A stretch of DNA of 38,382 bases from a virus: positions 1 to 38,382 of IMG/VR virus record IMGVR_UViG_3300044733_003732. The stretch is one strand, 5' to 3'. A program made the position numbers and the translations under genes. This document shows positions 1 through 38,382 of the stretch, piece after piece. How positions within the stretch are numbered: position 1 is the stretch's first letter; each line of letters begins with the position of its first letter. The notes beneath the pieces were generated by a model, which ran no database searches, was not told the DNA's origin, and was given only the letters and a program-made list of their open reading frames with translations.

Positions 1-50
1 GGCCAAAAGCCAATCGGATAATCTTTGATTACCTTCAGTTCATAACTCAT
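1..50 (-). CDS. Partial tail protein, probable LamG-like (5' end only)
   Basis: An open frame starts at ATG 50 and runs off the left edge after 16 codons (MSYELKVIKDYPIGFW). The opening, a short strand followed by DYPIGFW, resembles how concanavalin A/LamG-like domains begin in phage minor tail proteins; this is family resemblance from memory over a very short stretch. It would be the next gene downstream in the minus-strand tail module. A -10 sequence ends seven bases before the ATG and no Shine-Dalgarno is visible, so translation may be leaderless. Confidence 0.5.
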   Translation of the reverse strand, partial: MSYELKVIKDYPIGFW

Positions 51-56
51 AATTAT

Positions 57-85
57 ATTATACTACACTTACAAAGAAGTGTTTA
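57..85 (-). promoter_or_regulatory. Candidate promoter for the left-edge gene (leaderless)
   Basis: On the minus strand TAAACA (80-85) and TATAAT (57-62) are separated by 17 bp. The predicted start of transcription falls at 50-51, on the ATG of the left-edge gene. It overlaps the stop region of the upstream 110-aa gene. The -35 matches TTGACA at four of six positions. Confidence 0.45.
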
Positions 86-415
86 AGGAATGACTTCTAC
101 GCCAGAAATGGTAAGAAGGATACCGCCTGGAATACTAGCCTGAGCAAAGATTCTGTCTCCTGGATTTACTACTATTGTAACATCGTGAGAGATAACAGAT
201 TTTTCTGGGGCTGTCATGTCTGGGAAAACCTTGTTATAATTTTGAGCGTCTTCACCAGCAGGGGCTACATAGATAGAATACTTTAATGTTCCATTATAAA
301 TGTTTGAAACAATAATGTTTTTTATAATTGCTTTGTTAGCAAAGGTCTCTAGTGGGGTAGTTGCTAATTGAGTTAGTATTAAAGGGCCAACAAATCTTTG
401 GGGTTCATATGCCAT
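83..415 (-). CDS. Small virion-associated protein (110 aa), paralogue of the 105-aa protein at 5289-5606
   Basis: A 110-aa protein without cysteines or membrane segments, made of alternating beta-type stretches. It shares layout with the 105-aa protein at 5289-5606: an ETFANKA or ETDVITS strand, NGTLKYSIYVA against KFAGIFFYK, then VVNPGDRIFAQ against VLNAGDAIILS, ending ISGVEV or ISGVKI. Such pairs in phage tail modules are usually small virion or fibre accessory proteins, but I do not recognise a named family. It follows the LamG gene by nine bases in the same operon. Function is inferred only from context. Confidence 0.7.
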   Translation of the reverse strand: MAYEPQRFVGPLILTQLATTPLETFANKAIIKNIIVSNIYNGTLKYSIYVAPAGEDAQNYNKVFPDMTAPEKSVISHDVTIVVNPGDRIFAQASIPGGILLTISGVEVIP

Positions 416-424
416 TTTTTATCC

Positions 425-1147
425 TTAGACGATTGTCCACTTAGAAATAAGGTCTCTTTCAACCTGACCCATTTCATAATCACTTATTGCTCTGTTGTAA
501 ATAAGTATTTCGCCTAGGTCAAACTGTCCGTATGTAGAAAGGTATCGTCCGATTGTCTGCCCTGTCATGTTAGATGGGGCTCCGTCTGAGGCTCCAAGGG
601 CTACAGTTACACCGTTTCTTCTAACTTCTCTTCTATTATTTGTGTTATCGTATCTTATAGCATAAAGCTCTGGTTGTCCAGGAGTTACCGCTGGAACAAT
701 AGCATTGATATCATCATTTCCAAAAACAGCTCTGGATGAAGTAGGAATAGTATAACCAAAAGCTAGGTTAGATCTTGTTGCCACTCCTTGTCCTCCGATA
801 ACAAATGAGCTGCCAGTCTTTGCTGTTTTGGTTGCAACATAAAAAAATGTAAAAGATGTATTTGCAAGCCATGATAGTGTAGGGTCTGAGAATGTCATGA
901 ATTGGTTTACGCCATCAAATCTTAGTGCTGGCAATGAGTTAATTGCTGCTATTACGTAAGTAGGCTGATTTGCTGGAGTTGCCTGCACAAAATTTCTTAG
1001 ATACTGAGATCTTTCTTTTGCTAGGAAGCATTTGTTTGTAACAGGAGTTACTTCAAAGTTATCAACAGCTGTGCCGTCTAGCCATAGCTGTAAGCCAAAC
1101 TGGCTGTATCTTGATCTCTTAAATACTGATCTCTGGTTTACTAACAT
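425..1147 (-). CDS. LamG/concanavalin A-like tail protein
   Basis: 240 aa. The N-terminal third has a jelly-roll opening (QLWLDG at about residue 20) and LPALRFDGVNQFMTF at about 68-83; the C-terminus GEILIYNRAISDYEM is the typical end of a Laminin_G_3 lectin-like domain. Such domains bind glycans and occur in phage receptor-binding or minor tail proteins. Its ATG overlaps the stop of the upstream 98-aa gene as TAATG, with GGGG as ribosome-binding sequence, so the two are probably translationally coupled. Likely role: adhesion to host surface sugars (inference). Confidence 0.75.
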   Translation of the reverse strand: MLVNQRSVFKRSRYSQFGLQLWLDGTAVDNFEVTPVTNKCFLAKERSQYLRNFVQATPANQPTYVIAAINSLPALRFDGVNQFMTFSDPTLSWLANTSFTFFYVATKTAKTGSSFVIGGQGVATRSNLAFGYTIPTSSRAVFGNDDINAIVPAVTPGQPELYAIRYDNTNNRREVRRNGVTVALGASDGAPSNMTGQTIGRYLSTYGQFDLGEILIYNRAISDYEMGQVERDLISKWTIV

Positions 1148-1443
1148 TATTCCCCCTGTAAGGATTCAAATTCTTCAATACCAGCCAGATTTGATTCTAG
1201 CTCTTCTGAAGTAAAATCTACAAGCTCAACTCTATAAACAGATCCATCTAAAAAGTATGGGTCGCAGAATATCATTTTCTGTGTTTCTGAGTCATGCTCT
1301 AAATATTCTAAAACCTCAACTAGATCATTCTCTTCTTTAAAGTCGTCATTAGGACCTGAAAGTGGAAAAGAGGAATTTGGAAATAAAGTGTTTAGTGTTC
1401 CAGATCTCTTTACAGTTTCTCCGTCAAGTATCGCATAATACAT
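1147..1443 (-). CDS. Small acidic protein, probable tail-fibre chaperone or accessory
   Basis: 98 aa from ATG 1443 (MYYAILDGETVKRSG). A longer frame begins at 1476 but would overlap the preceding adhesin by 32 bases; ATG 1443 starts right after that gene's stop and aligns in style with the chaperone-like proteins at 3456 and 5969. It is acidic, with many Glu/Asp. Its position directly after a large adhesin, as for the other two, suggests a dedicated assembly factor. No family is recognised with certainty. Confidence 0.65.
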   Translation of the reverse strand: MYYAILDGETVKRSGTLNTLFPNSSFPLSGPNDDFKEENDLVEVLEYLEHDSETQKMIFCDPYFLDGSVYRVELVDFTSEELESNLAGIEEFESLQGE

Positions 1444-1444
1444 T

Positions 1445-2998
1445 TTAGCCGTGTGTCCATTCAGCCATTGGAACAATCAGTGGATAATTTGTAGACTGAT
1501 ATCTTGTATCAAATGAGTATGTGAAGGTTGACTTGAAAAGGTTGATGTTTGAACCATTCGCCTGCGCTGTTCCGTCAGAGTCCCGTCCATATTTTAGAAG
1601 TCCACCTAAATCAACAACGTATAGTCTCATACCTACGTTTCCGTCGTTGTTAGAAGATCCTGCGTGGAAAAGGAATTTATCCTTCTTGAAAGGAACAATT
1701 TGTGCTCCCCAGTCGGTGCTTCCCCATTGTGAAATGTAATACTTTGAAGGGTCTTGCGAGTTAAACCAAATACAGTTGAATCCTGACTGATAGTAGTAAT
1801 ATGGCGCATAAGCTGCAAACCAGTTATTGTCCCAAGTCTGCATGTAGCGCATACCGAAGTAAGTGCCTTGCTCAATTCCGTATGATGTTGTATTTCCAAT
1901 ACCATTCAAGGTAGTTAGGGTTCCAGAAGTTGTAGCAAAGTTAGGCTGGAATGTTGCATAGTGAGTTATGTTTGAAGGAACAAATCTTGCTATTCCAACA
2001 AGGTTGTTATCTCCCATAACAATGTATGCTTTTCTTCTTGACTCATCATAGTTTTGAGATGAGCTAGCTTGCCACTGAAAATCGTTGTAGTAGTAATAAG
2101 CTGTTTGTGTCAATGCTGTTGGTGTTCCCGCAGTTTTTGCTTCTAACAAAAATCTGTGCATAGTTCCAGCTGTATAGTTTTCTGAATCTAAATCTCTATT
2201 AGGGTTTGCGTTTTTCCATACATGAAGTCTGTAGTTGTTTGAGTTATCTCTAGGCTCTAAAACTGCTAGAGTATTAGTTCTAACGTTGTAAGAAATAGCT
2301 GTGTATCCAGTATTAGTGTTGGTCCATGATGCGTATGTGCTGCTCATAGGAACATGCTCTAGTGGAGAAACTCCGCTTCTAGGATATATTCCTAAGTTGT
2401 TGTTTCTGTAATAAATTGAATTTCTTGGACGAACTCCTGATTTTTGAATCATTGTTCCAAAGAATGGCCAGTACTCATTAACCATGTTGTACCAAACTGA
2501 GTGTGAGAATTGACCGTCAGAACCTGAAGCAGGGGCGTGTCCTGGTAGACGTACAAGCCAGTTACCTTCATCTTGCTGGAAGTTAGTTCCTTTTACTGAA
2601 GAGTGTCCAGTGCTTCTAGATCCTTGAGATGTATTTGTATATCTTGCACCTCTATCAGGCCAGTCTTGACCTTCTGTATCATCTCTTAAGTATCCGCCAA
2701 ACATAGGCTGCATGTTGCTGCCGTAAGTAACAAATGCTGGCTCGTTAGATCTATTTGTATAGGTAGCCCATGTAGGAAGTGGTGGGTTTTTTGTAACAGC
2801 ATTATTTTTAATATTATCATCAATTAAGTCTACCTGTGCAATAGAAGCGCTTAAGCTAACTGCTGCTGTAGATGACAGTAGGATAGACAGCATCTGAGGG
2901 CTTGTGTTCAATCCAGCATTTAGATTGCTAAAAACCGATACGTCTAAGTCTGGTAATGCTACCGAGGTACTGTTTGATGCTATTGTTGATATTGCCAC
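1445..2998 (-). CDS. Large Trp/Tyr-rich adhesin-like tail protein A
   Basis: 517 aa with a GTG start at 2998, supported by AGGAG about six bases upstream. The first 75 residues are helical and Ser/Ala-rich, probably the virion-attachment part; the rest is dense in Trp, Tyr and Asn. It is a clear paralogue of the 503-aa protein at 3751-5262: both contain DFQWQAS, YDESR, VPSN, SYGIEQG, SWDNNW/TWDNNW, a YYYY run, QIVPF/QIVPY and KDKFLFH/EDKFLFN in the same order, and end with an M-A-x-W-T motif. Probably a receptor-binding or fibre protein; the domain family is unknown to me. Confidence 0.8.
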   Translation of the reverse strand: MAISTIASNSTSVALPDLDVSVFSNLNAGLNTSPQMLSILLSSTAAVSLSASIAQVDLIDDNIKNNAVTKNPPLPTWATYTNRSNEPAFVTYGSNMQPMFGGYLRDDTEGQDWPDRGARYTNTSQGSRSTGHSSVKGTNFQQDEGNWLVRLPGHAPASGSDGQFSHSVWYNMVNEYWPFFGTMIQKSGVRPRNSIYYRNNNLGIYPRSGVSPLEHVPMSSTYASWTNTNTGYTAISYNVRTNTLAVLEPRDNSNNYRLHVWKNANPNRDLDSENYTAGTMHRFLLEAKTAGTPTALTQTAYYYYNDFQWQASSSQNYDESRRKAYIVMGDNNLVGIARFVPSNITHYATFQPNFATTSGTLTTLNGIGNTTSYGIEQGTYFGMRYMQTWDNNWFAAYAPYYYYQSGFNCIWFNSQDPSKYYISQWGSTDWGAQIVPFKKDKFLFHAGSSNNDGNVGMRLYVVDLGGLLKYGRDSDGTAQANGSNINLFKSTFTYSFDTRYQSTNYPLIVPMAEWTHG

Positions 2999-3016
2999 TT
3001 TGTTCTCCTATTTATG

Positions 3017-3454
3017 TTAGATTTTCAAATCTGAGAATGCGTATGATCCGAAGATTGTTGTTCCATTATTTCTAGTGTAAAAATTTAAAACTGTTGTATC
3101 TAGTGATAGTACTGGCTGAATGTTTGAAGCACCGCCACCATCCCATACAATTCCTGCTGGCCAGTTGATAGTATAGCTTCCGCCAGACTTTATTTCCATC
3201 TGCCAGAATTGTGCTACGCTTGCTGTATTTGCAATGTTTGAAAAGGCTACTGTAAAGTTACCTCCAGCAATTACTCTAAAAACATTTGAAGCCGCTAAGT
3301 CTAGGGTAAGGGTTCCGCTTGACTTGGTTCCTAGATCAACAAACTGAGCTGGGATATTAAAATATGGCTTTCCTTGTCCATTGATTGGAGCCTGGAGATA
3401 TGTGTAAGTCCAAAGTGCTGGTACTACTGAATTAGGGGTCTGTGTAATTGGCAT
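3017..3454 (-). CDS. Small virion structural protein (145 aa)
   Basis: 145 aa, beta-rich, with the sequence order GTLTLDLAASNVFRV, NFTVAFSNIANTASVAQFW and YTINWPAGIVWDGG. This pattern (signal-free, WP-G-I-x-W in the last third, ending with a F-x-x-YAF strand) is common in phage fibre accessory or capping proteins and in C-terminal domains of fibres. Located between two adhesin/chaperone units. No enzymatic motif seen. Family assignment is only by resemblance. Confidence 0.7.
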   Translation of the reverse strand: MPITQTPNSVVPALWTYTYLQAPINGQGKPYFNIPAQFVDLGTKSSGTLTLDLAASNVFRVIAGGNFTVAFSNIANTASVAQFWQMEIKSGGSYTINWPAGIVWDGGGASNIQPVLSLDTTVLNFYTRNNGTTIFGSYAFSDLKI

Positions 3455-3455
3455 T

Positions 3456-3740
3456 TTATTCCTCTTCTGGTAGATCTAGCTCAGGCAAATCTGCTGGGCG
3501 CTCTACTTTTGCTTTAATTTCGTCATCCAACTCATCCCACTCAGCTCTATCTTGTGCTAAACGCTCAAGTGCTGCTTCGTGGTCTGCAATCCTTACTTCA
3601 TTATCTGTCATTCCTGGATATTTGTCAACAACAACTCCGTCAACAACTGATAGTCTATGTGGCAAAGATGTGACAATGTCTGTCTCGTATTCGCCGTTTT
3701 CATTGAAGGATGCGACTCCATCATAGTAATTAAATTTCAT
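3456..3740 (-). CDS. Small acidic coiled-coil protein, probable tail-fibre chaperone
   Basis: 94 aa from ATG 3740. An upstream in-frame ATG at 3821 lies inside the preceding adhesin; the 3740 start has AAGGGG about seven bases ahead and follows that gene's stop by ten bases. The second half (about residues 45-94) is a charged helix rich in Asp, Glu, Ala and Leu. It directly follows the 503-aa adhesin, matching the adhesin-chaperone pairing seen twice more in this operon. Confidence 0.65.
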   Translation of the reverse strand: MKFNYYDGVASFNENGEYETDIVTSLPHRLSVVDGVVVDKYPGMTDNEVRIADHEAALERLAQDRAEWDELDDEIKAKVERPADLPELDLPEEE

Positions 3741-3750
3741 TTTTTTCCCC

Positions 3751-5262
3751 TTATACTCTTCTTGTCCAGTGCGCCATTGATTGGAGCCCTGGGTAATTTG
3801 TGCTTGTGTAGTCTGTATCAAACAGACCCCACTGTGGATTGTTTACTAAACCTAAGTTACCACCATTAGCTATAGTTGAAGACGTAGTTCTTCCTTCTAG
3901 CGCCGCTTGCGGCTCCTGAATAAAGAGTCTTAGCCCGTAGTTGTTGTCAACGTTGTGAGTAGAATCGTTAAACAAGAATTTATCTTCTTGGTAAGGAACT
4001 ATTTGGCATCCGTGGCTTGTAGTTCCATGTTGGCCAATAAAGTAATTTCTAGGATCTCTTGTATCAATGAAATAAACATTCATGCCTGAGCCATAGTAGT
4101 AGTAGCAGTTATACGCTGCCACCCAGTTATTGTCCCAAGATATTTGATGTCTCATTCCGTATCTTTGACCCTGCTCAATACCATATGAAGTTGTAAGTCC
4201 AATTGCATTAAAAGATGTTACCAGTTGTGAAGTTGCTGGATTATATGTTGCATATTGACTTTGATTTGAAGGAACCATTCTTGCCATTCCAATAATTCCA
4301 TTATCTCCAACTACCACACGCATACGATATCTTGATTCATCATAGCTCTGAGAGTTGCTTGCTTGCCACTGGAAATCTCTAAATGCATAGCTAACCGCTC
4401 CAGCGCCTTGACCTGCATCAAGTAGGCCTGTTTTTGCTTCTCTTAAGAAAGCAGCCAGTGTTCCTGGGTAGTAATTGTCGCTATTTAAAGATCTATCTGT
4501 TCCTTCGTTCTTCCAGATGTGCATTCTGTAGTTATTATTTGCATCTATTGTTTGAATAACTACAAGCGTTCTAGTTCTATCGTTGTAGCCAGCTGAACCA
4601 TAGGTTACTCCCTGTCCAGTCCATGTAGAATATATTGATTGGTTAAGATTTATAGTTTCGTAATATCCTTCAGCAATTCCACGTTCCATAATTCTTAATG
4701 TGTTGTTTGAGCTAAATAAAGAGAAGTTCTGTCTGATTCCACGCTTTCCAATAACAACTCCAAAGTAAGGCATGTATGACTGCATAACATCAGGATTTAC
4801 TGCGGTATAAGTTCTGTTACCCGCCATAAGTCTCATCATCCAGTGTCCGTCTGCCTGCTGAAATGGTGTTGCTTGACTCCAAGATGTGGTTACTGTGCTT
4901 GAGCCAATAAGTGAGTTTGTATAGTTCCATCCAGCCCATGGTGCCCAAAGTTCTGAGTCAGTGTGTTGGCTTCCTGCATCGATTGGTCTGAATCTACTGT
5001 TGTAAATATTCCAAAACGGTCTGTTGTCTCGGCATGAATACGTTGCAAATGTAGGCAGAGCGTTTACAGAAGGAAGCTCTGTAACTACGGCATTTGCGTT
5101 TGCAATTGCTGCATTTAGTTGCGCTGTGCTTCCAGACTGTGCAAGATTTGATATGATCGCTGCGACTGTTGGGTTTGAAGCCAGTGCTGCCGTGGTCTGA
5201 TCTTGAACTACCTTGTCTATGCCAGGTAGAACAATTTGCGTAACTGTATTTGCAACTGCCAT
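3751..5262 (-). CDS. Large Trp/Tyr-rich adhesin-like tail protein B
   Basis: 503 aa, paralogue of the 517-aa protein at 1445-2998 across its length. The N-terminal 80 residues are Ala/Val-rich and helical; the remainder carries DGHWMMRL, DFQWQAS, YDESR, VVVGDNGIIG, VPSN, SYGIEQG, SWDNNW, YYYY and EDKFLFN. Start ATG 5262 is preceded by AGGAG. The pair arose by duplication and has diverged strongly in the middle, as expected for receptor-binding proteins under host pressure. No known enzymatic motif. Confidence 0.8.
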   Translation of the reverse strand: MAVANTVTQIVLPGIDKVVQDQTTAALASNPTVAAIISNLAQSGSTAQLNAAIANANAVVTELPSVNALPTFATYSCRDNRPFWNIYNSRFRPIDAGSQHTDSELWAPWAGWNYTNSLIGSSTVTTSWSQATPFQQADGHWMMRLMAGNRTYTAVNPDVMQSYMPYFGVVIGKRGIRQNFSLFSSNNTLRIMERGIAEGYYETINLNQSIYSTWTGQGVTYGSAGYNDRTRTLVVIQTIDANNNYRMHIWKNEGTDRSLNSDNYYPGTLAAFLREAKTGLLDAGQGAGAVSYAFRDFQWQASNSQSYDESRYRMRVVVGDNGIIGMARMVPSNQSQYATYNPATSQLVTSFNAIGLTTSYGIEQGQRYGMRHQISWDNNWVAAYNCYYYYGSGMNVYFIDTRDPRNYFIGQHGTTSHGCQIVPYQEDKFLFNDSTHNVDNNYGLRLFIQEPQAALEGRTTSSTIANGGNLGLVNNPQWGLFDTDYTSTNYPGLQSMAHWTRRV

Positions 5263-5288
5263 TTTTTATTTCTCCTAAATATTTTTAA

Positions 5289-5606
5289 TTAAATTGTTGT
5301 TATTTTGACGCCAGAGATAAAGACGTTAACAGAGTTTGCTAAACCTGCACTGAGAATAATTGCATCTCCTGCATTTAGAACCTGCTTAACATCTATAACT
5401 GTGATCTGACGAGGTGCTAGGTCAATGTTCTTGTAAAAGAAAATTCCTGCAAACTTTGCGCTTGACTGTTGTGCAACATCGGTAGTGTTACATAGGGTAA
5501 TAGATGTAATTACATCTGTCTCTCCCGCTGGAACTGTATACACCTGAGATTCAGTTACTGGAACTGTTCCACCGAATATTCTTGCTGGTAAACTAATTTG
5601 TGCCAT
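5289..5606 (-). CDS. Small virion-associated protein (105 aa), paralogue of the 110-aa protein
   Basis: 105 aa, beta-rich, no cysteine cluster. It contains YTVPAGETDVIT near residue 25, a common opening of small phage proteins that build a single beta-sandwich, then VLNAGDAIILSAG and the closing ISGVKITT. It is related in layout to the protein at 83-415. It starts two bases before the previous gene ends its leader and sits between a short helical protein and adhesin B. Role unknown; likely virion. Confidence 0.7.
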   Translation of the reverse strand: MAQISLPARIFGGTVPVTESQVYTVPAGETDVITSITLCNTTDVAQQSSAKFAGIFFYKNIDLAPRQITVIDVKQVLNAGDAIILSAGLANSVNVFISGVKITTI

Positions 5607-5607
5607 T

Positions 5608-5931
5608 TTATATTACTCCCATGTTTACGAATAGATTGTAGTTATCTACTGCTGATTGTACTAATGCGATTTGTTGATTTCCAGAAGTAACCACAGCATT
5701 TACCTGAGAAGACCCAGCATTAGTAATTGTTTGAACCTGTCCGCTAGATGCATTTGTTATCTCTGAAATTTTTGTATTTGTTACTGCCACAATGTCATTA
5801 ACTCCTAGGAGTGATCCAAGGGACTCAAGGGATTTAGCCAAGAATACGATGTCTTGTGATGTAAGTGTAGCTGCTGACAAAGCATTGATCTTTGTCTTTG
5901 CTAGCTCAATTTGTGCGGTAAGTGTTGTCAT
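5608..5931 (-). CDS. Short helical protein related to the C-terminal part of the Fn3 protein
   Basis: 107 aa, predicted almost entirely helical. Residues 1-50 (AKTKINALSAATLTSQDI, then FLAKSLESLGSLLGV) match the segment after the Fn3 repeats of the 883-aa protein (KTKINALTSTNLNAEQI, then SKSLVTLSEALGV). The second half is a possible coiled coil of Ser/Thr/Asn/Gln heptads. It therefore looks like a stand-alone copy of a fibre linker or trimerisation module. Exact role not known. Confidence 0.7.
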   Translation of the reverse strand: MTTLTAQIELAKTKINALSAATLTSQDIVFLAKSLESLGSLLGVNDIVAVTNTKISEITNASSGQVQTITNAGSSQVNAVVTSGNQQIALVQSAVDNYNLFVNMGVI

Positions 5932-5968
5932 TTTGTTACTCCTCTAGAATATTGTATCATAAAATTCA

Positions 5969-6346
5969 TTATGCTGGAACCTCTGGAAGAGTATATTCAA
6001 GGTCTTCCGTCATTGTTTCTGGGAGGTCCCTAAGCGCTTGTCTATAGGTTTCCCATTCTGCTCTTTTTGCTTCTGATAAACCAGAATTTGGTAATTGAGT
6101 CCAGTCTGATCTCATTAGCATTTCATTTCTATCTGCCCTTAGAGCAGCATATGAATATGTAGTTTTTAGTGAAAGATAATATTCATCTTTCTCTTCGTCT
6201 GTCATAGCAATGGGTGCTCCAGATACTAATTTAAACATCTTGCCATCAATATCTTCTCCGACTCCGTGCCATCCAGCACCTGGATTTTCTTCGGAAAGAA
6301 TCATCTGCTCTTGAATATTATTTGCGTCAAATTTAATGTAGTACAT
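5969..6346 (-). CDS. Phage tail assembly chaperone-like protein
   Basis: 125 aa. The segment RADRNEMLMRSDWTQLP followed by LSEAKRAEWETYRQALRDLP (about residues 70-112) is the hallmark of the Phage_tail_APC type tail-fibre assembly chaperones (R-N-x-L-L-x-x-S-D-W-T-Q-L-P, then W-x-x-Y-R-Q-A-L-R-D). These help fold or attach fibres. The gene overlaps the stop of the 311-aa adhesin by one base and is therefore probably its dedicated chaperone. Confidence 0.85.
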   Translation of the reverse strand: MYYIKFDANNIQEQMILSEENPGAGWHGVGEDIDGKMFKLVSGAPIAMTDEEKDEYYLSLKTTYSYAALRADRNEMLMRSDWTQLPNSGLSEAKRAEWETYRQALRDLPETMTEDLEYTLPEVPA

Positions 6347-7281
6347 TATCGGTTACCAAACATTTCTGCTGTTCTGGCCCAAATGCGCCAGGAGCTTTTT
6401 ACGTTAAATTCATTTAATTGATCATTATATTGAAGTGCTGCTTGAGTCATTTTAAGATCTGGCTGAATCCAGAAATCAGAAAATGTAGTATGCAAATCAT
6501 AGAACATATTTTGATCTAGGTACCAGTGAACATACCCTGACTGCCAGTAGTACATTGTATTAGTTTGTACAACAACTACAGTTGTCTTGGCTGGAATTGT
6601 TACGTTCCATGACCACTGGTAGTATGAGTTTCCACCAGTTCTATTTACTGGAACTGACCAGCTAATATCAGTAACGGTATTATAATTACCGCTTGTATTA
6701 GGTGTTCCAATACAAACTCCTGAGCCATCATGACCAGATGCCCAGTAATTTGAATAGCTTCCCCACATCGATACTGTCTTTTGTAGGGTTGGATGATGAT
6801 TTCTAAGGAACATAGTTCTTAGTCTAAATGGTGAGTATGCGGAGTTTCTTCCGTGAGCAATATGAACATCGTCATTTCCTACTACAGAGTTCTTTGCATA
6901 GATTAATCTATTGTTGTCAAATGAGCTTGTAGCATAGCCTACGGTATTCTGTCTAGTATTTGTTCCAAGAGAGAACCAGAATGCTCTTTCGCAATCCGCC
7001 TGCGTTGTTCCAGTTAAATAATTGTAGTAGCCTGTCCATGGGTCTCCAGATGACCAAATTTGCCACCATGACTGGTTTCTTTCATTTACTGTTGTAATTG
7101 TAGGGATCATGTAAGGACGACGTGTGCCGTCAGTTACTTCTCTATTCATTCTTGATTCTGCATCTACCACTCCAAGAGATGCTGGAGTAATTCCTAGCGA
7201 TGCTCCAGTTACTCCTAGAGTTGCTAGTTCGGACGCTTTAAGTCCTGACGATAATGTTAAAAGCGTGTCTAATGATGCCAT
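6346..7281 (-). CDS. Trp-rich adhesin-like tail protein C
   Basis: 311 aa from ATG 7281; a longer in-frame start at 7296 is possible, but 7281 forms a TAATG overlap with the Fn3 gene, which favours coupling. The N-terminal 45 residues are helical and repetitive (LGVTGASLGITPASLGVV); the body is rich in Trp, Tyr and Asn (SWWQIWSSGDPW, YYQWSWNV, MYYWQSGYVHWYL). It resembles adhesins A and B in composition and N-terminal style but has no long match to them. Followed at once by a chaperone gene. Confidence 0.75.
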   Translation of the reverse strand: MASLDTLLTLSSGLKASELATLGVTGASLGITPASLGVVDAESRMNREVTDGTRRPYMIPTITTVNERNQSWWQIWSSGDPWTGYYNYLTGTTQADCERAFWFSLGTNTRQNTVGYATSSFDNNRLIYAKNSVVGNDDVHIAHGRNSAYSPFRLRTMFLRNHHPTLQKTVSMWGSYSNYWASGHDGSGVCIGTPNTSGNYNTVTDISWSVPVNRTGGNSYYQWSWNVTIPAKTTVVVVQTNTMYYWQSGYVHWYLDQNMFYDLHTTFSDFWIQPDLKMTQAALQYNDQLNEFNVKSSWRIWARTAEMFGNR

Positions 7282-9932
7282 TATGCGATTCTCCATCCTT
7301 TTGCAGTATTTGAATATATTAATTTCATAGCCTTATTGTTTACGTTGAAGATAAGGTCTTCCTCTACTCCTTGAATTCTTTCGCCATTTCTAGCTATAGT
7401 AAAGAAGTTTGTTGATGCATTTCCAGAAATATCTACTATCTCTACAACATGTCCTATTGCAGGTCCTGCTGGAAGTGTTAATGTTAATCCACCTACTCCA
7501 CCGCCAAGTGCTGGTGTGTTAACAAAAACTCTATCTCTATTTACTAGAAGCTTGTTAGCTGTTAAAATTTGCCATGGATTATATCCAGCGCTTACTGCTA
7601 GGGCTGATGCTGATGCAATATTTGATTCTTGATTTGTAATCACTCCTTCAAGAGAGGTTACTCTAGGATTTATATTGTCATATGTTGCCTGTAGTGCAGT
7701 ATACTTATTGCTTAGATTTGCAACTGCTGCCCCATTAGCTGTTCCGCTAACAAGCGTAATTGCTGCCGCTCCAGCATCATCAATTCTTTCAATTGCATTT
7801 GCGGTGGCTTCAACAACATCTTCTACGCCTAGTGCCTCAGATAAAGTAACTAAAGACTTTGACACATACAAAATCTGCTCTGCATTTAAGTTTGTAGATG
7901 TTAAAGCATTAATTTTTGTCTTGATTGTCTCAATTTGATTTGACAATGTAGCGTAGTTAGCTGAGCTTCCAAAGTCAGTTGTAATAATATTACTTGAATT
8001 TGATTGCTCACCCTCAGAAGAGCTTGTAATCGCTCTAACCTTAAAGGTGTAGGCTGTTGCTGGAGTAAGACCTGTCACAAGTATTGGGGATGTGGCTCCT
8101 GCACCTGATCCACCGATTGGGGTTGATGAAACAGTGTATCCAGTAATTGTCTGACCGTTAGTTACGGTTGGTGGAGTAAATGCAAGTACTGCAGTTGTTG
8201 CTCCAGTTTTTGAAGCAATTCCAACAGTTGGTGGTCCAGGAGGAGCACTGTCTGTATTTACAATATTACTTGCAGCTGATTCAGGTCCAGTGCCAACAGA
8301 GTTAACTGCTCTTACCTTAAATGTATAGTGTGTAGCAGGAGTTAATCCTGTGAAAGTCATTGGCGATGTTGTTGATGAAGCAATAATGCCACCAGGGGTT
8401 GATGTACCAATGTATCCAATGATTGCTGCGCCACCATTTGAAGCTGGAGCAGTAAACGCAGCAGTTGCTGTTGTAGATCCTGTTTTTGTTGCTGTTCCTA
8501 TTGTTGGGGCATCTGGTGCAAATACGTCTGCTGCGTCTGTTGTTATGCTGTTACTTGAAGCGGAAGCGTTTCCGTCTCCAACAAAGTTAGTTGCCTTTAC
8601 GGTAAATGTGTATGATGTCGCAGGAGTTAATCCTGTAATAGTAATAGGTGATGTTGTTGATGAGGCAACGATGTTGCCAGGAGTTGATGTAACTGTGTAG
8701 TTAGAAATTGCTGCTCCACCATTTGAAGCTGGTGGCGTAAATGGAATCCGTGCTGATGTTGATGTTAGCTTTACTGCTGTACCAACAGTTGGTACTCCAG
8801 GAACTGTGGCATCTGAAACAATCTGATTACTTGGCGCTGAGGCAACAGATGTGCCAGCGGAGTTTGTAGCTGTTACTGTAAATGAATAGGCTGTTGCAGC
8901 AGTTAGTCCTGTAACTGTAATAGGAGATCCTGATCCAGTGGCAGTGACATTTCCAGGAGTTGATGTAACTGTGTAAGTAGTTACTGCTGCTCCATTGCTT
9001 GTAGCTGGCTCATTAAACGTAACTCTTGCAGTTGTTGAGCTTAATTTAGTAGCTACAGGATTTAAAGGGGCGCTAGGTGCTGCTGCATCTGTTGTAATTG
9101 TATTACTTGCAGATGAGTTACTACCAGCGCCTTGTGAGTTTGTTGCAAATACTACGAATGTATAATCTGTTCCAGGGGTTAGTCCAGTAACGGGAACTGT
9201 TCCGCTGCCTGCTTGAGAAAGTGTTCCAGTAATACCACCAGGAGTTGATATGGCAGTGTATGTAGTAATTGCATATCCGCCATCTGATGCTGGCGCTGTG
9301 AATGGAACATTTGCTGTTGTTGAACCAGTCTTTGCAGCAGTTCCAATTGTTGGTGCACCTGGGCTGTTAGGATTTACGTAATCTGTAGTTACAGCATTAC
9401 TTGCCTGTGAGGGGCTAGAGGTACCAATAGAGTTTGTAGCTGTTACCGTAAATGTATATTGTGTTCCTGAAGTCAGTCCCGTAATTGAAACTGGAGAAGA
9501 TGTTCCAGTAGCTGTAATGCTACCAGGAAGAGAAGTTACTGTATAACTAGTAACTGGCCTACCACCATTAGAAGTTGGTGGGAGAAATGCTAAAGTTGCA
9601 GTTGTTGTTCCAGTTTTTGTAGCTGTTCCAACAGTTGGAGCATCAGGAACAACAGCATCTGTTGTAATGCTATTACTTGGAGCAGAAGGACCAGATACGC
9701 CATCTCCATTTGTAGCCGTTACAGTAAAAGTATATTCTGTTCCAGGGTTTAATCCTGTGACTGTAATTGGAGATGTTGCCGATGATGCAGTTATACTGCC
9801 AGGAGTTGATAAGGCAGTATAGTTAGTAATTGTAGAGCCACCATCATTAAGTGGTGCCGCAAATGCTACTGTTGCTGTTGTCGATCCAGTTTTGGTAGCC
9901 GTGCCAATTATTGGGACATCTGATACTGCCAT
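7281..9932 (-). CDS. Large tail protein with seven fibronectin type III repeats
   Basis: 883 aa. Seven tandem Fn3 domains of about 90 residues occupy roughly residues 4-645; each starts like APTVGTATKTGTTTA, has a central Y-T-V-T-S-T-P-G strand, and ends TGLTPATxYTFTVxATN followed by SNxITTD. Then come a helical region (about 650-780) related to the 107-aa protein and a beta-rich C-terminus (about 785-883) with GHVVEIVDISG. Fn3 domains in phage virions decorate fibres and are thought to hold weakly to cell-surface carbohydrate. Clearly structural; exact place in the tail is unknown. AAAAGGAG precedes the start. Confidence 0.85.
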   Translation of the reverse strand: MAVSDVPIIGTATKTGSTTATVAFAAPLNDGGSTITNYTALSTPGSITASSATSPITVTGLNPGTEYTFTVTATNGDGVSGPSAPSNSITTDAVVPDAPTVGTATKTGTTTATLAFLPPTSNGGRPVTSYTVTSLPGSITATGTSSPVSITGLTSGTQYTFTVTATNSIGTSSPSQASNAVTTDYVNPNSPGAPTIGTAAKTGSTTANVPFTAPASDGGYAITTYTAISTPGGITGTLSQAGSGTVPVTGLTPGTDYTFVVFATNSQGAGSNSSASNTITTDAAAPSAPLNPVATKLSSTTARVTFNEPATSNGAAVTTYTVTSTPGNVTATGSGSPITVTGLTAATAYSFTVTATNSAGTSVASAPSNQIVSDATVPGVPTVGTAVKLTSTSARIPFTPPASNGGAAISNYTVTSTPGNIVASSTTSPITITGLTPATSYTFTVKATNFVGDGNASASSNSITTDAADVFAPDAPTIGTATKTGSTTATAAFTAPASNGGAAIIGYIGTSTPGGIIASSTTSPMTFTGLTPATHYTFKVRAVNSVGTGPESAASNIVNTDSAPPGPPTVGIASKTGATTAVLAFTPPTVTNGQTITGYTVSSTPIGGSGAGATSPILVTGLTPATAYTFKVRAITSSSEGEQSNSSNIITTDFGSSANYATLSNQIETIKTKINALTSTNLNAEQILYVSKSLVTLSEALGVEDVVEATANAIERIDDAGAAAITLVSGTANGAAVANLSNKYTALQATYDNINPRVTSLEGVITNQESNIASASALAVSAGYNPWQILTANKLLVNRDRVFVNTPALGGGVGGLTLTLPAGPAIGHVVEIVDISGNASTNFFTIARNGERIQGVEEDLIFNVNNKAMKLIYSNTAKGWRIA

Positions 9933-9944
9933 TTTATACTCCTT

Positions 9945-12900
9945 TTATGCCTGAGCTTCTGTCCAAGATAAACGGGCTGAAATATCTCCAGATGTTAATC
10001 CTAGGTTTGTTGCGACGATTGTTAAAATATCTGGACCATTTGGGAATCCTGGTGCTTTAAAGTTTCCATCACCAGAAAGAATTGATGTTCCAAGATCCTT
10101 AACCTTTGACAAATCAAATGTTGTAGCTGAGTAGTTTGTACCACCAGTACCGTCGGTGTAGAAAGCAAACGCCTGATCTCCACCTCTGATTGTTGTTATA
10201 GGGTTGGTTACAGTAGAACCTGTTCTACCAGTATTATCATGGTAGATAACCTGTGCTAGAGATCCACCAGGGATTCTAATAGTTTCCCAATCGCCTGGAA
10301 GGTTTACTCCAGTAGGGAAAGCTGATGGGTTATATATACCCTGAATCAAGAATGCTCCCTGAGCAAGAATACCAAGCGAACTTAGTGCTAGCTGCATAGT
10401 GTTAAGAGTTTCTCTCTTACCGTAATTTCTTCCAATTCCATTATCTGCTGAAGGAGCAATTCTGATTGAAAGAAGTGGTCTTGCAATTGCTGAAGAACCA
10501 AAGCTCTGTGAAGCGGATCCTTGAGGGGTAACAATACTTGTTGGAATTGTAGTTCCAAATGGTATCGTGTACTGAATTGTATTGCTTGTTACTGCGCTTA
10601 CTGTAAATGTTCCATTAAATGTTGAACTTTCTACAGCGCTTGAATTTGTTTGAGGCTGAGCAGTGTATCCATATACACCTGCAAGGATTACATCGAACTG
10701 GTTTGACGATGGCACTGCAGATATTGTTCTAATCCCGTTCAAGACACCAACTATTGCGGTAGTTTGAATCTGTCCATTTTGAAGGTTTCTAGAAAGAACT
10801 GAATTTGATATAGTTACGTTTTGGTCTTGAACAAAGTTGTGAGAACCCTGAGTTGTAACTCTTATTGTAGATGCAGAAGTTCTTACAATACTTGTTATTG
10901 ATGCTGAAGTATTTACGTCAGAAATTCTAATTGGATATCCAACCTGCAACTGGTGCGGTGCAGCAGTTGTTACTGTTGCAACACCTGATGTAGCAGACTT
11001 TGAAGCAATCTTTGCAATAACTTCACCAGAACCTGCAACGTTTACGAATCTCTGCATACCAGCGGTAAAGATAAAGTTCTTATCATCATCAAACTTACCG
11101 TCCATGATAACAGATGATCCCCAGTGGCTAATTACTGGAGCACAGGTATTTGTAATTGTTTGAACAGAAACTTGTGCAGTTCCAGTTCCATTTGTAATAG
11201 TATTATCTGGAAGATATGTTGCATTGCTAGAAGATCCTGATAGCTGAACTGCCTGACCCTGTAGATAAGAGGTCATTGGCTGTCTTCTGTTAATATTAAC
11301 AGGATATCCTTGTGCAATTGCATTATATTCTCTATTAGTAATTGTATAAGAACAAATTTCAAAATTGGTGTCGTCTTTTATAACCAAGAATCCTTGGTCT
11401 GGCCAGAATTTAACACTATCAACATACATAACAATCATTGTTGGGGATAATGGAGATCCAACAATTCCTGATGATCCCGCCTTTAGCTTTGTGCTAAAGA
11501 ATGGTGAGTTAATAGCTTCATATCTTGCTGGAAGGTTTCCAGAACGCATGTAAGCTTCTGTGTTTCTATTGTTGTTAGGCATCTTGTGGCAATAAACAAT
11601 ATTTCCTTCTGTGCCTCTAAATCCGAATCTAATAAATCCCGCACCATACCATGTGTAGTCAATGTAGGCCATCTGCATCAATGCTGGGTCCAATGTGTAT
11701 CCTGAAGGTCCCTTACCATCTAGCTTGTCTACGTTCCACTCGGTCTGAGGAACTCTAATTTCTTGAGTTATAACATAAGATGAGTTTGTTAGAGAATCTC
11801 CCTTATATGCAGGGCTAACCTTCATATTAGTGTCTGATGCAATTTCAATAACTGTGTAGTTTGCTCCCTTAATAACAATCTGGTCTCCGACCAGCAACTG
11901 CTTTCTGAATCTTGTATTTATACCAGTAATTGTGTTTGAAAACTTAGTTGCAGCAATTTTACCAAAAAGATCTTTCTTAGAGAATCTTCTAACCGCATAT
12001 AGGTATGTGCCATCGTATTCAAGGAAGAATCCGTTTTGGTCATTGTACATACCAGTTCTTGTTGCAGCACCTTCCCACTTGTAAACAGTAATTGTTACGT
12101 CAACTCCTCCTGGGAACTGATCAGTAGCAGTTAAATTTTGTGTAATAGGCATTATATATTGGAACTCATTTGTTCCTAAAACATTTGTAACCGTAAACTT
12201 GCCATTCCATGGGTTGTAAGTTCCTGCTGTTTGAACTCCGTCTACCTTAATTTTTGCTCCTGGTTGCATTCCGTGATCTTGAATTGTACGGACTGTTACA
12301 ACCTGATTTCCAATCAAAACTCCAGCTACAGATATCTGATCTACGTCAAACGTAGGGGTAAACTTTACACCAGTTGAGAACTGAATTGACTTTCCTGACT
12401 GATATCTAAAGTGACGACGTGTTTGACGAATAACTCTTACTCCACAGACATTGTCTGTTGTTGAAAGAATAACTCCTCCATCGTGTGGTCTGTGCTGAAC
12501 ATAACCATTTGGCTTTGCATAAAGTCCTACGCCATTTGTGACAATTGGGTTAGAAACCTGTGAATCCATTTTAAACTTCATTTGATTTGGACTTGAGACG
12601 TTAAATATTCTCCAAGATCCCTTGATTGAGCAATTTGCATTCTGGCTTCCGATTAGAATTGGTGTTCCTGGAAGAAGTCCATGAGCTGTGCTTGTTGTAA
12701 TTGTAATTGTAGATTGTGCTGCTCCGTCTGAGTTTGCAGACCATCCTTGAAGTCCGAGAGAATCGTTTCCGCCTGGAATGTGTGCGTTATCGAAGATTCC
12801 TCCACCAGTAACTGATGTAAGGCTTCCATCTGAAATTGATCCAGAAACAATTCCGCTTGCTAAATATGTAAATGTAAATCCGTCTGCGCTTACTGTTTCA

Positions 12901-13505
12901 ACTGGGAAAGTTCCTTCAGCTAAAGGATTTTTTGTATCTTGAAGTGAAACAACATCTCCTGCAACAAGTTCTGTTGCTGGGCTAGAAACAACTACAGTAA
13001 CTGTAGATCTTGGCGCTGCGCCATCGCCAGTTACGCTTACTACGTCAAATGAGTTTCCGCCTGTTGCTCTAGAAAAGAATGATGGGTAATTTGATGTTAA
13101 TACCAAGGCTTCCCACTTAGAGCTCTGAATACCATATTCAAAGTCTGTATCCATTAAAGATTGTGGTGGGGCGACTCTAAGTTTATTTACCGCATCCATA
13201 AGCGGCTCTGTAAATGTTACTGTTTCTGCTGGCTCGTCAACAATGATTGCAAGTTGATCGGTAGCAGCCATTGATGCACAGTTGTACTTAAGAGTAATAA
13301 TTGTCTTTGGCTCATAGCCAACTTCATTGTCTACTGAAAAAGATATTGCAGTTAAATTAGGATCGGAGAAGTTGTAGATGACCTTACCTTGTGTCGTATT
13401 TGTGATAAGCATCAATCGATCTTGTCTTACTATTCTTGGAATAATAATCTGATCTAATTCTGGCTTAAATACGTAGTATGCGTGTTCTATTTGTCTTCTT
13501 GACAT
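9945..13505 (-). CDS. Very large virion structural protein (1186 aa)
   Basis: 1186 aa, the largest gene in the window. Beta-rich with repeated strand-turn modules of the type S-x-x-x-x-T-V-x-T-x-x-x-H-x-L-x-x-G-x-x-I-x-I (for example STITITTSTAHGLLPGTPI near 270, GVATVTTAAPHQLQVGYPI near 870 and RVTTQGSHNFVQDQNVTI near 905). Such H-x-L/F-x-x-G-x-x-V modules are common in large virion proteins of uncultured and T4-like marine phages. No catalytic motif was seen. Likely a baseplate or fibre component. AGGAG precedes the start. Confidence 0.8.
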   Translation of the reverse strand: MSRRQIEHAYYVFKPELDQIIIPRIVRQDRLMLITNTTQGKVIYNFSDPNLTAISFSVDNEVGYEPKTIITLKYNCASMAATDQLAIIVDEPAETVTFTEPLMDAVNKLRVAPPQSLMDTDFEYGIQSSKWEALVLTSNYPSFFSRATGGNSFDVVSVTGDGAAPRSTVTVVVSSPATELVAGDVVSLQDTKNPLAEGTFPVETVSADGFTFTYLASGIVSGSISDGSLTSVTGGGIFDNAHIPGGNDSLGLQGWSANSDGAAQSTITITTSTAHGLLPGTPILIGSQNANCSIKGSWRIFNVSSPNQMKFKMDSQVSNPIVTNGVGLYAKPNGYVQHRPHDGGVILSTTDNVCGVRVIRQTRRHFRYQSGKSIQFSTGVKFTPTFDVDQISVAGVLIGNQVVTVRTIQDHGMQPGAKIKVDGVQTAGTYNPWNGKFTVTNVLGTNEFQYIMPITQNLTATDQFPGGVDVTITVYKWEGAATRTGMYNDQNGFFLEYDGTYLYAVRRFSKKDLFGKIAATKFSNTITGINTRFRKQLLVGDQIVIKGANYTVIEIASDTNMKVSPAYKGDSLTNSSYVITQEIRVPQTEWNVDKLDGKGPSGYTLDPALMQMAYIDYTWYGAGFIRFGFRGTEGNIVYCHKMPNNNRNTEAYMRSGNLPARYEAINSPFFSTKLKAGSSGIVGSPLSPTMIVMYVDSVKFWPDQGFLVIKDDTNFEICSYTITNREYNAIAQGYPVNINRRQPMTSYLQGQAVQLSGSSSNATYLPDNTITNGTGTAQVSVQTITNTCAPVISHWGSSVIMDGKFDDDKNFIFTAGMQRFVNVAGSGEVIAKIASKSATSGVATVTTAAPHQLQVGYPIRISDVNTSASITSIVRTSASTIRVTTQGSHNFVQDQNVTISNSVLSRNLQNGQIQTTAIVGVLNGIRTISAVPSSNQFDVILAGVYGYTAQPQTNSSAVESSTFNGTFTVSAVTSNTIQYTIPFGTTIPTSIVTPQGSASQSFGSSAIARPLLSIRIAPSADNGIGRNYGKRETLNTMQLALSSLGILAQGAFLIQGIYNPSAFPTGVNLPGDWETIRIPGGSLAQVIYHDNTGRTGSTVTNPITTIRGGDQAFAFYTDGTGGTNYSATTFDLSKVKDLGTSILSGDGNFKAPGFPNGPDILTIVATNLGLTSGDISARLSWTEAQA

Positions 13506-13514
13506 TATATTCTC

Positions 13515-14135
13515 CTAAAATAAATAACTTGTTGCTGCAAATTTACTGTTCAACTCTGTTTGAGTCAAAGTACTTGTATACTTTGGATAATATAGACCTA
13601 GGTTTAGCATTGCATCTACCCTAGCTACCGTTGTTTCCTTAAGTATATCATTAGCTAGTTCATTACCAGAAGGTCCAACTGCACCTGTTGCTCCAGTTAA
13701 TCCCTGCTGTCCTTGTGGGCCTCTAATATTTCCCTGTAATGTCCATGTCGATGTAGTTGAATTATATTGGAACCAATCGCCCGTTGTTGTATTTAAATAA
13801 TTATCTAAACCTAATTTGTTTGCTGGGTTTTGTGCTGTTGGATCTGCAATTCCAGTGAAATTATATGAACCTCTTTGTCCAGCTGTTCCTTGAGGTCCCG
13901 CTGCACCTGCAGCACCCGCTGGGCCCTGCGTTCCAGTAGGAAGACTAAAATTTAATATTGCCGCTGAAGATGTTCCGCTATTTGTAACAGTCGGTGCTGA
14001 TCCTGAAGGTAATGTGTTTACTGCGCCTACAGATATTGTTGCTGCTTGTCCAGGTAAACCTTGAGGACCTTGTGCTCCTGGTCGTGATCCTGCTACTACA
14101 ACCCAGGCCGTTCCATTCCAACGCTTTAGTGACAT
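13515..14135 (-). CDS. Collagen-like short tail fibre protein
   Basis: 206 aa. Three Gly-X-Y stretches: near residues 18-30 (GAQGPQGLPG), near 70-90 (GPAGAAGAAGPQGTAG) and near 138-157 (GPQGQQGLTGATGAVG). Between them is a beta segment with YLNTTTGDWFQYNSTTSTW, a typical fibre unit. Collagen repeats in phages form trimeric fibres. One Gly-Leu-Pro triplet puts proline in the Y position, the usual substrate site of prolyl-4-hydroxylase, and such an enzyme is encoded two genes upstream. A separate -10 (TATAAT, 14160-14165 region) in the gap before the start is possible but lacks a clear -35. Confidence 0.85.
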   Translation of the reverse strand: MSLKRWNGTAWVVVAGSRPGAQGPQGLPGQAATISVGAVNTLPSGSAPTVTNSGTSSAAILNFSLPTGTQGPAGAAGAAGPQGTAGQRGSYNFTGIADPTAQNPANKLGLDNYLNTTTGDWFQYNSTTSTWTLQGNIRGPQGQQGLTGATGAVGPSGNELANDILKETTVARVDAMLNLGLYYPKYTSTLTQTELNSKFAATSYLF

Positions 14136-14174
14136 ATTATAATTCCTCCAAGTGTCATTATACTATAAATTTGT

Positions 14175-15941
14175 TCAAAATCCTATCCAAGACAGGACTT
14201 CTGAATCTGAGTTTGGGTACATCTTTTTCCATTGATTATCAACAGATACATATATTGTTTTTTGTGAAACTACGTATATCATTGCCCCTGGATAAAGAGA
14301 AGCAGTAGGCAAATTTGAAAAAGCTTGAACTGACGCTGCTCCATTTTTAAATAAATCTTTATACTCTAAGTATCCCTCTTCGTTTGCTAGGTCTATCCAA
14401 AGATCTGTTTCTGCAGGCGTTGGAGGGGTCAAAGAGGAGACAATAGACTGTCCTGAAGTATCATCTAAGTCTATCCAAAGCTCTCCTGTGTAAGAAGGGG
14501 TTGCTGGCTCATTTGCACTATATATTAATTCTGTTATCGGTTCATCTGTGTCAATCCAAAGAGTATCTGTATTATAATTTGCTGGGGCTTCTGGTCCAGC
14601 ATAAATAAATTCTGTTGCGCCAGCATCATCATCAACGTCTATCCACAAATCTCCTAGAGTTGTTGCTCCCGCTGGTGGCTCGATAAGACCTACGAAAAAT
14701 GTACTTGCTGGTGCAGAAGCATCTGTTGGAATTAATGTGAGTCCGCCTCCACCACCGCCAGAACCAGATACTTCCTTCCACAATAAGCCGTCCCAAACAT
14801 TTAGCTTGTTAAGAATTTTATTGTAGTAAATTTGTCCGTGTACTGGAGTAGTTGGTGCGGCATCTAAACCAATAATAATACCGTTTGTATAAGTATTCTT
14901 TGAGGTCCAGGTATTTGTAGTAGAAAGAGATAGGTCTGAGCTTATGTATTCCCAAGTTGAAGTTAAAGCATTCCATACTTTGAGGGCTCTAGTTGTGCCA
15001 CTTCTAAATTCATCAGTGTCCAGCCAGAATTGACCGTCTGACGGAGATGATGGGGCAGAAGCTGACATAATAGCTTTAGACGGAGGGATTATTGTTTCTA
15101 GTATTAGCTTGTTTGCTTCATCATCATAGGTTGCTGTAATGTTTGGATTTAAATTATGTACAAAAAGAGGAGCGATATAGTCTTGAGCCTGTTCTTGTGT
15201 TAATTGAGCAATTACTGAAAGGTTTACCCTATTAGTTGTATCATCATAAGTTGCAACTACATTTGTATGCCCATTATGTGCAAACATTGCTCCTGTTGTA
15301 TCTGATATTGTCTCTGGGGCATCAGCTATTGAAAGGTATGTGCTTGCTGCTGTTGTAATATTTAACTTTGTTGCTAGAGCGGATGTTATTGTTGTTGCAA
15401 AATTTGCATCGTCTCCTATTGCTGCCGCAATTTCATTTAGAGTGTCTAGCAGTCCTGGTGCTGAATCTACAAGGTTTGATATTGCGGTATTTACGTAGGT
15501 CTTATCTGCCATAACTGAGGTATCTACCGCTAAAGTTATTGTGTTTGCAACATCATCATAAGTTTTTGTTATTCCGTTGCCTGCTGTCAAAGAAGTAGCA
15601 ATTGCATCCATGACCTCTTCATCGTCATAGGTAGCAGTTAAATTTATTTTTCTAGCAACATCGTCGTATGCTACTGTAATATTGTTATGGGTTCCAGTGG
15701 TAAGCAAGCCGCCGACAAGATCTTCCACCTCTTCAATATCTAGGATATTTGTTTCAAGTGTTTTGACCTTATAGTCTAAAGAGTTTGGGTCGGTAGAGTT
15801 ATTGGCACCGACCTTAGACTCCAATGCCTCAATTGCATCGTTGGCATTTGCATGTTGGGCGGAATGGGAAACTTCCTCAACCGAATCATTCGGCTGTGGG
15901 TTAACTAGAACGTCTAAAGACGCTGGGAAATTTGTTGCCAT
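14175..15941 (-). CDS. Tail fibre protein with repeated WID/WLD units
   Basis: 588 aa. The first half has T-Y-D-D repeats (TATYDDEEV, KTYDDVANTI, ATYDDTTNRV, ATYDDEANKL) and the block SAPGLLDTLNEIAAAIGDD, which also occurs as SAPTALNTLNELAAAINDD in the 490-aa protein, showing recombination among fibre genes. The second half has four or five short units with L-W-I-D-x-D separated by 25-30 residues, and a Gly-rich hinge. Typical phage fibre architecture. A weak -10 (TATAAT at 15962-15967, minus) lies upstream but without a good -35. Confidence 0.8.
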   Translation of the reverse strand: MATNFPASLDVLVNPQPNDSVEEVSHSAQHANANDAIEALESKVGANNSTDPNSLDYKVKTLETNILDIEEVEDLVGGLLTTGTHNNITVAYDDVARKINLTATYDDEEVMDAIATSLTAGNGITKTYDDVANTITLAVDTSVMADKTYVNTAISNLVDSAPGLLDTLNEIAAAIGDDANFATTITSALATKLNITTAASTYLSIADAPETISDTTGAMFAHNGHTNVVATYDDTTNRVNLSVIAQLTQEQAQDYIAPLFVHNLNPNITATYDDEANKLILETIIPPSKAIMSASAPSSPSDGQFWLDTDEFRSGTTRALKVWNALTSTWEYISSDLSLSTTNTWTSKNTYTNGIIIGLDAAPTTPVHGQIYYNKILNKLNVWDGLLWKEVSGSGGGGGGLTLIPTDASAPASTFFVGLIEPPAGATTLGDLWIDVDDDAGATEFIYAGPEAPANYNTDTLWIDTDEPITELIYSANEPATPSYTGELWIDLDDTSGQSIVSSLTPPTPAETDLWIDLANEEGYLEYKDLFKNGAASVQAFSNLPTASLYPGAMIYVVSQKTIYVSVDNQWKKMYPNSDSEVLSWIGF

Positions 15942-15989
15942 TTGCTTACACCTCTTCCCTAATTATACCTTAAATGTTTCTTTACCTAT

Positions 15990-16640
15990 CTATAGAACTT
16001 TAGAAACCTGGCCCTGATACCTACCATGATCTTGATGGTTTCTATCGTTATATGAAAACATAGTTACTGCAGAATACTTTATTCCAGACTTTACTGGTAA
16101 GGCGGCATGTGAAAAAAGATAGCTAGATGGGAATAGCACAATGTCGCCATATTGAGGAACATAGGTATAGTCAAAATGGGGGAAGTACAGCTCTCCACCC
16201 TCATAGTCGCTATTTAAATACATAACAGTAGATACGTCGCATGAATAGCTTGGGCCGCTGTCTGGGTGTGTTTTAAAATGCTGTCCTTCTCCATAACGAA
16301 CAAAGTTTATAGCTTCCATGTAGTGCAGTGTGTTCGTATTGTATGCTCTCATGTAATCCTTTAAACACTCTTGAAGCTTTTCTGTTATTTGATCATGAAC
16401 AGATATTATTTCGTCAGATAGTTCATTCCCTGGCCTCAAAGAATCTCTTTTGATTTTAAAATCGACACAATCTCTGTAATCTAATTTTTGTACGTGGTCT
16501 CCAACTGTGGCAATCGACCACTTAAACATTGAGCTTTTACCTGAACTTAAGACCTTTTCTAGCCTTGCTGGAATGTTCATTGCTTCTGGCAAAGCGTTTC
16601 TATATATTTTTATTCCAATTGCTGGGGTGTCAATTATCAT
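15990..16640 (-). CDS. 2-oxoglutarate/Fe(II) oxygenase, prolyl-4-hydroxylase type
   Basis: 216 aa. The iron triad is visible: H125 and D127 in HFKTHPDSG and H178 in YLFSHAALPV; K188 in GIKYSAVTMF is the expected 2-oxoglutarate binder. Between them YEGGELYFPHFDY and YGDIVLFPSS are standard P4H strands. Such enzymes hydroxylate proline or other side chains, using O2 and 2-oxoglutarate. It lies within a fibre operon that also encodes two collagen-like proteins, and beside two further beta-helix proteins without a visible iron triad. Virion-protein modification is a reasonable but untested role. Confidence 0.9.
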   Translation of the reverse strand: MIIDTPAIGIKIYRNALPEAMNIPARLEKVLSSGKSSMFKWSIATVGDHVQKLDYRDCVDFKIKRDSLRPGNELSDEIISVHDQITEKLQECLKDYMRAYNTNTLHYMEAINFVRYGEGQHFKTHPDSGPSYSCDVSTVMYLNSDYEGGELYFPHFDYTYVPQYGDIVLFPSSYLFSHAALPVKSGIKYSAVTMFSYNDRNHQDHGRYQGQVSKVL

Positions 16641-16656
16641 AATATCTCCTTTTATT

Positions 16657-17247
16657 TTAGACTAAAGGTATCCACTTTTGTGAATACTGATTTTTTATTT
16701 CTGATAATGGGCTTACATAAAACACTATTGATTTAAATCTATTAGAATAAACAATTTTATTGCCCGCTTCCGAAACAATAATTTCTCCAGGCTCTATCTC
16801 AAACTCTTCTTCATTAATTAGTAATCTTGTTTTTTCTGAGTCTAGAGAAATTATTCCAAACATTGAGGGTCTTGATGTACCACCAGCATCATACCATAAA
16901 GACGGGTCCTGGTCTTCAATTAATGAAGAGTAAATAAAATATTTATTTTTTAAGTAGCTAAATTGATATTTTTCACATGCATTTTTTATTAATAGAGATA
17001 CTTTTTGAAAAAGAAAATACATTTGTTCGTCATGCATAAAAAATGGATTGTAATTATTTTTATCGTATACCTTGATATCTTTTTCATTAGAATGTGGGAA
17101 ATCATAGAATTTTTCAGATTTATCTAATTCATTTATTATTTTTTCATATAGGCCCAGTGTATCAAATTTATCTTTAACTGAGATTGTTTTTCTTTTTTCT
17201 CTGTATATAACGTTTTCGTTTTTATTTTGACTTTCTGTATTAATCAT
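16657..17247 (-). CDS. Double-stranded beta-helix protein, degenerate oxygenase-like
   Basis: 196 aa, Lys/Glu/Asn-rich, more A/T-rich than its neighbours. The C-terminal half has cupin/DSBH-type strands: SMFGIISLDS, TRLLINEEEFEIEPGEIIV, and KSIVFYVSPL. I see no clear H-x-D...H triad, so catalysis is doubtful. Overlaps the next upstream gene by eight bases and precedes the hydroxylase gene. In phages related proteins are often annotated as 2OG-Fe(II) oxygenase superfamily. It may be a partner or an inactive paralogue of the hydroxylase. Confidence 0.6.
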   Translation of the reverse strand: MINTESQNKNENVIYREKRKTISVKDKFDTLGLYEKIINELDKSEKFYDFPHSNEKDIKVYDKNNYNPFFMHDEQMYFLFQKVSLLIKNACEKYQFSYLKNKYFIYSSLIEDQDPSLWYDAGGTSRPSMFGIISLDSEKTRLLINEEEFEIEPGEIIVSEAGNKIVYSNRFKSIVFYVSPLSEIKNQYSQKWIPLV

Positions 17248-17770
17248 TCTTAACCTCTACGTAAGAAACTCCAACAATCATTTCTCCAGAAGAAACTTCA
17301 GAAATCTTATACCTATATTCTTCTGAAGATGGGAAAATTATTAAATTACCTTTTGATAGTGGTATAGAAATATCTTTGTTTAAGAATGTAATATTAGATC
17401 CCGTGTGATTGCTATTTACTATATAAATAATTGATATGGTATCTATTAGTCCTGGGTTTAAAAACTCTTGCATGTATGATGTTTCTGGAATTATTTTTAA
17501 AAACACATTCTCTATTGGATAAACAAATGCAAGGGATCTGTCATGAAGATAAGAATTTATTTCAGAAATATAGCTAATATATAGCCTCCTATTTTCTAAA
17601 TTTAAATTTTTAAAGTTTGTTGTTTTAATTATTCCTTCTTTAAAACCATTTACTCTTTCTATCCATGAAATCTCTTCAAAGCTTGAAAGCATAACTTGAA
17701 GCTCTGTGTCTCTTATATATGAAAAACTGTAAACACTTATATCCTGTTCTGAAAATATTTTATTAACCAT
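17240..17770 (-). CDS. Double-stranded beta-helix protein, oxygenase-like
   Basis: 176 aa from ATG 17770, chosen because GGAGG lies seven bases ahead; a longer frame to 17839 would overlap the GNAT-like gene more deeply. The C-terminal part shows ISIIYIVNSNHTGSNITF, ISIPLSKGNLIIFPSSEEYRY and GEMIVGVSYVEV, the strand order of the P4H/2OG fold, with the pre-distal motif G-N-L-I-I-F-P-S-S matching GDIVLFPSS of the 216-aa enzyme. The iron ligands are not conserved where expected. Likely non-catalytic or with altered metal site. Confidence 0.6.
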   Translation of the reverse strand: MVNKIFSEQDISVYSFSYIRDTELQVMLSSFEEISWIERVNGFKEGIIKTTNFKNLNLENRRLYISYISEINSYLHDRSLAFVYPIENVFLKIIPETSYMQEFLNPGLIDTISIIYIVNSNHTGSNITFLNKDISIPLSKGNLIIFPSSEEYRYKISEVSSGEMIVGVSYVEVKND

Positions 17771-18308
17771 TTTTTCCTCCTGGTCTGTGGCCATGCCAAA
17801 CATCTGGATAAGCTGGATCTCTTGGCGGGTCAATATCAAATACTGATATTGATGATTTTTGTTCTAGAGGAATGCTTTCTATTTTTTCTTGCCATACATC
17901 TTTAACTAATTTAGTAGCTTTTTCAGTTTTTTCGCTTCTATCTAAAGGCACATCCATAATTATATTTAAATAATCATTAAATATTGCTCTAGCAACTAAT
18001 CCAGAAACTCCCAGCAACCCCATTTTTCTATATTTTGGATTTACATAAACTCTTTCATTTCTTCCATTTTTATTAACGGTGCAATACAAGTCTGGGTATT
18101 CTGTAGGAAAATAATCTGAAATAACGACAGTGTTTTCGGGATGCACATCATTAAAATAAATTGCGCTTACATATTTTATAGATGAATGGTTTAATTTTGT
18201 AACATGTATCCAGGAGCCCTTTAGTTCATTAGGCATTGCAGAAAATACGGGCACAAGGTTTTCTCCGACCATTTTCATCTCTATAATATTATATTGCGCT
18301 TGAATCAT
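17763..18308 (-). CDS. GNAT-like protein
   Basis: 181 aa. The stretch ERVYVNPKYRKMGLLGVSG (about residues 93-111) resembles the acetyl-CoA loop of GNAT acyltransferases (V-x-P-x-Y-R-x-x-G-x-x), preceded by strands AIYFN and TVVISDYF. The C-terminus is Pro/His/Gly-rich (YPDVWHGHRPGG). Start ATG 18308 overlaps the PASTA-Hint gene by 20 bases and has AAAGGA about nine bases upstream. If active, it might acylate a virion protein; the substrate is unknown and the family call is moderate. Confidence 0.5.
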   Translation of the reverse strand: MIQAQYNIIEMKMVGENLVPVFSAMPNELKGSWIHVTKLNHSSIKYVSAIYFNDVHPENTVVISDYFPTEYPDLYCTVNKNGRNERVYVNPKYRKMGLLGVSGLVARAIFNDYLNIIMDVPLDRSEKTEKATKLVKDVWQEKIESIPLEQKSSISVFDIDPPRDPAYPDVWHGHRPGGKNG

Positions 18309-19371
18309 GAGTTAACATCCTTTCTGTAAAAAACATATCGTATGGCTCACAGTTGATAGAAATAATATCGTGTGGAGCCTGAACTATTTCATAAAGATAA
18401 ATAGGCTCCCAGCTGCTAGTGTCATATGAATAAACCAAATCAGTTTCTTTAACTATATTTACTGAAGTTTCAAACTTAGATACGCCATTTCTTTTAATTA
18501 AAATATAGTGGTATTGAGAAAATATATCTTCATTAATTACAACCGCATATGCAGATTGTGTTTTATAGATATTAGCTATAGTTGTAACTTCTGGGATTAT
18601 GCTAGGATTATTATCTGACCAAGCAATCGCTTGAGCAGTTATTCCTTCATCTCCTTCATAAGGGAATCCTTCAATATTTGCAGATAAAAGAGTGTCTCCG
18701 ACTCGTAAATCTCCTGCTTTAACAAGACCATCGGTAGTTCTAACTAAAGTTGTAATGCCAACGCTTTTGCCACCAAAACTAAATAGTGCGCTAAGATCAA
18801 GATTAGTCAGATCTCCAGATCCTCCAAAGAGCGGTGTGTCAAATGCTGGTTCGTTGAATGCTGGTTCGTTGAATGCTGGTTCGTTGAATCCTGGGTTAAA
18901 TCCTGGGTTAGGAACACCACAGAAACTTCTTCCTAAATAAACATCTGGACATCCAGCTGTCCATGACCGCTGATAAGCATCTCCGTAGCCTTGAGAGTCT
19001 ACACCAGTACAGTAAGTTGGTGCATCAACATAATCACAAACAACACCAAATCCTGGGTTAAATCCTGGGTTAGCAAATCCTGGGTTGAATCCTGGGTTAA
19101 ATCCTGGGTTAAAGTTTGGTGGAGCTACATAATTATAATAATTAAAAGAAACTTGTGAACCAATTAAAACCGTAGATCCTGCAGCTTGCGATTGAGAAAC
19201 AATTCCTAGATTTAAATTAATATTTTCTGTATTTGTTGGAGTATCTACTGGCACTAAGCCAACGGCATTTAATACAGCTATTGCCTGGTCTCTATTTAAT
19301 CCAGATAGGTTGGGTACATCTACTTTTCTGATACCTAATCGGCTAAAAAATTTTTTATTGAGTCTTGACAT
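18289..19371 (-). CDS. PASTA domain, NPGF-repeat linker and Hint-like domain protein
   Basis: 360 aa with three parts. Residues 17-79 are a PASTA domain (VPNLSGLNRDQAIAVLNAVG, then GSTVLIGSQVSFNY); PASTA domains bind cell-wall peptidoglycan. Residues 86-181 hold NPGF and NEPAF tandem repeats around a four-cysteine segment (C112, C121, C141, C151). Residues 203-356 look like a Hint fold: GITTLVRTTDGLVKAGDLRV, GDTLLS, and a block G-like FFTERMLTHD. The usual Cys1 is replaced by Ser203 and the terminal His-Asn by His-Asp, so splicing is unlikely though N-terminal self-cleavage is conceivable. Probably a virion protein touching the cell wall. Confidence 0.7.
   Translation of the reverse strand: MSRLNKKFFSRLGIRKVDVPNLSGLNRDQAIAVLNAVGLVPVDTPTNTENINLNLGIVSQSQAAGSTVLIGSQVSFNYYNYVAPPNFNPGFNPGFNPGFANPGFNPGFGVVCDYVDAPTYCTGVDSQGYGDAYQRSWTAGCPDVYLGRSFCGVPNPGFNPGFNEPAFNEPAFNEPAFDTPLFGGSGDLTNLDLSALFSFGGKSVGITTLVRTTDGLVKAGDLRVGDTLLSANIEGFPYEGDEGITAQAIAWSDNNPSIIPEVTTIANIYKTQSAYAVVINEDIFSQYHYILIKRNGVSKFETSVNIVKETDLVYSYDTSSWEPIYLYEIVQAPHDIISINCEPYDMFFTERMLTHDSSAI
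18841..19116 (-). repeat. In-frame 12-bp and 15-bp tandem repeats (NPGF / NEPAF)
   Basis: Within the PASTA-Hint gene. Units of 12 bp (AATCCTGGGTTA on the plus strand, coding NPGF) occur in two clusters near 18885-18911 and 19050-19111, and 15-bp units coding FNEPA occur three times at about 18843-18887. Repeat copies are almost identical at DNA level, so recent expansion or slippage is likely and length may vary between relatives. Confidence 0.85.
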
Positions 19372-19374
19372 TTA

Positions 19375-20847
19375 TCAAGCTACCAAGTCTCCAAAAGCGA
19401 CCCAGCTATTCGTGCCTCTTTTGATTATAGTTGCGGCAGACCACTGTGTTCTGAGCTTTAAACCTGGTGTAGCATTAATAGTAAAACCATCTCCAGCTAT
19501 TGTTACCTGAGAAGATCCAGTTTGAAGAACTTCAAATGTTGTTCCTACTGGGAATGATGTTGAATCTGTTATTGTAAAGGTTCCGCCACCTGACATTTCA
19601 ATAATCTTTCCCATATCCATTAAAACTGCAGTATAAGACCCAGTCTTGGCGGCAAATGTTTGAAGGCTGCTATCTTTTTCAAATAAAACAACACCCTTCA
19701 TTGGCTCATGGAATTGACATGCATAGTAAAGCTGTGGAGCATCTAGTGGAAGTAAAATTTCTATTTGTCCAGTAGCTGTTCCAGATCCTGCTATACCAGT
19801 CTCATAAACATTTGCTTGATTGTATGCTCCATATGAAGTTTGAAACCAAAACGGATGTCCTGGTGCTTGTATAGAAATTCTGGCAGGCTTTCCAGGAATT
19901 AAAGTAATTGGTCCATTTATAGTTCCATTTACTACGTATCCACCTGTTCCACTATTAAAAATCTGATAGTCTAAAGCTGGCTGAGTTTTAGCTAGGTAGG
20001 TTGTTGTAGCTGCTGTTTGTGATAAATATGTAGAAGCAGCATCAGTTATCTTTAAATAGTCAGAAGCTGCCGTTGCTGTATTTAATTTTGTTCCTAATGC
20101 TGTTGTAATAGTGGTTGCAAAGTTTTGATCATCATTTATTGCTGCTGCAAGTTCATTTAAAGTATTTAAAGCTGTCGGAGCAGAATCCAATATATTATTA
20201 AATACTGTAGTAGCTGCTGTAGTAGCTGTTGTCTCAGCATATGTCTTAGTAGATATAATTGAAGTATCTACAGATATTGCACCAGTTGTATCATTGTATG
20301 ATAATCCAGATCCAAGGCTGTTACCTACCGCATCTTGTGCTCTCTCATCTGTAAAATAAAGATTTGTTCCTTCTGATAGAGAAGATGTTGATGATGGAAT
20401 TTCTGTATCTCTAGCAATAGTGGCTGGAATTTCTGAGTCTGGAATCTTACCACTTGAATCTAGTGAAGCCACTCCATCTGGCTGACCAATATCTCCGTAT
20501 GGAACATATCCAGTTGTTGAATCTGTTAAAGTTGTTGAAAGACTAGTTGTTGTTACTACATCTGGACCAGTTGAAAGACTTATGCTGTTATTCTCATCAC
20601 TGTAAGATACAACTATATTTGAATGCGTTCCAGCAGATAAAGCTGCGGCTACTCCATCTTGTGCCATTTCTTGTACTTCTGCAACTGGTGGTGTTAGATA
20701 AGGCAAGGCTGACCAGATATTAATTCCGTTTCCTGCTTTTACCTTGTTTAAAGTTGTGTCAATACCAAGTTCGCCAGACTCCAAAATTTTGGTAGAAGAG
20801 TTCCATTGAGTTGTTGTGCCTCTTCTTATTCTTATTCTAGATGCCAT
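19375..20847 (-). CDS. Tail fibre protein, Mtd-like N-terminus and cupredoxin-like segment
   Basis: 490 aa. Residues 1-50 ([36 protein letters not shown]) match the N-terminal domain of phage tropism-determinant-like proteins, which anchors the fibre. Residues 60-290 are fibre repeats including SAPTALNTLNELAAAINDD. Residues 310-392 form a beta domain with H331, C377, H380 and M383 (GHPF; CQFHEPM), a set resembling type-1 copper ligands, shared with the 318-aa protein. The last 90 residues are a separate beta domain. Virion receptor-contact role inferred. Confidence 0.8.
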   Translation of the reverse strand: MASRIRIRRGTTTQWNSSTKILESGELGIDTTLNKVKAGNGINIWSALPYLTPPVAEVQEMAQDGVAAALSAGTHSNIVVSYSDENNSISLSTGPDVVTTTSLSTTLTDSTTGYVPYGDIGQPDGVASLDSSGKIPDSEIPATIARDTEIPSSTSSLSEGTNLYFTDERAQDAVGNSLGSGLSYNDTTGAISVDTSIISTKTYAETTATTAATTVFNNILDSAPTALNTLNELAAAINDDQNFATTITTALGTKLNTATAASDYLKITDAASTYLSQTAATTTYLAKTQPALDYQIFNSGTGGYVVNGTINGPITLIPGKPARISIQAPGHPFWFQTSYGAYNQANVYETGIAGSGTATGQIEILLPLDAPQLYYACQFHEPMKGVVLFEKDSSLQTFAAKTGSYTAVLMDMGKIIEMSGGGTFTITDSTSFPVGTTFEVLQTGSSQVTIAGDGFTINATPGLKLRTQWSAATIIKRGTNSWVAFGDLVA

Positions 20848-21078
20848 TTATATCATCACAACCTTTCCTTCAAGACAGCAGTTGTCTCCTCCGCTCAGAG
20901 TTTCAATTGCCATATTGTAAGAGTGCTCTAAAAAGTCTTCTCTTCCAGTAGCCCAATTAATATTAAGTAGTTTTACTGTTTTATTTTCAGAAATATTTTT
21001 GATAGTCAAATTAAGCAGAGGCGCTGTATCGCTTTCCTCTACTTCCCATTCCCAATTACCTACGGTCTCTATTGTCAT
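20848..21078 (-). CDS. Small protein of unknown function (76 aa)
   Basis: 76 aa, acidic, mainly beta ([18 protein letters not shown]), with adjacent cysteines (DNCCLEG). Its ATG overlaps the stop of the 318-aa fibre gene as ATGA, and it abuts the 490-aa fibre gene, so it is produced with them. Possibly a small assembly factor or structural protein. I do not recognise a family. Confidence 0.65.
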
Positions 21079-22031
21079 ATTGTTGCTATATCCTTAATAG
21101 TTATGGTACCAGTCATTCCACTATGAAACGAGCAAAGGTATCCGTAATTTCCGTTTATACCTTGAGGAATTTGCCAATATAGGGTTCCGCTAGTTTTGCC
21201 TTGAGCATCGGTACCAGTAGATATGACTCCTGTTGTTGAAACGTGAATCAGCCCTGTGTTGTAATTTGCTCCAGAAAATCTAATCAAAAATGGGTGTCCA
21301 GAAACATTTAAATTAAATGCTATGGTTGTACCTGAAATTGCATATATTGTTGGATTGCTTCCGCCATATTGATTCATAAATAGATATGCTGAAGATCCAC
21401 TATTTGTTACATCTAACCTAGTAATTGCAGGATAAGCAATTTTATCAATTGTAAGACCAGCGTTTGTTACATCTGTTTGTCCATTAAAAGTTGCTGCGCC
21501 TGCTGGGCCCTGATCTCCAGTATCGCCCTTTAATCCTTGTGGACCTTGTGGTCCTGTGTCACCAGTATCTCCCTTTAAACCCTGTGGCCCAGGTACGGTG
21601 CTTGCTGCACCTGCTGCACCTGTTAAACCTGTTTCTCCTCTTAAACCTTGTGGACCTGTTAAACCTTGAATTCCTTGTGCACCTGCTGCGCCAGTTAATC
21701 CTGTATCGCCTTTTGGTCCTGTTAATCCTGTATCGCCTTTTAGTCCTTGTGGCCCTTGCGGCCCTGCTGGACCTTGTGGTCCAGGCACAGTACTTGCTGC
21801 ACCTGTTGGGCCAACTGGGCCCTGATCTCCAGTATCGCCCTTTGGACCTGGAACTGTACTATCTGCACCTCTATCTCCTATAATAAAAGGAAGGTTACTC
21901 CAAAGACTTGTACCGTTACCAATTTTTAATCTATTAAGAGTTGTATCTATTCCAAGCTCGCCTACTTTTAATATTTTAGTAGATTGAGACCATTGAGATG
22001 TAGTGCCACGTCTTATTTGTACAATAGCCAT
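21075..22031 (-). CDS. Collagen-like tail fibre protein with Mtd-like N-terminus and cupredoxin-like C-terminus
   Basis: 318 aa. Residues 1-52 repeat the N-terminal anchor of the 490-aa protein ([18 protein letters not shown]). Residues 55-185 are Gly-X-Y repeats ([26 protein letters not shown]), with nearly all prolines in the X position, as in bacterial collagens. Residues 190-318 form a beta domain with H246, C300, H303 and M306 ([12 protein letters not shown]). It is thus a three-part fibre: anchor, triple helix, tip. Overlaps its neighbours on both sides (TAATG and ATGA). Confidence 0.85.
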
Positions 22032-22333
22032 TACGCTTCACCTGCATCAAGATTTCCTGGTAAGTTTCCAAACTCTGAAAATGGATTTCCTCCATCTAAG
22101 GTTCCAGTTGATGCAACTGTAGATTCCGAAACAGAAAAAACATTTCCGTCGTAAGTATGAACATGGTCTAATAAGCCAGTAATTGCTCCGCCACCGATTG
22201 GATTCCAGGTGGTACCATCATAGTATCTTAGCTCTGATTCTGTTACATTATAATAAAGATCACCAATTCTACCTACAACTGGATCTGATTCTAATGCTAC
22301 TGCATGTAAAGGGACTAATCTTTTTACAGACAC
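22031..22333 (-). CDS. Small fibre-related protein (100 aa)
   Basis: 100 aa. Contains [23 protein letters not shown], the short G-D-L-Y-Y-N... Y-Y-D-G-T-x-W unit used in many phage fibre proteins, and [13 protein letters not shown]. No repeats beyond one unit. Its stop overlaps the ATG of the collagen-like fibre gene (TAATG). Likely a virion component of the fibre complex. Confidence 0.65.
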
Positions 22334-22344
22334 TTAATGCCCCC

Positions 22345-23730
22345 TTATCCTACGATTACTACCGTATATGCTCCAGCGGCTGGTGCTACTGTGAATCCTA
22401 GTGTTACAACACTTGTAGAAGTTCTAACTACATCGCACTCTACGGTTTCGTATGTATTAGAATCATAAACTTGAACAGAGACATCTCTTGCTCCAAGGTT
22501 GTGGGTTACAGGTATCTGTGTTAAAACACCGTTTCCAATTGTTCCTGAAAACTTTCTTGTAATTGCGTGATAATTTGTACCATTATTTGTAAGGGTCCAG
22601 CGATCATCAGACTCGTTCCATAGAATTTCTACATCTGCACCTTCGCCACGCTCTACACGAATTCCAGCATCTGCTGTTGGAGTTCCAGTAAAGTCAGTAT
22701 TAAGGTTAATCTTATTATCAACAATATTTACCTGAGTGGTATTTACTGAGTTAATTGTTCCAGTTACATTAAGGTTTCCGCCAACATTTAAGTTGTTGGT
22801 AATTGTTACATCATCTGGTAAACCAATTGTTACTGTGGTTCCTTCTCCAGATGTAGGGCTAACTGTTACTTCGTTAGCTGTTCCTGTGATATTTGCAACG
22901 TAATCACCAGTGGTTTGTGTTCCAAGGTTTACGTTCTTAACAGATACTGCGCCATCTGTTACGGTAAAATCTGCTGTAGCAAAAGAAGCAACACCACGGT
23001 TTGTAGTTGTTGCAATTTCTGCATCTACTGTTAGGGTTCCTGCTGCATCATCGTATGTTACATCGATGCCTTCGCCTGCAACAATTTGTCCGCCAACAAT
23101 ATCTTGTACACGCTCAGCATTTAATGTTACTGCGCCTGATGTTACTGTAAAGTCTGTTGCGTCAAAGCTTGCAACACCCTTATTTGATGAGGTTGCATCT
23201 TCTGCTGATATTGTAATTGTGTTATCTGTTACAAGAACATCAATTCCTTCTCCGCCGTTAACCTCTAGTGTTTCTGTCAATAAATTGATTGATGTTGAAT
23301 CTGCTCCATCGCCTGAAACTGTAAGTGTTGTTGCAACATCTACTGTTCCTGCTGCTGTTAAGCGACCTTGTGCATCTACTGTAAAAGTAGGAATCTGTGT
23401 TTGTGATCCATATGATCCTGGTGTTACTGTAGTATCATTAAGTTTAAGAGTTGTTGTTCCTGCTGTATCGTTATATGTAGCAGTTAATGCTGTTCCGCCA
23501 AGAACTGATGAACCGATAACATCTTGAATGACTTCTTGGGAGCCAGACATTGGCATCCATGGACCATTAGGTGATGCAAGTCCATTGTAGTAGTACATTA
23601 CATTTTCTACTGTGTTGTAGTAAATCTGTCCAGTTACAGGAGCTGATGGATTTGCTGTAAGCCCCTGAATTCTGGCATTCTGAAGTTCATTCTTATTCAG
23701 ATTGATATCAGTTACAAATAATCTTGCCAT
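22345..23730 (-). CDS. Tail fibre-like virion protein (461 aa)
   Basis: 461 aa. N-terminus ARLFVTDINLNKNELQNARI and the unit GQIYYNTVENVMYYYNG are standard openings of phage fibre proteins. The middle has two copies of a repeat, (N/T)xGVASFDATDFTVTSGAV and RGVASFATADFTVTDGAV, with GEGIDV between. The last 130 residues (DNKINLNTDFTG onward) resemble capping domains seen after repeats in marine phage fibres, and the C-terminus is shared in style with the 149-aa protein (HNLGARDVSVQVYDS against HNMGYNPNVTVKNS). Confidence 0.8.
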   Translation of the reverse strand: MARLFVTDINLNKNELQNARIQGLTANPSAPVTGQIYYNTVENVMYYYNGLASPNGPWMPMSGSQEVIQDVIGSSVLGGTALTATYNDTAGTTTLKLNDTTVTPGSYGSQTQIPTFTVDAQGRLTAAGTVDVATTLTVSGDGADSTSINLLTETLEVNGGEGIDVLVTDNTITISAEDATSSNKGVASFDATDFTVTSGAVTLNAERVQDIVGGQIVAGEGIDVTYDDAAGTLTVDAEIATTTNRGVASFATADFTVTDGAVSVKNVNLGTQTTGDYVANITGTANEVTVSPTSGEGTTVTIGLPDDVTITNNLNVGGNLNVTGTINSVNTTQVNIVDNKINLNTDFTGTPTADAGIRVERGEGADVEILWNESDDRWTLTNNGTNYHAITRKFSGTIGNGVLTQIPVTHNLGARDVSVQVYDSNTYETVECDVVRTSTSVVTLGFTVAPAAGAYTVVIVG

Positions 23731-23743
23731 TTTCTATTCTCCT

Positions 23744-24193
23744 TTAAGACAGGTATGCTGTCCCGCCGAATGGTTGAGCCATTGTCAGCGTAATCTTCAT
23801 GTTACTATTATAGTCTATTCCTGTTTCTAATATGTCTCCTGCGCTATTTTTAACAGTGACATTTGGGTTGTATCCCATGTTGTGAGTTATTTCAAGCGCC
23901 CAATAAGATCCTTGATCTATGACCTGACTTATTGAAAATGGGTAAGTTAGGGTTGCTGTGCTTAAAAGGTAATTTGTTGCTCCCGCCCAAGAAAGATCGT
24001 TTGGCTTTGGGCCATAGAATCTTGTTGTATTTTTGTCGTAGTAGAAATCTCCTTCGACACCAAAATTGGCTGCGGGCTCTCCAAGACCGTTGAGTATGCT
24101 CTTTCCTCTAGGTCCTTGAATTCCAACATTAGGAACTACGACCTTGTGAACTTCTTCGGTTACTACGATGTTATTACTATTATTAGTTGGCAT
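23744..24193 (-). CDS. Virion structural protein (149 aa)
   Basis: 149 aa. Holds a G-x-x-G-D-F-Y-Y-D-x-x-T-x-x-F-Y-G-P unit (residues about 46-63), which commonly marks phage fibre or baseplate proteins, and a C-terminal beta domain (WALEITHNMGYNPNVTVKN) also found at the end of the 461-aa protein. Its start overlaps the stop of the 115-aa gene by one base. Probably part of the tail tip. Confidence 0.7.
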   Translation of the reverse strand: MPTNNSNNIVVTEEVHKVVVPNVGIQGPRGKSILNGLGEPAANFGVEGDFYYDKNTTRFYGPKPNDLSWAGATNYLLSTATLTYPFSISQVIDQGSYWALEITHNMGYNPNVTVKNSAGDILETGIDYNSNMKITLTMAQPFGGTAYLS

Positions 24194-24540
24194 TAGATGG
24201 TCACCGTTTTATTAAGGGTTAAAAATCCCTCAATAATTTTTATTCTGTTTGAATTGCTGTCTACCAAGATTAAATCGTAAGCAGACTTTGGATAAAATAA
24301 TTTATTTGTTTGAGTTGGCGTCATCGTGACTGTTATCTTGCCCAGAAGAGGGTCTATCACAATTCCACCCAATGGTGATGTTAGAGTTGCTGCTAGCTTA
24401 GAAGCAGATGTTCCATCTCTTACCTGCATTTTTGCAGAAGATCCAGTCAGATTAATAGGATTGTCTTGGCTATCTTTATATTCAACAACAAACCTGAAGG
24501 TTGTGTTTTGATCAACTTGAAAGTTTTTTTGGGCTGACAT
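24193..24540 (-). CDS. Virion structural protein, beta-sandwich type (115 aa)
   Basis: 115 aa. The pattern NTTFRFVVEYKDSQDNPINL, KMQVRDG, GKITVTMT, and ending YDLILVDSNSNRIKIIEG is common among small phage tail or baseplate proteins with an Ig-like or jelly-roll fold. First gene of the tail module in this window in the direction of transcription, 68 bases after the holin-like gene. AGGAGAG lies before the ATG. Confidence 0.7.
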   Translation of the reverse strand: MSAQKNFQVDQNTTFRFVVEYKDSQDNPINLTGSSAKMQVRDGTSASKLAATLTSPLGGIVIDPLLGKITVTMTPTQTNKLFYPKSAYDLILVDSNSNRIKIIEGFLTLNKTVTI

Positions 24541-24559
24541 TTCTCTCCTAATAGGAAGA

Positions 24560-24585
24560 CTCCTATGCTTATTTTAGCACAGGAG
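24560..24585. other. Intergenic stem-loop between holin-like and tail genes
   Basis: CTCCTATGCT and AGCACAGGAG form a 10-bp stem with one G-T pair and a six-base loop. It sits in the 68-bp gap between the holin-like gene and the first tail gene. Neither strand has a T-run after it, so I do not call a terminator; an RNA-processing or stability element is possible. Confidence 0.5.
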
Positions 24586-24608
24586 CCGTCCTAATTACTT
24601 TCTTAATT

Positions 24609-24833
24609 TTACTTCTTTGTAAAGCCAAATGAGCTTTCATTTGGATTAAGTGCCTTCAAAATAACTGGTAGACAAGCCGCAATACCACCCTTGATTAAGT
24701 CTCCTGGGTCAGTATTTCCAGTCATGTAAAGAGCAATGGCTGCACCCAAAAAGTGACGACCATAACTTGCTAACGCTGCTAGAATTTTCTCTTGCATGGT
24801 TACCTTTCCATCATTGTTTAGATCTTGTTTCAT
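24609..24833 (-). CDS. Holin-like small membrane protein
   Basis: 74 aa. Residues 4-14 (DLNNDGKVTMQ) resemble an EF-hand-like calcium loop, as in some actinophage holin-type proteins. Residues 16-38 and 46-62 are hydrophobic (LASYGRHFLGAAIALYM and LIKGGIAACLPVILKAL), giving one or two membrane passes. The gene has a perfect AGGAGG ahead of the ATG. The lysozyme gene lies 3 kb away on the other strand. Holin is the best guess; another small membrane protein is possible. Confidence 0.6.
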   Translation of the reverse strand: MKQDLNNDGKVTMQEKILAALASYGRHFLGAAIALYMTGNTDPGDLIKGGIAACLPVILKALNPNESSFGFTKK

Positions 24834-24849
24834 TAGATCCTCCTATTTC

Positions 24850-24886
24850 TGGGCATTGTGCCCAGGAATTTTGGGGTTTCCCCCAA
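24850..24886 (-). other. Two stem-loops in the leader of the holin-like gene
   Basis: On the minus strand TTGGGG-GAAA-CCCCAA (24871-24886) is followed by TGGGCA-CAA-TGCCCA (24850-24864), then AGGAGG. The first hairpin has a GNRA loop and begins at the predicted transcript start. No U-run follows, so an mRNA-stabilising 5' structure is more likely than a terminator. Confidence 0.55.
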
Positions 24887-24891
24887 TATTT

Positions 24892-24920
24892 ATTATATAC
24901 CGTTTAGGCAGAAATGTCTA
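24892..24920 (-). promoter_or_regulatory. Promoter for holin-like gene and tail module
   Basis: Minus-strand TAGACA (24915-24920), 17-bp spacer, TATAAT (24892-24897). The -35 overlaps the final codons of the ribonucleotide reductase gene. The predicted start at about 24885 precedes two stem-loops and a strong ribosome-binding site. It is the best minus-strand promoter seen ahead of the tail genes. Confidence 0.7.
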
Positions 24921-26838
24921 CAAGCTCGCAATTACCGTCTGAACTGCAGGCAAGCGTAGCATTTGTAGAAGTTCCATCCTCTGTTTCATAAAAAGACAAA
25001 TCTTCCCAGCGAATTTCTTTTGGCATCTTTGCAACAAGTGCCTCGTAATCTTCTTTGCTAACTTCTTGGTATGGAGCCTGCTTGTATGAGTGGTCAGAAT
25101 GTGGCAGGAATGAAATTCCAGAGACTTCGTCAAAATGCTTATAGACCCATGCTCCAACTTCCATCCACTCATCTTCTTTTACAGAAACTGTAATAGATGG
25201 CTTATGCTCACACCATGCACGTTGATAAACTAACCAAATGTTTAGGTGTTCGATAGCTGTTAAATCATTTCTAACAATTGCACCTTCTGGTGCCTTTACT
25301 GGAAACGAAAATACGTAAGTCTCGTTTGGCTTCATTACGTCGTCTTCTACTGGAATTCCAACTTCTTTCAAAAATGTAGAAATAGGATCTCCCTTTGAAC
25401 CACGTACTGTACGAATGTAATATGGAGAATGCCATGCATGCATTCCTGAAGATACCCCGACCAATTGAGATACTGTTCCAGATGGCTTTACACAAGTAAT
25501 AGCGGCAGACTCAGGAATCCCAATTTTCCCAGCCTCATCTTTATTCTTTGCTCTTGCTGATTCTCTAAGAGTCATCAAGAATTCTTCTAGGGAAACCAAA
25601 TCTTCTTTGCCTGACATAAACTTATGTCCAAATTGTCCAGTTAAAGATACTCCTAGCAGACGCTCTTCTTCTGTGTTATCTTTCCAGATTTTACGTAGGT
25701 ACTTAAAGTCTGTAAGAGTAGACTGCCATGTTCCAAGGATTGTAGCTAATTGAACCTTACGTTCGATATCTTTCTTTGTATCATTTTCACGTAATACGAC
25801 TTCTGAAAGATTACAAAACTGGTAAGGACGTAGAATAATCTCTGAGCACGGGTTAGTTCCGTAGTGAATATCTGGATCTCTTCTTCCATACTTGGCTGCT
25901 TGGGCCTGAGCTGCGGCCACGTTGTATATACCTCGTTCTCCTGACTTTGAGTCATACAAAGATTTCCATTCTGCAATAAACTGCTCCATATCTGGCTTGC
26001 GTGAATACGCAACAGAATTATTTGATAATGCACGTTGTGTGTTATTCTCCCACCAATTACCAGACTTTGCTGCAGCCATTTCAATATCATTAATATTAGA
26101 AAGAGAAATCATTGCTGAGCGACGAACTCCTCCGACTACAACTACTTCGCCAATCTTGCACATAATGTCATGCGCTTCAATAGGCTTTAACTGGCGTCCT
26201 GCTGCTGACTTAAACTTTGCAATAGTAAAATCAAATAAATTAACTAATGGTTGTGGACCAGATGATCTGCCACCCATTGTTTTAAGTCTTGCGCCTGCGG
26301 GACGAACTTTAGATACATCAATTGCTGGAATTTGTCCAGACCAAAGCAATGCAAGTAGTTCACGGTATGACTTTGCCCAACCTTGCTTAGAATCTTCTAC
26401 AACTATTACTGTATCAGACTTTTCAAATGATTCTGGCACTGCGGGAAGTTTATTAACATACTTGTACTCAACAGAAAAGCCAACACCTGTGCCACACATA
26501 AGAATATACATTGTTTCATCAAATGATCTTGGATTGTCTACTGGTACAAATGAACAATTGTATCCTGCAACATTATCTCTGTCTAGGGCAGCACCTGCAG
26601 TCATTACGGATCTCATTGATGGCATTACATTTCTATTGAACACAGCAGACTTTAGTTCTTCAACTAGTTTTGATTCTGGCTCATATGAGTATTCTTTAAA
26701 AAGGTGATTCAGCATAAAATCAAAGTATCTATCTACTGTCTCTCCCCATGTCTCACGACGGTTATCCTCTGGAATCCATCGTGCATATCTAGATAAAGCA
26801 ATAAAGTTTTCGTATGGGTTTTCAATAGTTTTTGACAT
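24904..26838 (-). CDS. nrdJ: Class II (adenosylcobalamin-dependent) ribonucleotide reductase
   Basis: 644 aa. Reduces ribonucleotides to deoxyribonucleotides with vitamin B12 and no oxygen. Key residues are present: C95 (YNCSFVPVD) and C342 (FCNLSE), the redox pair; N329-P-C331-S-E333 with the radical cysteine and acid; and the C-terminal pair C631/C637 (ACSSDGNCEL). CGTGVGFS and KPSGTVSQLVGVSSG are also typical. Length and motif spacing fit the monomeric Lactobacillus leichmannii type (triphosphate reductase, RTPR), slightly shortened. It supplies dNTPs for phage DNA synthesis. AAAGGTG precedes the start at some distance. Confidence 0.95.
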   Translation of the reverse strand: MSKTIENPYENFIALSRYARWIPEDNRRETWGETVDRYFDFMLNHLFKEYSYEPESKLVEELKSAVFNRNVMPSMRSVMTAGAALDRDNVAGYNCSFVPVDNPRSFDETMYILMCGTGVGFSVEYKYVNKLPAVPESFEKSDTVIVVEDSKQGWAKSYRELLALLWSGQIPAIDVSKVRPAGARLKTMGGRSSGPQPLVNLFDFTIAKFKSAAGRQLKPIEAHDIMCKIGEVVVVGGVRRSAMISLSNINDIEMAAAKSGNWWENNTQRALSNNSVAYSRKPDMEQFIAEWKSLYDSKSGERGIYNVAAAQAQAAKYGRRDPDIHYGTNPCSEIILRPYQFCNLSEVVLRENDTKKDIERKVQLATILGTWQSTLTDFKYLRKIWKDNTEEERLLGVSLTGQFGHKFMSGKEDLVSLEEFLMTLRESARAKNKDEAGKIGIPESAAITCVKPSGTVSQLVGVSSGMHAWHSPYYIRTVRGSKGDPISTFLKEVGIPVEDDVMKPNETYVFSFPVKAPEGAIVRNDLTAIEHLNIWLVYQRAWCEHKPSITVSVKEDEWMEVGAWVYKHFDEVSGISFLPHSDHSYKQAPYQEVSKEDYEALVAKMPKEIRWEDLSFYETEDGTSTNATLACSSDGNCELVDISA

Positions 26839-26926
26839 TTTTAAATGACACCTTTTCTCCGCCTTGCGGTATATGATTTTTTAGTTGAAGCTCAATTCTA
26901 CCAAAGTTTAATTAAAAGGGGAAGGG

Positions 26927-27922
26927 CTAAGAAAATTTTTTATCTAAATCGCTAAAAGCATTCTTGGTCAACTTAATCCAGTTATACTTTTCATGTATCC
27001 TAGTCGACTGAGCAAAATAGTAACCTGAATATGCTTTAAAGTTTATAACTGAATCATACATTAAATCCTCTAAATGTTTTGCATCTGGTTTAAACATTTT
27101 ACCAATATGCGGATCACCTACTGCTTTTGGAAGAGTCTCATCTGTAAGTCTAGACTTTAATGCAAGGGGTCCGATAAACTCTTTATACTCCGCCCATGGA
27201 TAAGTTGTTATTGTTGGCATGCCTGATGCAAGTGCCTGTAGCGGAATAAATCCAAAGCCTTCTCCCCAAGTAGGATAGATAAGAACGTGGTGTCTATGAT
27301 AAAGGCTTACCAATTCATTTATGTTATATTCGTCTGTAATTATAGTAATGTTATTATAAACAGATGATGGAGAAACAAGGTTTCCAACTTTATCATAAAT
27401 TCTAATTGAAGTTGTTAAATGAGCTTTAATGGTTAAATGATATTTTGGATCATTGCCAAACATTTTAATAAAAGTATCTAAAACTAATTGCCCGTCTTTT
27501 CTGGGAGAAGGCTCTCCAATATGCAAAAATTTAAAGACATCTTTAACAACTCTTCGCCTTGGTTTCCAAACATCTTCGATACCATGAGGATAAACCTTTA
27601 TATCTTTATTAACGCCGTTTTCTTTAAATACTTCTGAGTTCCAAGTTGATGTTGCCCAAACTTCGTCGCATAAATTAAATCTATCTACCCAGTCTGGTCG
27701 CATCCCAGTAGACTCCCAGGGAGTATATCCAATTTGATATTGCCCCTTATGTAATTTATATAAATGAGGTTGAGTAAAGTTTATTTGTACTGGAGCTTTT
27801 GGATTTGACCAAGTTACGGTATGACCTAATTGTTGTAATGATTTAACTATATGTTGTGAAGCATATCCAAAGCCTACAGCAGGATTTAATCCTGATCTTG
27901 GCGTATAAAGAGATATGTTCAT
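26927..27922 (-). CDS. GT4-type glycosyltransferase
   Basis: 331 aa, GT-B fold. The C-terminal half has HIGEPSPRKDGQLVLDTF (about 134-151) and the nucleotide-sugar binding region WGEGFGFIPLQALASGMP (219-236), the degenerate E-x7-E motif of GT4. N-terminal GFGYASQHIVKSLQQLGH is the usual acceptor-side glycine-rich start. Substrate cannot be read from sequence: a modified DNA base, a virion protein or a host wall sugar are all possible. The next minus-strand gene is the reductase. Confidence 0.9.
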   Translation of the reverse strand: MNISLYTPRSGLNPAVGFGYASQHIVKSLQQLGHTVTWSNPKAPVQINFTQPHLYKLHKGQYQIGYTPWESTGMRPDWVDRFNLCDEVWATSTWNSEVFKENGVNKDIKVYPHGIEDVWKPRRRVVKDVFKFLHIGEPSPRKDGQLVLDTFIKMFGNDPKYHLTIKAHLTTSIRIYDKVGNLVSPSSVYNNITIITDEYNINELVSLYHRHHVLIYPTWGEGFGFIPLQALASGMPTITTYPWAEYKEFIGPLALKSRLTDETLPKAVGDPHIGKMFKPDAKHLEDLMYDSVINFKAYSGYYFAQSTRIHEKYNWIKLTKNAFSDLDKKFS

Positions 27923-27945
27923 GTATTTCTTTCTGGTTGACTAAC

Positions 27946-27975
27946 TTGACAGCTACTATCAAGTAATGTTATTAT
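27946..27975 (+). promoter_or_regulatory. Promoter for the lysis operon
   Basis: TTGACA (27946-27951), 18-bp spacer, TATTAT (27970-27975). A second TTGACT lies six bases upstream of the -35. The predicted start is about 20 bp before a consensus AGGAGG. Divergent to the glycosyltransferase gene. Confidence 0.65.
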
Positions 27976-28008
27976 TATAGTTCGTTATCTCTAAAGGAGG
28001 AAATGCCA

Positions 28009-28560
28009 ATGGAGAATATAAAACAGCGCTTGAGTGATGTTGCTCATAACTGGTCGTATATAGGAATGATAACATTATTTTTATTTACTGTCCAGCCTGG
28101 ACCAACAATTACACAAGCATTGCAGGTGGAAACACCTAAATCAACAGTACAACTAAAGAAAGAAACCTTAGAGAAGTACAGCACTACTGTGTACAAGCCT
28201 TCTGAGATGCTAACAGACGGAGAACTAAAAGAACTCCTATCAGCTGTTGGTTTTGAAGGAAAAGCCCTTAAACAGGCTTGGGCTATTGCTAAGGCAGAGT
28301 CTAATTCAAGACCTCTGGCTTACAATGGTAACAGGAAAACTGGAGACAGTTCCTACGGAATTTTTCAGATTAATATGTTGGGTGAACTCGGCATTGATCG
28401 TAAAGAAAAATTTGATCTAAGGTCAAACATTTTATTGTTTGACCCCGTAATAAATGCAGAGATAACGTATTATATGACTAAAGGCGGTAATGATTGGTCA
28501 TCGTGGTCTTCCCTGAATGGGGCAAGATACAAAGAGTTCCTAACCGAATTCAAAGATTAG
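28009..28560 (+). CDS. Lysozyme-like transglycosylase (probable endolysin) with N-terminal membrane segment
   Basis: 183 aa from ATG 28009. AGGAGG (27995-28000) is eight bases from this ATG but only two from the one at 28003, so 28009 is preferred. Residues 15-38 contain a hydrophobic stretch (YIGMITLFLFTVQPGPTI) that could be a signal anchor. Residues 85-180 have an SLT/lysozyme-like fold: AKAESNSRPLA with E97 as catalytic acid, GDSSYGIFQINM, and INAEITYYMTKGGNDWSSW. It should cut peptidoglycan at host exit, or act in the virion. First gene of a five-gene plus operon. Confidence 0.85.
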   Translation: MENIKQRLSDVAHNWSYIGMITLFLFTVQPGPTITQALQVETPKSTVQLKKETLEKYSTTVYKPSEMLTDGELKELLSAVGFEGKALKQAWAIAKAESNSRPLAYNGNRKTGDSSYGIFQINMLGELGIDRKEKFDLRSNILLFDPVINAEITYYMTKGGNDWSSWSSLNGARYKEFLTEFKD

Positions 28561-28572
28561 AGAGGAAGGTAC

Positions 28573-28779
28573 ATGAAGATACAGTACGTGTCTAAGTACC
28601 TTCAACTCGCAGAGAAGGGCCTTGTTCCTAGACTTGAATGTCCCATGGATCAGGGCCCTTTAATGTGCAACGAAACAAATGAGGGTATAATTTATCTATA
28701 CTGCTTATCTTGTCAGTATAAAAACAATATTGGGCTGGAGATGTATGAAAGACTCAAAAGAGCCGTCGATTCAAATTAA
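28573..28779 (+). CDS. Zinc-ribbon-like small protein (68 aa)
   Basis: 68 aa. C23-P-x-D...C31 and C43-x-x-C46 (LECPMDQGPLMC; YLYCLSCQYK) form a likely zinc ribbon. Proteins of this type are common next to lysis or structural genes of actinobacteriophages; their function is unknown to me. GGAAGG precedes the start. Overlaps the next gene by 35 bases in another frame. Confidence 0.75.
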   Translation: MKIQYVSKYLQLAEKGLVPRLECPMDQGPLMCNETNEGIIYLYCLSCQYKNNIGLEMYERLKRAVDSN

Positions 28780-28867
28780 TACCGATGGCGGACAAATAAT
28801 AGAAACAGACCAAATGGGTCGAGAAAAGTTTTGGGAAGATTTAGGACGACCAAATGATCGAGGATGA
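28745..28867 (+). CDS. Tiny protein (40 aa) overlapping its neighbours
   Basis: An uninterrupted 40-codon frame from ATG 28745 to TGA 28867, ending with GREKFWEDLGRPNDRG. The context suggests a real gene: it bridges the zinc-ribbon gene and the 70-aa gene, overlapping each, and short proteins with a G-R-E-x-F-W ending are familiar from actinobacteriophages. No function known. Confidence 0.55.
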   Translation: MKDSKEPSIQINTDGGQIIETDQMGREKFWEDLGRPNDRG

Positions 28868-29066
28868 AAAGCCACAAAATTTAGAAGATAACCTGCCTAT
28901 GGTTAATTATATTATGCTACATAGAATATATGACCTTTTAACACTTATTGCTAATAAGCTAGTTGGCCCAGAAGATGTATCTAAGATGGTTGAATATCAT
29001 GATCAGGGATACCTATTGGGCCCTGCCCCATCATTTAGCCCTGGAGAACAAGAAGACAATGCATAG
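28854..29066 (+). CDS. Small conserved phage protein (70 aa)
   Basis: 70 aa, acidic, with a helical core NYIMLHRIYDLLTLIANKL, a form often seen in small actinobacteriophage proteins of unknown role. No signal peptide or metal motif. Overlaps the 40-aa gene by 14 bases and the 66-aa gene by eight bases, so the operon is tightly packed. Confidence 0.65.
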   Translation: MIEDEKPQNLEDNLPMVNYIMLHRIYDLLTLIANKLVGPEDVSKMVEYHDQGYLLGPAPSFSPGEQEDNA

Positions 29067-29259
29067 CCCTCAAAGCATTAATGTTGTAGAGTCTTATTTA
29101 AATAAGTGCTTAAATGTAAAAGATGGCAGGTGTAACTTAACCTGGAAACATGAAGACTGCAAAGTACTTATGGATATACTCTACGAAATGACAGAAGACA
29201 ACAAGTACAAAGAAGAAGAGTGGCTATTTGATCCAGGAAAGAAACTTCTCTGGGAATAA
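29059..29259 (+). CDS. Small protein (66 aa), last gene of the lysis operon
   Basis: 66 aa from ATG 29059 (MHSPQSINVVESYLNKCLNV). A longer frame from 28963 would overlap the previous gene for over 100 bases; 29059 overlaps by eight and has GGAG upstream. Three cysteines (C17, C25, C33), charged C-terminus ending KKLLWE. Unknown function. Confidence 0.6.
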   Translation: MHSPQSINVVESYLNKCLNVKDGRCNLTWKHEDCKVLMDILYEMTEDNKYKEEEWLFDPGKKLLWE

Positions 29260-29263
29260 ACCC

Positions 29264-29292
29264 TTGACATATAATTTAAGCTATTTTATACT
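29264..29292 (+). promoter_or_regulatory. Consensus promoter for a short non-coding transcript
   Basis: Perfect TTGACA (29264-29269), 17-bp spacer, TATACT (29287-29292), starting four bases after the stop of the preceding gene. The only thing before the next terminator is about 97 bases without a credible reading frame. Confidence 0.8.
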
Positions 29293-29298
29293 TCATAA

Positions 29299-29395
29299 GT
29301 ACTGGTTGTAGCATCCCACAGATTAAGCTCCCAGTATAACGTGTAGCAATACACTAGAAAACCCCAATCGGATCCGCCTCTGATTGGGGTTTTTT
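29299..29395 (+). ncRNA. Candidate structured small RNA (about 97 nt)
   Basis: Delimited by a consensus promoter and a strong terminator. Predicted folds: TACTGG (29300-29305) pairs with CCAGTA (29331-29336) closing a 25-nt loop; GTGTA-GCAA-TACAC (29341-29354) is a five-pair hairpin with GNRA tetraloop; then a 12-pair terminator stem. No start codon with ribosome-binding site inside. I do not recognise a known RNA family. It is adjacent to a convergent tRNA cluster. Confidence 0.6.
29358..29395 (+). terminator. Strong intrinsic terminator, bidirectional
   Basis: AAAACCCCAATC (29358-29369) pairs with GATTGGGGTTTT (29382-29393), 12-base loop, T-run to 29395. The flanking A-run means it can also stop minus-strand transcription, e.g. 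after the tRNA cluster. Confidence 0.92.
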
Positions 29396-29400
29396 CTTTG

Positions 29401-29472
29401 TATCCCTAGAGAGATTCGAACTCCCGACACACAGGGTAGAAACCTGTTGCTCTTCCGCTGAGCTATAGAGAT
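29401..29472 (-). tRNA. tRNA-Arg (anticodon UCU)
   Basis: Cloverleaf by hand: acceptor ATCTCTA with TAGGGAT, U8-A9, D-stem GCTC/GAGC, anticodon stem ACAGG/CCTGT with loop TTTCTAC (anticodon TCT), T-arm GGGAG-TTCGAAT-CTCTC, discriminator A. CCA is not encoded. Reads AGA/AGG, codons common in this A/T-rich genome. Confidence 0.92.
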
Positions 29473-29473
29473 A

Positions 29474-29547
29474 TGGAGCGAGTGACCAGAATCGAACTGG
29501 CACTATCTGCTTGGAAGGCAGAGACACTACCATTATGTAACACTCGC
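29474..29547 (-). tRNA. tRNA-Gly (anticodon UCC), CCA encoded
   Basis: Acceptor GCGAGTG/CACTCGC, anticodon stem TCTGC/GCAGA with loop CTTCCAA (anticodon TCC), T-arm GCCAG-TTCGATT-CTGGT, discriminator T and encoded CCA at 29474-29476. Reads GGA/GGG. Confidence 0.92.
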
Positions 29548-29551
29548 ATCG

Positions 29552-29624
29552 CTGGACCACCTGGACTCGAACCAGGGACCTAGAAGTTAACAGCTTCCCG
29601 CTCTGCCAACTGAGCTATGGTCCA
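29552..29624 (-). tRNA. tRNA-Asn (anticodon GUU)
   Basis: Acceptor TGGACCA/TGGTCCA, D-stem GCTC/GAGC, anticodon stem GGAAG/CTTCT with loop CTGTTAA (anticodon GTT), T-arm CCTGG-TTCGAGT-CCAGG, discriminator G as usual for Asn. CCA not encoded. First of the three in the direction of transcription. Confidence 0.92.
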
Positions 29625-29632
29625 ATAATTCT

Positions 29633-29661
29633 ATTATACTAAATAAAGTGCGAATTGAAAA
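29633..29661 (-). promoter_or_regulatory. Promoter for the tRNA cluster
   Basis: Minus-strand TTTTCA (29656-29661), 17-bp spacer, TATAAT (29633-29638), nine bases from the tRNA-Asn 5' end. Two AAAGTGCG repeats overlap it, one in the spacer and one at the -35, suggesting control at this site. Confidence 0.6.
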
Positions 29662-29680
29662 GTGCGCCCGAAAAAGTGCG
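29645..29680 (+). repeat. Three AAAGTGCG iterons with 14-bp period
   Basis: AAAGTGCG at 29645-29652, 29659-29666 and 29673-29680, starts exactly 14 bp apart; the third is followed by GCGGAA. A fourth copy at 29861-29868 is followed by TCGGCGGAAG. They flank the small frame at 29724-29855 and overlap the tRNA promoter. Binding protein unknown. Confidence 0.75.
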
Positions 29681-29723
29681 GCGGAACTAGAAGCCTTATA
29701 CAAATATAAGATATAATTATTAT

Positions 29724-29855
29724 ATGCCCAGACACTTCTTTAATCTAAGTAATAGTCCTAAAAGCTACAATCAGAAGGATATTAAAGTCGAGCAGAAAAT
29801 AGAGAGAATTATCCAGTCTATTAGATTTAAGCTTTGGTTTATATTTAGAAGATAG
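29724..29855 (+). CDS. Tiny basic protein (43 aa), uncertain
   Basis: A 43-codon frame starting at ATG 29724. TATAAT (29712-29717) ends seven bases before the ATG, placing the predicted transcript start on the ATG (leaderless). The -35 is poor. The product is basic and helical (QKIERIIQSIRFKLWFIF). It lies between AAAGTGCG repeats. Could also be a chance frame. Confidence 0.4.
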   Translation: MPRHFFNLSNSPKSYNQKDIKVEQKIERIIQSIRFKLWFIFRR

Positions 29856-29883
29856 CAGCGAAAGTGCGTCGGCGGAAGAAGAG

Positions 29884-30165
29884 CTACTTAATTTTAGCTA
29901 TACGTCTCATATGAGTCCTAATACGATGACAATTAGAACATACTATTTCACATTTAGCGATTTCTAAATCAATCTTCTTTTTATCCAGAGTAGGAATAAG
30001 TTCCATAACATTTGCATGCTTCTTACCACGTACGTGGTCAAAGTCCATGACATAGTATGGATAATATTCCTTACAGTCCATACAAGGGGATGCTTCTTTA
30101 AGGTCTCTAATGTATTGCGCCAAATGAGCCTTCTGTTTGGCTATAGAGAGCTTTTCACTCTTCAT
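29884..30165 (-). CDS. HNH endonuclease-like protein (93 aa)
   Basis: 93 aa. C28-M-D-C31 (SPCMDCKEYYP), DFDHVRGKK (D42, H43), and C72...C75 in CEIVCSNCHRIRTH with H77 fit a small HNH fold with two zinc-binding CxxC knuckles. Such stand-alone HNH genes are homing-type or DNA-processing nucleases widespread in phages. Next to the tRNA cluster and the AAAGTGCG repeats, a usual place for mobile HNH genes. Confidence 0.85.
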   Translation of the reverse strand: MKSEKLSIAKQKAHLAQYIRDLKEASPCMDCKEYYPYYVMDFDHVRGKKHANVMELIPTLDKKKIDLEIAKCEIVCSNCHRIRTHMRRIAKIK

Positions 30166-30247
30166 GCTAGATAATGCCTGAGATATAGATCATTATGGCT
30201 TAATTGTAGCAAAGAATGCTTCTTAGCCTATCCCGCTTTTTTATATC

Positions 30248-31087
30248 TTAGTCAACTACTTTATTTTTTCTTTCCTGAATTATTTCCCAAACTAATTCAT
30301 CTACAGGACCATCTGATTGACTAACAACATCTGTACCGTTGCTAAGTAAAATATCAGTTACTCCCATTGCTTCTAATTCTAATAACTTTTTCTTTATATC
30401 TTCTCTACTTCCATATATAGCCCATCTCTTGATTCTTATATGTGTAGAAAAACTATTTTCTAATTCATAGTGAGCTTCTTCATATGTATTTCTTATAACA
30501 ATTTGAGCACTAACCATTACCCTCTTATAATTTGACAAAAATAGATCAGGATCTGCCAAAAAATCATCTAGCATTACTAGCCCAATATCTGCATATTTAG
30601 CAGCCTTAAGGATTACATCTTTATTTCTTGTTCCTAGTAGAATAATTGGTTTTCTTCCCATTACATATGTTTTAGAAAGTCTTTCCATCCATTCAGGAAT
30701 AAACTCAAGTCTTCCCAGTGGAGTAGTTATGTCAGTATTTACTTCATAGCTTCCTTCTGGGATAAGACCAATTTCGTTTCCACCCATTTCTCCAGAAACA
30801 ACATTAAGCATTAATCTATGTGGAGCAATTTCAGCAAATGCTGCTGCCATTTGATTTACAATTTGAGCAGTCTGCTGATATGGTCTAACTGCTATCATAA
30901 ATTTAATTTTTTTACTGGGATCTACAATGTGAGCAGCTTTTATCCAGTTATCAGAGTTGCTACCTTTAGATGTTAAAAGAATTGAGTCATACCCAAACTT
31001 TTCTTTATGAGCAAACATTCTTTTCATTGTAAATATACTTAAAGCTGCGTCAGCTCTATTCATCCAGTGGTAAGTTACCATTATCAT
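30248..31087 (-). CDS. Luciferase-like flavin-dependent monooxygenase (SsuD/LLM type)
   Basis: 279 aa. N-terminal strand MVTYHW, then FGYDSILLTSKGSNSDNW, KIKFMIAVRPYQQTAQIVNQ, and HRLMLNVVSGE match the SsuD-type alkanesulfonate monooxygenase branch of the LLM family (LKFLVAVRP..., RLLINVVTG). Later GRKPIILLGTRNKDVILKA, YADIGLVML and WAIYGSREDIKKKLLELEAMG are also family features. These enzymes use reduced FMN and O2. The protein is shorter than SsuD (about 380 aa), lacking insertions. It overlaps the upstream gene by 32 bases, so the two are linked. Substrate unknown; a true phage-carried oxidative enzyme is unusual. Confidence 0.85.
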   Translation of the reverse strand: MIMVTYHWMNRADAALSIFTMKRMFAHKEKFGYDSILLTSKGSNSDNWIKAAHIVDPSKKIKFMIAVRPYQQTAQIVNQMAAAFAEIAPHRLMLNVVSGEMGGNEIGLIPEGSYEVNTDITTPLGRLEFIPEWMERLSKTYVMGRKPIILLGTRNKDVILKAAKYADIGLVMLDDFLADPDLFLSNYKRVMVSAQIVIRNTYEEAHYELENSFSTHIRIKRWAIYGSREDIKKKLLELEAMGVTDILLSNGTDVVSQSDGPVDELVWEIIQERKNKVVD

Positions 31088-31772
31088 ACCTCAACTTAAT
31101 AGATTTAACTTCATGTTTACCGTAAACTACACCTTTATGGTTTACACCATTTCTGTAATTACCAGTAGTCTTGCCTAGCTTTTGCATCATAGCATTATAT
31201 TTATGATACTCATATCCTGTATTCTTATTATACTCTAATTCTTCAAATGGCTTTTTGGTTGCTACAGAATCATTTAGCTGACCAAGCGATATTGGCATAA
31301 CAGCAGATACTGGAGTTCTTGCTGGTAGAACTATCTTATAATTTGATCTTGTAATTTGTCCTGCAACTTGCCAAGGGCTTTCAAAGAAAGAAGTAGATAT
31401 CAGTGTTGTAAAAAGTTGAAATCCTTCTACGAATAGGTTTGGCACTGGGTATGAAAGCATACTTACATCTTCATCTGTTTTAAATACTAGTCCTGTGTTA
31501 AAGCTAACAGTGCCCCAACCTCTATCCATATTAACCCATTTATGTCCTGAAGTTACTTTAACGCTAGATGGCAACACATTCATGTTTCCGTCCCACTCAA
31601 GAATGATATCATCTGGAAAAGATATGCCATAACCCATTTGATTAGCAAGGGTCATTGGAAAACATTTATATGCGTGAGGATAAGGCAGATCTGTAGCCCA
31701 TTGTCTTTTCGTTGGTAAAGGTTCTAAAATTGCAGTAGGTCCTGGAAGTTCGTATACATCAAAATTATACAT
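31056..31772 (-). CDS. DUF6065-like protein
   Basis: 238 aa. YELPGPTAILEPLPTKRQW, then YKCFPMTLANQMGYGISFPD and ILEWDGN follow the layout I recall for DUF6065 proteins (Y-E-L...W...A-Y-R-C-L-P-L-x-x-A-N-x-x-G-W). Function unknown; beta-rich. In this window it is translationally overlapped with the flavin monooxygenase, which suggests a shared pathway. GGGA lies shortly before the ATG. The family call is from memory and needs a profile search. Confidence 0.6.
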   Translation of the reverse strand: MYNFDVYELPGPTAILEPLPTKRQWATDLPYPHAYKCFPMTLANQMGYGISFPDDIILEWDGNMNVLPSSVKVTSGHKWVNMDRGWGTVSFNTGLVFKTDEDVSMLSYPVPNLFVEGFQLFTTLISTSFFESPWQVAGQITRSNYKIVLPARTPVSAVMPISLGQLNDSVATKKPFEELEYNKNTGYEYHKYNAMMQKLGKTTGNYRNGVNHKGVVYGKHEVKSIKLRYDNGNLPLDE

Positions 31773-31787
31773 ATTAATCCCAGTCGA

Positions 31788-31865
31788 CTAAGATATTACT
31801 TGAAATATTATTCCAGCAAAGAAAGTGAGAACTATTACTATAGTGATAAGTGCAATAAGTTTCAC
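31788..31865 (-). CDS. 25-aa membrane peptide (GTG start)
   Basis: GTG at 31865 overlaps the stop of the 47-aa gene as GTGA. The product MKLIALITIVIVLTFFAGII plus FQVIS is one hydrophobic segment. Coupling to the upstream small membrane protein and the clean frame suggest it is real, but so short a frame could be chance. Confidence 0.45.
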   Translation of the reverse strand: MKLIALITIVIVLTFFAGIIFQVIS

Positions 31866-32005
31866 TTACAGCTACAGTTTTTCTTCTTCATCTTCCACCA
31901 CATCCATGCATGGTGAATAGCCATCAAGCCCATTAGGATCCACATCAGAGTCATCTCATCAATGGATCCACCTGGGGTCAATGTCATATTGTTATGATCG
32001 TGCAT
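31862..32005 (-). CDS. Small His/Met-rich membrane protein (47 aa)
   Basis: 47 aa. N-terminus MHDHNNM, a membrane helix around residues 18-36 (EMTLMWILMGLMAIHHAWMW), and a basic CSCK tail. His/Met residues on both sides and C44/C46 look like metal ligands. It is followed by a coupled 25-aa membrane peptide. A role in the membrane, perhaps metal handling or lysis control, is speculation. Confidence 0.6.
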   Translation of the reverse strand: MHDHNNMTLTPGGSIDEMTLMWILMGLMAIHHAWMWWKMKKKNCSCK

Positions 32006-32017
32006 TATTTAATTATA

Positions 32018-32212
32018 TCACCATTTGCCTATTGGGCATGTGGCTTTTTCTAACTTGGCTTTCCAGTTCATTACGCACCCGCATTTTTTACATTGTGAAG
32101 TGAGCGAAATTAATTCTGGACAAAATTTGCATATCTCCCATCGTTCCTGAAATAGCTCTTCGCTAGCTCTAGGTTCATTAGGATTTAACATATCCCAAGG
32201 TTTGACAGACAT
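32018..32212 (-). CDS. DUF6171-like zinc-binding small protein
   Basis: 64 aa. Pattern RWEICKFCPELISLTSQC, KKCGCVMNWKAK, then CPIGKW gives the C-x2-C...C-x2-C-x-C...CP-x-G-K-W signature that I associate with the DUF6171 family of small phage and bacterial zinc proteins. Function unknown. Confidence 0.7.
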   Translation of the reverse strand: MSVKPWDMLNPNEPRASEELFQERWEICKFCPELISLTSQCKKCGCVMNWKAKLEKATCPIGKW

Positions 32213-32220
32213 GCTATGGG

Positions 32221-32370
32221 TTACGCAATATCTACAGTATTGACCAGCTTCTTCTCCATTGAGATCTGTGAAGCTTGTCCCTGGTCCATTTTTTCATTTG
32301 CTTCTTCTTCGGTTTCAGCCATTACAGCTACCTTGATTGCAATGTCATAAATAAATGCTTTGATTGTCAT
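32221..32370 (-). CDS. Small protein (49 aa)
   Basis: 49 codons from ATG 32370 to TAA 32223. The sequence AFIYDIAIKVAVMAETEEEANEKM resembles the strand-helix start of small conserved phage proteins. It is spaced eight bases before the DUF6171-like gene in the same operon. Confidence 0.55.
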   Translation of the reverse strand: MTIKAFIYDIAIKVAVMAETEEEANEKMDQGQASQISMEKKLVNTVDIA

Positions 32371-32416
32371 TTTATGCCTAATCTACTTTTGGATTCTATT
32401 AAATGTTAATAAAATT

Positions 32417-32524
32417 TTATTTACAGCTTTTCTGATGATTATTAAGTGTCATATGTGCAAACCCAGATCTTACTTCAATCTCCCGCCCACATTTATCACA
32501 TTTTACTAATCTTGACGATGCCAT
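32417..32524 (-). CDS. Single zinc-finger protein (35 aa), leaderless
   Basis: 35 aa: C9-x2-C12 (VKCDKCGREI), then H23, H29 and C34 (FAHMTLNNHQKSC), a C2H2/C2HC-like finger. ATG 32524 is at the predicted start of a consensus promoter, so the mRNA would be leaderless. First gene of the minus-strand small-gene group. Possibly DNA-binding. Confidence 0.65.
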   Translation of the reverse strand: MASSRLVKCDKCGREIEVRSGFAHMTLNNHQKSCK

Positions 32525-32530
32525 TAATTT

Positions 32531-32559
32531 ATTATATACTATCTATACATTCTAGTCAA
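32531..32559 (-). promoter_or_regulatory. Consensus promoter for the zinc-finger gene (leaderless)
   Basis: Minus-strand TTGACT (32554-32559), 17-bp spacer, TATAAT (32531-32536). Transcription should begin at 32524-32525, exactly at the ATG. Confidence 0.85.
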
Positions 32560-32560
32560 C

Positions 32561-32640
32561 TATATATGTTATATATGTTATATATGTTATATGTTATATG
32601 TTTTATATTTTGTATTTTTTGTATTTTCTGTATTTTCTGA
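32561..32640. repeat. A/T-rich tandem repeat tract in the divergent intergenic region
   Basis: TATATATGT three times (9 bp), TATATGT twice (7 bp), then TGTATTTTT/C three times, followed by C-runs (GACCCCCCGACCCCCC, 32640-32655). Reading frames across it are artefacts of the repeat. It separates the two divergent promoters and may melt easily. Confidence 0.85.
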
Positions 32641-32694
32641 CCCCCCGACCCCCCTATGGAAGTATAACATTTGAAATATTCTAAGGTCAAGGGG

Positions 32695-32723
32695 TTGACG
32701 AAACTTTTTTTATTTGATAATAT
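32695..32723 (+). promoter_or_regulatory. Promoter for the plus-strand HNH gene (leaderless)
   Basis: TTGACG (32695-32700), 17-bp spacer, TAATAT (32718-32723); the predicted start is 32730, the A of the ATG. Mirror image of the promoter at 32531-32559. Confidence 0.75.
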
Positions 32724-32729
32724 TTTGTT

Positions 32730-33080
32730 ATGCCAGTAAACAATAAAGCAAACATAGAGAGATATACGGATCCACACCTATACTCCTTCTATGAAATTTT
32801 TATTATACATGGGGGTAATTGTCACATATGTGGTATGCAGATAGATTACTCTGCACCCCGCCAAGCTTTTGTACCTGGATGGAAGTATGGACTACAGCTA
32901 GATCATGTAATCCCTTTAACCAAAGGAGGATCTGACGAGCTTATAAACGTAAAGCCTTCTCACGGTATCTGCAACCTTACTAAAGGTAATAGAACAAATG
33001 AGCCAAAGAAACATCCTAGGTATGCACCCGTCGATACTTCGTATAGAAAAAAACTTAGGAATAAAATCTCAGTCGACTAG
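32730..33080 (+). CDS. HNH endonuclease (116 aa)
   Basis: 116 aa. GNCHICGMQIDY (C31, C34), then LQLDHVIPLTKGGSDELINV with D58-H59, and SHGICNLTKGN with C81 and N82, make a full HNH motif with zinc knuckle remnants. First gene of the right, plus-strand arm. Either a homing-type nuclease or a DNA-processing enzyme. Leaderless start at 32730. Confidence 0.9.
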   Translation: MPVNNKANIERYTDPHLYSFYEIFIIHGGNCHICGMQIDYSAPRQAFVPGWKYGLQLDHVIPLTKGGSDELINVKPSHGICNLTKGNRTNEPKKHPRYAPVDTSYRKKLRNKISVD

Positions 33081-33192
33081 CATTTCATATTTCACAAAAT
33101 GTTAATATATTTTTATCATGTATGATCACGAATAAATAAATGTCCGTTTTGTCTATTTAGTGCGCCCATAGGCTACTAACTTTGAGCGTGAG

Positions 33193-33208
33193 TGTGATGC
33201 TAATCACA
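33193..33208. promoter_or_regulatory. CRP/GlxR-like palindrome 1
   Basis: TGTGATGCTAATCACA, a full TGTGA-N6-TCACA match. Centre lies about 62.5 bp before the -10-like TAGAGT at 33263 of the promoter ahead of the 68-aa gene. Confidence 0.7.
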
Positions 33209-33245
33209 AAAATAGTTTGAGAATACTTGCCAGTAACCCCCCTTT

Positions 33246-33274
33246 TTGTCAGTCCCCCCTGCTAGAGTTATACT
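33246..33274 (+). promoter_or_regulatory. Repeated early-type promoter, copy 1
   Basis: TTGTCAG at 33246-33252, N10, then TAGAGT, or TTGTCA with 17-bp spacer to TATACT (33269-33274). The inner part (CCCCCCTGCTA) is shared with copy 9. Ambiguous as to which -10 is used. Confidence 0.65.
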
Positions 33275-33283
33275 ATAAAGAAA

Positions 33284-33302
33284 ATCAAGAAAGGTTCTTG
33301 AT
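33284..33302 (+). other. Leader hairpin ahead of the 68-aa gene
   Basis: Perfect 8-bp inverted repeat ATCAAGAA-AGG-TTCTTGAT in the 5' untranslated region, just before the ribosome-binding site (AAAGGA). Its loop contains a second AGG. Possibly translational control. Confidence 0.55.
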
Positions 33303-33319
33303 AAAGAAAGGAAAACAAA

Positions 33320-33526
33320 ATGTTTTCACTAAGTTATAAAGTCCAATACTCGGACACCGAGTTTTCTACTTGCTTAGGTGTTCTAATGAATACCGAACAA
33401 GATGCTAATGAGTATCTTGACCTACTAGCCCTAAGAGGCACTATCTTAGAAACTAATCTAAGAGAGTTAGAAAATTACAAGCCTAGCACTCGCAAGGTTT
33501 ATGCTACTACTAGAAGTTGGGAGTAA
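33320..33526 (+). CDS. Small protein (68 aa)
   Basis: 68 aa. Starts FSLSYKVQYSDTEF and ends RKVYATTRSWE, one cysteine. AAAGGA precedes the start. The layout strand-helix-strand is a small mixed fold; I do not recognise it. Followed after four bases by a 34-aa frame. Confidence 0.7.
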   Translation: MFSLSYKVQYSDTEFSTCLGVLMNTEQDANEYLDLLALRGTILETNLRELENYKPSTRKVYATTRSWE

Positions 33527-33530
33527 TCTA

Positions 33531-33635
33531 ATGAACGATTATCTTGATTATATGGACGAAATCTACGAGGAACTCGTAGAGGAGTTCGGACACGAAATCG
33601 AGTCCGTGTGTGACCATAATCACACTAACGCCTAA
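33531..33635 (+). CDS. Tiny acidic protein (34 aa)
   Basis: 34 aa, very acidic (YMDEIYEELVEEFGHEIES), ending CDHNHTNA with possible metal ligands. The end of the frame contains CRP-like palindrome 2, so the coding and regulatory sequences overlap there. Probably co-transcribed with the 68-aa gene. Confidence 0.5.
   Translation: MNDYLDYMDEIYEELVEEFGHEIESVCDHNHTNA
33609..33624. promoter_or_regulatory. CRP/GlxR-like palindrome 2
   Basis: TGTGACCATAATCACA, full TGTGA-N6-TCACA match, inside the end of the 34-aa frame; centre about 53.5 bp before the -10 of promoter copy 2. Confidence 0.65.
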
Positions 33636-33652
33636 CGGCGTGTCGCTATACA

Positions 33653-33675
33653 ATGTCGGCGCTATGCGCTACAAT
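33653..33675 (+). promoter_or_regulatory. Repeated early-type promoter, copy 2
   Basis: ATGTCGG (33653-33659), N10, TACAAT (33670-33675), with the extended CGC before the -10. Leader ends AACGAAAGAAG ahead of ATG 33711. Confidence 0.65.
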
Positions 33676-33710
33676 TCCTACTATAACTACTAACGAAAGA
33701 AGAACAGATA

Positions 33711-33863
33711 ATGACTATCACTTATACACTATGGCAAGGCTCTCAACTATTAGCCGTAAATCAAAAGGCTAACAAGCCCGAAGAAATCTTAGCCGTAATA
33801 AAAGAATTAGAAAAACTAGGTAAGGGTTTCACTTACAACATTAGAGAAGTAGAGGTAAAGTAA
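33711..33863 (+). CDS. Small protein (50 aa)
   Basis: 50 aa with a strand-helix-strand layout (ITYTLWQG, PEEILAVIKELEKLG, FTYNIREVEV). Its stop overlaps the next ATG as TAATG. First of five overlapping genes controlled by promoter copy 2. Confidence 0.65.
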   Translation: MTITYTLWQGSQLLAVNQKANKPEEILAVIKELEKLGKGFTYNIREVEVK

Positions 33864-34027
33864 TGATGACTAAATGGGATACTATTCAGGCAGATGTAGC
33901 AGACGCTTATGTCTATCTAGAAGAAGAAGAAGCCTATAACAAGGCACTAGCAGAGGGCTTAGATTTGCGCCTTAGCGAATACGAAGAAGAAGAAATGTCC
34001 GCACTAACATTAGATTGGGATAACTAA
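33863..34027 (+). CDS. Small acidic protein (54 aa)
   Basis: 54 aa (or 53 from the second ATG at 33866), highly acidic with two runs of four glutamates, helical. Coupled to the previous gene by TAATG. Such acidic small proteins in phage early regions often act as inhibitors that mimic DNA, but nothing here proves it. Confidence 0.6.
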   Translation: MMTKWDTIQADVADAYVYLEEEEAYNKALAEGLDLRLSEYEEEEMSALTLDWDN

Positions 34028-34029
34028 TA

Positions 34030-34185
34030 ATGACTATAAACGGATTTGAGTTATACATAACTAGCGACTACGGATTAGAGTTTGATAGTTTCTTAGGGGC
34101 TATCTACTTACCTTGGCACACTATCCTAATTACTACCGCCCTACTAATCGCCTATAAGATTTACAAGAGAAAGAAGAATAAGTAA
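34030..34185 (+). CDS. Small membrane protein (51 aa)
   Basis: 51 aa. One membrane helix at about residues 23-45 (GAIYLPWHTILITTALLIAY) and a basic tail KIYKRKKNK that should stay in the cytoplasm. Its stop overlaps the next ATG as TAATG. Confidence 0.6.
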   Translation: MTINGFELYITSDYGLEFDSFLGAIYLPWHTILITTALLIAYKIYKRKKNK

Positions 34186-34298
34186 TGACTACTAATCGCT
34201 TACTAACTACCGCCGTCCAATTACTACTAGCGGGCGTAACTATCCCGCTACTAATCGCAGTAATCAAAGACATAAAAAATGGGGGACTAAATGAGTAA
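34185..34298 (+). CDS. Small membrane protein (37 aa)
   Basis: 37 aa with one hydrophobic helix (LLTTAVQLLLAGVTIPLLIA) and a basic end. Coupled by overlap at both ends. Together with the 51-aa protein it suggests a membrane-associated takeover function, but no family is recognised. Confidence 0.55.
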   Translation: MTTNRLLTTAVQLLLAGVTIPLLIAVIKDIKNGGLNE

Positions 34299-34488
34299 AT
34301 CACAATTAGAAAAAGATTTAGAAATCAAAGAAAGTTTTATAGATTTACTAAATGACATTTATCCAACTGTAAAAATTGGTTACTCAACTTTTACACCCGC
34401 CGAAATCTTAGAGTGTTGCGATCCCGTTGCGTTTGCGATTGGTTTAGTAGAACACGAAGATTATTTAGCGGAATTAGAAAATGAATAA
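34291..34488 (+). CDS. Small acidic protein (65 aa)
   Basis: 65 aa, acidic. FTPAEILECCDPVAFAIGLVE in the middle with adjacent cysteines C42-C43. Last of the five-gene group; its start overlaps the previous stop by eight bases. Conserved-looking small phage protein of unknown role. Confidence 0.65.
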   Translation: MSKSQLEKDLEIKESFIDLLNDIYPTVKIGYSTFTPAEILECCDPVAFAIGLVEHEDYLAELENE

Positions 34489-34526
34489 ATAAATAACGGC
34501 GTGTCGGCTTGACAAAATCAAGCTGG

Positions 34527-34561
34527 CCCGCAACTACTGCGGAGTCGGGCGTGTCGTTACG
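34527..34561 (+). repeat. Dispersed stem-loop repeat, copy A
   Basis: 35 bp beginning CCCGCA-ACTAC-TGCGG, followed by AGTCGGGCGTGTCGTTACG. Identical to the copy at 35984-36017 except for the loop (ACTAC against GAGC). Confidence 0.8.
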
Positions 34562-34626
34562 ACATTGTTATAAAAATCCCTGAATTCTACGGCGTGTCGA
34601 TTTGACAGACAAATCGGACATTTTGA

Positions 34627-34642
34627 TGTGATTAGTATCACA
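34627..34642. promoter_or_regulatory. CRP/GlxR-like palindrome 3
   Basis: TGTGATTAGTATCACA, full consensus; centre 72.5 bp before the -10 of promoter copy 3. Confidence 0.75.
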
Positions 34643-34689
34643 CGGCTTGAGCGTCTCACTATTTGGATTTACTGGCTAGTAATGTGAAA

Positions 34690-34712
34690 ATGTCAGTGGG
34701 TTCGTGTATAAT
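34690..34712 (+). promoter_or_regulatory. Repeated early-type promoter, copy 3
   Basis: ATGTCAG (34690-34696), N10, TATAAT (34707-34712). Leader carries AACGAAAGAAGG before ATG 34748. Confidence 0.75.
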
Positions 34713-34747
34713 TCCATACATAACAACAAACGAAAGAAGGTCTGCCA

Positions 34748-34954
34748 ATGGCTACCAAACTATACACAATCGAAAGCCTACTTGTAGGGAAAAACTATCG
34801 CTCACGCAATCGCCACTTTTCTGGCGAAATTGTATCTGCCGAACACCGCCCAGAAATTTGGTATGGTGAAAAAACTGAAGCGTATCTAATCGAAATAAAT
34901 GCGGGCGGTCTGCGAAATAAATTCGCAACAATCGCAGTAAAGGTTGGTGAATAA
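34748..34954 (+). CDS. Small protein (68 aa)
   Basis: 68 aa, basic, mixed beta. ESLLVGKNYRSRNRHFSGEI and AYLIEINAGG suggest a small SH3-like or barrel fold, though this is a guess. First gene after promoter copy 3. Confidence 0.65.
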   Translation: MATKLYTIESLLVGKNYRSRNRHFSGEIVSAEHRPEIWYGEKTEAYLIEINAGGLRNKFATIAVKVGE

Positions 34955-34956
34955 TA

Positions 34957-35082
34957 ATGGGATACATCGAAATTTTCCGAATGGACAACGAGGGTGCTGG
35001 CTGGGTAGATTTATCCGAAGCAACACCCGATGAATTATTCAACATCGAATTAGGATTATTAGAGGAAGGTGCGTTCGAATGA
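34957..35082 (+). CDS. Small acidic protein (41 aa)
   Basis: 41 aa: GYIEIFRMDNEGAGWVDL, SEATPDELFNIELGLLEEG. Two bases after the preceding stop, and overlapping the next start by four bases (ATGA). Typical tight early operon. Confidence 0.6.
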   Translation: MGYIEIFRMDNEGAGWVDLSEATPDELFNIELGLLEEGAFE

Positions 35083-35204
35083 ACTTAGACGAATTCAAAC
35101 AACACGTTATCGCACAACGTGAGGCAAGCAAGGCGCAAGCCTTGTCAGTGCTATCTGCTACAATTACAAAATCAACAAACGAAAGGGAAAACCTAAATGG
35201 GTAG
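35079..35204 (+). CDS. Small protein (41 aa) whose 3' half contains promoter copy 7
   Basis: 41 codons from ATG 35079 to TAG 35204. Its last 20 codons run through the TGTCAG/-10 elements and the AACGAAAGGG leader of the next gene, coding TKSTNERENLNG. Either the frame is translated and the promoter is internal, or the frame is fortuitous in its later part. Confidence 0.5.
   Translation: MNLDEFKQHVIAQREASKAQALSVLSATITKSTNERENLNG
35142..35164 (+). promoter_or_regulatory. Repeated early-type promoter, copy 7 (inside a frame)
   Basis: TTGTCAG (35142-35148), N10 ending in TGC, TACAAT (35159-35164); leader AACGAAAGGG before ATG 35197. No CRP-like palindrome upstream. Confidence 0.65.
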
Positions 35205-35343
35205 AATGAAAGAATTATACACTCAGATTTTAGAGTGTGATACCTGCTACGGAAATGGCTGGCTATACTACGGAGATGAAAATAATTATGATGTAGAGGC
35301 TTGCCAATGTAATCCGCTCAGTTTTTTTCAGGAGAATAAATAA
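35197..35343 (+). CDS. Small zinc-finger-like protein (48 aa)
   Basis: 48 aa. ILECDTCYGNGWLYY (C14, C17) and EACQCNP (C36, C38) form a C-x2-C-x-G-x-G...C-x-C arrangement like half of a DnaJ zinc domain. Overlaps the previous frame by eight bases and abuts the next ATG. Confidence 0.65.
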   Translation: MGRMKELYTQILECDTCYGNGWLYYGDENNYDVEACQCNPLSFFQENK

Positions 35344-35469
35344 ATGAAAATTGCTGAAATGTGGATTTGCGATAATTGCGATACTCTCGCTATTGTGTCG
35401 GTGGCAACTGATACAATAGTAATAACACAATGTAAATGTATAACTAACGAAAGGGAAACTAATGTATAA
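35344..35469 (+). CDS. Small zinc-binding-like protein (41 aa) containing promoter copy 8
   Basis: 41 aa with C9-D-N-C12 and C30-K-C32 (WICDNCDTL; QCKCITNERE). The frame passes through a TGTCGG-N10-TACAAT element and the AACGAAAGGG leader of the next gene, ending TNERETNV. Coding continues eight bases into the next gene. Confidence 0.55.
   Translation: MKIAEMWICDNCDTLAIVSVATDTIVITQCKCITNERETNV
35396..35417 (+). promoter_or_regulatory. Repeated early-type promoter, copy 8 (inside a frame)
   Basis: TGTCGG (35396-35401), N10, TACAAT (35412-35417); leader AACGAAAGGG before ATG 35462. Weakest copy, since the base before TGTCGG is G and the extended -10 is CTGA. Confidence 0.5.
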
Positions 35470-35665
35470 ACTAACTTGCGCCTATGATAGCAACGCCCCC
35501 CACTGGTCTGCCGAATACGAAAATGAATTTGGTGCGTGGGAAAACTTTTTCCGTTTTACCGATTGGGGTTCTGCTAATGAATACTCAACTGTAAATTTAT
35601 TTACACCAACTGGCAAATGCTATACAAAACTATTTTATCGCACAGGAGAGGTCGTAGTAAAATGA
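35462..35665 (+). CDS. Small protein (67 aa)
   Basis: 67 aa, Trp/Phe/Tyr-rich (FGAWENFFRFTDWGSANEYS), beta layout, two cysteines. Probably a small globular protein; family not recognised. Its stop overlaps the next ATG (ATGA). Confidence 0.65.
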   Translation: MYKLTCAYDSNAPHWSAEYENEFGAWENFFRFTDWGSANEYSTVNLFTPTGKCYTKLFYRTGEVVVK

Positions 35666-35853
35666 TGACTAGAAAAGACTACATAGCAACCGCAGAAATT
35701 CTAAAGTATGCTAGCAACAAAACTCACCCTGCTGTATTTTCTAAAATTGTAAATGATTTCGCTGAAATGTTTGCGAAAGATAATGAGCGATTTGATGTAA
35801 AACGATTTCACGAAGCGAGTGGGTATAATGTTCCTAACTTCTCTTCAAGATAA
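35662..35853 (+). CDS. Small conserved phage protein (63 aa)
   Basis: 63 aa from ATG 35662; the longer frame from 35617 would overlap the previous gene. MMTRKDYIATAEILKYASN, then VNDFAEMFAKDNERFDVKRF and HEASGY match a small helical protein often seen in actinobacteriophage early regions. Function unknown. Confidence 0.7.
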   Translation: MMTRKDYIATAEILKYASNKTHPAVFSKIVNDFAEMFAKDNERFDVKRFHEASGYNVPNFSSR

Positions 35854-35959
35854 AGTAAAACGCATTCAGGAATTGCGTCGCAGTAATGCGGCGCAACCTG
35901 TTCGCAATAAAAAAAAATACACACGCAAAATAAAACATAAAAATAAATTCGATCAATAA
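35828..35959 (+). CDS. Tiny basic protein (43 aa)
   Basis: 43 aa, highly basic (KKKYTRKIKHKNKFDQ), overlapping the previous gene by 26 bases in another frame. Possibly nucleic-acid binding. Chance frame not excluded. Confidence 0.5.
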   Translation: MFLTSLQDKVKRIQELRRSNAAQPVRNKKKYTRKIKHKNKFDQ

Positions 35960-35983
35960 TTAATTAGAACAGGTGTTCGAAAG

Positions 35984-36017
35984 CCCGCAGAGCTGCGGAG
36001 TCGGGCGTGTCGTTACG
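35984..36017 (+). repeat. Dispersed stem-loop repeat, copy B
   Basis: 34 bp: CCCGCA-GAGC-TGCGG, then AGTCGGGCGTGTCGTTACG, matching copy A at 34527-34561 apart from the loop. Sits in the gap before palindrome 4. A partial third relative (CCCGCAATACTACGGG) is at 36972-36987. Confidence 0.8.
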
Positions 36018-36019
36018 TT

Positions 36020-36035
36020 TGTGATCAAAATCACC
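36020..36035. promoter_or_regulatory. CRP/GlxR-like palindrome 4
   Basis: TGTGATCAAAATCACC, one mismatch to TGTGA-N6-TCACA; centre 51.5 bp before the -10 of promoter copy 4. Confidence 0.65.
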
Positions 36036-36061
36036 CTGGATTTGCGAGCATGTTGTAGAAA

Positions 36062-36084
36062 ATGTCAGTCCGTTCTGTTATACT
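36062..36084 (+). promoter_or_regulatory. Repeated early-type promoter, copy 4
   Basis: ATGTCAG (36062-36068), N10 ending in TGT, TATACT (36079-36084). Leader AACGAAAGG before ATG 36113. Confidence 0.75.
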
Positions 36085-36112
36085 TGCCACTTAACCAACG
36101 AAAGGCCAACTA

Positions 36113-36832
36113 ATGAAATTGAAACGCTCTAATGATAGAAAGGTGGCTAACCTTGTCACAAAAAATGGAAAGCAAGCCGCAATTGCGAACACGTTCGGTC
36201 TCCCTGCAGGAAAAGATTATTCATGCCCTGGTGCCACTAGTATTTGTGAGAGTGTTTGCTACGCAGGAAAACTTGAAAAACTCTTCAAGGGAGTAAAAAC
36301 TAATCTGCTACACAATTGGGAATTGCTACGCAATGCCGATATGGAAACAATGTATCAATTGCTAAATGAAATGATTATTGATTTCAAGGCTGATTGTGTA
36401 AAGAAAGACGCTCCTATGCTATTCCGTATCCACTGGGACGGAGATTTCTTCAATGATTTCTATACTTATGCCTGGAAGAATGTAATCAATGAGCACACCG
36501 ATGTTCAATTCTGGGTTTACACACGTGTAAAGTCTGCAGCGCTTATTCTAAAGGATGTATCTAATTTATCTCTTTACTATTCTACCGACGATGAGAATAA
36601 AGAAATCGGCCACGAACTAAAAGTAAATGAGGGAATTCGCCTTGCATATTTAGGGAAGACATTCGCCGTCACCGAAAGCACAATGAAAGAATTGACGGGC
36701 AAGCCTGGTGCTAAGTGCCCTGAAAATATGAAATCAATTCCACTAATTAGCAATGCAGGTTCTGCGTGTGTATCGTGTGGGTTATGTGTTTATGGTAAAG
36801 CAGATATTAGATTTAGCGCAACTAAAAAATAA
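36113..36832 (+). CDS. GP88-like phage protein
   Basis: 239 aa, the largest gene of the right arm. DYSCPGATSICESVCYAGK (C38, C45, C49), FRIHWDGDFFNDFYTYAWK (a R-I-H-x-x-G-D-F motif), FWVYTRVKSA, and a C-terminal cysteine group (KCPEN, ACVSCGLC). These features fit the phage GP88 (gene product 88) family known from mycobacteriophages. The family has no proven function; the conserved cysteines suggest a metal or Fe-S cluster. Driven by promoter copy 4. Confidence 0.8.
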   Translation: MKLKRSNDRKVANLVTKNGKQAAIANTFGLPAGKDYSCPGATSICESVCYAGKLEKLFKGVKTNLLHNWELLRNADMETMYQLLNEMIIDFKADCVKKDAPMLFRIHWDGDFFNDFYTYAWKNVINEHTDVQFWVYTRVKSAALILKDVSNLSLYYSTDDENKEIGHELKVNEGIRLAYLGKTFAVTESTMKELTGKPGAKCPENMKSIPLISNAGSACVSCGLCVYGKADIRFSATKK

Positions 36833-36844
36833 GGAGAAATAAAA

Positions 36845-36967
36845 ATGGCGGAGCTTAATTATTTTAATGCATTAATAAATTCTGTTGTTGGTGATCAAGA
36901 TCAGAAAAAAGCTGCTAAAGAGTACTTAGCAGAAATAGATCCCGACATATGGGGCCAGGAGGAATAA
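36845..36967 (+). CDS. Small acidic protein (40 aa)
   Basis: 40 aa with AAGGAG before the ATG: AELNYFNALINSVVGDQDQ, AAKEYLAEIDPDIW. Helical; second gene of the GP88-like unit. Family unknown. Confidence 0.6.
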   Translation: MAELNYFNALINSVVGDQDQKKAAKEYLAEIDPDIWGQEE

Positions 36968-36988
36968 AAGGCCCGCAATACTACGGGG

Positions 36989-37018
36989 TTATCCACAGGT
37001 TTACGGGAGTTATCCACA
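36989..37018 (+). promoter_or_regulatory. Two perfect DnaA boxes in direct repeat
   Basis: TTATCCACA at 36989-36997 and again at 37010-37018, starts 21 bp apart (about two helical turns), both on the plus strand. They lie between a stem-loop (CCCG...CGGG) and palindrome 5 in a 159-bp intergenic gap. Could be part of a replication origin or a DnaA-controlled promoter region. Confidence 0.7.
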
Positions 37019-37031
37019 AACCCTGGAAATT

Positions 37032-37047
37032 TGTGAGATTTATCACA
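37032..37047. promoter_or_regulatory. CRP/GlxR-like palindrome 5
   Basis: TGTGAGATTTATCACA, full TGTGA-N6-TCACA match; centre 52.5 bp before the -10 of promoter copy 5. Confidence 0.7.
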
Positions 37048-37074
37048 AGGCTTATGCGGGGAATAGATTAGGTA

Positions 37075-37097
37075 ATGTCAGTGGGGTATGCTAAAAT
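37075..37097 (+). promoter_or_regulatory. Repeated early-type promoter, copy 5
   Basis: ATGTCAG (37075-37081), N10 ending in TGC, TAAAAT (37092-37097). Leader AACGAAAGG before ATG 37127. Confidence 0.75.
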
Positions 37098-37126
37098 ACT
37101 CTTATTCCAACAACGAAAGGTAACAA

Positions 37127-37351
37127 ATGTCTAATCTAATCAAAGTTCCACACACAATAACTTTCGAGGCTATCATTAACCTTGATACTATCCCTGCAAA
37201 CTTATTGCCACGCTTAATTGCTCTTGATGAAAAAACAATGACAGAGATGTGCAAGGAAGCAACGCTACACGCCCTTGCTCAATCTAATGTATTAAAAACT
37301 GCTAATGAGTTTAACACTTGGGCTGAAATGACTATCAAGGAAGGTAACTAA
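37127..37351 (+). CDS. Small helical protein (74 aa)
   Basis: 74 aa: strand HTITFEAIINLD followed by helices (LLPRLIALDEKTMTEMCKEA and LHALAQSNVLKTANEF). No known motif. Two bases before the next ATG, so the two genes form an operon behind promoter copy 5. Confidence 0.7.
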   Translation: MSNLIKVPHTITFEAIINLDTIPANLLPRLIALDEKTMTEMCKEATLHALAQSNVLKTANEFNTWAEMTIKEGN

Positions 37352-37353
37352 CA

Positions 37354-37623
37354 ATGGGAAGCATAACTGCACTAGGTATTCAGGATAGCGTGTTAGATTT
37401 AGAAACACAATTAGCCTATCACTTACAGGGTAATCATTACCCACCCGTTCCACTTTCTATGGTGCAACCTTGCATAGATGCTATTGACGCATACTATGAT
37501 GAGGATTTTGATCGACAGATAAAGATGCCTGAAGGCGTATCTTATAAAGGATTAGATACAGCACCTGCCTCCGCTATTATTGACCAACACCACTTAGGAT
37601 TTTGGCTACCTGAGTGTGACTAG
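37354..37623 (+). CDS. Small acidic protein (89 aa)
   Basis: 89 aa. QLAYHLQGNHYPPVPLSMVQ, CIDAIDAYYDEDFDRQI, and a C-terminal TAPASAIIDQHHLGFWL. Layout is that of a conserved small actinobacteriophage protein of unknown role. Its stop codon is inside CRP-like palindrome 6. Confidence 0.7.
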   Translation: MGSITALGIQDSVLDLETQLAYHLQGNHYPPVPLSMVQPCIDAIDAYYDEDFDRQIKMPEGVSYKGLDTAPASAIIDQHHLGFWLPECD

Positions 37624-37630
37624 TATCACA
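37615..37630. promoter_or_regulatory. CRP/GlxR-like palindrome 6
   Basis: TGTGACTAGTATCACA, full consensus, overlapping a stop codon; centre 52.5 bp before the -10 of promoter copy 6. Confidence 0.75.
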
Positions 37631-37636
37631 CGACAC

Positions 37637-37656
37637 TCCCCCTAGAAATGGGGGGA
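37637..37656 (+). other. C/G stem-loop before promoter copy 6
   Basis: TCCCCC-TAGAAAT-GGGGGGA, a six- to seven-pair stem ending two bases before the ATGTCGG element. No T-run; it may end upstream transcripts weakly or act at DNA level. Confidence 0.5.
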
Positions 37657-37657
37657 A

Positions 37658-37680
37658 ATGTCGGTGGTATCCGCTATAAT
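37658..37680 (+). promoter_or_regulatory. Repeated early-type promoter, copy 6
   Basis: ATGTCGG (37658-37664), N10 ending in CGC, TATAAT (37675-37680). Leader AACGAAAGG before ATG 37710. Confidence 0.75.
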
Positions 37681-37709
37681 ACTACTACCAACCAAACGAA
37701 AGGAAACAA

Positions 37710-37868
37710 ATGACAAACGCAACACTAGAAGTAGGTCAAACCTACACAACAACAACAAGCGGTATCACAGGAGTTATCAAAGCCGTTGATAACCACCCTA
37801 GCGGAGTAAATCGTATTCTGCTTGATGTAGAAGGCAAGGAACGCTGGACAAGCGCAACTGCTAACTAA
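37710..37868 (+). CDS. Small protein (52 aa)
   Basis: 52 aa, beta-rich (TLEVGQTYTTTTSGITGVIK, RILLDVEGKERW), with the look of a small SH3-like barrel. AAAGG before the start. Single gene behind promoter copy 6. Not recognised. Confidence 0.6.
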   Translation: MTNATLEVGQTYTTTTSGITGVIKAVDNHPSGVNRILLDVEGKERWTSATAN

Positions 37869-37932
37869 ATAAGCATAACGAAACAGGGACAGTTTAGAGA
37901 GTGTTCTAGTCCAATGTCGTAAGTAAGAACTC

Positions 37933-37948
37933 TCCACCTTCGGGTGGA
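37933..37948 (+). other. UUCG stem-loop before promoter copy 9
   Basis: TCCACC-TTCG-GGTGGA, a six-pair stem with the very stable UUCG loop, ending just before ATGTCAG. Equivalent in position to the stem-loop before copy 6. Upstream (37893-37934) a longer imperfect pairing GAGAGT...ACTCTC is also seen. Confidence 0.6.
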
Positions 37949-37949
37949 A

Positions 37950-37972
37950 ATGTCAGACCCCCCTGCTATACT
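37950..37972 (+). promoter_or_regulatory. Repeated early-type promoter, copy 9
   Basis: ATGTCAG (37950-37956), N10 (ACCCCCCTGC), TATACT (37967-37972). Leader AACGAAAGG before ATG 38001. No TGTGA palindrome upstream. Confidence 0.75.
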
Positions 37973-38000
37973 AATCAACCAACCAACGAAAGGAAATACA

Positions 38001-38382
38001 ATGAGCAGACAAATCACAGTAAAGGTAGCAACAAGCAAAGTAATCAAGGCACTAGAGGCTCGTCTAGCAACGCTAGAAAATGATTACAACACACAGACAG
38101 CAAAGGAAGCAAAGTTCGGCAAAGCGCAAGAAGCGTGGCGCAAGGAAATTGCTAAGTGGGCTATTGCCAACTTCTCAAAGGCTGAGAACCTTCGCACAAA
38201 CTATCGTCAATGGAACAACACTCTCAATGTTGATTTTGACATCATCACAAAGGAAGGCAACTTCCCTGCTGAACCTGAAAAGGACTTTGAGGTTATCCAT
38301 CAGCACCAGTATCGTGAGATGAAAGAGGACATCACAAATGCCCTAACAATTCTCAAGATGACAGATGAGGAAACAGTAAATG
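38001..38382 (+). CDS. Partial helical protein at the right edge (at least 127 aa)
   Basis: Open frame from ATG 38001 running off the window. Starts SRQITVKVATSKVIKALEAR, then a charged helical segment (ATLENDYNTQTAKEAKFGKA) and a mixed region (NVDFDIITKEGNFPAEPEKD). Lys/Glu/Ala-rich, probably coiled coil in its first half. Family not recognised; many actinobacteriophages have an early protein of this style. Confidence 0.75.
   Translation, partial: MSRQITVKVATSKVIKALEARLATLENDYNTQTAKEAKFGKAQEAWRKEIAKWAIANFSKAENLRTNYRQWNNTLNVDFDIITKEGNFPAEPEKDFEVIHQHQYREMKEDITNALTILKMTDEETVN

Follow-up and report, generated by a model that had tools for sequence, protein, structure and literature searches.

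PafBC has been studied as an activator of DNA repair in mycobacteria. It is a WYL-domain activator that, on binding single-stranded DNA (ssDNA), lets the housekeeping RNA polymerase start at promoters without a −35 element (‘sigma adaptation’), and the promoters that depend on it form the class also named RecA-NDp or recA P1. Phage genes under SOS (LexA) control are another case in which phage genes are tied to the DNA-damage state of the host.

In the available text of three reports, the PafBC promoter motif of mycobacteria is given as TGTCGG/TGTCAG-10xN-TA-3xN-T (PMC8151990), the −26 motif is read by PafB, with PafBC placed between the DNA and domain 4 of sigma-A (PMC11804915), and PafBC is described as an activator independent of LexA/RecA (PMC5656591). 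The available part of a further report gives the GlxR consensus as 5′-TGTGA-N6-TCACA-3′ (PMC7999487). For cluster K mycobacteriophages, the accessible portion of PMC3203893 describes start-associated repeats: the SAS, 13 bp long, is considered there for a possible part in initiating translation, and numerous SAS/ESAS copies precede non-structural genes, about half of them having an inverted repeat on their upstream side.

Promoter array in the window

The window (the whole stretch of 38,382 bases that was analysed) carries nine copies of TGTCRG-N10-TA-N3-T, all on the + strand between 33247 and 37972. Its low GC (0.387), together with the IMG numbers, gave no more than a guess at a freshwater habitat, and nothing below depends on it. 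In the following lines the first coordinate is the start of TGTC.

33247..33268, + strand: promoter 1, TGTCAG-N10-TAGAGT; alternative reading TTGTCA-17-TATACT
33654..33675, + strand: promoter 2, TGTCGG-N10-TACAAT
34691..34712, + strand: promoter 3, TGTCAG-N10-TATAAT
35143..35164, + strand: promoter 4, TGTCAG-N10-TACAAT; palindrome not found
35396..35417, + strand: promoter 5, TGTCGG-N10-TACAAT; palindrome not found
36063..36084, + strand: promoter 6, TGTCAG-N10-TATACT; upstream of gp88
37076..37097, + strand: promoter 7, TGTCAG-N10-TAAAAT
37659..37680, + strand: promoter 8, TGTCGG-N10-TATAAT
37951..37972, + strand: promoter 9, TGTCAG-N10-TATACT; palindrome not found

Neither strand of the 38,382 bases holds a further copy, and reading the pattern backwards gave none; the nine-copy family with an exact N10 described in a sequence-only reading of this DNA is borne out. 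First-order Markov simulation of positions 33100–38382 produced 0.09 sites on average and never more than 2 in 2,000 runs, versus nine observed; for the whole window the mean was 0.64 and the maximum 5 (300 runs). With one mismatch allowed, 21 sites were found versus 17.9 expected, which is the chance level, so that the strict form of the motif alone stands out. An Rfam scan of the whole window returned three tRNAs and nothing else.

TGC or CGC, reported earlier for most copies, stands directly 5′ of the −10 in six of the nine. GAA or GAAA before ATGTC had been read correctly in copies 3, 6 and 9 but not in copy 4, which reads CCTTGTC; copy 8 has it instead.

Genes and leaders behind the promoters

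Downstream of each of the nine promoters there is an ORF.

33320..33526, + strand: ORF of 68 aa behind promoter 1, no Pfam family
33711..33863, + strand: ORF of 50 aa behind promoter 2
34748..34954, + strand: ORF of 68 aa behind promoter 3, no Pfam family
35197..35343, + strand: ORF of 48 aa behind promoter 4
35462..35665, + strand: ORF of 67 aa behind promoter 5, no Pfam family
36113..36832, + strand: gp88 (PF17338, 239 aa) behind promoter 6
37127..37351, + strand: ORF of 74 aa behind promoter 7, no Pfam family
37710..37868, + strand: ORF of 52 aa behind promoter 8
38001..38382, + strand: ORF behind promoter 9, continuing past the window end

A leader is shared by eight of the nine copies, as had been stated: copies 2–9 have AACGAAAG, and copy 1 has AAGAAAGG.

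33692..33699, + strand: leader AACGAAAG of promoter 2, Shine-Dalgarno
34729, 35178, 35446, 36097, 37112, 37695 and 37985, + strand: further AACGAAAG leaders

The leader had been called longer than ribosome binding needs; AACGAAAGG reads as an ordinary Shine-Dalgarno sequence (GAAAGG) when set against the 16S end. We also considered AACGAAAGG as a part of the recognition unit and rejected this, because leaderless copies keep the promoter without AACGAAAGG. Among viral contigs, at least 120 stretches combine a site with the AACGAAAGG leader, versus 0 for the same pattern with spacer 11.

Relatives of the locus and position of the TGTCRG element

Two sets of loci were compared: related IMG/VR loci retrieved by the gp88 protein, a selection blind to the motif (gp88 set), and loci retrieved by the promoter motif (motif-selected set). 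In the latter, the N10 spacer occurs at 815 sites, N9 at 10 and N11 at six, with eight occurrences of the reversed pattern. The sequence-only reading had named absence of the block from relatives with the same genes as a result that would tell against it; for gp88, TGTCRG-N10-TA-N3-T is present in 47 of the 57 distinct upstream regions. The arrays comprise 9–24 copies per large contig, and of the compound sites 84% have G and 67% have T at the extended −10 positions.

The one-base control TGACRG matched 20 viral stretches: nine belong to one unrelated family without sites, three lie in array loci (L137, L141 and L151, with 8–10 sites) and eight are others. Spacer-11 control patterns gave three stretches in bacterial genome contigs, and 0 and five in viral contigs. 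The array was not found in 17 public actinophage records.

Exactly 7 nt separate the −10 from the ATG in 28 of the 57 distinct gp88 upstream regions, which points to leaderless starts and would place +1. With the gp88 ATG taken as +1, TGTCRG would lie at about −29 to −24, as for a −26 element; the earlier view that it is not at −35 (then put near −28 to −23) stands. The companion statement, that there is no consensus at the 17-bp position, was too strong. Across the nine promoters the best TTGACA match at spacers of 15–19 is 1–4 of 6, and in a sigma-70 scan copies 2, 3, 6 and 9 come up with an upstream hexamer that matches at four of six positions (TATACA, GTGAAA, TAGAAA and TGGAAA, respectively). 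In the same scan copy 1 has a canonical alternative, TTGTCA-17-TATACT (10 of 12), whose −10 lies further downstream; the scan total for the region is 22 sites versus 14.2 (sd 3.4) in shuffles.

CRP/GlxR-type palindromes upstream of the promoters

Upstream of six of the nine promoters, 27–48 bp before TGTC, we found a TGTGA-N6-TCAC(A/C) palindrome, overlooked in the sequence-only reading. The strict form TGTGA-N6-TCACA precedes five promoters; the sixth is reached with one mismatch (TCACC).

All six are of the CRP/GlxR type; each line gives the promoter that follows and the gap to it.

33193..33208: promoter 1, gap 38
33609..33624: promoter 2, gap 29
34627..34642: promoter 3, gap 48
36020..36035: promoter 6, gap 27; one mismatch (TCACC)
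37032..37047: promoter 7, gap 28
37615..37630: promoter 8, gap 28

There are no further TGTGA-N6-TCAC(A/C) palindromes elsewhere in the window; simulation of the whole window gives a mean of 0.05 strict palindromes, against the five observed. Before any merging of copies, the gp88 set contains TGTGA-N6-TCACA 422 times, versus 0–1 at N4, N5, N7 and N8. Most palindromes sit 15–62 bp ahead of a TGTCRG-N10-TA-N3-T site (267 of 288 distinct palindromes in the gp88 set, 304 of 388 in the motif-selected set). Seen from the promoters, a palindrome with at most one mismatch accompanies 259 of the 399 gp88-set sites and 360 of the 599 motif-selected ones, and 140 and 239, respectively, have none; directly ahead of gp88 itself it is present in only six of the 57 distinct upstream regions.

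The gaps in the gp88 set fall mostly near 18, 28, 38, 48 and 59 bp, with a period of ∼10.5 bp (Rayleigh z 111, n = 274); a 33–34 class, half a turn off phase, exists as well. The palindromes would thus lie mainly on one helix face with their centres near −65, −75 or −85, in the manner of class-I activation by cAMP-CRP; these centres are about 3–4 bp away from the E. coli class-I positions. Other conserved blocks, GCGTGTCG, AATGTCCG and TTGAGCGTC, occur near the sites.

Proposed explanation and alternatives

The array motif is already known: it is letter for letter the PafBC promoter motif, as that motif is given in the available text of its source. Judging from these sequence patterns, we consider it probable (about 0.72) that the array consists of promoters for the host activator PafBC, most or many of them with class-I CRP-like sites, and serves a small-gene, probably early, actinophage module. 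TGTCRG would be the −26 element read by PafBC, which on ssDNA binding would allow the housekeeping RNA polymerase to start without a −35 (sigma adaptation), and host CRP may bind the palindromes and activate in the class-I manner. Promoter activity would then rise with ssDNA, whether from incoming or replicating phage DNA or from broken host DNA, and also with cAMP; the genes behind the array would be early genes. Taken together, the patterns suggest a virus that relies on two stress regulators of its host to run a gene module. Several observations weigh against this reading: the promoter sites without a palindrome, most of those directly ahead of gp88 included; the half-turn gap class; the offset from the E. 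coli class-I positions; the five window promoters that the sigma-70 scan also lists; the conserved blocks GCGTGTCG, AATGTCCG and TTGAGCGTC, for which it does not account; phage WhiB as a candidate partner of sigma-A; and the 17 public actinophage records that lack the array. A broader proposal, to which we give somewhat less than even odds, is that this is the two-input architecture of a widespread environmental actinophage group, in which a cAMP-CRP class-I site and the PafBC −26 element would switch the whole early module by the ssDNA/damage and carbon (cAMP) state of the host. Such a two-input viral use of sigma adaptation is undescribed for bacterial promoters in the literature searched.

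The promoters may be of the PafBC type while the palindrome is bound by a dimeric factor other than CRP. CRP is a candidate for the host factor that binds the palindrome, and further conserved blocks surround the palindrome, TTGAGCGTC lying exactly 4 bp 3′ of it in 32 cases. Still, the palindrome matches exactly the GlxR consensus as the available part of its source gives it, and HTH_Crp_2 is encoded in none of the 25 large array-bearing phage contigs, yet is present in the actinobacterial control C. glutamicum; we regard a non-CRP factor as unlikely.

Quite improbable, in our estimate, is a phage-specific regulon in which a phage-encoded regulator, likeliest WhiB with sigma-A region 4, reads TGTCRG instead of PafBC. 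WhiB-family proteins bind sigma-A, and WhiB is encoded in 18 of the 25 large contigs, which also points to an actinobacterial host. Against this, seven of the 25 array-bearing contigs (72–98 kb, possibly incomplete) are without WhiB, and seven public phages retrieved by their WhiB match (L242–L248) have 0–3 sites each, so the array does not follow from the presence of WhiB in a phage. Recognition by a phage-encoded factor, as first proposed, is further disfavoured by the motif being the signature of host PafBC (so far as the available text describes it) and by the lack of WYL (present in C. glutamicum), HTH_Crp_2 and Sigma70_r2 domains in all 25 contigs. Of the phage regulators considered, WhiB alone stays a candidate for the real partner of sigma-A.

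The promoters might instead be constitutive extended −10 promoters, some with a weak −35, with TGTCRG as a phage repressor operator and the palindromes as sites of a second repressor. Phages are known to carry such operator arrays, the extended −10 bases are frequent in compound sites, and the sigma-70 scan picks up five of the nine promoters in the window, four through an upstream hexamer with four of six matches. A repressor, however, would have no need of TGTCRG being fixed at N10, as it is in the motif-selected loci, and a Pfam scan of 20 window proteins found neither repressor nor integrase. The palindrome gaps, moreover, mostly hold the helix face over 18–59 bp, which is typical of activator sites and makes the earlier suggestion of a repressor less likely; we consider this explanation very unlikely. 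A phage sigma-factor regulon was rejected, as the search for a phage sigma gene proposed earlier found sigma-70 region 2 in none of the 25 large contigs (which may be incomplete, the window itself being a fragment).

Implications and comparison with known systems

If environmental actinophages use PafBC-type promoters to express entire gene modules, the damage response of the host would also offer viruses an entry point, and this would account for a promoter class of its own in a phage where no sigma factor was found. The helix-phased CRP-type sites would provide hundreds of natural spacing variants for probing the cooperation of an upstream activator with PafBC.

Cluster K SAS/ESAS, as described in the accessible portion of their source, likewise stand in multiple copies before non-structural genes, and about half of them have an upstream inverted repeat; their sequence is unrelated to this array and absent from the window. 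No copy of the 13-bp SAS GGGATAGGAGCCC was found with up to two mismatches, and the three copies at three mismatches are below the 4.1 expected; we rejected membership in that family, and the likeness is one of concept only, as had been said. With SOS (LexA)-controlled phage genes the array would share the link to the host DNA-damage state. The difference is that PafBC, in the reports as available, is independent of LexA/RecA and that a promoter array would serve here.

The palindromes share with CRP/GlxR class-I sites the sequence TGTGA-N6-TCACA (in the available part of the source) and the helix-face phasing upstream of a promoter; here they are joined to a PafBC-type promoter, and a half-turn gap class is present. 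Among the papers listed on PafBC/RecA-NDp with phages or CRP, titles and abstract openings contain no report of PafBC-type promoters in phages and do not mention their pairing with a CRP-type palindrome. With the PafBC-dependent promoters, as the available text describes them, the array has in common TGTC(A/G)G, N10 and TA-N3-T (9/9 here) and an element that would lie near −26 rather than at −35; it differs in being located on a phage, in 9–24 copies per large contig, many of them with a phased CRP-type palindrome.

Promoter family in the window

The sequence-only reading had proposed a nine-copy promoter family, and the strict pattern TGTCRG-N10-TA-N3-T (the site) is indeed present nine times, always on the + strand and between 33247 and 37972; elsewhere neither strand of the window carries it, and the pattern read backwards has no match. 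In 2,000 first-order Markov runs of region 33100-38382 the strict site had a mean of 0.09 and a maximum of 2, while its one-mismatch form is at chance level (21 found, 17.9 expected). An ORF lies downstream of each copy, with the −10 box 28-51 nt from the ATG, and the leader block described as shared, AACGAAAG, was found in eight leaders. The GAA before ATGTC, ascribed to copies 3, 4, 6 and 9, holds for 3, 6 and 9, is absent from copy 4 and must be extended to copy 8. Likewise, the statement that no consensus exists at the standard −35 position needs qualification: a sigma-70 scan gives copies 2, 3, 6 and 9 an upstream hexamer with four of six matches, and also lists copy 1, paired with a −10 further downstream. 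Since the scan lists them, a weak −35 is possible for these five copies.

A CRP/GlxR-type palindrome, TGTGA-N6-TCAC(A/C), occurs six times in the window, in every case 27-48 bp ahead of a site, and none was found in the window away from the nine sites. The gaps from palindrome to site (38, 29, 48, 27, 28 and 28 bp at promoters 1, 2, 3, 6, 7 and 8) differ by steps of about ten bases.

Conservation in related loci

The ORF behind promoter 6 (gp88; 36113..36832, + strand, PF17338, 239 aa) was used to fetch IMG/VR loci without regard to the motif. All counts for this gp88 set refer to the best 80 of 594 loci encoding a relative; removal of 23 with identical upstream DNA left 57. Most relatives with the same gene keep the site, contrary to the refuting case named in the sequence-only reading: 47 of the 57 have one within 160 bp upstream of gp88, and most of the 10 site-less regions resemble, by eye, the tail of a preceding ORF that reads into gp88. 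A palindrome stands immediately before gp88 in only 6 of the 57. The distance from −10 to ATG is exactly 7 nt in 28 of the 57; we take these as probably leaderless, with the ATG at +1, which would place TGTCRG at −29 to −24.

Taken together, the sites of the gp88 set number 399 after removal of those at least 85% alike, and for 259 of these the 124 bp before the site contain a palindrome with no more than one mismatch, against 0 in a downstream control covering a smaller space (98 bp). The gaps keep phase most strongly with a period of 10.5 bp (Rayleigh z 111; n = 274), where z is a description and not a probability because the sites are related by descent. Nearly all distinct strict palindromes of this set (267/288) lie 15-62 bp before a site; TGTGA-N6-TCACA itself occurs 422 times, as compared with 0-1 at each of four other spacings and 0-1 for each of five altered palindromes.

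A second set came from an IMG/VR scan for a palindrome 25-55 bp ahead of a site, which matched at least 120 stretches; the 80 listed form the motif set, with up to seven matches per stretch among the matches listed. In these listed loci the N10 spacer accounts for 815 sites versus 10 for N9, 6 for N11 and 8 for the reversed pattern; higher counts at N8 (27), N12 (69), N13 (21) and N15 (92) are put down to a putative second TA-N3-T close to the first. Among the loci listed, a palindrome lies upstream of 360 of 599 sites (control 3), 304 of 388 distinct strict palindromes are 15-62 bp before a site, and coherence reaches z 160 at 10.5-10.75 bp. Gaps in the listed loci plus the window are clustered rather than spread across the allowed range, with peaks at 27-29 (96), 33-34 (33), 37-41 (101) and 47-50 bp (71) and minor peaks beyond the scanned range at 18 (7) and 59-60 bp (7).

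Further conserved blocks

Two perfect DnaA boxes, TTATCCACA, stand at 36989 and 37010, just before the palindrome of promoter 7. Related loci contain this box 539 times in 1.94 Mb (overlapping loci unmerged) and the reversed sequence 6 times; of 600 upstream regions, 77 have the box where 22 would be expected. The boxes may serve DnaA control or an origin. Repeats of the GCGTGTCG type, also present in related loci, are at 33636, 34497, 34548, 34590 and 36004. In relatives GCGTGTCG itself starts 16-17 bp ahead of TGTCRG at 50 of 600 sites, with a reverse-complement peak at 26, so that a third protein may bind these promoters there. In related loci TTGAGCGTC lies exactly 4 bp downstream of the palindrome in 32 cases (window 34647); AATGTCCG is most frequent 34 and 25 bp ahead of TGTCRG. 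A longer repeat, GTCGGGCGTGTCGTTA, occupies GC-rich intergenic DNA at 34544 and 36000 and is found upstream of gp88 in relatives too (best 80 of 594).

Gene content and spread of the array

Annotated features outside the array are as follows.
9945-13505, − strand, virion structural protein of 1186 aa (best named relatives are cyanophage proteins, ∼38-39% identity)
24904-26838, − strand, protein with partial matches to B12-dependent ribonucleotide reductase
29401-29624, − strand, three consecutive tRNA genes
30248-31087, − strand, luciferase-like monooxygenase (PF00296)

The promoter module is oriented opposite to the structural genes and would thus fit an early region. Of eight array ORFs scanned, which include those behind promoters 1, 3, 5, 6 and 7, only Gp88 has a Pfam family. 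Eleven distinct module proteins of one relative (G012) include a DUF932 protein, a DUF1281_C (Api92-like) domain protein, Gp88 and a member of an unnamed PHROG; the rest of the eleven gave no family, a sub-threshold prefoldin match being disregarded.

The 1186-aa virion protein is encoded in 5 of 45 array-bearing records (three full-length, 52-74% identical); many of the 45 are short, and several longer than 95 kb likewise lack it. The array therefore seems independent of a single virion type. Gp88 and the reductase DNA point to Streptomyces and Mycobacterium phages, which, set against the cyanophage-like virion protein, indicates a mosaic genome. Site counts are 0-3 in eleven public records of actinophages, ten of them named phages and one the metagenomic ctEqG8; large Streptomyces phages matched by reductase DNA, Gp88 or a relative's WhiB are among them. 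Ten of the eleven do not exceed their own reversed control, unlike Paradiddles (3 sites versus 1). Six further public phage records from other hosts have 0-1 sites, two exceeding a control of 0. Among the records compared, environmental contigs carry the array and the eleven plus six public records lack it.

Host factors as probable readers of the promoters

Recognition by a phage-encoded factor, as earlier suggested, was examined in 25 large contigs (72-116 kb, possibly incomplete), of which the gp88 set supplied 14 and the motif set 11. Each carries 9-24 sites, compared with 0-4 matches to the reversed pattern, and among the matches listed most sites of a contig share one strand. WYL, HTH_Crp_2 and Sigma70_r2 domains were each found in 0 of these 25 possibly incomplete contigs, which is no proof but makes a host reader more likely than the suggested phage factor. 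WhiB, described as an actinophage marker (PMC10202952; PMC6802176), is encoded by 18 of the 25. The simplest reading, drawn from sequence comparison, is that host PafBC and host CRP would be the readers.

The observations to be accounted for are the promoter anatomy, its conservation, the 7-nt starts, the phasing and the lack of the three regulator families in the 25 relatives. With a probability of roughly 0.7, we read the array as promoters for host PafBC, many with CRP-like sites, on an actinobacterial phage. TGTCRG would be recognised by host PafBC, which ssDNA generated on infection would switch on; a CRP dimer near −65, −75 or −85 may assist RNA polymerase, and copies without a palindrome (3/9 in the window) would be PafBC-only promoters. 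The 33-34 bp gap class, which is off phase, is an exception to this reading. That the sites are extended −10 promoters instead is unlikely, even if the sigma-70 scan, by listing 5 of the 9 window promoters, makes this alternative slightly stronger and the PafBC reading slightly weaker.

The PafBC reading can be compared directly with published systems. The PafBC motif is reported as TGTCGG-10xN-TA-3xN-T; TGTCAG and TGTCAC are variants of its first part, and its direction matters (PMC8151990, Cells 2021). PafBC, described as activated by ssDNA, wedges between DNA and domain 4 of sigma-A, PafB contacting the −26 motif (PMC11804915, 2025). The P1 promoter of Mycobacterium smegmatis recA is reported as PafBC-dependent (PMC5656591), and Streptomyces has RecA-NDp promoters (PMC5087735). 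TGTGA-N6-TCACA is given as a site bound by corynebacterial GlxR (PMC7999487). The published PafBC and GlxR motifs thus supply exact actinobacterial readers for both elements.
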